Source of the DNA: Apostichopus japonicus
Lineage: Eukaryota > Echinodermata > Holothuroidea > Aspidochirotida > Stichopodidae
NCBI RefSeq assembly: GCF_037975245.1
Contig: NC_092580.1
Span: forward strand, 13,424,501 to 13,488,500
Direction: 5' to 3'
Length of the DNA stretch: 64,000 nt
In this document: in pieces, positions 1-64,000 of the stretch
Layout of the letters: each line of letters opens with the position of its first letter
How positions within the stretch are numbered: the stretch's first letter is position 1
The notes under the pieces: generated by a model
What the model was told of the DNA's origin: nothing
Seen by the model: only the letters and a program-made list of their open reading frames with translations
Database searches by the model: none
Program-made: the position numbers and the translations under genes

Positions 1-1051
1 GAAAGATTTCCATCCATGAACCGATGAAATAGATTCACTAAAGTTTAATGTTTTCCAATACAAGTTTAGGCCTTTCCGATCCAAACATTGTTATGACTTA
101 CAGTATGTTATGACTCATTTCAATGGAACATATACACTAAACCGTACAGAGTCAAGATTAGACACTGTAAAAATGCTAATTGGGGTTTACAGGGCATAAT
201 TTAGTGTTCACATGTAGTGTACAAGTTTTGAAGGTTTTGAAGTTTGTCTAGAGCTGATAATATACTAACTGTATATGGTTCCTGTGTAAAAACCTGGATA
301 TGCATAGATCTTTACACAGCAGTTTGACCATTTTCTTAAATACTTGAGTGATTGTATACAGAATTTTATATGCTAATAGCTCTTACTATGAAAAAACTAA
401 ATTATGTCATAATTTTATTGAAAAAGTATTCAACTATTGTTTGTTATTATTATTGTTGTTGTTATTAATATAAATTGAGTATGGAAATGATAAGTTAATA
501 TCCAAGAATACTTAGTAGGCGAACCATATTGGATGGTAGCCCTGGACAAGCAAGACTTGGAATGTGAAGGGAAAAAAAAACCTACAGTTGTGAATAATTT
601 ACTTTATCAATTAATTCTTCAAATATATTAAAAGTATATATTATTGTATGAATTTTTGCTTAAAGAATCATGCATGCAGGGAAGATAGATAGATGCAGAG
701 CTAAGAATTTTTGATCTCCTGCAATGTTTCCTAAACATTGGTTAAAACATACTATAACTTAAAATCAAATATCTTACTGTCAATTGTGTTTCAATTGGGA
801 AAAGCAATATAAATCAAGAATCAGCATGTTGATATTCTTACAGGAGGATCGAACACAGCTATGATTTTTGGTACTTTACCTTACTTGATATAAAAGATAC
901 ATTTGATGAACATCTGCAAAAAAATGTTGTTTTAAGTTAATAGAGTAATAAAAATGTGAAAAGTGGGGAGATGCAAATGATTAGCATTCATATCTGTTGG
1001 ACAAAGGCAGCAAGTTTTTTTTAATCAATGGCACATCTTTCACAACTGCAG
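1..1051. other. Probable ABHD6 intron, no exon recognised
   Basis: AT-rich sequence left of the first recognisable ABHD6 exon. No open frame resembling the N-terminal membrane anchor was found. About 271-345 resembles a short dispersed repeat also present at 10190-10275, 18850-18955 and 56375-56465 (shared words TATGGTTCCTGTGTA, ATGCATA, TTTGACCATTTT). Confidence 0.5.
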
Positions 1052-4000
1052 GTTAAATTTGCAGAGGAATGGCTATTCAGTGAAATACCAGACAGTTGGA
1101 GATTTTACGTACTGTTACGCAGAAAGAGGGAGGCCTTCACAGAACGTACCTTCAATTTTATTTCTTCATGGCCTGTCAGCCTCAAAAGAGATGTGGTTTC
1201 CAATGGTTACGGTCAGTATTCACAAAACCGTCGTTGTTATTTATTGCCATCCGTGCAGAATTTGACACTTCACGGTGTTCTGCCATCCGCTTCGGAAGAG
1301 TAAATGATTAAAAATTAGGCGATTCAGAGCTATGCCAACCATCATTACAAGTGCATATGGTACTCAAAAACAATGGTTTCTAATATTTAAGCAACACCAC
1401 TAGATATAATTTTACTATCATACAATCCACATCTGCTGGTACATATATTGTATGTATTATAGATTATTTATGCAGATAAACGTTTAATGCATATATCAAT
1501 AATTACAACAGGCTATCCCATTACTTGCAACTTAGGTTGAAATCAATAAATACATTTCAAACAATATTTAAATTGTATATATAAATAAACACTGTAAGAC
1601 TGTGAACTAAATGTATAGATACAAAATCACACTGTATACTAAAGAAATATTTGGGTGCTAAATTTTGCCTTCAGGTATTTTGCAGATATCTGTATTAATG
1701 ACTCACTTCCATAAGTTTATACTACAATTTAACCTTTAAGAAATATTTCACAATTTTATGCTTCTTAATATTTTGCAACTCCTTTTTGGTGGGTACTTTA
1801 GCTTAGCTAATAGAATATTTCTTTTTAGTTCTTTGGTACTTTTTTTTGCCAGTTTCTCAAAATTGTTCATATCAGGAAACTTTTTTGGGAAGCCAAATCC
1901 CCTGACAGATTCATCTGTCCCCAACGGTTGCACGAGTTGCTCTAATATGCTTGCTTGGTGAAAAATACTAAGTGCTTAGAAATTTTACAATTGCTGTAAT
2001 TTAAAAGACTGGCTACATTAAACTGCTACAGTTGTGATATCAAAAGCCCCCCAGCACACTGCCCCAAGTGATCGAAGACTCGACTTGACCGTCGTGGCCT
2101 AGTTTTTTGATGATCGTGAAGATGCATGGTGGCCTGCAACTAAACCCTGCTCACTGACCGACCGATATGCGCAAACAACGACTGTTTCCTTGTAGCGACT
2201 AAATGCCCGGTTTAGGTCGCATGCAATTTTTCTTCCCCCCGGTGGGTAAAGGTTATGTTGGTTAGAACTGTGCAGTCTAAGTCTTGAACCATGGAGCCTC
2301 CCCATCAACTGCCTGCAAAGCGCTACAAGTTCATTTTTTTCCCGACTGAAGATGACAGGATTTAAAGACTGGCAAAACCTTGATCACTCCTAGCATTAAG
2401 CGATATATGCAAACTGCCCGACTATCTTGGATTTTCCAGGTAGCACCTGATGAGTTTAGTAGGGCCGTGATCATTAGGATAGTGTGCTGTGAGCATTATA
2501 ATAAAGCACTCTCATTCAATGTAACTTGTAAGTAATACAGTAAACGAAAACCTATTAAAAGAAGTGACTCTTTGCTCATGTGTGGGATGCCAAATTTGTT
2601 GGAATAATGAATATTATATTTTATCTACTTTGAAATTTTCACTCCGTGACTTTATATTGAAACTGCACTCTGTCGAAATAGCATCCGGTTGTATCGTCTG
2701 TACCTAATTAGAACATAAATTTTGCTCCTTCAAAGTACTGGAAAACTACTGTTTTCTAGGAAGATCAAACGTGAGTCTGATGTCGAGGGAAGTCAAAGTA
2801 TCGATACCTTGTCATTATGACCACTTGAGTGCTGCATGAACCTTGCCAAGGTTTTCATAATATGCAGTATTTTAAAGATCAAAACCTAAAATCTTGACTG
2901 CAATCTTCTTATATGTAGTCCGTAGTCTGGGTAGCAGTTCTGCACACTGTTTACGCTAGTTTTCCCACACTTTTCCACTTCCTCACTTCCTTCCCCTGTT
3001 TGGAAACATGGTTCAGAACCGATCACTTCCTCATTCTGTTTTGGCATCTCACGAGAGTGCTCGTTAGCCTCATGGTTTGTTTTTGTTTCTTGCTCTATAA
3101 TTTACATCATGAATGTAAACAACCAGTACATTTTTTGTGGTTTTAAAGAGAATTTCATTGTGAATGAATCTAGTCAGGACTTCTGCTGTACTTGCCAGTT
3201 TAAAGCTGTGCCGAAAAATTTGTCTGTTTACCAGTTTAATTGATTTGATTGGTTTGTTGTTTCTTTTTCTTCTTCCTCTGAAGGCCATCCCACGTGACCG
3301 CCACATTGTTTTGCTTGACATGCCCGGCCATGGAAACAGCAGTCGACGACTTGACTATAATTACTCTTTTGTAAACCAAGCATCGAGAGTAGCTCAGGTA
3401 AAGTAAATTAAATTCTCATCTATCAGTCAGATGACAGCCGTTCTCAAAAAGGCGGCCAACGGGCCAAAAGGGGGGGGGCAGGGGAGGGAGCACAATTGGT
3501 ACTAATTGGGTACACATGGTACCCCGTTCAGTTTGAGCACCCTACCGGCCCACCTTGCATGCACTTCTCGATCTAGGTGTGCAATGAGATTTGTGATTCT
3601 GTCTGGCTGTTTGCTTCAATGAATGTCTTTCTTTGGCTTTTTAGAAAAATTAAATGAGAAGCCTTGATTTTAGGATATATGAGTCAAGTCTTTTTCTTGA
3701 TTAGTGTTGTCCAGCTGTAGAAGATGTCATGTTCAAGCTTCAGTTTGCTTTAAAAAATAATACCAAACTGTGATGATAAGAGGCTGGACGTCCTTTCAAC
3801 AGGAAAGATAAGGCACGCCCCCCCCCATCCCCAGGCCTTACACCAACAACGATGAAAACATACATTGACATGAAAGGTTTGAAAATGAAAAAGACTACGT
3901 TTCAAGTTGTAAGACAGATAGTTTCTGTATACGACTAGTATAAGAACTCACGATTAAAGAGAAGTCAAATGGTAGAGACCAGAGGCTAAGATGCAGGAAG

Positions 4001-7000
4001 GGTCTGAAGTACTGTTGTAAGGGGTGTCCCCTTTCCCTCTGAGAAATTTTGTTGAAGTTTAAGGGTGCTTAGATGCCAAAAGGTGCTATATTTTTACAAC
4101 TTTTGAAACGATGTTGAAGAATTTTTGACTGGTTAGGCTGTAACCGCATACTATAATGCATAAATGTTGTATATTTTATGTACAGTACACTAAGAAATGT
4201 TTGTAATATTGTCTACCATAAGGGGGGATGGGGCTGGGGGGAGGAAGTGGAACACCGTAGGTAGTCTGTGATGTCATCACAGGAAATGTTCATTATTTAG
4301 ACTGTTAGAATCTTCTTCTTGCCCTGTCGTTGAAACCTGATACTACAGTTCTGCTTATTGCTCGACTGTCAATTTTCTCTGTAATGAGAATTTTTAATCA
4401 AAATATTATCTTGTGTAGATTATACTATTTTCCCCTCTGTGGATAAGTGATTGAAACATTATAAAGAAATAAAACACAGATGATACTTTCAGCTGAATGG
4501 CCCTGATGTCATTATTCACTCTGCTGTTGCCTGATATGCATTTACAAAGTATCATCACAGTAAAGAAAAATGCTTAGCTTCACTTTACAAGAGACTATGA
4601 GGATTTGGTTTTTAACCTAAATATACAGAAATTTCTTCAGCAATGAATTGTGTATTAAGCAGTCAGCTTTAAGCACACCAGAGGACCCTTTCATGTTTGT
4701 GAGTCCAAATTTTTTTCCAGTGACGTGAAAGTTTTCATTCCCCTTTTATCACTTGTTCTTCTTTTTCTCTTTAATTTTTTTTAATATTTTTGCTCTCCAT
4801 ATTTGTAAGATACTAAACAACATTGGCATATATGATGTTTCATTATTCTACCACAGAGATATTTCCTACCATGAAATATTAGCAATCATTTACAACAACA
4901 AGAACCAAAAAATAAATGAAAACCGCACCAAAATTGGGTCAACATATTTAGAGCTTAGTATCGAAGTTCCCATATAAGTTAACCATTCTTTGATTGCTAT
5001 CATCGCTAATATTGAAACTCACATTGAAAGAAGACAGTCGTTCAGTTTTTGTAGCATACGGTATATATGATATGTATCATTATTTTTAATTTATATCTAT
5101 ATATCCTGTGTTAAGTACCGCTCATTGACACATGAATAATCCCTCTCTCCTGCTATTAGTCATACTGTCCACTTTAAATAATTACAGGGAGACAGGAAAT
5201 CTCTTTTTCATTTTTAATAAACTGTATGGTTTCCTTTACCAATTGACATCCTTCCTCAAGGACTTGGTACACCTGCTTTTGATTCAAAGACAATTAAATA
5301 CCTCTCGTAAATATATATTTATGAGGTTATTCCCATTCTATTTTTTTGGTCATGGGCTGTTCTATTTTTTGTTTTCTTCTTCTTTTGCTGTAGTTTGTGA
5401 TCACTACTGGATTGGGTAAGAAGCCATTTCATCTCGTGGGTATATCTATGGGAGGTGGTGTCGCCGTGGCATTTGCTGCCACTCATCCCCGGGATGTCAC
5501 AAAACTATCTTTACTCTGTCCAGCAGGTATGGGGTTTTTTTTCTGCTTTTTAAAAAAAAATGTACAGTCTTAAAGGGTGTGAAGACTCACGCAAAAAGAA
5601 ACGTATTTATGCCTGTAATCTGACCTAGTTTCGAATGAGGTGTAACAGAAGTGTTAGACACCACCATCGATCCCAGAAAATACACACACAGCTTGCTACT
5701 GTCGGTAATTAGACAACTCCCTGCTAGTGTACAGTCAATACATACAGCTGCGGTCAATACCCACAACACAGTGTAGATACGATACAGCGATGGACATCTC
5801 AGGTCCAGCTAAAGATAACAAGGTATCACGTTTCATTACTGTCTGCATTTTGTAGCAACACGAACAAAACGTCACTTGCAAGTGACAGAAAGTTAACTTT
5901 TTCAGATGGCCGCACGCGGTTTGAGGCGAGTCTTCAATGCCTTTAAAGGTGGATCTATTTAATATAAACAAGCTAGAAAAAAAAAGGAGATGTTCAGAGA
6001 TGCTCAGACTGTAAAGGAGAAGTCTCTTTGTTAAAATCTGAAGATTTGTCCCAAAATTCAATAATTACATGCTATCGTGAAATTTTCTCTGTGTTTAATA
6101 AGATGGTGCTATGTTTGTGCTGTGATTAATATTGTGTATATATTAAGTGTCCTGGCCACAAATGTGAGATTGGAATGGAGTCATAATAAATTAATTGAAC
6201 TTCAATCAGACAGGTCTGTTCAGTTAAAGGAAGAATTAATCCAAAGTTACGCAAGACTAGTCCTTTCAGTTAAAACTAGAGTCATTCAGAAATTGGCCAG
6301 ACAAAGTTGACAAGCCCAGAGGTAAACTATTAGAGAGTGCTTGAAGACATTGTAATATATTGTAGGCACTCCTGTGAAATACTCATATAGTTCCTACATG
6401 CCCTCTTTAATAGAATATTCAAAGGTTGGTTCATTTGAAGGCAAAGGTGGAACAAACAGGTGTGATGTCATACTGTAGATGCACATGTACAAAAACTTTT
6501 TGTAGCCATTTTCTCAGTAGTTAATATATTGTAGGCACTCCTGAGAAGTACTCATAGAATTCCTACATGCCCTCTTTAATAGAATATTCAAAGGTTGGTT
6601 CATTTGAAGGCAAAGGTGGAACAAACAGGTGTAATGTCATACTGTAGATGCACATGTACAAAACTGTTTTTCCCCGCCATTTTCTCATTAGTTTACAATT
6701 TTTACGGTTTTCATTTTCAACCTAATTGGATACACCACCTGTCCACAGTGTGAGTACTGTACACCACAGTCTTACATTAGGCATGATTTTTGAACTTGAC
6801 GTCATCCTTATTTACAGTTATTTGAAATCCTACCTAATTCAAAAAGGTCAAAACATTTGAGTGAAAAATTTAAAAAGCAAAAAACATGTTTATTTGTCCG
6901 TGCATAACTATGACATCACACCTGTTTGCTTCAAGTTCACTTGTGGCACAGACTGTAAATCATTACAACTTACAGCAGGATGTTTAGAATATGTACTTCC

Positions 7001-10000
7001 TTCATAAAGTATAAAATGTATTCTTTTAATATATACAAGATTGGTTTCCAAATTAATTTTAACTACACAAGTCTTGTCGGGCTTAATACTTTATAAATAT
7101 TTTCATAAATTAGCCAGCCAAGTCTGGTGAAATGAACATTGAAGTTTGTTTTTAAAGCTTATTCTGTCAGGTAAGGTCAACAGAAATATGATCAAATTTA
7201 ATTGCATTAAAAAACTTAAAAAGTTATTATGTAAATTTAACAAAAATTATTACAAAATAGGAGTTTTCAAGCGAGTGTCAGTGTCCACCATTGAAGAGGA
7301 TTTAATGTAACAACAATTTTCTGATCAAATACTTCTTTTTGCGAAATCAAAGCTTACACCAGTAGGTTAAAAACAGATTATTAAACAGACGAAACCTAAA
7401 ATATATAATCCGACTTCTAAGGCAAATATACAAAAATGCCAACCATTCAGGATATCCCATAATTCGTACAGAAAAAACCCTGGATAAATGCAGAAATAGG
7501 ATTTTTGCTTATTTAGTGTGGATTTTGGGTGCACCCGTCAGTCTCAAAAGAATAGATCGCTGCTCTTAGAGCTTTGCGTAAAAGTCTCAACAGTCACATG
7601 TACCAGCCTGTCACAGAAAGTGTCACACTGTCAGCAACAGTCACAATTAGCAATTGTCAACAGTCTCACCAATCTGACAGTTGCAAAGGATTTCTTAAAT
7701 TTGAATAAGTGAGAATGTAGAATCTATTTTCAGAAGTTCCAGGGACCCAGATTGATTCGTTTTCCAGTCCGGCAATCTTTTGAAAATTTCATCGCAACAT
7801 CTTCTTAGAACTGTTTGTAAATGGAAATTGCCTTTCTAGTTTGACTAGACAATTCTCTTTGGGATCACTTTAGTCTAAAGAGATTCCGAGGTTTCCACAT
7901 ACATACATAATTAGTAAGTTTGTGGGTTCCTGACCTCCCCCCACCAACCCCCCCTTTTTGTTTGTTTGTTGATGTTTCTTTCATCCTGCTTCACTGGAGC
8001 AGGCTTTGCAGAGTGGATGAAGGGCGACTACATGCAGGATGCGAAAAAGGGCCTCTTAGTGACCGACTCGTCGTGGATGCCAATTAATACAGACGAACAG
8101 AGGAAGGCGATACCTTATCTCTTTCACGGTGCTGGGTTAAAAATTCCAAAATTGGTAAAGAAACCTGTCATCGCTCGATCCCACGCACATCACTCACGTT
8201 CTCATGTTTTTTGTCGTTCACTAACCATGCAGGTTTCCACACTCATAACGGGAGCGAGTACCTGCAGGACGTCGCTAAGGGCTTGATAGCCGCGGACCCC
8301 GGGAAGTTGCCCATCAGTGCCTCTGAGCAACATAAAGCGTTTCATTACATCTTTCATGTTCAGGAAGGAAAGGAAATTCCCAGACTGGTAAATCGCCTTT
8401 AAAATCCTGCCGTCTGGCCATTACCATTGTTTCTTCTCAGGTCATTTCTGTTTTATTTCATGTATCTAACTAGATATATTTCATGTATCTAACTAGATAT
8501 TTCACAGCTAACATTTACATATATACACAATATTCCCTAACCCTTCATCCTACTGTGTTACTTATACTCTTCTTGCTTGCTTGCTTGCTTTTCGGACACT
8601 TTGTTTGTTGTTTTCACTCTGTCTCATTTTAGTCACCGTTTATTTCATTCAGTTGACATCTCAAATGATGAAGGGGTAAAGCGCAACAACTTTTGAAACA
8701 CTTGACATTTTTCTTTGCATATTTTAAAATTTTAAAGAGAACATAGAAATTCATTTATAACAATTATTAGCAAACTTGTCGGGACAACTTTCAGTTTTTA
8801 ACTGCTACTGTCTCTAGAAACCTGCTACTGTCAAGTAAAGAACAATGAAGCAAACTCTTACATGAATTGGAGATTATCGGACAGCCTGAAAGTACGGAGT
8901 TTGCCCTTTGGCTTTACCCTCATCTAGTAATTCATTACTAAACTGTATCCCATATTTTTGGGTATTGTGTGAAAACATTTGAGAATTGCAGGAGAGTATT
9001 AAAGGTCCCTTTTGTGTACCCCTTCTGCTCTTCCATTCCATTATTCTCCCTCCATCAACCCCCCACCCCCCCCCTCTACCCAACCTAATGGATACTTATT
9101 CTGCAGTTCGATGTTAATATTAAGATTCCATGCCATCATCATATTAACCGGTGCAAAGTTTTCATGGTCGTCCGGGACGACCAAATTTCTCTTCTGATGA
9201 CAAAGAATCAGCTTTAGAGGTTGTTAGGTGGATGATCAAATTCAGATTGCATTGTACTTGATATACCCCCAAACAATTTGCAATTATTAATTGGTAACAC
9301 CATCCATCACTATGGAGATCAATTAGTGGTTACTCCTACTTTATGATCCACCCAAAACTGAGTTTTGTGGGCCCAGAAGTTGGTGTTCTATTCACCAACT
9401 TTATACTTTATACATCTCTCCTACGGTGTACGTATTAGTCATTCTTGTTTATTTTTGCTACATGTTTTTCAGACTCACCAAAGTCACTGTTTGGGACAAT
9501 CAAAAAGTAAAGCTTAGTTGTCCAAGGGAAAACGAGAAATTAAAAGAATTTTGCCCTCTGTACTAAGCATTACCATCCACGCTATTAATCGTCATAATAC
9601 GTATTCACATGATCTGAACCTGTAAGGTTCTTACTGTCACTATAAGTACCTACCAATGAAGACTTTAAAACTTTTTTTTTTTTCTTTCAATTTATAGTAT
9701 TCCTGGCTAGCATTTGAGATAATGTCGATGAAGAGAGACATTCACGGCAAAGGTAAGATGTTCTTTCATAGTTGGAAGACTTCTTAATTATTATTAATAA
9801 GCTCACATTTCTAGTTGTTAAGGATATTTTGAAGTGTCTGGTCTCTGCTAGAGCCAAAAAATAGATATTAGCTAATAAATCAGCCATACCAGTTATTGAT
9901 AAAAGAGCCATCATTCTGCCCTGATTCTAATATGCAAATAAGACTTGATCTAGTTTAATCTGCCTTCATAACTAATAAGCTGTCAATGTTTGCTTTGAGG

Positions 10001-12698
10001 AAGACATTCTCATGATATTAAAACATCGTGACATTGCTGCACTAATATAATAATAATAATAATAAAGTATAATAACGCTAGTATTATCAATGTAGCTTGT
10101 TTATGGAAACATATTTGTTTGACAGAGACATGTATGTTCAGGGAATTTTGTATTGCAGTCTTGAAGGCTCTGACTGTTACCTTACAAAAACAATTGGTTT
10201 CTGTGTACAAAAACTGTTATACATCTTTGCCAATCTTTGCATAGCATTTTGCAATGCGATGCCGGATGAAGTTTTCCCTGATGTTGCAAGAACTTAACAG
10301 CTTCTTCTTATCAACTGAGAAATGGACAAGACCATAAATTGTTTTTCAAGTTACATCTATTGATCTATTACATCAATCAATTGCATGGGTTAATGGTTTT
10401 AGAAACTGATATTAAGTACCTGAGAAAGTGGGTGTAATAATTGGATTGCGGGTTTCTTTATATGTTGTCAGTTTATTATGGGGCCTGATGGAGGAAAGCA
10501 GTTTATTCTGGCAATTCTAGAGCCTAATTCTAGAGCCCAATTCTAGAGCCTAAGAGTTCTCATCCAGGTTCAATATGTTATTTTTTTCTGTCTTTGCAGT
10601 TTCAAGTGACTTGGAAGCTGATGTGAACAACAAAGTACTTCACAGGCATATTACCAAAGTTGAAGCCCCAACACAAGTACTCTGGGGCAAATATGACAGG
10701 GTGAGTAGAATATTTGAAAATACAGAATTTACAATGACTTTTAAGGTATTGACACATCGGAAAGCTGCAGCCATAGATTTTCGTTGTCAGAATTTAGGTT
10801 TAGGGCTTATTTTTAAATCCACCAGCTTGTGCGGATTTTTTATATCAGTCACAAACAACATTTAATCAAAGAGAGAGAAAAAAAGCTGTTAGCAGAGATG
10901 CTGACTAGTTGTCTACTGCAAAAAAGCCAACAGGTGTAAGTAGATATGTAAAAGTTAGAGGGGCTTGACAGTTCAATCCTAGCAGGATCTTCTTTAGTGG
11001 CTGACTGAAATGAAAGCAAATTAAGAACCCATTAAGAGACAAACAGACAGACAGACAAAACTTTAAATTGGACAAATGAGCAATGAATAGAGAAACAATA
11101 GACAAAACAAAGAAGAGGCAAGATGATGAAAGGGAAGAGAGATGAGAGGATTAAGGGATTTGGAGATTAAACTCTAAGGGATATGACACCACATGAAAGG
11201 TCAGGCCCTTTAGCTAGAATTAATCGAGATTAGTCGCTAACTTAAAATCATGACATAAACAGACCAAGCATAGTCAATCGGCCACCCGATTCTCTGGTCA
11301 TGTCCGGTAATCTTTGCCTTTGTAGTTTTTCGTCTGCCTTACCGTGCTTGCTTACACAGTAGCAGCAGAGAGTATGATATCACTTGTAGACTGTATGTAA
11401 CCTTCACCAACAAATTGCGAATGACCGGGAACAATACAAAAGTCATAACAGATATCTTTTATCTCAAAAATCTTTTGTTTATTTTGACCGCATATAACTT
11501 GCATTTTATGGCCTGTTGCCTTGAAATGACTGCACTGGCTGATGTGATATCAAAAGAATTTTTTGATGTGACTGTTACCCAAAGGATGCAAATTTGTATA
11601 AAGTTGAACACATCTTTGATGATAATTGGGTTATGGAGATATTTGGAGATAGGGTGTGTGTGGTAGCGCTGATAGTCGACTCTTTTTTATTGTAGTCGAT
11701 TAATCGCATAGCTCTTCTCGTGATTACTCGGTTACAGTTATTACGTCATCACTGTCATATTTACATTGCAGAAATACAGTCAAAACAAATCTTTCTCCAT
11801 GGTGCACTGTCTTTATTTGTTCTTTCGTGTCTGGAAGTGTGGTGTCTAAAACATGTTTAAACATCTACCAAACAAAACCTGTGAAAGCTTTCAATCAACA
11901 ACGTTTCTTAAAATCGTTCATAGTAAATCAAAAACTTTCGAATGAATCTACGAGGCTACTACGACTACTAGCAATAATAAAAGCAAATGTGTAAACAATA
12001 AATAGATGAAGCGGTGTGATGATTAGTATGCAAAAGTTTTCTGTACAAGGATGTTCTATATTCTAGGCTAGGCTCTAGCCTAGCGCAAATGGCAGGCACA
12101 TTGAAATTAACTACACCGCAATCGACACACTCGATCAGACATCCGATAAATGTGATCCAGGCAGATCCGAGCAGATGCTTTACCGATTTTTCACACAGCA
12201 CAGTGCTAGTGTAGCATTGTGAGAACCTGTACTTTTGCGATATTTTGCTGACAAACTGCTTTAGTGTTGTTTTGATAGGTTAGGCTATTACTCAAAGCAG
12301 TTTATGTGTAGTGCTAGTTTGAAGTCGAGTAATCGCAACTTAGGTTTTGAGCGCGATTAATCGAACTTCCAAAGTGTAATCGCGACTCCTGGCAATTAAT
12401 CGATTATGACTATCAGCACTAGGGTGTGGGTGGGGGGGGTGAGTTGGAGCTGGGGAGGGGGTGCCTGGGGAAGTGCCAATGGTTACTAGTGTGACACCGG
12501 CCTGCAAATCTATTCCCCGAATGACATCAACGCCTGCTCTATCTTCTCCAGCTCGTCCACCCGTCAGGAGCAGAGGTTGTGAAGGCTGCCCTCCCTGCTT
12601 GCCAAGTTCACATGTTAGAGAACTGTGGACACACAATTTCTTACGACAGACCCTTCAGAGCTATGAAGCTCATCTTGGAATTTTTGGACAGTCTATGA
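1052..12698 (+). CDS. ABHD6: ABHD6-like monoacylglycerol lipase, 3' seven exons (5' end not seen)
   Basis: Alpha/beta-hydrolase resembling ABHD6, a membrane-anchored serine hydrolase that in vertebrates cleaves monoacylglycerols such as 2-arachidonoylglycerol. Exons read in frame: 1052-1211, 3284-3397, 5394-5526, then 8003-8154 or 8233-8387, then 9698-9752, 10600-10700 and 12552-12698. All have AG/GT borders and matching phases. Visible landmarks are the oxyanion-hole stretch SILFLHGLSASKEMW in the first exon, LLDMPGHGNSSR in the second, the nucleophile elbow GISMGG (catalytic Ser) in the third, the acid in LWGKYDR at the end of the 101-nt exon, and the base in LENCGH in the last exon, which ends LEFLDSL-stop. 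The N-terminal transmembrane segment of human ABHD6 (about 45 residues) is not seen and probably lies left of the window. About 13 cap residues matching human GLVDVRIPHNNF are also unaccounted for, so a micro-exon in the 8388-9697 intron is possible. Very confident in family; less so in exact exon 1 start (1052 or 1065). Confidence 0.93.
5574..5942 (+). mobile_element. TTAA-flanked MITE in ABHD6 intron 3 (369 bp)
   Basis: Bounded on both sides by TTAA (5570-5573 and 5943-5946), the target duplication typical of piggyBac-type elements. The ends are imperfect inverted repeats: AGGGTGTGAAGACTC on the left and, read from the right, AGGCATTGAAGACTC. It has no coding capacity. A second copy lies in reverse orientation at 25529-25835, with shared internal blocks such as GTTAACTTTTTCAGATG and GGTATCACGTTTCATTACTG. 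Confidence 0.78.
6350..6690 (+). repeat. Two tandem ~170-bp copies in ABHD6 intron 3
   Basis: A block beginning AATATATTGTAGGCACTCCTG and running through TTCAAAGGTTGGTTCATTTG and GTCATACTGTAGATGCACAT occurs at about 6352-6520 and again at about 6523-6690. The copies are nearly identical, indicating a recent local duplication. Confidence 0.85.
8003..8154 (+). CDS. ABHD6: ABHD6 cap-domain exon, version a (152 nt)
   Basis: Encodes Gly (split codon) then FAEWMKGDYMQDAKKG through GLKIPKL, part of the mobile cap over the lipase active site that follows the nucleophile exon. The acceptor is gagcag at 7997-8002 and the donor GTAAAG at 8155. It enters in phase 1 and leaves in phase 0. It is homologous to the next exon (8233-8387): same start (GF), shared Y-x-Q-D, KGL, PI, EQ-x-KA and IP-x-L, about 40% identical by eye. 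It is either one of a mutually exclusive pair or a constitutive exon next to a decayed copy; both copies are intact, which favours the former. Confidence 0.87.
8233..8387 (+). CDS. ABHD6: ABHD6 cap-domain exon, version b (155 nt)
   Basis: Second, diverged copy of the preceding exon: Gly (split codon) then FHTHNGSEYLQDVAKG through GKEIPRL. The acceptor is catgcag ending at 8232 and the donor GTAAAT at 8388. Entry phase 1 and exit phase 0 match version a exactly, and it has no stop in frame. Only 78 nt separate it from version a. Joining a to b shifts the frame and reaches TGA at 8284-8286, so the two cannot be productive together. Confidence 0.87.
9130..9470 (+). repeat. Dispersed repeat with GGTCGTCC core (copy in ABHD6 intron)
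   Basis: Contains CATGGTCGTCCGGGACGACCA and the tail words GTGTTCTATTCACC, ATACATCTCTCC and TATTAGTCATTCTTG. Related blocks occur at about 17540-17960, 22300-22640, 46890-47240, 55320-55480 and 57300-57500, in both orientations. No terminal structure was resolved. Confidence 0.6.
11659..12420 (+). mobile_element. hAT-like MITE just before the last ABHD6 exon
   Basis: The ends form an inverted repeat: AGCGCTGATAGTC at 11665 and, read from the right end, AGTGCTGATAGTC. AGGGTGTG stands on both sides (11651-11658 and 12421-12428), consistent with an 8-bp hAT-type duplication, though a GT-rich extension makes the left border uncertain. Subterminal CGATTAATCGC words recur. A 3'-truncated copy lies at 37913-38425. 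The element ends about 130 nt before the ABHD6 terminal exon. Confidence 0.68.
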
Positions 12699-12814
12699 TA
12701 GGTTTTGCCCGACTCGTTCGATGCAGCGGAACTACAGAAAGGATATCATTGACGGATGTTTGGCGACGTCGAGATCCGTCGCAATCAGATGAAATTTGTT
12801 TAAAGCCCTTGCTA

Positions 12815-12820
12815 AATAAA
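12815..12820 (+). promoter_or_regulatory. Likely polyadenylation signal of ABHD6
   Basis: AATAAA 117 nt beyond the ABHD6 stop codon. Position and sequence fit a short 3' UTR. Other AATAAA words occur in this AT-rich DNA, so cDNA ends would be needed to be sure. Confidence 0.5.
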
Positions 12821-14730
12821 CAGATCGTTGAGAGGAAAAAATAAGCCAGGCAGTCTTTATAGGTCAGTCGACTTATATAATATCGATATGTTGAGCAATG
12901 TATGACACAGTACTGCATGGTATAAAATATAATGTTAGCTAAAAATTGTAAGATTGAAAGTGGTGCTTCCTTGCGATTAATAATATGTAAACTACAGTGT
13001 AATATGTATATGCAGAACTTGTAAGCAATCTTGAGAATTTGCACTCGCGTTTGAGCATTCTTTGGAGGATAATTTGTGTCGTTGCAGGACATGAGAGGGC
13101 AGTTGATGTTAGTTATATAATGAATGATATCTGCCCCTATGTCTAAGTCTGCTGTAAAACTGTCTGTCGTGACTGCCAAGTTAGTTTAGGGTAGCTTAGC
13201 GTGCTACCTCGATGAGGGTAAGTGAAAATACAGGACAAAAAAACATAATCTATTCAAATTCTATTAAGGTTTGCTGGCTAAAGTCTGTTTTTTTTATCAT
13301 AAATTGTTTCATGTATGTGCCTATCGTGACATTCCAAGTTCATCATTTTACAGTCTGAGTAAAAGAGGAATAAGTTGTTTCTGTTTGTACTGTTAAGTAT
13401 TTATTGTAAATCCAACATATATATATAAATACATATATATATAAACATATATATATATACATATATATATATACATATATCTAATGCTGTCAGAAATTTT
13501 GGAAGACAGCAATGGATCTAGGAATAGTATGGTAGAAAATTAACGATAATGAATGAGATAGTATAGTTGATTAAGGACCTGAAAAATAAAAAAAAAACAG
13601 AAAAAAGACTTATGTAAACACAATTCTTGAATCAGGTTACACTGAATGAAGTATTTTGGTCTAGAAATATTCTTTAACCCAGTCTAACAAAGTTTTGGAC
13701 AATTTACCAACCTCGGAATAAACCAACTTGTTCATTCTTCACTCATTGAGAAATGAATTTTCTCATGGATATTAAATCTTATTACAAATTTTTTTGAACT
13801 TGAAAAAAATTGAGCTTATAGTCTTTTCCTAAAACTAATGTCTGCTATGATCCTTACATAATGAATTCTCACAAATCACTCAAATACAGATGGAAATATC
13901 TGTTTGAAGTTATCGTGCAACAAGTGAACATTTGAGGATGTATTCTAAACGAATATAGGTACCCTAGAGAAATTTCGATTGATGGTAACGAAAGACTCAT
14001 TTAATTGTAATTTCGTAATTCTTGGCCTATTTATTGGAACTGAAAGAACCATCGGCTGCAATTCTCAAATTATGTCTGCTACTGATTAGTGTGTGCTATC
14101 AATATAATCTTCAAGTTAGATGTAATAAAATTTAGTGAATATACTGTAATATAAATTAACATGGAATATAGATTTTTATATTCACATGAATGTAGTTTGC
14201 CAGCGTTTACAATCCTGTATAAGCTTCGTTGTGTTGAGCAAGATCCTGCAAAAAACGTTACACTCAAAGCGATCACCACTTTAATATGCTGAAGAAGAAA
14301 CAGCTTATATATTCCATAACAACTTTTCATTATGGTGCTTTTTATTTGATTATTCCTGTTAAAACCGAAACGTTTGTTTGTTTGTTTTTAATTTTAATTT
14401 TGGTCTGTCAAAACAGCCTTATCTTGAAATGATTCAAAACTGAACTGGAATCTCAGGAACTTCACCTTTCTTTCCTTTCAAGTGATTTTTTTATTTAACC
14501 GTCCATGTTTCACTTTCGTTGAAGGGGTAAACTTAAAGCTTCTGTAGGATAGCTGTGTATGGTTCTATCGTTCATATGCAAATTAAGCAGTGTTCATTAT
14601 TGCAGAGTCATTCCATATTTTTAAATTTTTAAATCTGTTTTTTTTTTCTTTTGGCTTCTTTGTTGCAGCAGATTTATGTATGATAAAATTCAAAACGTTT
14701 ATTATTCCTCCAGATTATTCTCGTCAAAGT

Positions 14731-14970
<240 letters not shown>

Positions 14971-15910
14971 ATATAGTTTTTTTTTTGTGCTTTCATTTGA
15001 TTGTTTCAAAGGTTAAAAATGGCAGCTGCAATCATAGGACTGAATGCAACCAATCAACAATATACAGCGAAATTAGACTAATATGGGCAGGTTGTGACTA
15101 ACTTAAAACTTGAAACCGTAACAGTGATCTATTCAGTGTGATAAACAGCGTTAAAGTCTGTTTACTTTACAATTATGTTGTGCTCCTTACTCTTATTAAA
15201 GAGAAATTTATGTGGTCAACACAAAGAATTAAATAATTTCATTTATAAGTGTAATAGTAATAGAAAACAGATCATCTCTAAGTTGAAGCAACCGTCCTAC
15301 ATTTTCATGATTGCCAAACATGTCCTCCTCTGGCAAAACCAAAAGGGAAGAATATCTATTTGTCAGAAAGTGGATTAAATTTTGTAGGAAAAAAATGAAG
15401 GAGAAAAAATAAATATTAAAAAACTGTCAGTGTTTCGTCCAAGGTGTTGCAAAAGTTTTTAACCTAATCATCATAGACCAATTTGAATCTTTGCAGAAGG
15501 TGTACCATGTAGAATCATTAAAGATGACAATAATAAAAAATAAAAAAATAATAAAAAAACAATAAAAATATAACATGTCTGAACGTATCTGTGGGAAGAC
15601 CAAAACTAGATGGTCATTTTTATTCCCACTTTCTAAAGATACAGATGATGAAGACATTGTTGTTCCAGCAGCTGATTGGGTGATCATCTATTTGACAATG
15701 ATTAAATCGGTGTTAATAATGTTTTAAGTCAGTAAGGCACCCCAGTCCAATGTCGTTTCTAGTATTAAAAATAGTTAACACGTTCCTGTTTGCTCAGACA
15801 TGTCAGAAACGGAAACAAAATTTAAGAATTAATACATCTTGTTGTTAAAATTTAATGTGCCTTTTATGCTGTGACTTTTAATAATGGATAGAATAGTGTG
15901 TGATTTCTTT

Positions 15911-15912
<2 letters not shown>

Positions 15913-15991
<79 letters not shown>
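15913..15991 (+). repeat. (TA)n microsatellite
   Basis: About 79 bp of TA dinucleotides following TTTTGTGTG. Confidence 0.97.
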
Positions 15992-15993
<2 letters not shown>

Positions 15994-18289
15994 TGTCTTG
16001 TTTTTGTATGTGCGTAGGGTTTTTTAAATTGCTAAAAAAAATTTAAAGAGGCACGTTTTATTCTCATTGACGTCAGACATTGTAAGAAGGGTCAGAGTCA
16101 AGTATTACAATGTTTTTGCAAAGAAACATGTTCAGAGTTATGCAGTTAACAAAGGGGATCATTGAGGAGCTTCAGACCAACAGGGGAGGGAAGGGGGAGG
16201 TGAGAGGGACTTTGAGTTGGAGAGTTTTAATATTTATACATCCCATAGGGACTAGAGTCCGGCAATCAATGATAATAATTTGACTCGACTGTAAAATATA
16301 GTGACTTGTTACAACTTCTTGCCTGTATTAGTTGACAATTGGTCTGAATATGTTGCTAAATATTGTAGCAGGGTATGACTGTGTCAATGTTTATAATTGT
16401 GTGACTTGTACAAGTTTCTAGCTCTATGTACAAGCTTATACCATTAAGGTACCCTGTCAAAATTAGGATGCTGAGGGTGCCGCTGGATCGTGCAGCCGGC
16501 GATATTTTTCTTTCGTAGTACAGAGAAGGGAATGTCATGAACTTTACATTTTAATAAATATTCAGATTACTTGTTTCTCAGCCACAAAAAGCACTATTGA
16601 ACAACCTAATCAGTGTGGGCCACTACTTCTACGTGATGTGTAAGAAAGTATGTATTGTATGGTGTGACGATGCGATTGGATAAGATCTGTAAGATCATGA
16701 ATAATTCATGACTTTCCCCTAGCTGTACTACGGAAGAAAAATTCACAGCCGGGCTACGTAAAACACGCCCTTTGTTTTGCTCTGAGGTTTTTACACGATA
16801 GACTCTGATGGTCTATGGCGATAATCTGTATTGTTTGATATTGCTTCAGCCTTGCCACAGGTGATTGATGCAGCTTTCCTAGTCTCCATTTTGATAGGGT
16901 GTTGAAGCTAATGAGTGGGTCATTAAATTTGAATGATTAATGTGTATAGTAGTTTCAAGTTTATTGGGGTAACTATGGTATATTATGGCTTTTATTGTAA
17001 GTGAATTGACCGTGGCAGGCTAAAAAAATAGAAAGAAATGTTTCACACAGGGGTCAGAAAACCAGCAGCTCCTTGATTACACAAATGATGAAACCTTATT
17101 GTTAATTGAAGCTAACAAAATATTACCAACTTTTGATGAAATCTTTACAAAATCGGAAACATCAGATGTAAAAACATTTTGGTGAAATATTTAAAAGATG
17201 TGTTACTTTTAACTTTTAACCATTCATTTCCATTATTTTTCACCATTTATGTCCAATTAAGATAAAAAAGGTATTCTCATATTTACTGTAAGCTTGTAGT
17301 CGTCTTCCAATATTTTATGCTATTTGATATTATTCAAGATTTGCCACATTCCTTTTCAATCATGCCACTTAAAATACAGCTCATATTTTTAGCAAGACTT
17401 AATTGCTTCCAATTTCTGAGATATCCATGGAAGAGTCAAATCAGAATCCTTTAGCATAGGAATAGGAATTGGGTTCACATTTTTATCTGGAAAAAAACAC
17501 CTCTCTTTATCTGGTGGTCTGAAAAGAACCTTTGTAGATGTTTTGAATACCACACTAGATGTGTTTTTCTGGTTGTCTCTCCCTCGGACAATCAGGTCTG
17601 ACCCATTTGGTTGCCTGAACAGCAAATTTGGTCCTCCGAAGAAACTATAGCAAAATTGCAAAGAGCCACCACAGTGTACACTGTTGAAGGAGAGATGTGT
17701 AGGTTTGGTGAATGAAACCAGGTTTGGACTAGTAAAGCCTCCACTCAGGTGGATCATAGGCCTACCACTATTGTTGTTTTATAGCAGTAGATCTCCAATG
17801 GAGGGAGATACCCAATTTATCATTTTACCTGTTCAGGGTTCCAGTGCAATCTGATTTTAATGTGAACAACTATTCGTTTGCCAGACCATCTCAAAAGCTG
17901 ACTTTGGACGTCCGAACGGAAATTTGGTTGTCCGAACAGTAATTTGGTAGTCTCAGACAGAAGATCAGACAACCATTTAAAAATTTTCCCTGGTATTTAT
18001 TACCATGACGACCATGTCAAGTTGCAGTTATGGTTTTTACCGCTCTTGGAGAGTGTTGTGGTTTAGGTAAATGGCCTTGCAAGACATGGGTCTTGACCAG
18101 ATCATTATGTTGTGTCCCTTGGGCAAGGCACTTGATATCAGTTGCCTGATCTCTTCGCCCAGGTATATTGATAGGTACATGCGAGGTATTAAACTTGTAA
18201 ACGATATATTGTGACACCTATGGGATGTTCCCCAAGGATGATTGAACTTTAGCACACTGTACTTCATGGGGAGCCACTGTGTGAGTGTG

Positions 18290-18610
18290 CCATGTGACAT
18301 GTGAGTGTGACATGTTTCTGTGATGTGGCATGTTACTGTTTCATGTGACATGTGAGTGACATGTTACTGTTACAAGCATGATACTGTGTGAGTGTGACAT
18401 GTTACTGTGCCATGTCACTGCGTGGTTGTGACTAGTATGGTAATGAGTGTGACAACATACTGTACTGTGCAATGAGACTGCTTGAGTGTGACTAGTACAG
18501 CATTGTGTGAGTGTGACTAGTATTGCACTGTGTGGGTGTGACATGTCAGTCTGCCATGTGACTGTATGAGTGTGACATGTTACTGTGAGTGTGACTAGTT
18601 CAGCACCGTT
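18290..18610 (+). repeat. Degenerate minisatellite (GTGTGACATGTTACTGT type)
   Basis: Repeated words GAGTGTGACATG, TGTTACTGT and TGTGACTAGTA with a period of roughly 18-30 bp. Minus-strand open frames rich in His, Ser and Thr come from the repeat and are not genes. Confidence 0.85.
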
Positions 18611-19589
18611 GAGTATTCATATGTTACATCCAAATCTAACATCTAAGTAATTATATTCAATTCACATTCAATATACATGTTATGTTAACCCCGTCCACCT
18701 ATATTGTCTAAGAGACATTTACACTGTAAGTCTATTCTTTGTTTGAATTTATTTCTTATCATTACATTCCCATACAGTTGTGTAAGTACCAGTCCAGGGA
18801 ATCAATTTATGGGCTCTGAATTGGCCTCTAACAAAAAAACTAGTACATATATGGTTCCTGTGTACAAAATCTGCTATGCATATTTGTATACTTGTATACT
18901 TGTATACCAATTTGACTGACCATTTTGCGATGCGATAACGCATAGATTATTCCAGGCAGTCTTTTCATACACAGTAAGATATGTAGTAAGTAGTATAAAA
19001 TTTAAATAAAATAAAGCAAGCAATTTTACTCAACTCTTTCAATGTTGCAATGTGGGCTTTTTGAAATTATTTAATTGTATTTCACTGATATTTTATTTAC
19101 AGATTATAGTACTGCAAATGTCTTTAAATTTTTTTTAAAATAAATTTACATGATATTTATATTGTCAAAATTTGACTATGAGTGACCATTTTCTTATTTT
19201 CTAGCGTATTTTGGGGGCAATACTGATGACCTTTAAGAGTCTTTTAAATACACCAGGGTTAAAGTGAGGGGCGAGGGTGGAGCTGAGTCAGGAGGAGTTG
19301 TCAGTGTTGGTGGTATTGCTGTAGTACCAACACTCTGAAATTCACAAAACCATTTGGGCCCTGAAAGCTTCTCTATCATCATATGATACTAACTTTTCTT
19401 GAGCGAAATGAAACTAGTTGAGAATAACAAGAAAATTATCACTCCCTGACCCACCCCATGAGAATTGTAAGACTAATGACTTATGATGCGGCCTGACCTG
19501 TGTGGCCTAAATCAGGCCAAGCAAGGGCAGAGGTAACACGAATAGACTAGAGATCCAGGGTAGACCGTGACACATTTTCAGTGTGTTAG

Positions 19590-20830
19590 AGTGTGACACA
19601 GCCGACGAAGGAAGTGGTGGAGAACAATGACGACAAAGGTGGTAGATAAAGAAGACAGGAAAGGAAGATGAGCTAGGGAATGACAAGGATGATGAAGATG
19701 GTGGACAATGACCAAGGTGGTGTTGGAGGACAAGGTGGTCAACGACAACTTTGGAGGTGGTGAGAATGACAAGGGTAATATTTGAAAAGTTTAATATGCC
19801 AATTGTTGTGGGTTGATAACTGTTTTATATTGAGTATTCTGTCATGTTTGTAGGTAGTATCATCCAAAAGTGACTCCTCCACTACACCAGCATCCCCACC
19901 AGTACAACTGACTCCTCCACCCCCACAGTTACAACCAACTCCAACCCCACCACCACAACTGACTCAACCACCACCAGAATAATTGACTCCTCCACATTCC
20001 TCAATACAGTTGACTGAATCCTTCACCCTAAAACCTGACTCCTACACCCCCACCAGCACATCTTACTCCCACACCCCCATCAGCACAACTGACTGCTACA
20101 CCCCACCAGCACAACTGACTGCTACACCCCTATCAGCACAACTGACTGCTACACCCCTATCAGCACAACTGACTGCTACACCCCTACCAGCACTGTGGCA
20201 CAACTGACTCCTCCAACCCCACCAGCACAACTGACTGCTACACCCCCATCAGCACAACTGACTGCTACATCCCTAACAGCACAACTGACTGCTACACCCC
20301 TACCAGCACAACTGACTGCTACACCCCTACCAGCACAACTGACTGCTACACCCCTACCAGCACAACTGACTGCTACACCCACATCAGCACAACTGACTGC
20401 TACACCCCTACCAGCAGAACTGACTCCTATATCTTCACCAGCATAATCTTTGTGGGTGTTTAAATGTTATAATATTGCATGATATTGGAAGATCTGGTAG
20501 TACCATTTCCTAAAACAATTCTATTATTAAAGGTGGTCAACGCCGACGAGGGGTGTGTTGGAGGATGACACAGACGACGAAGGAAGAGGAGGTGTGAAAT
20601 GACGACTATGACGAAGGTGGTGATGGTCGGGAATGGTCGAAGACATCAGAGGACAATTTGAAGATGGTGGACAATGACCAAGATGGTGCCGGAGGACGAA
20701 GCAGGCGACGCTGGTCAACGACAACGCTGGAGGTGGTGAATGATGAGAATAATATTTACAAAAGTTTAATATGCCAATTGTTGTTGGTTGATAACTGATT
20801 ATTAAGTATTTTGTCATGTTTGTAGGTATG
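19590..20830 (+). repeat. ~970-bp spaced direct duplication flanking the minisatellite
   Basis: The block 19590-19860 recurs at about 20560-20830. Shared runs include GTTTAATATGCCAATTGTTG, GTTGATAACTG and TGTCATGTTTGTAGGTA, with GGACAATGACCAAG upstream. The 27-bp minisatellite lies between the copies, so a local duplication either enclosed or seeded the array. Confidence 0.8.
19985..20445 (+). repeat. 27-bp minisatellite (ACAACTGACTGCTACACCCC unit)
   Basis: About a dozen copies of a 27-bp unit, CAGCACAACTGACTGCTACA plus CCCCTAC, preceded by looser CAACTGACTCCTCC units from about 19900. Because 27 is divisible by three, both strands show artificial open frames (AQLTATPLP on plus, VAVSCAGRG on minus). 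Confidence 0.93.
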
Positions 20831-21149
20831 AAGAACCGTTTCATGCAGAAAATAGGTGAATGTTACATCATCGAAACCACTATGCATTTTTGCATTTGGT
20901 TTTTTTCATATTCTGTTAATGGAATTATCATAGTGAATTTTTTTTTTTTTTTTTAGGATTCAACAATACTTTCATCAGCCTTCCCATCCGTTACTCAGGT
21001 GGCATATATTTTGAGCTTGGGTCTCTACTTTCAGACGACTGGGAATTGGTGAGTTGATGATTGTGAAAGACAAAATATGCAAGTACACTTACTGAAACTA
21101 TATCCAATTTGTAACTTATTTGTGTAAACTACATTAGAATGTTTTATTC

Positions 21150-21163
21150 ATACATATATATAT

Positions 21164-21204
<41 letters not shown>

Positions 21205-21262
21205 TGTATATATGTATATATATATATATATATATGTATAAATATATATATATACACACACA
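21150..21262 (+). repeat. AT/CA microsatellite in NAA60-like intron
   Basis: Alternating TA tract interrupted by CTGTATATATG and ending in CACACACAC. Confidence 0.93.
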
Positions 21263-21932
21263 CACTATGAGTGAAGTGTGAACTTTGATCTCAAAAGATG
21301 ATCAGTGTTCTGTCCTGCAGTACAGGTTTGTTACTATTAGCATGTGCAATTAGCAGCAGCTTTATATGAACTATGGTAATAAAGTGCTGACAATAACACC
21401 AGTCTCGCAGGTCTTAATCAAAGAGGTCTAAACACATGTTCACCAGCCATAAAAGTCATACAAAAAATATATATTAACTTTTTCCAAGTCATAAATGGTA
21501 AGTTAAGACATCACATTGACTAGGTTACAATGATACTTTGTGGAAAGTACTTCCGTTTGAGGGAAAACGTTGCTTTTCCTAACTCAACAAAAGGTCCCCC
21601 AAGCTCGGTATAGTACTGACTTCCTATTTGTGTAGGTATCCATGGCATTTAAAATCATTCCGTTTGGAGGAAAAACTAAAGTTTGCCTTTTTCTCGTTCC
21701 AGCCACCGCACTCCTGACCAAACTGCTCAACTATTTGAATACTCACGATAAACTCAACGTCAAGGCCGTCTGTCTACTCGCGTGGGCATCAAACACTAAG
21801 GCTTTATGAAAAGCACAGTTTTCGTCGCCACGAGTACTACTTGCCGTATTACTATGCTATACGTGGCAAGGAAAAAGACGGATTATCTTATGTCTTATAC
21901 GTCAATGGAGGCCAGCCACCATGGACCTTGAT

Positions 21933-23346
21933 ATATCCTTTCCAATGTATATGTCTTACTTTTTTAACAACGGTGGGATGTAATGATATATGGGTTTGCT
22001 AGTACCCTTGCCAATGGGGTTATAACACAAGATGGTCACAAGACCTTGGGAATAAACAAAATCTATTTGGATTTCACGTTATAGCACCTTTTGTTAAGAA
22101 ATAGTAGAAACATGGAAATCAAATATGTTTTTGAGCATGTCATAGATATTAATATTTAGAGTAACCAACATAGAAATTCTAAGGGAATCCAGTGGTCAAA
22201 ATCTACAGAGTTTTGATTCTTTGTGGGACGGGGAAAGCAAGAATGACACATGGTTGAATCACTTGTTCATGGTAAGACTCACATGTGTTTGATGGTATGC
22301 CGGACAAATTTTTATGGGTCATTCGAGACGGCCAAATTTTTGTCGGGACTACCAAAATCAGCATCGTCCAGTGGAATACCAGTTGTCTACGTTTAACACA
22401 GATTTTAGATTGTAACTAAATACTCCCAAATAGGTGAAGTTGGTGTCACCCTCCTGAAGTCGGTATCACCCTCCATTACATTGGAGATGCTCAAATAAAA
22501 CAAAATTAGTGGTAGGCCTATTATCCTTCTGAAGGGGGAGTTTTACTGGCAAAGAGCTTGTATTCTATTCACCCAAATCTACACATCTATCCTGCAATGT
22601 TCATATTGATCATTCTTCATGATCTTGTTACATTTGTCTGAACATATAAAATTTTGTTTTTAGTATCTTGTGGAATTCTGCATCGGTCTCTCTCCCTTTC
22701 CTCGAAATATGTCAGTCATTTGTTGTACCTTTATGATGTAGGATTAGCATGAAGAATGTGGTACTAACCTTAATAGTGGCTTATAATGTGTTTTGGTCAG
22801 TGCCATTCTTGTCCTCTGTTCTTAAGTTTCTTCTTATGGGCAGTTGTTCAGCCGGCGTCCAGTAGTCAGGTCGCTTTCTAAGACCTTGGTGGTATAACAA
22901 TAATAATAATAATAATAAATAAGTTCTTAATATAGCGCCAAATACCAAAAAGTCCTCTAGGCGCTTTACAAAACCTAAAACAAATAGAAACAAAAAAGAC
23001 AGAGAAATGTTAGGTAACAATTGATATTTCAAAACGAAAAAATAGTATATAAAAAAATCATCCAAAAATTGCTGTAAAAAATGGACATTTTAAACGTTTA
23101 ACATAGTGCCTGAGATTCACAGGGGGAAGATAAGAGGTTAGAAGGAAAAGCAAACTTAAAGGTGGATGCTGCTGGATGGGTTGCATTATAGTCTAAAGAA
23201 ACCTCTTACTCTTCGCCTCCGTTAACGTCACATATGTCACCTACGAACGTCGAATATGTCAAATATCTTTTCATCATTTTATGAATTCAAAGCTAGACAA
23301 TTTTCTTTGTATCCCGACTATTCAATCTTCCTTGACTCCCGAGCAC
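21933..23346 (+). other. U12-type AT-AC intron in the NAA60-like locus
   Basis: The 5' end is ATATCCTTT (21933-21941), the minor-spliceosome donor consensus. The branch-site word TTCCTTGAC lies at 23328-23336, and the intron ends AC at 23345-23346, 11 nt after the branch adenosine. Joining 21932 to 23347 gives PPWTL-I-DYMKLVG, matching the family's PPWTILDYIQHLG across the junction. No GT donor near 21932 gives this join. Confidence 0.85.
22895..22985 (+). repeat. Dispersed repeat with ATAGCGCC / GGCGCTTTAC motif
   Basis: (AATAAT)n is followed by TTCTTAATATAGCGCCAAAT and AGGCGCTTTACAAAACC. The GCGC-flanked core with an AAT-repeat end resembles a short interspersed repeat class seen in marine invertebrates; the class assignment is from memory and tentative. 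Confidence 0.5.
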
Positions 23347-23459
23347 AGATTATATGAAGTTGGTCGGTGCTTTACATTTCACGTATGCAACCCTCCAGCC
23401 TGCCATCCGCTATGGCCATTATGACCCGTTATTTCATCGCCAGCCGACGTAGCTGATTT

Positions 23460-23648
23460 CCGAGCCTACCAAGCTTTCCCAGCATGCTGAGCATGCCCAA
23501 TGTCAACTTACCGAGCATGAATATGAACATCCTGCAGCGTTTCAGAGGTCAGCAAGGTCTCGGGTCGTCACACGACCCCGAGGTCGGTCTTTCACCCGAG
23601 GAAGTGGCAGCCATGGCGAGCGAAGACCCCGAAAGTACAAACTTATAA
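23460..23648 (+). other. GC-richer open stretch downstream of the NAA60-like stop
   Basis: In contrast to the AT-rich surroundings this block is close to 50% GC. It is open in the frame starting MLSMPNVNLPSMNMNIL and ending EEVAAMASEDPESTNL-stop (54 residues from the first Met). A second frame is also open. It may be the frame-shifted C-terminal tail of the NAA60-like protein, which in other animals ends in membrane-binding helices, or an unrelated exon. No function assigned. Confidence 0.4.
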
Positions 23649-23749
23649 AAGAGGTTTCAGTTGTTTAACAGTTGACCATATCACTTTGCGAAAAAAAACC
23701 TTGCCTTTGCTGGGACGGACTAAACAGACTCGGAAATGGTCTCAAGAAT

Positions 23750-24115
23750 CCAGTAGCTATAAACAGATCAATAGATCTTACAATGGATCTATCAATAGAC
23801 CAATATGGATTAATCAATCAGTCAGTAGATCAATAACTCTGTCAGTTATATCAATAGTTGTGTCAGTAAATTAATACATAAATCCTATCAACAGAGCAAA
23901 TGAATATTATCTGTCAATAGATCTATTAATCGATCGACCAGTTTGATCGAGAGATATATTTGTAGATTTCAGTAGATCAATTAATTCTATATGTAGATCT
24001 TTCAGAAGATCTGTCAGTAAATTCAAATTGATAGATCTATCAGCAATCCATCAATGGATCTATCAATAGTCTGTCAATAGATCTATTGATTTTTCAGTCA
24101 TAAGATCTTTTAGAA
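23750..24115 (+). repeat. Degenerate ATCAATAGATCT repeats
   Basis: Multiple imperfect copies of TCAATAGATC, GATCTATCAATAG and TCAGTAGATC across about 360 bp; simple-sequence decay without coding potential. Confidence 0.8.
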
Positions 24116-25528
24116 GATATGACATATATGATGATGATGGCTTTGATAATGTGTACAACAGCTACTGCAGGAGTTGACTGAACCCTGAATTGGGACCCAC
24201 AATTGTACTGAGTATAGTTGGGTTATTTTCGCTGCTGCTGTTCCACCCCTCTACATTTGAATTTTTATTTTTATTTTTCATTCAGGTAGTTTGAAAAAAA
24301 GATGGCAAAAGTCTAAATATAGGGAGTGTCGTTGCTAACTGCACTATGTCACCCAATGTGTTTGTGTTACTAGACTGGTGCTGGCTATTGGATGTAAAAT
24401 GTTACATATCCATAGAAAGTTTGTCATTTCCTCTGTAAGTCATATTATAAAGTGGCGTAGCCTAAATTGGATATATTCATTTTTCAATTTTTTTCCCCGC
24501 CTTCTCTTTCCCGAAACAACCTTCAAAATTGTTGATTGCGACTATTGGTAGAAGAAGAGATATTTAGTGAAGTGCTTGATAATTCATTGTTAAGAGATCA
24601 GGGCAAAGATAATAAAATTGGCTATGAGTTTTAGGTACATGGTTTAACAGATTGGATGTGGTATGAAAGTAAATGCGGCATTCGATAACTTCTTATAGTT
24701 TTATCAAAATTATTTTTAAAAAGACATTCAAAGTCAAGTTTTATATTTCGTATGGGATGTGAAGAAAAGTGACATACCCTAACTTTATTTTTTTTCTCTT
24801 GACTGTAAACAGATTGCAAAAACAAGCACAATGAACGTCCTCATTTTATCTTAAATTCCAGTAACATGTTATTGAAGAGATTAATTTGTACTTGTTAAGT
24901 TAAACAAATGTTGCGTCTTTGGCTGCCATTTTGTTTTAAATTTTTCATCACTTTAGGAGGAGGGAGAACTTTTATGATGGTATTGTATTAGATTAAGGAT
25001 AGGCCTAGCATATGAGTCAAGATCTATGAAGAAGATTTGGCCAAAAATGTTTTCCTGTTTTTTTAAAAAAATGAAATGTTCGTTACTTAACATCTCTCAA
25101 CTACCGTCTTGTCGGTCCCAGCTTCCGTTTGATTCAGAAATGTGTGTGTGATGTGTGCAAATATTTGCAAACACATACTTATATATACTTTCAGCATAGT
25201 GAATGAGTATAACTTAAATTATACGCTTGTACATAGTCTTGGGTATCATAGACGATTGGAGTCAAATTTAACCTGTATTGAAAACATTTTTTTATTAAAA
25301 GACAGTATTATTCACAAATGTTTAACTCAAAAATTCAAAAAACAATACCTCCTTTAAAAAGTCATCAATATTTGCCCCAATTGTTAACATGCTAGTTCTT
25401 CAAAATTTGTCTGTCTGTCTGGAGGTTTGGGGCCACTATAGGTGATTAACAGACATGGAAGAATGTTTTAATGAAATAATTGCTGTGGTCTACTGAAAGG
25501 AAGTGATATGAAGAAATATTATAGTTAA

Positions 25529-25835
25529 AGGCATTGAAGTCTCGCCCCAACTCGCGTGCGGTCATCTGAAAAAGTTAACTTTCTGTTGCTTGCAAGTGAC
25601 GTTTTGTTTGTGTCGCTACAAAATGCAGACAGTACAGTAATGAAACGTGATACCTTGTTATCTTTAGCTGGACCTGAGATGACCATCGCTGTATGACTGT
25701 TTGTACACTTTGCTGTGGGTATTGACCGCAGCTGTATGTACTGACTGTACACGAGTGTCTAACTACCGACAGTAGCAAGCTGTGTGTGTATATTTTATGG
25801 GATCGATGGTGTTGTCTAACACTTCTGTTCCTTTT
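25529..25835 (-). mobile_element. Second copy of the 5574-5942 MITE, inverted
   Basis: Reverse complement of the element at 5574-5942, starting next to TTAA (25525-25528) with AGGCATTGAAGTCTCGCC. Similarity fades after about 25830, so the far end is truncated. Small open frames on the minus strand here are shadows of the repeat, not genes. Confidence 0.72.
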
Positions 25836-25971
25836 TTGGAATTTTGGGGGTTTAGTATCTCAAAACCTGGAATTAATGGTATTTTTGGGCAGCTTGAAAG
25901 CCAGGACAAATTTGAACTGTTCTTCTTGGCAAATCTCTCCAAGATGTCACTGTCTATAATGACATGTAGTC

Positions 25972-26337
25972 AGTGGCGTAGAAAGGTACTTTTGAGTGGG
26001 GGGGGGGCTGAAGACTGATGGCCGGCCTGGGGGAGGGGGACCTAAGGGTAGGGGGTATCCCCCTCCCCTTTGGATTTTTTTTGCAATTCCAGGTAGCCTC
26101 AGATGCAATTTGGTGCAATATAGCTTCAACCCACCCACTCCACTTTGTATCTAATTTTGCATTTTCACCTAGCCTTAGATGCAATTTGGTGCTCCAAATG
26201 AGATTTTTTTGTCTCATTTGGAAATGAAAAGGGGTTTTCTGACTTGCAAAGCAGGGGGCGGAATGATACTTCCGCCCCTGCATATTTTTCACTGGGGGGC
26301 TGGCGCCCCCCCAGCCCCCCCGGTTCCTACACCCTTG
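25972..26337 (+). mobile_element. MITE with exact 9-bp target duplication (366 bp)
   Basis: CATGTAGTC flanks both sides (25963-25971 and 26338-26346). The ends are weak inverted repeats: AGTGGCGTAGAAAGG on the left and AAGGGTGTAGGAACC read from the right. The inside is G/C-rich with long G and C runs and no transposase. The 9-bp duplication would fit a Mutator-like element. Confidence 0.78.
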
Positions 26338-27544
26338 CATGTAGTCAAGCTATCATATATCGTCAAGCTACGGTTTAGCTATCAGCTATATTACTCCAGC
26401 AATGTAGTCAAATTTTATACAAGCTGTTAAAATGCATATATAGTCCAGCTATGTGGTCAAGTCAAATGCTTACCTATAAATGGAACATTTATTCCTCCAA
26501 ACTGAACAACATGCAAAGACAAATATGATAAAAATTTCCTGTATTCATGGGAAAACTTGCTGGTCTTGATTTTCGGAACCAACGTTGGACCTCTCTACTA
26601 TTACTACTCTTTTGACACTAAGAATCCTTTACATTGTAACAGCATGTGGGGGGGAAAGGGTGTGTGGGGGGGGGGTTGGGGAGAGAGAATAAGCCATTTC
26701 ATTTCACGAGGCATTTCTATGCAGTTACTAATGACTTGTAAATAAATTGAATAATTTTTCACAATTTAAGGTTGTTCAAGACATTTCCAGATATTCAACA
26801 TTTTTTTTTTTTTCTCTCTCAAATATATATAGTTTGGTTGATGAATAGTGAAATTGTTTACATCAATATTTAAAAGTAAACCTATGTTTTTATTACCACT
26901 TCTTGGTTCCCTCAAGTATAATTGTCTTGATGTGGTATTAGTAGGATTACTACATAATGTACTATCATACATAGTGAGGTATATTAAAAAAGGAATTGTT
27001 TTCATACATTTTGTTCCTCATTCTACTTATGTTCATACTATTCATACTTTAACTTTTTCATTCATACTTTTATTCTTCATCTATCTGCTTTGTCTCTAAG
27101 TGATTTTTTTTTATAGCTTTTTTACTGCTTGAAATAGCGAGCGGAACAACCTTTCTCCATTACATTAATAGTGAGAACCATATTCTGATAACATGATTCA
27201 ATTCCAAAGATATGGATTATGAAAAGTTTGGAGAAATTTCTTCCATAAAGGTAAATGCTAAGTTTAAACGTGCTGTGCAAGTTGCAGGGAATTGCTCGAT
27301 GGTTGGTATGCTCGTTTTAAGAATAGATTGCCTTCAGGTAATTACATGTCTGCTAAAGTAATACTCACACAAAAAAAAAAAACAAGACACATTGTCATGG
27401 TGAATTTATGAGATAGAACATTCCAGTTTATAACACACAATCAGTTTCACTAAAGCGGCATTGTGAAGTCCATTTTTGGTTTCGATGATAATCGTAACCT
27501 ATGCATTCATAATGGCGTATGTGTGTGTGTGCGTTTGTGACGCC

Positions 27545-28260
27545 CAGCTTGTAAACACGATATCTCAAGAAGGGAAGGTCAGACAAATTTCATATTTAGT
27601 GCGTAGAAGTACCACATTGAGTACAAGGAGCCTATTGTTTTTTGGTGGAAGTCAAAGGTCATTTGGGGTCACCAGGGTTCAAATTGTGAAAACCTTGTAA
27701 ACACGATATCTCAAGAAGGAAAGGTCAGTCCAATTTTATAGTTATGTGTAGAAGCACCACATTGATTACAAGAAGCCTATTGTTTTTGGTGGAGGTCAGA
27801 GGTCATCAGAGGTCAAATTGTGAAACCCTTGTAAACATGTACACCCTCACTATACATTATATCAGATTCATGAAGAAACCCTGCTCATGTTACATCATCA
27901 AATCCACAATGCATTTTTGCACTCTGGTTTTGATGGTCGTTGTGTAAGTTGACAGAGGAATACACAAAAGTGATGGACTTAGATTTGTGTAAACCAGGCA
28001 TGTTTGGTGCAGAGGCACAACCAATTTGCCCCCTTTTTGATTCCTTGCCCGAAGGCTCAAGGAATCTATGCGCTGGTGATTGCGTGTGTGTATGTGACGC
28101 CCTGGGCTTGTTAACACGATAACTCAACAATGGCAAGTTGGATTGAAGCCATACTTACTACATAGATGCGCCATTGTAAGTAGTTGAACCCTATTGATTT
28201 TGGTACTCATCTCATGAATAATGATGAGGTCACGGGGTCAAACGTGAAAATCTCCAAATG
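27545..28260 (+). repeat. Tandem ~145-bp units rich in AGGTCA words
   Basis: Units begin TAAACACGATATCTCAAGAA, continue with GTAGAAG-ACCACATTGA and GCCTATTGTTTTT, and end in a run of AAGGTCA, GAGGTCA and GGGTCA words and TTGTGAAAACCTTG. Copies lie at about 27548-27690 and 27697-27838, with a diverged one at about 28110-28260. Confidence 0.85.
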
Positions 28261-28339
28261 CTTATAACTCCGCAACCGAAAGTCAGAATTTATTCATACT
28301 TGGTATTAATATGTTGGTAGGTTTTTTAGTTTCTAATAT

Positions 28340-28610
28340 TTAAGGTTCATAATGGGAGGAAAGGGATATAAGAACAGCTAAAGCAACTGCCTACACTGGG
28401 GTGTGAACCCTAGACATGGAGTTTGTCTTGAGAACTAACCACTGCGCCAATTTAACTGTTGAGAAATAATGCTCGTTTCAAATATTTAAGGTTCATAATG
28501 GAAGGAAAAGGTATAAGAATAGAAAAAGGAAAACTGCCTTCACTGGAGTTTGAACCCTAGACATTGAGTTTGTATCGCTCTCCAGGTACAGACTATTAAC
28601 CCATGGGCGC
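28340..28610 (-). repeat. Pair of tRNA-like (SINE-type) direct repeats
   Basis: Two copies (about 28341-28452 and 28488-28605) share GGTTCATAATGG-AGGAAA and GAACCCTAGACAT. On the minus strand the first copy reads TGGCGCAGTGGTTAG (A-box-like) and, about 35 nt later, AGGGTTCACACCC (B-box-like), suggesting derivation from a tRNA promoter. Confidence 0.55.
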
Positions 28611-28700
28611 AGATCCTGGTGGGAACAGCGGGGCGCATCCCCATCAACTTTTTCAGTGGTGGAGACATGATATACCGTGTCCCCACCAATTTGTCTTGAT
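28608..28700 (+). mobile_element. Solo end of the 48831-50049 transposon family
   Basis: ATGGGCGCAGATCCTGG followed by G-rich sequence resembles the terminal repeat CATGGGCGGCGATCC of the elements at 36283-37085 and 48831-50049. No matching second end is seen. Confidence 0.45.
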
Positions 28701-29445
28701 CAAACGCAGCATTTCAAATTCCCGCCCTGTATTGAACTTTGACGCAGTTTAATCCAGTATTGTGCAAATGATATGTTATTAAAGACGAGAATTATTACTA
28801 TTGACACTGTTGGGCGTGACTTCTCCGCTGACGTATTAACACATTAAATCATGTGAAGCATAATCTATACACGAGACCGGTAAATTGTGGTCAACAAAAC
28901 GGACTGAGTGCGAACAAAACAATCGTTAACAAATCATACCCTATGTTGGCAATTTGAGCTAGCTTCACGTCCTGCGGTGTTTCAACTTTCAGTTGAATTA
29001 CCTGAAGTTTTGGTCAGTTTCGGGAAATATTTTGAGAAGATAAAATTTTGGAAGGGAAGTATTTGAATGTTTCTAATTATATATCTCTGATGTAAGAATG
29101 TAAGATGTAAGAATAAACTGGACCTTACAACCTGCTACTCCATAGTACACTTTTTATCGTACTGTGAGACGTATGAGCTTTCTAAGATGAATATACGAGC
29201 ATGCAGGAGCAGCATTCATATAAGTCGATGTAACTTAAATTATCACTAGTTCTCATTTCATTATATTTATCCACAGTTGTTTGAATATAGGACGCATTTG
29301 CGGCAGTATATAGTTGTTTTCTGGGAGAGGACCCCAGACCCATCGTATACAAAATTCTTCTTGGATTATTTGTCCGCTGATTTTTTTCTGCAGACGACCA
29401 TGTATTTCCCCAAACTAAATTTCTAAGCCATGAGATCTAAAACTT

Positions 29446-30463
29446 ATACAACAACCAGTTAAAACATCAGTATCGGGCAGTATGTTATCACCCTCCGTTC
29501 CATTTTTGAAGAAAAAAGTATGATTAAAACACGGAACGCTTCTATCGCTTAGAATACAACTTCCGAGGATCAACACTAAACCGGAAAACATTTATGAATA
29601 ACAAAAAGGTTTGATTTGACTGCTTCGAAATCACGTATCACTTGCAAGATGCGTCATGCGCCCTCTAGCGGTCTCTATTCAGAGGAACAAAAGAAAACCT
29701 GAAAACTTTTGGACGAACAAAGGTTTTTCAAACCTTTGTTCGTCCAAAAAGTTTTTCGGTTGCCTATTGTTCCTCTGAAGTCAAAAACTGACCAAAAAAG
29801 AGGCCGCAAGAGGGCGCTCGACGCATCTTGCCAATGTTACAAATCGAACACGTGATCATCATGTGATCATCAGGTGATCATCACGTGACCATCACGTGAT
29901 CAAACATTTGAATGCTTTGAAATCACCTGATTTTAAAGCATGGTCACGTGATTTCAGCGCGTAATTTGGCGATTTCAAAGCAGTCTCAAAAGTTTGATCA
30001 CGTGATGGTCACGTGATGGTCACGTGATGATCACCTGATGATCACGTGATGATCACGTGTTTGATTTGTAACACTGGCAAGATGCGTCGAGCGCCCTCTT
30101 GCGGCCTCTTTTTTGGTCAGTTTTTGACTTCAGAGGAACAATAGGCAACCGAAAAACTTTTTGGACGAACAAAGGTTTGAAAAACCTTTGTTCGTCCAAA
30201 AGTTTTCAGGTTTTCTTTTGTTCCTCTGAATAGAGGCCGCTAGAGGGCGCATGACGCATCTTGCAAGTGATACGTGATTTCGAAGCAGTCAAATCAAACC
30301 TTTTTGTTATTCATAAATATTTTCCGGTTTAGTGTTGATCCTCGGAAGTTGTATTCTAAGCGATAGAAGCGTTCCATGTTTTAATCATAATTTTTTCTTC
30401 AAAAATGGAACGGAGGGTGATAAAATACTGCCAGATACTGATGTTTTAACTGGTTGTTGTATA
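29446..30463. repeat. Giant foldback palindrome (~1.0 kb, arms ~480 bp)
   Basis: The left arm begins at about 29446 with TATACAACAACCAGTT and is matched in reverse at the right end (AACTGGTTGTTGTATA, to 30463). Pairing continues almost without interruption inward to a 30-50-nt loop near 29930-29980. Each arm carries its own small hairpin (29703-29757 and the mirror at about 30150-30205, stem GGACGAACAAAGGTTT), two AGAGGGCGC motifs, and a row of ATCACGTGA-type words. No open frame, and no clear target duplication. Confidence 0.93.
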
Positions 30464-31259
30464 TTAATAGCTTTCAACCCCAACCGCGCCGAGAAATGAG
30501 CTAAGCAGATTCAAGAAACGTTGCCTTGACCATTACTTTAGCAAGTAGGCAATCAAAAGAATTTAGATCATTTAAAAATAAGTGATACTCTACCCACTTC
30601 TGTAAAGGTAATTGGTTATTTTGTACCAACATCGTTGGGTAATGAAATCTTTAACTGTTTAGGAAATGAAAACGCACTAACCAACCTACTCCCTTTCCTT
30701 ACCAATTGTTGGTTTGAACGCGGCCAAACGGGAGAGAGATGGAATGGGTAAGCCAGTCAATAAAGATCGGTACAATAATAAAGGCGACACTTTGATATTA
30801 ACGTTACCGACTTCTTTGTATTTAGTAAGGGAGGAAAAACAGCTTCTGAAATAGGTGAAATAAATATACATGAGAATAGGCTAAAGAACAGGTACCATAA
30901 TGTAATATGAAATTAATACTTGCCATAAACAGTCCTACCCAATCTGACATAGCATCCTATTAGACAATAAAATTGATCTATGAAACATCAATAACATCAA
31001 CATAAATACAATTTAAAAATGAATACCCGCAAAATGAAAAGTATCAAATACGAACATCAACAAGAACATCAAAATCACATTATCATGTCTCAACTGAAAG
31101 TATCTTTTAACATGAATGATAATTTTATGGTAAAGTCACCACATAAATCTAAATTACCTATACCACCTCATAGTTAATGGGACATCCTTTGTGCGATTTC
31201 ACCAAAGCTCGGTATAACAACAAGCCTATAACCTTGAGATTAAATGTCATCGGTGGAAC

Positions 31260-31827
31260 GGTTACATCTCTATGTTCCGACGTCTCTATGTTCCGACAAT
31301 CTTTTTTACCCAAATTTTTTCAGACTCAATTTTTTTTGGGACCAAAATTTTTGACCAACATGTTTTCGGACCAACTTTTTTCGGACCAATTTTTTTTTGG
31401 ACAAACTGATTTTGGTCCCAAAAAATTTGAGTACAAACAATTAAATTTTGGGTCACAGTCAATTTTCGGTCACAAGTACTATTTGGGTCATAACTAACTT
31501 TTGGCCCTTTTTTTTTGTGAAAAAAATTTGGTGCGTCCAAATAATTGTGTTCCCCAAAAAAGGTAGGTCAGAAAAAATGTTGGTCCAAAAAAATGGAGTC
31601 CCCCCCAAAAAATGGGTCCCAAAAAATTTGGAGCCCAAAAAATTAAGTCCCCCAAAAAATTTTGTCAGAAAAATTGGGGACCAAAATGATTGAGTCTCCA
31701 AAAAAAAATTGGGTCCGAAAAGATTTTGGTCCAAAACAAGTACAGTCCAAACAAATTGTCGGAACATAGAGACTTCAGAACATAGAGACGTCGGAACATA
31801 GAGACGTCGGAACATAGGGATGTCACT
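31260..31827. mobile_element. hAT-type MITE with exact 8-bp duplication (568 bp)
   Basis: GGTGGAAC flanks both sides (31252-31259 and 31828-31835). The terminal inverted repeats are about 38 bp with three mismatches: left GGTTACATCTCTATG, right end read inward AGTGACATCCCTATG, both then running into tandem TTCCGACGTCTCTATG units. The interior is a degenerate series of TTTTGGTCC / GGACCAAAA words, giving artificial Phe-rich frames on both strands. The 8-bp duplication points to the hAT superfamily. Confidence 0.87.
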
Positions 31828-32749
31828 GGTGGAACACTATCTCTCAATATCATGCAATGGTAAAATACACTTTAATGAACTTAACATAGGTTATTTGGTA
31901 ATACATATAGTTTTAGGGCCAGGAATGATAACATGCATTCATGGAATCAACTTAACCGGGTGTTCAAGTCGTTTACATTCGACCAGGTATTAGACAGTGG
32001 CTAACATTTGGGACCTCGACTCTCAGCAACTTGCAATACATAACCACCGAAGTACCCACCAACCCAACAAGATCAATAAAGGGGTGGAACCTGAGATGAC
32101 AGCGGCCTATTGTTCAGAGTTTGTCACAGAACCAAACATCTTATCTTCCAAACCTAATTCGATACCAAAACGCAATTCCTTCTCTTTGACTTCTGTTAAG
32201 ATACTTTCACTTTACTTCTTTCGTTTATTTGGAAACCCACGCTCGCAATGGCTGAGATGCACCACGCTAGCCTGCCTTCCATTCAGCGTAGTGATACGGT
32301 CCGCATCACTACCTGCAAACTGACGGAACCTAATTATTTAATGTGCATGTAATACAAAGCCGTTACTACATTAACTGCGGTAAGACACTACCCACATACT
32401 ATGGTGAACATATTACCATACTTTTTGACAAATCAGAAGAACAAACTCTGATCGTAACGCTGCTCTGCAGGATAAAAACAGAGACTCAAAAACAGTACAG
32501 CCCTATATCCTAAACATTCAAGTATCATAGCTTAGGCTACCATAGTACTTCAACTGATTGTGAACTGATTCTGTTACATGACTTTCTCATATTGTACACA
32601 AAATTCCCTTCATTAATTTATGACACCTTTTTCAACCTTAATGTGATATTCAAGAAAAAAAAGGATCTGCTATTTACATGTACTTTTACAACTAAAATCT
32701 TGTTCACTTCACAACACATTTCATTACACAATCACAAAGTGAGGTTAAT

Positions 32750-33285
32750 ATTACAATAGTTTATGGCACTGCAGTATATATGCCAAACAATACAAAACAA
32801 TACAAAAAAATAACAATGCCAAAACAATGGCATATAACTGCAGTATATATGTCAAAACAATAACAATGCCAAACCAATAACAAAAAATGCCAAAACAATA
32901 GCATATAACTGCAGTATATATGCCAAACCAATAACAAAACAATGCCAAAACAATAGCATATAACTGCAGTATTTATGCCAAAACAATTACGATACAAAAC
33001 AATAACAATGCCAAAACAATAGCATATAACTGCAGTTTAGTGCAGTATATATGCCAAACCAATAACAATACAAAACAATAACAATGCAACTAATAACATA
33101 TAACTGCAGTATATATGTTTAAACAATACAGAACAATAACAATACAAAACAATAACAATGCCAAAACAATGGCATATAACTGCAGTATATATGCCAAACC
33201 AATAACAAAACAATAACAATACAAAACAATAATAATGCCAAACAATAGCATATAACTGCAGTATATATGCCAAACCAATTTTATC
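32750..33285 (+). repeat. Tandem repeat with CATATAACTGCAGTATATATG core
   Basis: About nine copies of an imperfect unit: GCATATAACTGCAGTATATA, then TGCCAAACCAATAAC and AATACAAAACAATAAC spacers of variable number. Minus-strand Tyr/Cys/Phe-rich frames are repeat artefacts. Confidence 0.92.
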
Positions 33286-33485
33286 CCAGCCTGCAGAAGG
33301 TTTACATGATGCCCAATTTTTGTATCAAAGATGTAGAAGGAAAGACCTACTGAACGTCAAACCAGACCAGCCTCAGAGAAGTTCTGTGCCACTGTTTTGG
33401 GAATGTTTAATTAACCAGAAATGACTTCATGATACCTTGTCACACATGGGACGAAAATATTTTACATTAAAGTATTTATATTTTA

Positions 33486-33502
33486 TATTTGTTTATTTAT
33501 TT
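33486..33502 (-). promoter_or_regulatory. Candidate polyadenylation signals of the PLP-enzyme gene
   Basis: TTTATTTATTT on the plus strand gives overlapping AATAAA words on the minus strand about 320 nt after the stop at 33819. Plausible, but the region is AT-rich. Confidence 0.35.
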
Positions 33503-33818
33503 ACATATATATTTATTTTTATATTTAATATTTATATAATTATATTTGATAAAATTAACCATATTACATCTCCTTTTATCCAAACTTAATAACTAAAGAT
33601 ATGACACGCATGCTCACACAACATCACCATCGCATAAATTCCTTTTTCCTCTGGGAAAGAATCAAAATAAAAGACTCCATAAAATGAAATTGTTAATAAT
33701 AATATGGACAAATAAGGATCATTAACACTTAGCTACTATAATTTGAAAGGTATCTATGGAATACAAAATCGAGCTGCAAGTGAAATTTCTTAAACTATTG
33801 GTCACACTAGGGTGACTA

Positions 33819-34288
33819 CTACTCCTTCCAGAGCTCGTACATTTGCTGAGGTGAGATGTTTCCGCCGGTCAAGACAATGACCACTCTCTTGCCGATGACG
33901 TCTGGAATTTTGTTGAACATCAACGCAGCAAACGCTGCTGCACCGGCCGGTTCCACCACCAGGCCTCGTTCATACAGGTGCTTAGTGGCCCTGACCAACT
34001 CATCGTCACTGACCAACAAAACACCTTCCGTGAAATGTTTACAGTGGTTGTACGTTTTCCTCCCTGTGGGTATAATCAAAGCACTAGGTAAGGCTAGTGG
34101 CTATGTTGCGATCTCCAGGACAAAAATCTCCAGGGCAGTATGACAGGGGGGCACAAATACACATACTTCTGGGTGATGAGGGGGGGCTTATGGCACCTCA
34201 GAATAAAATCAGGGGCCATTCAGCCCTCCTTCCACCCCCCCACCCCACAGGCAGACAGAATATTACACAAATTTCTAGAATACATTAC

Positions 34289-34324
<36 letters not shown>

Positions 34325-34343
34325 GTATATGTATATATAAATG

Positions 34344-34410
<67 letters not shown>

Positions 34411-34701
34411 ATCGTAACGAGTTGGAAAATCAAGAACAGTGAAAAAACTTTCAGCCTCCACCGGGATTCGAACCACGGGCCTTCCGCTCTGTACACGGAC
34501 ACCCTAAGCACTAGGCTATGGACGCTGATTGTATGTCCAGAGGTTCGAAACCGGTAAGGAAGGTCGTAATTTCACTGTAGGCGTTTGTCACCTGTATCGA
34601 ACAATACTAGTTCTGTTTTTGGTGACATATTTTGCCTTGCTCTAGAGATCAAACATGATGCTAACCAACTCGAAATCATTTGTGATTCCTAAAGCCGGAT
34701 C

Positions 34702-34752
<51 letters not shown>

Positions 34753-37700
34753 GATACAACCAAAACAGTCAAAAATTCTTCAACATTGTTTAAAAGTTGC
34801 AAAAGTTTCTCATAAATTTGTAGTGCCCTCATTTTGGATACAATACATACTCTTTATTTTTTAGTTTTGTAACTATTTGTATGAAAAAGTTGTTATTTTC
34901 AAAAATAGAATTGTGAATAAAATGTGCCTCAAGAAATATCCAAATATTGTAATTTGTAGTACTGTACAGAATGAGGATCCATTTTGTTAGAAAGTTTGGA
35001 GGTATCTATTTTTGCTTGCTTCCTCATGTCCCTCTGCCTCTAAAAGGTTATGCCCTCACCATTCCTCCCTCCCTCCCACCCCTCTCTTGGGCATGTACTG
35101 AAGAAGCACACCACAAATTTTTTGTAGGTAGATCCACTTTACAGTTGTCAACAATTTTGAGGAAAATTCAAGTGAACTTGATTGAAAGAAGAAGATAATA
35201 TAAGATAAATTAGTGTGTAATGCAGTTTTAGGTAAACTGTCTGTACCACAGAGGAGAAGACAGCATTTTGAATCCGTCCATGATGTAGGACAACGACATC
35301 GGGCTTGTAACCTTACCTGCAAATGGGGGAGACAGACCAGACGCCACAGAATGTGAATTAGGTAGTTGTGCGGCTTCACCGTTCTGGAAGCTGAGATGCA
35401 TGGCATTGGCTGTGAATTAAACAGAAAGAGACAAAAACATTATTTAACAGGATAGATGATACAGCCATGAAATATATATAAAACTAACATGGAGAGACCG
35501 ATTCATCAGCCTTCCAATCGAAAAACAAATAAAGAAATATGAAGTCATTGGTCCAACCTCTCACTTTCAAAGCTCTGCTCCATGACACTGATATCTACAA
35601 TTTTTTATGAGAGATGTGTCTCACAGATCCACATCCACAGTGTCAAAACAAGACACAAGAACTTTTACGACCCAGGCCTGAATTTTATGCAACGGGCTAC
35701 TTGTCAGCTAAATGGACCTTTTTTGGATGCAAAGGAATTATGTCAATTACGAAAAGTACGAGAGAGAGAGAGCATGGGCACTTTATAAAAACCTGTTGTT
35801 ATTTCAATGAAATGGTCAAATTATCACTTTGACGAACAAGATTAGCTTCATAACATTTGTAGTACTTATAATGAATCTAACTAGAAGGACAATTTGGTCT
35901 ACTTTATCACAAGAAGAACTGCACTGTAGCAGGGGCGTATCCAGGGGGGGGCGCAACAGGCGCGCGCCCCCCCCTATTGGCCGTCACCCAAAAAAAGTTT
36001 AGCAAAAAAAAAAAAAAAAAAAATTGATGACGACCTTTATGTGAGATGTCGGTGATCGCTCAACCCCCCCCCCCTCCCGTATGCTTTATTTTTTGTTTGC
36101 CAAAAAAAGGTTCTGGCGAAGTTCGGCGGCATAATAGTTTTAGAAACATAGATGGTAATTGTGTTTGTATTATCACTATAAACACTAAATGACATGCCAG
36201 CCATACTAAATTGTGCATTTTGTGTCCATATTTACTGGAAATGTTGCTTATTATTAAGGTCGAAAAATGAATCACATATGGCCATGGGCGGCGATCCTGG
36301 GTGGAGGGGGGATATATCCCCCCATGAAAATGGGTGGAGGGGATGTAATGCACCATATCCCCCCCCCCCACCAAATGCCAGGGATAAGAATATTTTCATG
36401 CCTACATTTATGCATCTTCGTTAATGTACGGCTCTTTTTTAGCTTCATTTCTCGCCTACCATAAACGCAGTGCGATCTTTTCAAATAAAGCGTCTTTATA
36501 AAGCAAAAATAGTTGACTGTAGGCTTCATTGGCCCTATAACAACAAAATGTATTATTGATATAGTACATATATGCACTCTCGTAGTATTCATATAGGCCC
36601 TAAAGTAGGCCTACACACGTACATGTTCCCTCGAACAGCTGAGAAATCTCATGTAACCAGGGTAATGCTTAATACACGTTTCACCTGGATGCCCTAGCAA
36701 TCGGTACCTAGGAATGTGTAATTGTGTATTGCATGTGTATAGGCCTGTAATAGCCTGCATGAGGCCATTTTCTTCATCGAATAATATAACAGAGCTCTCG
36801 AACATTCTAACGTTGACAGGGGCAATTTTCCCAAAATAACACCCGAAATTAAAAAAAAAAGTATTTTGGATCCTGATTATGAGATATTTCGGACATGACA
36901 TCCCTATTTTAAAGTTGGGTATATGCCACTTGGAAACCTCGGGAAGTGCCGTTTCCGGCCATCTAGAGGGTTTGTTAATCCCAAAATGTTCTTGTACGCT
37001 TCGCGCCAACCCATGGTGGCGCTACGCTTAGATAGTCAACAAGGTCATATCCCCCCCCCACTCGGAAGTACGGATCGCCGCCCATGCATATGACACCATT
37101 TTGCATTTCAGCCCTTCTTTGAAAGCAAAAATTGTACACCCCTCCCCTTAGACCCATCCCCCAGGACGGCGATCATTCATGCCTGGCGCCCCCCCTATTG
37201 GAAAATCCTGGATACGCCCCTGCTGTAGTCAATGTTGTAGATTGTTTAAAACCATCGCTATGAGCCAATGTTGTAAATGTCTATACCACTTTTTGTTTCT
37301 TCGAAAAATCAGTCAAAATAGCTGGACTACACTGCCTAGCACCACATTTTTTAGGTAAGACTGGAAAGGCCTCAAAACTAACAAATTTCAAAGACGAATA
37401 TTTAAAGGACAAATAGTGTTGGATGTCATCAATGGGTGCTTTGTTTATATGAAGTTAAAATAAAAAAAGAAAATTTGTTCAAGTTATTAAAATATGAAGT
37501 GTGACATCATCATAAATTTAGCCTTTCCTGACATTTAACATGAAGGTGACTATCTTGGAAAAAGAGAATAGCTATAAAAGAACAACATTAAAGTTCTCAT
37601 TCAAAGTTGTTTTTCTAGTGGAGAGGGGAGAGGGGGGAGGGGAGAGAGGGGCTATGACAAATCAATGCTAACAATGTGCCTGAAGAGAATCAAATTTTCA

Positions 37701-40425
37701 TTCAAAAAACTAATATTGCGACATACCAGTTTCTGGCTCAACACAATATATTCTGGTGTCAGCTTTGCCCGAGAGTTTCACAGCTGCTGCTATTCCGGCT
37801 ACAAGACCTCCTCCCCCACAGCATACAGCTATGATATCTGGGTCTGGAAGGTCAGCTAGAATCTCTAGACCTACACTGACGATCAGAAGAGGCAAAAAAG
37901 TATATCAATATTAGTGCTGATAGTCGACTCTTTCTTTTGTAGCCGATTTATCGCATAGCTCTTCTCGCGATTACTCGGTTACAGCTATGACGTCATCACT
38001 GTCATATTTACATTGCAGAAATACAGTCAAAACAAATCTTTCTCCATGGTGCACTGTCTTATTTGCTCGTGTCTTAACGTGTGGTGTCTAAATCATGTTA
38101 AAACATCTATCAAACAAAAAATGTGAACAACTTTCAATCTACAACGGTTCTTAAAATCCTTCATATTAAATAAAAAACGTTTGAATGAATCTACAAGGCT
38201 ACTACAACTACTAGCACTAATGGAAGCAAACATGCAAACAATGAATAGATGTAACACCTTGTAGCGATGTGATGAGTATGCAAGAGTTTTCTGTAGAAGG
38301 GCACTCAACATTCTAGGCTAGGCTCTAGCCTAACGCGATAGCAGGCACATATTTTTCACACTAAAATTTAACTACACCGCAATCGACACAATCGATCAGA
38401 CATCCGATAAATGTGAACCAGGCCAGGATGAGGTAATTGTAAAAGTGTTTGAAGAAATGACAAATACATTTGGCAATTGTAAAAGATTAAGTTCTTACAA
38501 ATTTGCGAGTATAGTTTAGTTTAGTAGAAAAAAAGGATCAGGAGGGACACTCAAGTGAAGTCCCCATCAAGGATCCTATAGGAGAGGAAACAAACTGAAG
38601 GCACAAACACTCAGACTCAATTACAGTGCTTAAAGTGCTTGTCCAAAGCATTCTTAAACCCATTGACACTACTTGCAAGTACAACTTTCTCAGGCAAACC
38701 GTTCCACTCATTCACAACCCTATTTTTTATTCTGATTTAAATAACAAACAACTATTGACACTTTAAGCAGACAGTGAAAACAAAAGTACAAAGAAAACAT
38801 TCTTGTTTCTCTTCTCCCAAAATAAACACTCCTAGTTGCTTTCATTATTTCTATTCTCATAGTTTTCTTGTTCAGGAAACTCAGAAGGAGAAGAGGGATG
38901 GAGGGAACATCATCTGATTCAATATGATTGTATCTTACCTTCCATGTCCAGCAATGATGTCCAGGTCATCAAACGGATGGAGGAAATGCAGTCCTAGCTC
39001 TCTAACGTAACGGTCAACAGTCTGCATCAATTCTGAAGAGGGCACTCTTTCGACTGTCGCTCCATAACTCTGTAAAATAATGTTAGACAATACAATGTAA
39101 ATGATACTCACTCAAGTTAATACTACACTGGTACTGAAATGGAATCTTTTGAGTGCAATTAAAATTACCATTTGCTGATATCTAAAAATTGTTTTAGAAC
39201 AGAACATACCTCCATGATAATGGTTCGATCCATTGGAGCTGTCTCTGGTGTAAGAACTCTAGCTTTGATTCCCAGTTTATGGGCTGCATAACACAAGGCC
39301 TTCCCATAGTTGCCAGCAGACATGGTAATCACTTCTTTTTCACCGTCTCGGACAGCTTTTGGTAAATGAGCCAGTTGATTGGCTAATCCTTTTACCTTGA
39401 AGGAACCTGAGAATGTAAATTAAGATCTTGAGGAGCGAGATATAGAGAGGTATTTAAAAGGGAAATCACAGGTTATAGTAAATATCTGGATGATTTGGAA
39501 GAGCATGAACTGTGTATCTTGATCACTGATTATCTGAGGAGACTTCTATTTTGATTATTGTAACCAGGTAAGGTAAGAACTATATATAAGGCAAAGAATT
39601 ATGACAAAACTTGCTATGCAAATCGTCAAGCAAATTATTGCACTGCTATAAAAGATGTTTTAACAATTCATCAGGTTTCAACAGTCACCAGGTTGTTTCA
39701 TGCTTGTGGATTTATAAATGAACACTATCGAAGCACAATTACAAGTGTAGAGTTGCAACTGTCGGAAAATAGTCCTAAAGCGGGTTTTCTGGAGCACTTT
39801 GGGGTCATCATCAATCTTACTCATGCTTGGAAATTCGGAATCAACTACTGATCATCTAAAAATCTTGAAGATTAAAGGTGATTTAAGGCATTTTAGAAAA
39901 TTCTGGGTGAAACAAAGATTCTGCAACGAGAGCTGGTTGGGGAGCACTGTGCTAATCTTTGAGCTCTGGTGAGTAAGACATATCGATTGCAAATTTCTAT
40001 CGATGCTCTAGCTCTAGCAATTAACTTGTACAGCACGTTTTGAGAAATTGTTTTCATGATCTGAGGTTTGGAAGGAGGATTGGGAGATGGAAAGTAGTGG
40101 GGAAGGGATGGCAACCTTGTGGCACTTACAACTAAGACTGACCAAAACAAAACAATTATAAAATTCAAAAGGTTTCAATTTAAACTGTCACTTTCATGGA
40201 GAGATATATATCAGCAGAGCAGTTTAGAAAGTTTCGAATCAACTTACCTGTTACTTGAGTATTTTCCAACTTGAGGTATAACTCTACAGGTGTTCCTTCA
40301 TGGAAACGACTTTGAACTTGCTCCAGAAGCGGCGTCCTCGTGCACAGGAAACTCTTTTGTACCTCTTCATTAGCTGCTTTGATTTGCTCAAGAGAGACCA
40401 GCTTTAGCTCCTCAACATCTCCCAT
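33819..40425 (-). CDS. Serine racemase / threonine dehydratase-family PLP enzyme (330 aa, 6 exons)
   Basis: Fold-type II pyridoxal-phosphate enzyme, complete and in frame over six exons: 40248-40425, 39210-39406, 38939-39069, 37727-37875, 35317-35409, 33819-34063 (993 nt with stop). The start is [16 protein letters not shown] and the 330-residue length is normal for the family. Landmarks: the PLP lysine in [14 protein letters not shown] (Lys63), the substrate/cofactor loop SAGNYGKA (Asn92), the phosphate-binding GGGGL (189-193), [11 protein letters not shown] near the C-terminus and VLTGGN, where Thr replaces the Ser common in serine racemase. Cytosolic; the expected reaction is deamination of L-threonine/L-serine to the 2-oxo acid plus ammonia. 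The residue matching Ser84 of mammalian serine racemase is Ala90, which argues against racemase activity. Serine racemase-like is the main alternative name. Confidence 0.94.
34292..34406 (+). repeat. (TA)n microsatellite
   Basis: TA dinucleotides with two AATGTATATG interruptions. A shorter one follows at 34706-34745. Confidence 0.95.
34430..34530 (-). repeat. tRNA-derived SINE head next to (TA)n
   Basis: On the minus strand: CCATAGCCTAGTGCTTAGGG (A-box-like, 34502-34521), then GGTTCGAATCC (B box, 34464-34474). Spacing is as in tRNA genes, but cloverleaf pairing is not kept. A (TA)n tract at 34292-34406 forms its 3' tail. It lies in the last intron of the PLP-enzyme gene. Confidence 0.7.
35928..37224. 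mobile_element. Outer composite transposon in the PLP-enzyme intron (~1.3 kb)
   Basis: Perfect 18-bp inverted ends AGCAGGGGCGTATCCAGG at 35928 and ending 37224. Just inside lie GGCGC-rich runs on both sides. It encloses the smaller element 36283-37085. No coding capacity recognised and no clear target duplication. Confidence 0.72.
36283..37085 (-). mobile_element. MULE-like element, uninterrupted copy (803 bp)
   Basis: Ends CATGGGCGGCGATCC (36283) and GGATCGCCGCCCAT (to 37085). It is the inverted counterpart of 48831-50049; shared words include GGCCATCTAGAGGGTTT and GATCCTGATTATGAGATATT. It keeps an empty TTAA at 36669-36672, where the other copy carries a 373-bp insert. Confidence 0.8.
37913..38425 (+). 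mobile_element. Truncated copy of the 11659-12420 hAT-like MITE
   Basis: Starts AGTGCTGATAGTCGACTC and follows the first copy through TCGCATAGCTCTTCTCG and CATCCGATAAATGTGAA, then stops without the far inverted end. Its start lies 37 nt from the 3' splice site (37876-37877) of the fourth exon of the PLP-enzyme gene. Confidence 0.8.
38425..38724 (-). mobile_element. LINE 3' end: reverse transcriptase C-terminal remnant and tail
   Basis: On the minus strand 38724-38617 reads [33 protein letters not shown]-stop. This is the W-N-x-L-P ... V-N-x-F-K-x-x-L-D pattern that closes many LINE (jockey/CR1-like) ORF2 proteins. The following 190 bp to about 38425 would be the 3' tail. It is a 5'-truncated dead copy in an intron. 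Confidence 0.72.
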
Positions 40426-41504
40426 TTCAGACTAAAGTTTCTGAATTCTAGTTACGACAAGAATCTGTGATGGAGACAAAAAATTCATATCATTATATTC
40501 TAAAATCAGTACAGATGACACGATAGCTTGTTGTTACATTTCATTGCCATTTTTCACTATAAGTCCTATATACTGATATATACTCCAATGATAAATATCT
40601 TCAAAAACAAAGAAAAAGGAACTTAAATAAGTAAAATACCAAATTTTCATTTGGTTAATCAGTTTTTGTTGTTACCGGTTTGACGAACATTCTACCATGA
40701 CTAGAATTACACAATCTATTTGCCATTTTCTGAAAACTGCACTGAAAACACAACCCAGTAAAGTTACGCAATATGTACTGCCAGCGCTTTTAATTTAAAG
40801 TTAAAGACAAAACCTTATTGAAAATAATTACACTATTGATAGTATCAACATGAAATAAAGGAAGCAAATTGACCCTAAATAGTTCATGCAGATTTGGATA
40901 ACATTCATAACGCTGAGTAGCTTAGGCCTCTAGATGTTATACTGGCAAAACGGCAGGCTACTTCTTTTACGCAGTTATAGGCTTAACGTGAATCTACTGC
41001 CGTACTACCAACACAACGTAGGCCTTCTTAGTCCTACACGAAGCCGGTTGTGCGAAAACGAAAGAAAGTATTTCATTAAATTCAGGACAATTACAAACCG
41101 TTATCAAGTATTGCAATTAAATATAGCACGCAACCTTATCAGAATTACAATCAAATCAGGTAGTCAGTCGAGACAGAATTCGAAGTGTCGTACACATTGG
41201 CTTAGAAGTTGTTTACATTTTCCCAGGGATCTAGTTTAACGCGTGGTGGAACAACTGTAATATGCCCTACTGTCACGTCCAAACTCCTCTTATAATAATA
41301 ATAATAATAATCAGCAGTTATTTTTACGATGCTGAAACGACCACAAATGTGGGAGAAACCTGCAAGGGCTTATAGATTACAACTTTCAAGTCGGGTAGCT
41401 TCCAATTCAACATTTTAATCACATTGGAATCTTTTCAATTTAGAAAGTCATTTCAGATGGGGAAAACCGTAGATTGCTCTTGGATGAAAAACCCACCTTA
41501 CTAT

Positions 41505-41550
41505 AACCCGGCTGGGTATCGAACCCGGAACCTCTCGATTGCTCCCGTCT
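41505..41550 (-). repeat. tRNA-like B-box repeat
   Basis: Minus strand reads GAGAGGTTCCGGGTTCGATA then CCCAGCCGGG, a B-box-like word in a repeat context. No complete cloverleaf is present, so it is probably a SINE remnant. Confidence 0.45.
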
Positions 41551-43613
41551 TAGTTTGGATCAGGAAGCCTTGCAGTAGCTAATTTGAGACCTGATCCGTG
41601 TTAGCTCGTGGATGACCACCTGCTGATTTCAATCTTCTCTTTTCGATAAGTGTTCAGAGGATATCGAGGAAGGGGTGTGAATTTGCTCCCACTTCTGCTC
41701 CCGGGTACACCATCCGACGGTCCCCATCCAACAGAGTAGTTGTTTGGAAACAAAATGACACAAACCCAGTCCATATCAATGGATTACTACTTCAACAATC
41801 CTTGCCCTCTCCTTGATCACCGACAGAGACGAAACAATTTCTTAGTGGGCTTTAGGTCGTTGAAGCCAACTCCCCATGTAGGGGTCTAGGAGCCTCCTCC
41901 CCCCAGGGCGACTACATGCAAGGGTGCACACCCACCATGCACATATAGGCCTATGAAGCCATGCCTGAAGAGGCTGATATCAGGAGAGATTTCAGATTGG
42001 CAGATGTGACCAACAGTGTCAGTACACACACTACAGGCCGGGGAATCAGGCAGGCTGGGGAATTCCAGCCCGCAGGCTTTGATTTCAGACATCTCTATAT
42101 TATGTCTCCACCCTTCCCTTCCATACATTCTAAAAGTTTGCCCGTCAGGCTTTCATGGAACTCAAACACTACACACAAGTCAAAACATGACCAACAGAAG
42201 TGTCTGCAAATTGCCCTCAATAGTTTATAGTAAGCCTATGCCACCAGTGTCCCACTATCCCTCCATCCCTTTTCCCAAAAACCCTTTTTCCTGTAACTAC
42301 TAAAAACCAAAGTGTAGGTCAAAATTTGCATTTAGTTTTATATCAGGTTGACGTTTTTAAAACACATTTAGAAATACAACCTTTGCCATCTTCCCTCTTC
42401 TTCATAAGTCTCCTTCCCCCCCCCCCCCCCCCAAGCATTACATATCATACATAACAAAACAGTTTGAAACAGATTTCAAAGAAAGTATTTCAAGCAACCA
42501 TTATGTATGTATGTATTCTTCAATATCCCTCAAATACTGTATAATGCATGTGTGAACATCATAAAACTCAAAAGCGACATTCTGACAAGGCTACACAAAA
42601 CTTTATAAAATTGAGTCTCTTTTCATTAAAAATCTTTCATTAAAGCTTTGATAAATAAGTTGAACAGAAATGTCTCGTTTTATTTTGAAATATTTTTTCC
42701 GGTGAGAAAAAGAGCTGCTTAAACTGAACCCTTTGATTAACGATGACAATCTAATTAGTAATTATCTAGTAACCATGATTTGGGGATTTATTTAGTTTCC
42801 TGTAAATACCGATGAAACTTCACAATGATGTGTTAGAAACTCAAACTGAAGCAAAACTATAAGCAAGCCACATGTGTGCCTCCTACGCTAAAACGTCTTT
42901 CAAACTATCACAAAAGGAACGGTCAAGTTTATTATAAACAATTCCAAATGTAGGTCATGATCTCCGTGCACTTATACTGAAGTATTTATAAATCAATAAT
43001 TTTCATATTTTCAAACAAGTTTTCTGTATTTTTCTTTTCAGAAACTTCAGACTAAGCATGCTTTGTTTCTTTCCTGTATATTAACTGTTTGCATTAATCT
43101 ACATACCGACAGGTACCAAAAAAATGTAACCAGTCGGTGCTCCAGTGAGCAATAGACAGAAAGAAAATGCATTTCTGATTTCTGTTAAGTCCTTTGAAAT
43201 GACTTTAATACCCTGAAAGCAATGACATGTAGAAGCGCAAGGTAACAACTACTAACTATACCCGACTTTAAACGTACACAACATTCTCTTTGCTTGTGTT
43301 TCCTTCATCCAAACACATACAGAGAATTTAAAGACATACATATCTGTTAACCTGGCAGTTCTATATACATGATTAAAGCTCATCCATTGATCATGTAAAC
43401 CTGCTCCTTTTCAGAGCAACCAAAAGCAAGATGTAATATTCTTTATGAAAATGGTCGTAAGCAATGTTTCACTTTTGTGTATATATATAATAAACAATAT
43501 CTCTTCTTGTTCTATTGATACGGTTTAATTATGTTTTTAGATATGCGACCAGCATCGGCCACAAACTGACCGGTTAAACTTGCAATTATTTCATACGGGG
43601 TTGACAAATACAA

Positions 43614-43971
43614 TTCAATGAGGTACTCTTCAAAACTGTGGAGGTAGATGCCATGGTAGCTCTCAAGCGTTACATATACATCAGACTGTAATCAAATATG
43701 TAAATTACCAAAAAACTACATCAAATATGTTATACTGCCACCAACCACTTAACAGTGCGACCTATCACACAGATCCTTGTTGACCAACAAAACCAATGAG
43801 GTATTCTTTAAAACTGCGGAGGTAGATTCCATGGTAGAGCCCAAGCGACACATGTAAATACGATTGTAATCATAATATGTTATTTAATAATGTGTCAAGT
43901 ACATCAATTATATTATACTGCCATCAAAAACCTGACAATGGTAACCAGTCGTACAGATCCTTGTCGACTAT
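43614..43971 (+). repeat. Tandem duplication of a ~180-bp unit
   Basis: Unit one (about 43614-43790) and unit two (about 43793-43971) share CAATGAGGTA, AAAACTG-GGAGGTAGAT, CCATGGTAG, TTATACTGCCA and ACAGATCCTTGT; moderately diverged. Confidence 0.82.
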
Positions 43972-46739
43972 TTCAAAGACATAAATCAATCTACCAGACA
44001 GTCAAAACTGACAAACTAAGTATTGCTTCTCAAACTGGTAGACATTTTTTTCTCACTTCCAGATTTTCAAAAGAATAGCACTGCTGCATTGATGACACCT
44101 TAGCTTAGCCCAAGGTATCCATGGTAACAGATGACAAAGGTTACAATTGGGATCAATTATGGAAATTCTTTGTCTGACAAAACTCTTGTTATAAATGTAC
44201 GTAAAATTCACATCAGCTGTTTGCATGTACGCAAAATTCACTTCAGATGTTGCAATCGCAATTAGCCATACCTCTACTAAGCAATACCCATATTAATTCA
44301 TTTGCAAGGAAAGTCCTATATTCAAATCTAGAGTTCCTTTACTAGATTTCATAGTGAGTTTACTTCATGATGAATCTAGCCTATACTCGTAACGAATCAT
44401 TAAACAACACATCAAAGAGCAGACTAACTGGGCTCTCTAGATGAGCTCGAAATCAACAGAGGGCGCTGTAACATCGATCACATCTAGTCTCGCGAGACTT
44501 TACGAGACTGCAGATCATAACCGTGAGTTGACCACGAGTAGTATATTACAATTTCATGAGAGCTTTCACGCCACCACGTAACTGCAATTCAGAGATCTGT
44601 AAACAGTACAGATTTTGTGTAAGTTAGTGCTGAAGTGATAGCGCCCTCTATAGAAACAATGGAGCGCCCCCATTAGAGAAATCCTTGCAAAATCTTTCAT
44701 AAAATTTGATATTAAATGTACTAAGTAACTTTAATAACTATCATAATCCATCAATTTCCCTGAAATCATATTTTCCTCATAACAATACTGATCTGACTTC
44801 TCATTCTACAAAAAAAAAAATCTCATCGGACATATAACTGAGCGATATATTACTGTGACAAAATGAGTAGATTGAATGATGTATTGTAAATTCATTACTT
44901 CACACTGCAGAAAGAAGATTAAAGTCAGCCTAACTATTACCATAGCAACTGCTACAACAAACAATAAACTAATACTGTCCCTTTGTCACACACATTGCCC
45001 CATACCAATTTTCAAGACTTTAACCTTTTTCAGTTTTTAAAAATTTTGTCATCATATGAATAATTTGCTTGAAAGTATGTTCAGGATGTAACAAGTTGAG
45101 TTACTCTGACAAACTTGACAAATATCTAGACTGCATCGGATTAAACGCATGATACTGGCTGTGTCCAATTTTTTTGTTTCATTACTCAGATATTTGCAAC
45201 TTCCCCTTCTCAAACAAAACATTTAGCACTGAAGTGCCACAAAAAAAGTTTTTAAAAAATCATCAACTTCAAACTCTGCAATCTTTGCAGACCTACCAAA
45301 AATTTAACAAAACTAAATGATATAAATGTTTGAAATATTTCTAAATATAATTTACAGTTGATTCGGAGCCTTAAAAAAACTCAAAATTTATTGTAACTTC
45401 ACATTCCACTAACACAGCTTGCGATAAAAGCTAACTTTCCTAAACACTGACCATCGGATGCGATCTCAAGGAAAATGGATGGGGGAAAAAATAATGAAAA
45501 AATAAAGGGAAAAATTTGCACCACAACATGCACAACAGACACACACACACACTTAAACCCACACACACAAACAACTATATATCTATCCATGAATAACACC
45601 AGTTTGGATATTACGACGCAAGCACTTTCTACAATCACATCGGTAATTTTCAGCTCCTCTGTACCACAAGACACCAATATAAGAATACCTTGTTTCAAAT
45701 TTAACACTTGGTACCCCTCTTGTCAAGGCATGACTTTTTAAACCATTCTCACATAAATGCAAAAATTGACAATTATTACATAGGAAATCCACACTTAAAA
45801 AAATAGGCAAATTCTCGTGGCAATTTCATATTCATACCAGGAATGACTACATACTTTTATTGTGTGACTCAACAGTTAATAAAAACCACCACCTAAATTG
45901 TATTGTTTGTTCTAGCTATTATTATTTATTGCAGCAATGATATTGACATGGAATTTTCACACAGACAAAAAAGAGTATATATTCCTTTTTAAGGAACATT
46001 ACATTTGAACTCCTTTTCCACAATTTTCTGATTATCTTTGGAAAAAGTTTCACCAAGTAATTGTTATATCCTTTTATACTGAAACAGGGTAGGGTCGGTG
46101 TTTTGGGGGAGGGTATAGGAGGAAGACGTTGAATAGGGGCGAAAAACATTTTCAGATGCTCCTGATTGCACAAGGCAGGGCTCAAAGATATCCCACACTC
46201 CCAATTTTTTTTGGGCCAGAGAAACGTAGCTAAGCAGTGCTGGGAAATGACATAACCAGGATCACCAGTAGGGTGTCAAAAATAGCACTAGATGGTTTTG
46301 CTGTCTATCCTATGAATTTTCAATTACAGAGTAGAAACCAGAGTGAATTTACTCCAGACATGCCCAAAATTTCAGCTTCTCAGAAGTGTTTTTTGCTTTG
46401 GCTCCAGATTAGGAAACCTTATCTTTGACTTCTGAGACAAGGTCATTTCTTTCACATTTTGGTTAACATGAGAGAAGAGCATTTCAAGTTAATATTGGTA
46501 CATGAAACTTTGCTCATTTCTTGCTGGACTGCATGATCCCCAAAAACTTCTTTTCTCATTGCACCATAATTACAAATAATGCACAAATATCACATGAATA
46601 ACCTAACTGAGTACATCTAAGTGTTTTACTTTGACCCCTTGACTACCAAGGACTCTTTTGAAATATATCCTATTTCAACAAAGATAATCCTTTGATGAGG
46701 AGGAGGAGGAGTAGGAGTAGGACCATCTTGTGACATTGT

Positions 46740-49700
46740 CTAGAGGACAGGGACTCTCTTATCTCTTTGCTTGCTTCTGACTTTAGTGAGAGCTTTAAAA
46801 GCGGCAAGGTTGTTCTGGTGCTGTAAAGAAAGGCAGAGAGGAAAGACCAAAATTACAACTCGCCAAATATATCGTAAACATTTTGGTATTTCCTGGTTGC
46901 CCCTCGACTACCAGGCCTAACTCTTCCCTTGTCCTAACAAACAAATTTGTTCCGTCCACCAAAAAATGTAGCAAAATAATAATGACCGATATGTACGAGA
47001 GATGCAAAGTTTTTGTGAATAGAACACCATCTTTGGGGATGGTACAAATTAATCAATTATTAATTAATTAATTACCAATTAATCAATTATTTGGTGGTAT
47101 GTAAGTTACAATGTAATCTGAATTCGGTGTAAATAACTAGTGGTCCGGCGATCCACCTCCAGAACTTATTTTGGTCGTCCGAACGGAAAGTTGTTCGTCC
47201 TCGGACGACCGTTAAATATTTGCCTTTCGTTTAAATCTGCATTTGTACTTTTGGTTAACTCTGACCAAGTCACATTGCTGGCTATGTCAGAGATCTATAT
47301 CGTAACAACAAGTTGGTCGCTTTCAAATGCTTGAATTATGATTCATTTAGTCCGATTATAAAAAAAAGTTTCCAGTCCAACAAATTTACTGTAATGTTTC
47401 CTTTCTTCATTTTTCAAACCTACGAGATCTATGCATTATTGTCATTGATCTTTGATCATAGATTTTGTTGGACTTAACTGACAGATTATGTTCACCTTGT
47501 ACCTAAACTTTCCTTTAATGTTCCACTGTTGTCTCACCCCGATGGTATCAAATCCAAATATAGTCTGTACTTTTCTATGCAACAAAAACTTGACTCTTTC
47601 ATCTAACTACTAATAACAACAAAACTTCAAACCACATGTGCTTTGGACCATACCATGTAACAGGGCTTAATCTACAACTGGAAGAAGTCCCAGTTCATGG
47701 CCCTGTGTTGATTTGCCACCTGATGGAAGGGATTAAAGGGAAGGAAATTTACCTATCCACTTAAATAAATGAGTCTGTTTGACTTTCTCTTTCATTATAC
47801 ACAAAATTATGGAGTCTTTTTCATTTTCTCAAGCAGATAAAATCTACCTTCATTCCCACCCTTCTTACAAAGTCCTGATATTAATTCTGTATCAGTTTTA
47901 TACAAACAAGCAAAATTTGTCTTTCAGTTGTTTGGCTCTTCTTTCAACGTTTGGCTCTACAGATGGAAGTAGTGAGAATACAGCATCACTGGCTAAACAT
48001 CTGATGCCTTCTTTCGTTTTTACTTTCTGCTCAATGATTCTGCCACCTACTGAACGGTCATCAGTCAAAGACTTTCGCCATGTGGAGAAGATCTCACATT
48101 TGACTTTGTGTGAGAGTGATAAGAAATAAACAAATCCATTTTCAAATTTAAGAATCTTACCCTCTCAAACTTGGTGAGCTGGTTTGATGTTCCTGGTATA
48201 ATGACTAGTGGATCACCTAAACCGAATATCTCTCTGAGTAGATGGTTTTCCTTCAGGTGAGTGTTTGTCCCAGATCCAAGGACCTCCCTCAATGCTGAAT
48301 ACTGGCGGCGTCTCACCCAACTGTCTAAGTCGATGGACTCCTGACCAAACTTGATGAGCTCGTACGGGGATTCGTTCGTCTAAACGAGAGAGAAAATACG
48401 TCAAATACAATGGCCCAATGACGATAGGGGTAATACGGCTAAATTTCCACCAAATAATCCTCTCCAAAGGTTCAAAAGGATACATATAAAGTTTATCACA
48501 CAAGGAAAAACATGCACGCACACACACAAACATAATGTGGTCACCTTGAACGGGATAAAGTACATGCGAATAACTTAAGAATCCTGTGATGAAACCTTGT
48601 TTAACATCACAGAAAAAGTTTGCTAGATGCAATTTAGCACTCTCACAAATTCATATTGAGGATGTTGTTTTACATATATCGCCAAGAACTACAACTGCGA
48701 ATTAACCAGGAAAGATTCTCAATTGGATTGAAAATTTTGTTTTTCACAAAAGTCTTTGCTGGGGGGGGGGGGTGGGGACACATGACTCCTAAAACCTTCA
48801 TGCAAGCTGTTATGTTGCAATGAAGCCATCCATGGGCGGCGATCCGTACTTCCGAGTGGGGGGGATATGACCTTGTTGACTATCTAAGCGTAGCGCCACC
48901 ATGAGTTGGCGCGAAGCGTACAAGAAAATTTTGGGATTTACAAACCCTCTAGATGGCCGGAAACGGCACTTGCCGAGGTTTCCAAGCGGCATATACCCAA
49001 CTTTAAAATAGGGATTTCATGTCCGAAATATCTCATAATCAGGATCCAAAATACTTTGTTTTTAATTTCGGGTGTTATTTTTGGAAAATTGCCCCTGTCA
49101 ATCTTGTTTCAGGCGCTACGTTAGAATGTTCGAGAGCTCTTTATATTATTCGATGAAGAAAATGGCCTCATGCAGGCTATTATAGGCCTATACACATGCA
49201 ATACACAATTACACATAGTTACATTCCTAGGTACCGATTGCTAGGGCATCCAGGTGAAACGTACGTGTATTAACAGCGGCGTCGGAAGCTATTTGGGATT
49301 GGTACGGAAGATCAGAGTGTGGCCATCTACCATAATTATCGGGGGGGTGGGGGGCGTTTGGAAGGTCAAACTACGCTACGCGCCACCATTGGTTGGCGCG
49401 TAGCGTAATGGAGAAAATTTTGAAAAAATGCCTCCCAGATTGCAGGAAATGGCACTTCCCGAGCTTTTCTTCTGTGCATTCTCCCTTGTCTGTTTTTGTA
49501 CCCGATTAATCTTCTGAAACACATTTTGAAGTATGTTTTCATTTTGGTTCTTTATTTTTTGCCTTTTTTTCTTCTTAGTGCTACTTTTTTCTCCTTTTTT
49601 TTTGCGCCGTGAATATTGGTCCGGCGAACCGCTCCGACGCCCCTAATTAAGCATTACCCTGGTAACATGAGATTCTCAGCTGTTCGAGGGAACATGTACG

Positions 49701-52700
49701 TGTGTAGGCCTACTATAGGGCCTATATGAATACTATGAGGGTGCATATATGTACTATATCAATACCGTGGGCGCAATAATACATTTTGTTGTTATAGGGC
49801 CAATGAAGCCTACAGTCAACTATTCTTGCTTTATAAAGACGGTTTATTTGAAAAGATCGCACTGCGTTTATGGTATAGGCAAGAAATGAAGCTAAAAAGA
49901 GCCGTACATTCACGATGATGCATAAATGAAGGCATGAAAATATTCTTATTCCTGGCATTTGGTGGGGGGGATATGGTGTATTACATCCCCTCCACCCATT
50001 TTCATGGGGGGGATATATCCCCCCCATCCCCCCCAGGATCGCCGCCCATGAAGCCATCACTAACAGCCGTCCATCTACACGAATTCACTGCACCAGGAAC
50101 GGCCAAGATCTATTAAATATCAAATTGGTCCTTATTATTACATCCATACATTATTTAGACAAACCTTATACTGGAACTTAACCAATTCCACCATGTGAAT
50201 ATCAAGCATATCAACTGGAATATATCAAGAATTGACCTTTGAACTCACACACAAGTTATTTTCTTGAAATGTTCCAAGTAAATATCATTACAGCAGATTA
50301 CCTTGCAGTTTGCACAAAGGCTCATCTGTATTGAGAATCGATGATTACCACCATCAATCGTTTAAAATGTACGAGATATGAAAAGTTAAATGGGATAGAG
50401 AGTTCTCCAGAAAATAAGAAGGGAAAGAACGACACACTGTATTTTCACACACCCCTTTCGGTCACTCTCCCCCACCCCCACCCACCTCCTCCTTACTACC
50501 CCTCCCCTCCTCCTCCTCCTCCTTACTACACCCCCTCCTCCTCCTCCTCCTTACTACCCCTCTGTACTTATTCTTGCCTTATGTGAATTCACTGAGTGTA
50601 AGAAACTAACTGAAAGGCCCACAAAGAAACTCAAACTGGCAGCCAAGACAGTCATTCTGCTTTCTGATGGCCTACCTCAATGGTCTTCATGATATCTCTG
50701 AATGATGATCTCTGTTGTCGTCTGTCTTTCTTAGCTCTGTATTTGTTACTGTCCGTAGCCAGCTCCTTCAGCTTAGCCATTAACTCATCCATGTCATCTC
50801 CATAAAACTCCTGGAAAAGAAGAGAGAAGAGAGAATTTAGTTATAGCAGCATTTGGTTGAGTTGGACAGCTTGTAATGTCTCCTCCAACATATCGTCCCT
50901 TGTTTCGCGTACTGACGAATGTTAGAAAGTTATTTATCACGATCCAAATCAATTCACTGCTTTGCAACTGAATGTTTGATCACAAATAATACCTTTTAAG
51001 CAGTATCTATAGATTTATGTTACAGAAAACATATTATAGTTTATAGACGTTTCAAATTTAAAGGATGTAGAACAATTTTAAGGGCATATAAATGTTTTAA
51101 AAACATTCGTCACTACGTAAAACAAAATAAAATAATTTGCATATTCGTCAGTGCGTGAAACAAGGGACGATATATATGCACGACGAGTACAAAGTGTGTT
51201 TGTGGTTTGCAGCATTTCTGTTACAGAAAGTGCAAACTATCTCAAGAAACTTCATGTGCTGTCTTTTAAGAAACAATTAGAAGAAGCTTGGCATTACGCT
51301 CGCAACAACTATGTAGAAGATTCATCAATAGGTCTACCTTAAAGTATTCATAAAGCCAATTAAAACCAATTAGAGTAGTTATCTCTTGAATTGTACCTTT
51401 ATGAGACAAGACAGAAATAGTTAGTGTTTAATATGGACCAAATGTCGCAACAATGTATCTGGTGAAAAGCAGACTTCAGGGGTTGCAACGAAATTTTACA
51501 CAATTTGATTGAACTGTCATGATTCTGTTGCCCAGACAGGTATTCATGCTAATATTAATCAACTGCAATTTTCAGCAAACTGAGCTAATTTATGAATATT
51601 TCTCATGAATATATTCACACACTCATTTATCTTCTCATAGAAAGTCTCTGAAGGGACATTGGGAAATGTCTGTAAATATATTGCTTTTTTCACCAAATCT
51701 GCTCACCTCATCTTCCTCCCTGGCTAGCTCATAAAACAGAGCTATCGTTTCGCCGGCCACAATCCTTAGGTTAACATCATCTGATTCTAGAAGCTGCGGC
51801 AACTTGGGTAAATGACTACGCATGGAAGAGGTAAGGTCAAAGGTCATACCATGCATGATAACGAGGCCATCAACCAGCCCCGATTACATTATCATTACTA
51901 TGATTGTTAATTTATCAGCATCATAGCAGCCTTTGAATACTATCAACGAACAATCTTGACTTTGCCGCTCTTTATCTTTCTTAAGTAAACATATTTATCA
52001 GAGTATGTCATCATAAACTCCATTGCATGATGTGATGTTTAAGTAACACATGATAATCTTATCTCTACAATCAATGCATTTGATCTACCCTATTCACAGA
52101 TTAGCAAACAAACTACTCAACTATTCCCATGGGTGCCACTTATAAGTTCACCAGCATCGTACAGATGCACAATGATAGAGCTTCTACACAAGTTCAAAGA
52201 TTTGTCACAGGTTGAAACTCACAGAACATTTGGTATCATAAGTGTTCCATGACAGAAAGAAAACTTAAAAACATAAAAGAAAAAACAGCTATACACAAAA
52301 CAGTGAACACTAAACAAGTCACTGGCTTATTACTGCACTGCTTTAGGAAGAAATTACACCACTGCCTTAGGAAGAAATTACACCACTGCTTCAGGAACAA
52401 ACTACACCACTGCTTCAGGAACAAACTACACCGCTGCTTCAGGAACAAACTACACCACTGCTTCAGGAACAAACTACACCGCTGCTTTAGGAACAAATTA
52501 CACCGCTGCTTTAGGAACAAATTACACCGCTGCTTTAGGAACAACATGAGCAACAAAAGCTTCATCCCAAGAGTACCATATAATTTAGATTCTGACAGAG
52601 TCACATGTGTCATTTTCCTTTTGCATGGTATCATAAAAAAGTGACCAACCACCATATTTCTAAAAGAAACCCATTGGACATTGAAGTTTACATTGCTAAT

Positions 52701-55700
52701 GGATGTTCTTAGTTTTCAGTGTGATTATCAAACTCATAACATGCCACCACCCCAACACACAGAGCTGTGTGTGGTCTTCGTTGATGTTTGACACTGACAT
52801 TACACCATGATCGGAACATGCTACATACCTATCTTTCTTGTCAAGTTTCCACAACTGTTTAATATGCAAAAATAATGAATATTATACCCAAACAACAATC
52901 AGTTAGAACTGTACCTCTCTATCATTTCTCCAATAACTCTTGCAGACATGATGGAAAGTAGTAGGGTCCATGCAGAGATGGCAGCACAGTGTAACTTGTG
53001 AATCTCTGGTGAATGAGTAGGCGACGACCCATCACCTTTAAAGTAAGACTGGCTGAAGATCTGTTCCAAAGCTGACATGCATGACTTTAACGTCTGTGGG
53101 CAATAGACACAAGGTAACATTTTGAGCAAAAATTATTTATAGTACTAACTCAATACTGGATCTCAAAAAATAAAATTTTAAGATCTAGTCATTCAATAAG
53201 AAACCATGAAAAACTTCACAAATTTGGAAACAGTTTCAGAGCTTTGTTATTTAGAGAGCATATCTGATCTAAAACAAAACGTTCAGAGGTAGGATATCAC
53301 TTCTTTACTTCCATTGGCATCATTGGTGTACATAACATTATATGAAAAATAAAGACCAGCCACTCAAAAGGGCAGCTACTTGCATGAAAATGTGAGAGAT
53401 TACATACAGATATTCTACGTTTTGCTAGGTTTTACTCAAATAACTAGAATTATGAAAAGAGACTGAATACTGTTTCTCGCCCAAATGGGTACAACTGTCT
53501 TTAATAAGTCTTACCAGTTACTGGCAATATCAAATTCTACCTGTGGGTTCTTTGTGCCGTGAGCAGTAGGCCCTTTGCACATCTACCATCACTACAAGGT
53601 TTCCAGATCTCATTTTTCTTAACACGATTTATCTCTGCATAATCTCACTTCTACTTGGGAAATTACTCCTTTAAGATGTGAATTCTGAACAGGTTGAGAA
53701 ACCTCTGTACTTTTTTACAGATGAGTCAGTAAATTTAATATCACCTACCTCATAGTCACCAGGAGCAATGAATGAACCGATTCCCAGAGCAAGAGCACAC
53801 TGCGGATGAAACACGAGACATTGAATTCATAAAACGATATCTGAAAAGGCGTACTCAAAAATGACAAAAATATCAACATGTTCCACCATTTTGTGACTGG
53901 CTGTTTGGGTCAGCGGGATTGATGGAGCACTCACCCTCCGTTAAGGAAATCAAGCGTAAGATAATAAATAAAAAGAAGTCATTTAACCATATATTATCTG
54001 GATCTCTGCATCCACCCCCCCTCCCTTCCCTTCCCTCCTCCCCTCCCTGACATTCGACAACCGCAGTAACAAACACTTAAATAACAAGTGACAGTTCTGA
54101 TGAAGATAACTTACACTTCTCCTGGCCTTAGAAGAGGCAGATGAATCCTGAAGGGTGGTCAAGAGGATTGGTTTCATGGAATTGAAGACCTCTTCGGTAT
54201 CGACACTAGCACCGAGCTGGATGTAGACCAAGACAGATAACAGTGCTGCTGCACCCTGCTCCTCTCCTTTGCCTGTAACAAATGTGAATACTATTCAAAA
54301 TGTATAACATGGAAACAGAAGGGCATTTTTAGGCTTCGAAAGCCATATTTCGTTCTATCTTTATGCTGTTATAGATTTTGGTTTTCTGGGGTTGGTTTTT
54401 TATTAGTTTTTCTGAGAACAAAACTGCAAACCAATAGAAAAGTCACAGATAGCTTCTGACAACAGAGAGTACCAGCATTCAGTAAATGTTACATACAGAG
54501 TACTAGGACATTAATTCACATCCCGCAAATAGTATGCACTGACCTCGCTTTAAACATCTCTCTACACAATCTGAAAGGGTAGCTTTCCTCTTCTGCACAA
54601 ACTCTGGCAGGAACTTTTTGGCGAACGCGGCTCGTAAACCATCCAGACAAGTCTGTCTGCCCTGTGCACTGGAGGTGAAAAAGGATGTAACCATGGTATC
54701 AACAAAGAGGAACTCAAACACATACACTGATGAGAAGATCAAACAAGATGTCACATCTTGGTTGTCTATATATATACATATATTATATATATAAATTTAC
54801 ACAGCTTGCATAGATTCAGAGTGAACATCTTTTAAGGTAATGACCAAGGAGAGATTATGAGCTAATGTTTCCAAGAGGAATTCCTCACATCTGTGATGTG
54901 TAGGGACTTTTGACTTTTTTTTCAGTGACTAAATGGGGTTGAGATCTGAGGAGACTTAATATTTCAAGAACTCCACATATCTGTGATAGGCAGATGTATT
55001 CACTTACATTGACAGATTAAAATGATAAGTTTCCATTGCTACCATCACAGCGATATCCCCCACTCACAATTGACGTAATCCAATAACAAATTAAACGTTT
55101 CATCCCAACACTACAGTATGCATTTTTTTTTTTTTTCATTCTGCAATTAGCTGGTTTTTATTGAGTCTAAGTGGTAGATCAATGCAACACATGTTGCCAT
55201 TTATTCTACACATATGTTTTAATACAAATGTTTTAATATCTGTTGTGAAATTATCACAGTACTACAAAAACCTGACAGTATTGGCTTTGTGCCCCAAGCT
55301 GTAATACAGTACTTGCATACTTGGAGACACTACTCACCACACACTTAACAGTGTTGGATTTTCAGGAATTTGAGAAGGTTGTCCGAAGGACTACCAGTTT
55401 CAAAGATTTTCAAAGATTTGGTAGTCCTGCAAAAAACTTGGTAGTCCTTCCAAATTTTCCACCAAAATTGAAAATGAACACAAATAATACAAAACAAAAC
55501 ATTTTGGTGCTCAATCTGATTGTGTCAACCAAAGCTTTATTAGTTTAGCATATAACCATGTTATTGTGTACTGTTTTCAAATAGTGTTTGCACGGGGTAT
55601 TCGGGTACCCGGATACCCGCCTGACGCGGTACTACCTGGTTCCTTATTTATTACCCGAATCCTACACAGTAATTTCTAGTCCTCTCGAACGACCGGACGA

Positions 55701-58700
55701 CCGTGAAAATTCTACACTGCTTAAGACACAATTAAAGGTCTTCCATTGCAATAGAGCATACTTTAGTTTATGTAGCAGACTGTATCAAGGTAAACAAAAT
55801 TAGGCTAAAAAATACCAATCAGCCTATCAAACCAATCTATATCTTCTCAATTATCAGCATGCTTGAGGAGAATGAAGAACATTCAAGTACTGCAGCAAGG
55901 GGCACAGTAATCTACCTAACGAATCAACACGACATGCATGTTATAATTAGACCTGAAGAAAGCAAGATTATTAAATGTTTAACGACCCTGAAGCAATACA
56001 ATGAAATATTCCAATTTGATATTCCAATTGAAATATTCCAATGAAATAAAACCATTCACAAATGTTTAAGAGAAGACCTGTATCGACAGAAATGCATGTT
56101 AATTTAAACAGACATGATAGAGTAGGAGAGGGGGGGGGAGGGGGCTTACCTTTTCTGGGTAGTTCCATCTATAAGCTCCTCTATTTTATCCTCTAAATCA
56201 TTCTGTTCACTGTTGTCATCTTCCTCATCCAAACCTAGTTTAGCAGCAGCTAGAGGTTAGAGGAATGGAATCAAATGGAATGAACCATGCAGCAGTACTC
56301 ATCACTAATGATAAAGATGTCAAGTATATAAAAAGCCTCCCATCATGGACTAATTCAGTGATAATTATCCGGTATCGCATCGCATAATGCTATGCGAAAT
56401 GGCCAAATTTGCTGTACGAGTGCAAAAGATGCATAGTAGTCCTTTGTACACAGAACCAAAGTATTTTTAAAACAGACAGTTCACAACAGAAAGTTTAAAA
56501 ACAGAAAGTTCACAACCTTCAAACTTTTGATACTAAATTTTCACTGTATTGCTATCCAGATATTGCATCACAACTGCTATACAAAAATAGTCAAATTGCT
56601 ATATCTACAAGTCCAAAGGTGTATCTCAGTCTTTTTTTTAACACAGAAACCATATTAAACACTTTTACACATGCTTTGTACACAGAGTTTGAGCACTAAA
56701 CTATTCATTCAATACAGAGTCTCTCCAGCACAGACAAAATTATCCTTTGCCTAAGGGACAAACAGGAATTTTTTTCCCCATTTATTTAAGTACAATCACT
56801 CAGTCACAACGAGGATGACATGATGGCCGACTTAGCACTTTTGGCAATCTTAACAGAAAGTCTGCAGGTTGTGCCTGCACTTTCTAGATTCCAATATACT
56901 TATAGTAACACCATCAATAGATTGGTCAGAATTGTAAGTTTTCACAGTATAACATATTTAAGCTACTGTATAAACAAACCTTATTATACAAATGATATCA
57001 ATGACTTTCAAGGGCCAGTTTTTAAGGATTTGCTTTTTGGTTGTCCTAACAGCAAGTAGGTTGTCCCAAAATAAGTTTCAGAGTTATTGCAATGTAAACT
57101 TGTTTATGTTTACGTCATTAATATTCATAAGGTCAGCGACTCAGCGCCAAAAGAGATAGGACACACCTTCTCACTAAAATACATCTACATAGCGAGTATA
57201 CATGACAAATATCCGTCACTCCGTAGTTGAGTTATCGCGGACCCAAGCAAGTGTCACAGACACACGCACACACATACACACGCCAACCTGACTGCATAGG
57301 TTCCTTTGCTTCCAGCAAGGACCCAAAAACCAATGACCAATATGTACAACACTGTAGAAGAGATGTGTAGGTTTGGTGAATAGAATACCAGCTTCTCAAA
57401 CCACTAGATCATTTATTATTCCTCAGCTGATTTTGGTCATCCGAACAGACATTTATTTGGTCATCTCAAACAACCATTAAAAATTTGCCCGCTCACCGAC
57501 AGAACTTTTGGAAAACCAGCTGATGAACAAATGTCTTCAATATAATACAATTACAAAGATAAAATATGCTTTTCCTCAGAGATGTAAATTAATTAATTTG
57601 TTTACTGTAATTATTGGGCTCACCTTCCTCAATACTGTCCAATTCAGATAAGTGGCTACTGGTCACACTTGCAGTTTCAAGGTCAGTATTATCTGCCTCA
57701 CTCCCTTCATTACTCTTGGGTAGTCCTCCTGCAGCCCCTACAGGGCTCAGTTTGCGATCTGAAAAACAGTTGTGATGAATCCAGAAATTTAAGATCAATA
57801 TAGATATATCTCAAAGTTGCATTTGAAATCACCATTGAATTACAACCCCTTACCTCTAGCCTTTCTTCTGTTTACAACAGACCTGTAAATATACAATACA
57901 ATCAATCCCCCCCCCCCCCTTCCCACCAAGTCTGAGCACCATACAAACTGCCAGAAGTTTGCAAAGGTATTCTCCCGTAGGTTCTGTTTCTCCATTATTA
58001 AAACAGATGATTCAATATCCCATACCTGCTTTTAGAAATGGCAGTAAAATATGCTTGTTGAAGTTTGCCCATGGGTGACTGTTATCTGACTATCTAGCAT
58101 ATTTGAGAGCAATACTACTGTACGTGACCATTAATTCTATATGTAAAGATTCTGTACAAGAAGGAGCTATCTTGACAATAGAACTTGTTACATTTAAATT
58201 CTAGGAAACTGTTTTTGATGGAACCAACGTGAGATTTAGATGAAATGGATAGCAGGCATCTCTCTGCATTCTCAATTTCTGTTTCACACATCTTTCTCTT
58301 TGGTTTTAATTCAAAAGGCAGGCAATCCCGCCAATTCATGTCATATTTGTATTGTTCAACAAGGCAATTTGATGTGAAAGTGTGTTCTCACTAAACACAA
58401 TGTTGATTTCTCTTTGTTCCTCACACCTGCAGGTAAAAACATGCAAGATGCCCATTTTCTGATCTCAAGCTGGAAACAGTTTTACAGATCAATTTTTGCA
58501 AGAAGATTAGCACATAAGATAGGGAAACCATTGGATTGCCTTGACAACAAGGAAACTTCTTGTGAAACTGGGAGATTTGGCATGTCTGTACAATAAATAT
58601 ATATATTTGAACCATGAAAAATCTTTAGTAGGTTACTTGGCAAAGTGAATTTCAAATGCATTTCTTTCTTTTAAGTTGATTGCACCATATGAAGGTGATT

Positions 58701-59553
58701 AAATAGCTAGGCTACAATCCTAAGTAGACACAGGGATGTACTCACAATGGGCAGTTCTGAATGCTGCCCAACACAATGTTTTAAACATTTCTGCCTGGCA
58801 CAATTTTTGATGATTAATTTACAAATTTTATCATAAATTTACCAAATAGCTCTGGTGAATACTTGGCATGGAAGTTAGTCCCAGAATAGGAAAAAGCCAT
58901 CTAAGCATATTTCATTTGCAAAACTTATCCAAAGTGGGGGGAGGGGATATCCCCATCCCGTAGACCCCTCCCCCAGGACGTGGATCACACTACAGCACAA
59001 ACCCGCCGGCACTCAAATATTCCTGAGCACATCCCTGCAGACCATCATTTGGAATAAATTTCATTCTTTTTTTTCAACATTAATTAGTAAAATATTTACA
59101 TGTTGAAAACACACTGCACAGCTACATAATAATGATAAGAAGATTGCAAGACTGACTGAAGTTACAACTTACAAATACAACTAAGTTGCCAGTGTGCCGA
59201 CTGCACCATGGCATACCATAGTATTGTAATAGATCTAACTAATTATATTAAAAAAAATATTTATCTTTCCGATGAATGACCAGTCGCTAACAAGTGTTGT
59301 AATCTGTGCTGTAGGTTGAGTGATGGCTACGAACTGTCGCCGGTTCATGTCAGTACCTAACATATGCCACACGAAAAAAAATATTAACATTGATAGATAG
59401 TATTACCGTTATTATATAGGCTAGTAACGAATGTATTATGTACTGTTCCTTATTGCAGTTATCAGTGTAGCCTACGGTAGTTAGGCCTATGCCAATAGCA
59501 AGTAATAATAAGTAATAATTCTCACTAGACTTCTTCTGCCTCTTTTTCGGCAT
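46740..59553 (-). CDS. IFRD1: Interferon-related developmental regulator (IFRD1/2 homologue), 439 aa
   Basis: Conserved eukaryotic HEAT-like protein; vertebrate IFRD1 (PC4/Tis7) is a transcriptional co-regulator and IFRD2 binds inactive ribosomes. Eleven exons in frame: 59526-59553, 57624-57758, 56150-56249, 54544-54668, 54115-54272, 53749-53799, 52915-53093, 51707-51815, 50676-50810, 48161-48379, 46740-46820 (1320 nt). It starts MPKKRQKKS in a good context (A at -3). An acidic Ser-rich N-terminus (TASVTSSHLSELDSIEE) is followed by the IFRD domain: ELIDGTTQK, FVQKRKATLSDCVERCLKRG, AWTLLLSIM, LPQLLESDDVNLRIVAGETI, RAKKDRRQQRSSFRD. The C-terminal block is FKALTKVRSKQRDKR, ending VPVL-stop. Length agrees with human IFRD1 (451) and IFRD2 (442). 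Invertebrates usually have one gene, so IFRD1 versus IFRD2 is not decidable. Confidence 0.95.
46890..47240 (+). repeat. Dispersed GGTCGTCC repeat in the last IFRD intron
   Basis: Contains GACCGATATGTACGAGAGATG, GTGAATAGAACACC, TTTTGGTCGTCCGAACGG and CCTCGGACGACCG, the same family as 9130-9470 and 57300-57500. The 64-residue plus-strand frame here is repeat-derived. Confidence 0.65.
48831..50049 (+). mobile_element. MULE-like element with exact 9-bp duplication (1219 bp, carries a nested insert)
   Basis: GAAGCCATC flanks both sides (48822-48830 and 50050-50058). The ends are CATGGGCGGCGATCC and its inverse. The body matches 36283-37085 in reverse. At a TTAA it is interrupted by a separate 373-bp element. 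A 9-bp duplication with G/C-rich ends suggests a Mutator-like non-autonomous transposon. It lies between IFRD exons 48161-48379 and 50676-50810. Confidence 0.88.
49274..49646 (+). mobile_element. TTAA-specific element nested in the MULE-like copy (373 bp)
   Basis: Flanked by TTAA at 49270-49273 and 49647-49650. The related copy at 36283-37085 has the uninterrupted site, proving insertion. Ends: CAGCGGCGTCGGAAGC on the left and TTAGGGGCGTCGGAGC read from the right. Inside is the palindromic TACGCGCCACCATTGG / TTGGCGCGTAGCGTA. It is piggyBac-like in target choice, with no transposase. Confidence 0.86.
50890..51174. mobile_element. TA-flanked MITE with long inverted ends (~285 bp)
   Basis: The left end, TCGTCCCTTGTTTCGCGTAC then TGACGAAT, is matched in reverse at 51143-51172 (ATTCGTCAGTGCGTGAAACA, AGGGACGA) with a few mismatches. 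TA borders on both sides fit a Tc1/mariner-type MITE. It lies in the IFRD intron between 50811 and 51706. Confidence 0.75.
52340..52540 (+). repeat. 24-bp minisatellite (CACTGCTTTAGGAACAAATT unit)
   Basis: About eight copies of a 24-bp unit, two sub-types (CCACTGCTTCAGG and CCGCTGCTTTAGG), in the IFRD intron between 51816 and 52914. The 24-nt period produces the artefactual frames HCFRNKLH (plus) and CNLFLKQR (minus). Confidence 0.92.
56375..56720 (-). repeat. Dispersed repeat with GCATCGCATAATGC words
   Basis: GGTATCGCATCGCATAATGC, TATGCGAAATGGCCAAATTT and CTTTGTACACAGAACC, with a second diverged block (about 56560-56720). Plus-orientation relatives are at 10190-10275 and 18850-18955. Confidence 0.55.
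57300..57500 (+). repeat. Dispersed GGTCATCC repeat in IFRD intron
   Basis: AATGACCAATATGTACAACA, GAGATGTGTAGGTTTGGTGA, ATAGAATACCAGCTT and TTTTGGTCATCCGAACAG place it in the same family as 46890-47240 and 17540-17960. Confidence 0.6.
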
Positions 59554-62500
59554 CTTATGTTCGACTGAATCCCCCTGAAATGAATAACTTTCAAGAAGCT
59601 AGAATATTTCGTATAGTTCTTGGTAGCTTATCAGAAAAATCTGAAATATTTAAACACATGGGTGAAGTTAGCGGGATTCTCACGGTTGACATGATTGCCG
59701 AATACTGTGTAATCAGCAAATGGCAATTACATCTACATACATACTCGGACTCACACACACACATGGATAGTGCGCAAGTGTGCATGTGTCATATCGTACC
59801 CATGGCATATGACAACATTTACTATAAATGACGTCATGACTCATGTCTATGGCAAGCCAAATACACAAATAATAATAATAATTAGATATTCTAGGTTTTC
59901 GGTCGAAAAACCTGGATTACCGATCGACAAACCAGGAACATCTACCGATTACCCAGGTTTATCACTGGAAAAACCAGGTTTTGCAGATGTCCCAAGTATT
60001 TCATGAGAAAATTCAAGTATATCGGCGATAAATTTGGATAAATTGGACACACCCATCCCCAGAAAATTGTGCATTTCTCTGAGATGGACTAAGAAAAGTG
60101 TCTCACAATTTGTTTGACCCTTCACCTTAAAAGAAACATCATAGCCCCAAATGCTGAAACCTTTCGTATCCTCAAATTCTGTGATGATATGGAGGATCCT
60201 AATCTATCATAATGAAAGATGAGGTACTTCCCTATCTTATATGTAAAGTTTTGTTGTTGTTGTTGTTGTAAAATGCACCAATTTGCATTGCATTGGAGAG
60301 GGGATATCATGATGCTATTTGGTAATGGGTCTGCTTTCATAGGATCCAAGTAGAGTCCCCTGGACTGTCTGACCTGGCTCAGCTATGTGGGATTTTTTAC
60401 ACATTGATTCAACCTAGATATACAAATATAACAAAAATCCACATTTCTTTAATCTTACTTCATTTGACATTTCACTATCTCTTCGTGGACTTTACTATTT
60501 ACGAGTGTCTTTTCAAATTGACCAATCTATGGTGACCCCTTCCGCCCCAAACTGGCACATCATAGAAGACAAAAACAGCAGAAAAATATTGATTTTTCAA
60601 GAGTGTATTTATACATTCCAAGCAACTAGTATTCACTTGAGATACAGTTTCTAATAGAAACACACTCCTATTTCATTCCCAAGTTCAGTACTGGTCGATA
60701 CCCGGGAAACCCAGCAAACTTGCTTCATTTCAAGTCAATTTTGTTTAGATTTTTTTAATATTAAATATTTGATGCATGCATCATGCACATTAGAAAACAT
60801 TAATATTTACCTGTTCATTGGTTTATGCACTTACAGGAAGTCTTATAAAATTTACTTGAGGTTATCTACCCACCCCCCCACCCCAATTTTCATTAATATG
60901 CTTTTAATATTAACGGTGTCATCTAGCAAAAAAACAAAATGCACTCTAACAAGCAAATTGATGTGACTGATTAGGAAATGTATTAAACGCAACATGAAGC
61001 TCCACTTTGACCTTTCGTATTTCTAGGTACACAATTCTCATTTCTCATGTCTTTGGATATTTTTCATGCCTTGATTATCTGTTTTTGCTGAGGTATATAT
61101 ATTTTTCACTTCTAGAATTTACATAAAGGTACTACCCCCCACAAAATCTCTTAAAATTGTATTTTATTAACAGATCTAATCCTCCAACTATTTACTACAA
61201 GGCATTGTGGAAGGTCAAAGATGATGATTAAATGTCTCCATGAAAAAAAAGGCTACATCTGGAGGTTTGCTCGAATATTGAAGGCGGAAGACCACCTTTA
61301 CTGTCTTGTCAGTTTTGCGGCAATTAAGATAACCCATGGAAGTAATACCTCCATCAATGAGAATTTCACAGGAGAAGAAAAATGGGTAATATTTTTGACA
61401 TGCATGAAACTACAAAAAGTCATGTAATGCACCAAACTCAAAACAGAAGCATCTTTATAACGATGATATGATAATCTTCTTAGGGGCTAAACGAGTCACA
61501 CCTTTTAAAGAGAGGGTATGGAACAAGTTTTATGGCAGCTCAGTCCAAGTATAACAGAACATTTTGCTTCTTAAAAAATGACGTACAAACAAAAAGTATC
61601 ATCTCGACACTGCAAAGACTAAAACAGAGGTTAAAGGTCATCGGTAATTCACCCGCCATATTTAGATAGCCAAACTTGCTGACAGTTCTCAAAAGGGACT
61701 GTCAGCCCCTTTTGACAGGGGCTGACTTAGACCCTCATAGTTACTCCCAACTATTCAGCTGTCTTTTGATGGCAGCAGTTCACTACTTGTTTAAGTTTGG
61801 TCGACCATTATTTGACTGTCTGGCAGATTTTTGGGCAATAAATGCTAACCTTTAAATGTAACAGAGAATGAAAAGCTCTTGGCAGAGAAGACTTTTTGGT
61901 GGGTGTGAAAAGTCTCAAAAAATGCCACCTATATGTAGCATCATCGCTCAAAGGAGTTTTCAGTGTTTTTTTCTTATGGAGCCAAATATTTGCTCATATC
62001 TTCCTTTATAATGAAAAATAACATAAGGAATGACACTTCTTCTTACAAATACTTCAAACAAAACCTGGTCTGCAATATCTGGAAAGAAAAAACTTGTTTT
62101 AATATATTTCCAGATATTTCAGATAACTTAAAAATGTCCATTCAAATAGGATTGCGATGAAATGAACAAACCGCACACACACAGAACAAAAGATACAAAA
62201 TGACTTTCTACTCCGACTACACCACTTTCATCAAATCGTAAACAATTTCTAGAAATTTTACAGCTGTATTAATCTCCATGAAAGTTTGTTTATTTTTTAA
62301 ATTTGCACATTTTTTTTTTGTCGCTTTACACATGTAGAATGATTATAACAAAATATATTAGGTTGTACATTTGTATACCAGCTAAGCTCTTTCAAAAATA
62401 CCATACAGAAAAAATATGAACATAAAAGAGTACAGAAATTTTGACTTTTCGTAAATCCACGAAGAGCAACACAGGAAGAAAAAAAAAGGAAAGAAGAAAA

Positions 62501-64000
62501 GAAAATAAATTTTTACAACATATTGCTACTTCTTAATATTTTCTCAAATGTTTACATTTTCTGCAAAGTACAAAACAAAACCAAAATTTGGGAAGGTTTA
62601 TTCACAGTTTTCTAAAGTAAAGTTATTTATAATTAATATTTGCAAAAAGGAACAAAACATGAACAAAATGCACCAAATGCATCATGCTACGGTAATAAGA
62701 AAAGAAATTTTATTAAAAGACCTGAGGGGCTGGCATACTCTCAGCAAACCAAAACTGTCTTCAAAACTGGATTACGAGGTGGGGTGGGTTAGGGGGGGGG
62801 AAATAATCACATATTTAGAACCAGAACAAAAAGTTTCTTAATCTTTCCTACAGTGGAAAATAAAACAAATGCCAAATGTTGCCTTTTGTTTTTGCCTATA
62901 GAAATTAAATATTAATGCATTTAGCTAGACTACCTTATCCCAAAATATGATGTCCCTAGATGAGATTCGAACAAGTAAATTTTGAAAGTATGAGATATTA
63001 AAGTTGAATAACGAAGCAGTTTGAAGGAAGTTTTATTTCTAGTTGATACATCATCATGGTATGTCAAGCCCGACACGAAGAAGGACAACACTTCTAACGG
63101 GACATCCGAAAATGTACTGAATTGTCGGGGGAAATGAAAAAGATAGCAAAAACATACAAATGTTTCAGACACATGCAGCATATCATTGGCAAAGTTATCC
63201 CCAATGGTTAGGTTTCACTGTTAGGATTTATTGCTGGTTCATATGAGAGATTCTAATAGAAAAGAAAATATATATATATCTAGCATGGTAAACTTATCTA
63301 GAAGTTTATGTAGGCTTTTATCCATCACAGAGAACAACAGAGACAAGTAAAAGTTTGGTGGAATATGCTTTTGTTACTTACAATTTACCAAGACCGTGAG
63401 AAAGTGGCCTAGCAGGGGAGGGGTGGGGGGGGGGGGGTTACGGAGAGGGAGGAAGATGGAGAGAGCATGGGACACTCAAATATCAAATCCAAATCAAATT
63501 TTGCAGATAGGTGTAATGATCCCTGACAAACCTTTAATATCAAATAACCCCTTCTTTTTTTCTTCTCAAAATTGATTACGCTGTGCAGACAGCCTGACAC
63601 ACGTGAGGAAGGAAACAGTAGCACCCTTAAAAGGGAAGTTTTAAGAAACTTTTAGAAGTTTCAGTTTAGCAAGAAAGTGTGATGTAATTCCGTGAGTGAT
63701 AGTAACAGTTCTCAGCAACTTTGTACTCATAGGAATCTAGTACTTTTATTATTTGGTTCTACCAAAAAGAAAAACGATTTTTTTTTTTTTTAAGTTACTC
63801 ATTTGAGACAAACAAATTTTCATGGTAATTATCTTCTACATTTAACTTAATAACGTAACAACAATTCATGTTACAGGGACAACTTCTACAGTTAGACTGA
63901 ATAAATGTTAACGCCAGAATTGTTTTGCCCGGAATTGAAAAGGGGGGTTGGTTTTGATGGCAACTGCACAGACTTACGGCACACAACGTTTTAAGCACGG
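59554..64000. other. Region upstream of IFRD, no gene supported
   Basis: Left part (59554-59900) would be the IFRD promoter; no clear motif was assigned beyond a CA tract near 59750-59762. Features of note are only a GTT run (60252-60268), C/G runs (60871-60882, 63419-63438) and A/T runs. Open frames here (for example 62548-62841 and 62930-63181) lack homology and splice context. Confidence 0.5.

Follow-up and report, generated by a model that had tools for sequence, protein, structure and literature searches.

Candidate mutually exclusive lid exons in an ABHD6 gene of the sea cucumber Apostichopus japonicus

The ABHD6 gene and its surroundings

The stretch of DNA analyzed in this report ("the window") comprises 64,000 nucleotides of the Apostichopus japonicus assembly GCF_037975245.1 (contig NC_092580.1, positions 13,424,501 to 13,488,500, forward strand). 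Its plus strand carries most of one ABHD6-like gene (Table 1). On the minus strand lie a gene for a PLP-dependent enzyme like serine racemase/threonine dehydratase (Pfam PALP; 33819-39419) and a gene of the interferon-related developmental regulator (IFRD) type (46746-54670), the latter detected as seven separate matches (E <= 5.5e-4). A weak eighth match to IFRD was found at 56152-56256 (E 0.17).

Judged by homology, the gene is ABHD6, as the original prediction had it. With the products of exons 2-7 as queries, the best match among solved structures for both predicted isoforms is human ABHD6 (7OTS; E 1.4e-42 for the form with exon 5a and 9.9e-43 for that with exon 5b), and the runner-up is the bacterial protein PlaF (6I8W; E 5.7e-24 and 2.2e-24, respectively). 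In isoform b (exons 2-8), the Pfam domain Abhydrolase_1 extends across residues 31-271. In the core, 62 of 129 aligned columns are identical to 7OTS (one gap column), and the GISMGGG and WGKYD motifs align with this structure, which bears the S148A substitution. The histidine of the ENCGH motif in exon 8 is presumably the triad histidine, given the motif and the human sequence. On this evidence, a Ser-Asp-His triad is present in exons 4, 7 and 8, which are common to both forms; its human counterpart consists of Ser148, Asp278 and His306 (PMC9412472).

The first coding exon is modelled. The segment in question encodes a hydrophobic stretch and has plausible splice sites that join it to exon 2 in frame; a tblastn search with the N-terminus of human ABHD6 gave no significant match at this position. 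Because this exon lies upstream of the window, the exon at 5394-5526, which had been called exon 3, becomes coding exon 4 in our model.

Table 1. Exons of the ABHD6 gene model and associated features (window positions unless noted)
Feature	Position	Strand	Length	Remarks
Coding exon 1 (modelled)	L004:9603-9811, just upstream of window			Predicted from hydropathy and in-frame joining only
Coding exon 2	1052..1211	+
Coding exon 3	3284..3397	+
Coding exon 4	5394..5526	+		Nucleophile elbow GISMGGG; phase 1 end within CPA/G
Exon 5a (lid segment a)	8003..8154	+	152 nt	Phase 1 to 0
Intron between 5a and 5b	8155..8232	+	78 nt
Exon 5b (lid segment b)	8233..8387	+	155 nt	Phase 1 to 0
TGA met on joining 5a to 5b	8284..8286	+		Followed by 101 nt of exon 5b
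Coding exon 6	9698..9752	+		Entry in phase 0
Coding exon 7	10600..10700	+	101 nt	Catalytic Asp (WGKYD)
Coding exon 8 (last)	12552..12698	+		Likely catalytic His (ENCGH); stop codon TGA

Between exons 4 and 6 the gene has two adjacent exons, 5a and 5b, whose predicted coordinates, lengths, phases and splice dinucleotides (8003-8154 and 8233-8387) were all reproduced. In the full gene model, including the modelled exon 1, the frame stays open with either exon alone (356 aa with 5a, 357 aa with 5b), and the product is truncated if both or neither are used; the contention that exactly one exon is needed thus withstood scrutiny in each of its parts. Joining 5a to 5b leads to the predicted TGA, and skipping both yields VFLASI*, whose stop codon begins at 9715. 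This stop leaves 35 nt of exon 6 to run, and exon 7 still separates exon 6 from the last junction. Under the usual 50-nt rule for transcript decay, the double and null products are therefore both expected decay targets.

The location of the pair in the cap, or lid, domain was likewise borne out. The lid of human ABHD6 spans Gly175-Ser255, with Val220-Ile237 as the lid region at the tunnel entrance (PMC9412472). By alignment, the exon pair corresponds to human residues 175-227, so that it starts at the first lid residue and covers about 53 of the 81 lid positions; eight of these are the opening residues of the entrance region. This mapping onto 7OTS combines sequence alignment with published residue numbers. 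The CPAG motif firmly places the start at Gly175; the end near 227, which is less certain, comes from a weak alignment of the lid. The two segments differ in composition, lid a having two Trp, three Met and one His, and lid b five His and no Trp or Met.

Relationship and age of the two lid exons

Exons 5a and 5b are clearly homologous. A tblastn search of the window with the 51-52-residue segment of either exon finds the other (E ~4e-10), and 22 of 51 residues are identical; at 43%, identity is a little above the roughly 40% originally given. No third copy was seen among the best 25 window matches per query at E up to 50, the runner-up reaching E 0.37 with query a and 0.077 with query b. Two alternative explanations were rejected. 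A chance resemblance or pseudo-exon is ruled out by the match between a and b together with the neutral simulation described below, and an assembly artefact in which two haplotypes stand in tandem is ruled out because DNA identity between the exons, at 54%, is far below the allele level.

Several observations speak to the age of the duplication. Synonymous sites are saturated (pS 0.75, pN 0.39; the corresponding dS of 5.3 is not a usable figure). In simulated neutral evolution that started from exon 5a and kept the number of changes equal, none of 5000 runs attained 22 identities, and 4428 acquired a stop codon. Further, ungapped comparison of the 78-nt intron with stretches of equal length before exon 5a and after exon 5b shows no clear resemblance (37% and 36%). 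Given the saturation, the neutral runs and the dissimilar flanks, the duplication is, by these measures, old, and both copies are maintained as protein. Human ABHD6 shares the core fold, the triad and the position of the lid with the sea cucumber protein, but each segment is identical to the human lid at only 7 of 50 positions. Since a and b are closer to one another than either is to the human lid, the duplication most likely took place after the split from vertebrates.

The short intron and the choice between exons

Tandem exclusive exons are a known class, mostly ancient in human (PMC9741552). In the scheme of PMC5740500, such exons are neighbouring, internal, similar in sequence and length and equal in phase, and their joint inclusion is absent or frame-breaking. 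All of the former properties are found in 5a and 5b, and their joint inclusion breaks the frame at the TGA noted above. On this anatomy, we think it very probable (roughly 0.8) that 5a and 5b of this echinoderm ABHD6 form a genuine pair, both used and mutually exclusive. The original prediction drew the same conclusion from the frame, and the anatomy supports it strongly; frame incompatibility by itself, however, merely spoils the wrong transcripts.

A likely cause at the level of splicing is the intron between the two exons. The gene's seven remaining introns measure 847-2476 nt, versus 78 nt here. For a wider view, 49 intron lengths were estimated from adjacent myosin, TCP1 and GNB1 matches in the same genome (all rows of two match sets, 70 and 57, and 7 of 42 rows of another; 65 of 186 myosin candidates scored), a method that may overlook very short introns within one match. 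One estimate of 99 nt was set aside as probably no intron, since one open frame spans it; the minimum of the remaining 48 is 183 nt. The neighbouring PALP gene has one gap of about 150 nt, one flank of which is a weak match (E 0.035). Many animals, however, do splice introns close to 78 nt in length.

Within this intron, candidate branch adenines, here consensus matches to yUnAy only, are found at +42 (CTCAC, 8196) and +50 (CTCAT, 8204) from the donor of exon 5a. They lie 37 and 29 nt from the acceptor of exon 5b and are the only two at a normal distance from it; further matches at +66 and +70 stand 13 and 9 nt before that acceptor. Work on vertebrates has proposed a steric limit of about 50 nt between a branch point and the upstream donor (PMC7969005). 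We propose the following scheme. An old tandem duplication copied the exon that encodes roughly the initial two-thirds of the lid, leaving an intron that is probably too short for the 5a donor and the 5b branch point (42-50 nt) to be used together. Because these two elements would be too close, exon 4 would splice to either 5a or 5b, each of which would then continue to exon 6, and stray double or null transcripts would run into early stops. We put the odds that steric crowding in the 78-nt intron is what causes the exclusivity at about even. Use of the motif at +66 or +70 would lift the steric bar.

Nearly as credible, though falling somewhat short of even odds, is that the pair is real and used and that frame, transcript decay or trans-acting regulators enforce exclusivity without any crowding. 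The stop codon reached on double inclusion lies 101 nt before a junction, and the two branch-like motifs beyond 50 nt would permit such an arrangement. Among 629 human exclusive clusters, moreover, 377 have exons not divisible by three, and only 57 show branch point proximity (<50 nt) (PMC5740500). Against this stand the positions of the best-placed motifs, +42 and +50, and the outlying length of the intron. In addition, reads that join the two exons occur in just 83 of the 377 frame-breaking human clusters (PMC5740500), and frame is therefore seldom the whole story.

The splice sites themselves bear on a different possibility, namely that just one exon is functional, its duplicate being nearly unused or in decay. 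The donor of exon 5a (TTG/gtaaag) scores 4.42 bits on generic weights, the weakest of seven in-window donors scored, and 9% of 612 intronic GTs do at least as well; the donor of 5b scores 7.20. Its weakness suggests that 5a could be a minor form, and the difference between the two donors that 5b may be the default. This possibility we consider improbable. Both exons retain open frames, splice dinucleotides, phases and protein similarity at saturated synonymous divergence, and a dead copy would hardly be so durable when so many neutral runs acquire a stop. Least credible of all is that 5a and 5b are sometimes used together, a cryptic acceptor in 5b restoring the frame and enlarging the lid: seven in-frame AGs lie within 5b, but none is preceded by a good pyrimidine tract (by eye, unscored), and the product would hold more than one lid segment.

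Other sources of exclusivity were also considered. Incompatibility between U2 and U12 sites is not supported: both donors are of the form gtaaa in GT-AG introns, unlike the U12 donor consensus. No notable local RNA structure was found in the 78-nt intron (z +1.59) or in the segment 8120-8260 (z -0.58; 51 of 200 shuffles fold equally well).

Several sequence elements were noted in the introns around the pair. ACTAAC occurs at 8220-8225, just 5' of the 5b acceptor; it is the sole plus-strand ACTAAY within 8155-9697, and we estimate a chance of about 4% for ACTAAC in a 78-nt intron. It resembles motifs bound by STAR/QKI and SF1 proteins. The intron upstream of 5a contains two direct 149-nt copies (6353-6670), 95% identical and 169 nt apart; in addition, 6448-6472 and 6909-6933 match each other over 25 nt in inverted orientation. 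Past 5b, 66 nt into the intron, the 23-mer TATTTCATGTATCTAACTAGATA is perfectly duplicated in tandem (8454-8499), which could be a doubled splicing element or chance.

Lid function, comparable systems and copy number

The predicted outcome of the exclusive choice is a pair of serine hydrolases, both membrane-anchored, that would share the triad and differ in lid and tunnel entrance, and the two would therefore probably differ in lipid preference or regulation. A switch in lipid specificity, which the original prediction had raised, is plausible because the exon encodes the greater part of the lid together with the beginning of the tunnel-entrance segment; we hold a difference in lipid preference between the isoforms with low to moderate confidence. 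ABHD6 takes part in the turnover of endocannabinoids and phospholipids, and lids govern substrate access in alpha/beta hydrolase lipases. More tentatively still, a splicing choice regulated by tissue or physiological state (e.g., dormancy or gut regeneration) might retune the lipids cleaved, an idea that we regard as rather doubtful at present. If true, a choice between, for example, monoacylglycerol and lysophospholipid or bis(monoacylglycerol)phosphate would constitute a splicing-controlled lipase lid. Two natural lids for a single catalytic core, exchanged by splicing at the first residue of the lid, would amount to a ready-made test of what lids do.

PlaF (PA2949, 6I8W) offers a structural parallel. 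In this bacterial ABHD6-like phospholipase, the lid is part of the active site cleft and varies among homologues, and I160, D161 and A163 hydrogen-bond the catalytic serine (PMC9132575). In our alignment these three residues fall just before the lid junction, on the exon 4 side. PlaF and sea cucumber ABHD6 share the fold and, by the modelled exon 1, a putative membrane anchor; the PlaF gene, being bacterial, has no exon choice.

Exons 2 and 3 of alpha-tropomyosin are mutually exclusive because the branch point is too near the upstream donor. That system has a long distance from branch point to acceptor, and it concerns a structural protein, whereas ABHD6 is an enzyme. Exons 4a and 4b of vertebrate OGDH are, like the present pair, duplicated tandem exons of a metabolic enzyme with a short intron between them; their branch points lie 25-41 nt from the donor in human and 46 nt in sunfish, under the limit of about 50 nt (PMC7969005). 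The OGDH intron is longer, however (118-131 nt in birds and mammals), and its branch points are far from the acceptor, as opposed to 37 and 29 nt for the best-placed motifs in ABHD6. The ABHD6 pair offers a compact example, from outside the vertebrates, of how exclusive splicing may be imposed by a very short intron.

A functional precedent comes from exons 6a and 6e of COQ-2 in C. elegans and helminths, an exclusive pair of 134-nt exons whose choice controls the quinone made (PMC7434440). As in ABHD6, the pair belongs to an enzyme and its length is not a multiple of three, and the COQ-2 exons swap helices presumed to line the substrate tunnel. The fold and the pathway are different, and splicing and product have been measured for COQ-2, whereas the ABHD6 pair is known from sequence alone. 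The sea cucumber gene would join COQ-2 and OGDH among enzymes with catalysis tuned by exclusive exons.

We know of no lid exon pair in vertebrate ABHD6, and we found no report of an exclusive exon pair in ABHD6 among the open-access papers examined by title and start of abstract. Scans of genome contigs turned up no relative with the pair, one of 11 matches being gammaproteobacterial (32% identity over 66 residues); scans of viral contigs with each exon gave 17 and 22 pattern matches, none of which was confirmed.

Within the sea cucumber genome (671.58 Mb, 35 contigs), no second ABHD6 gene was found among the best-scoring candidates, and redundancy through such a gene was rejected on this basis. 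Seven of the eight matches at E <= 0.001 are the ABHD6 locus itself, and the eighth, on contig C3, is 27% identical (E 7.5e-4). A query with exon 5b matches solely itself and 5a at E <= 10. The mitochondrial contig (16,099 bp) carries a COI that is 89% identical to an echinoid-type query and has no stops when read with code 9, that of echinoderms and flatworms. In addition to this contig, the same genome contains two COI-like stretches that are adjoining pieces (L007 and L008; C29:15408-16125) on a 31-kb contig and that represent either mitochondrial sequence copied into the nucleus or a misassembly.
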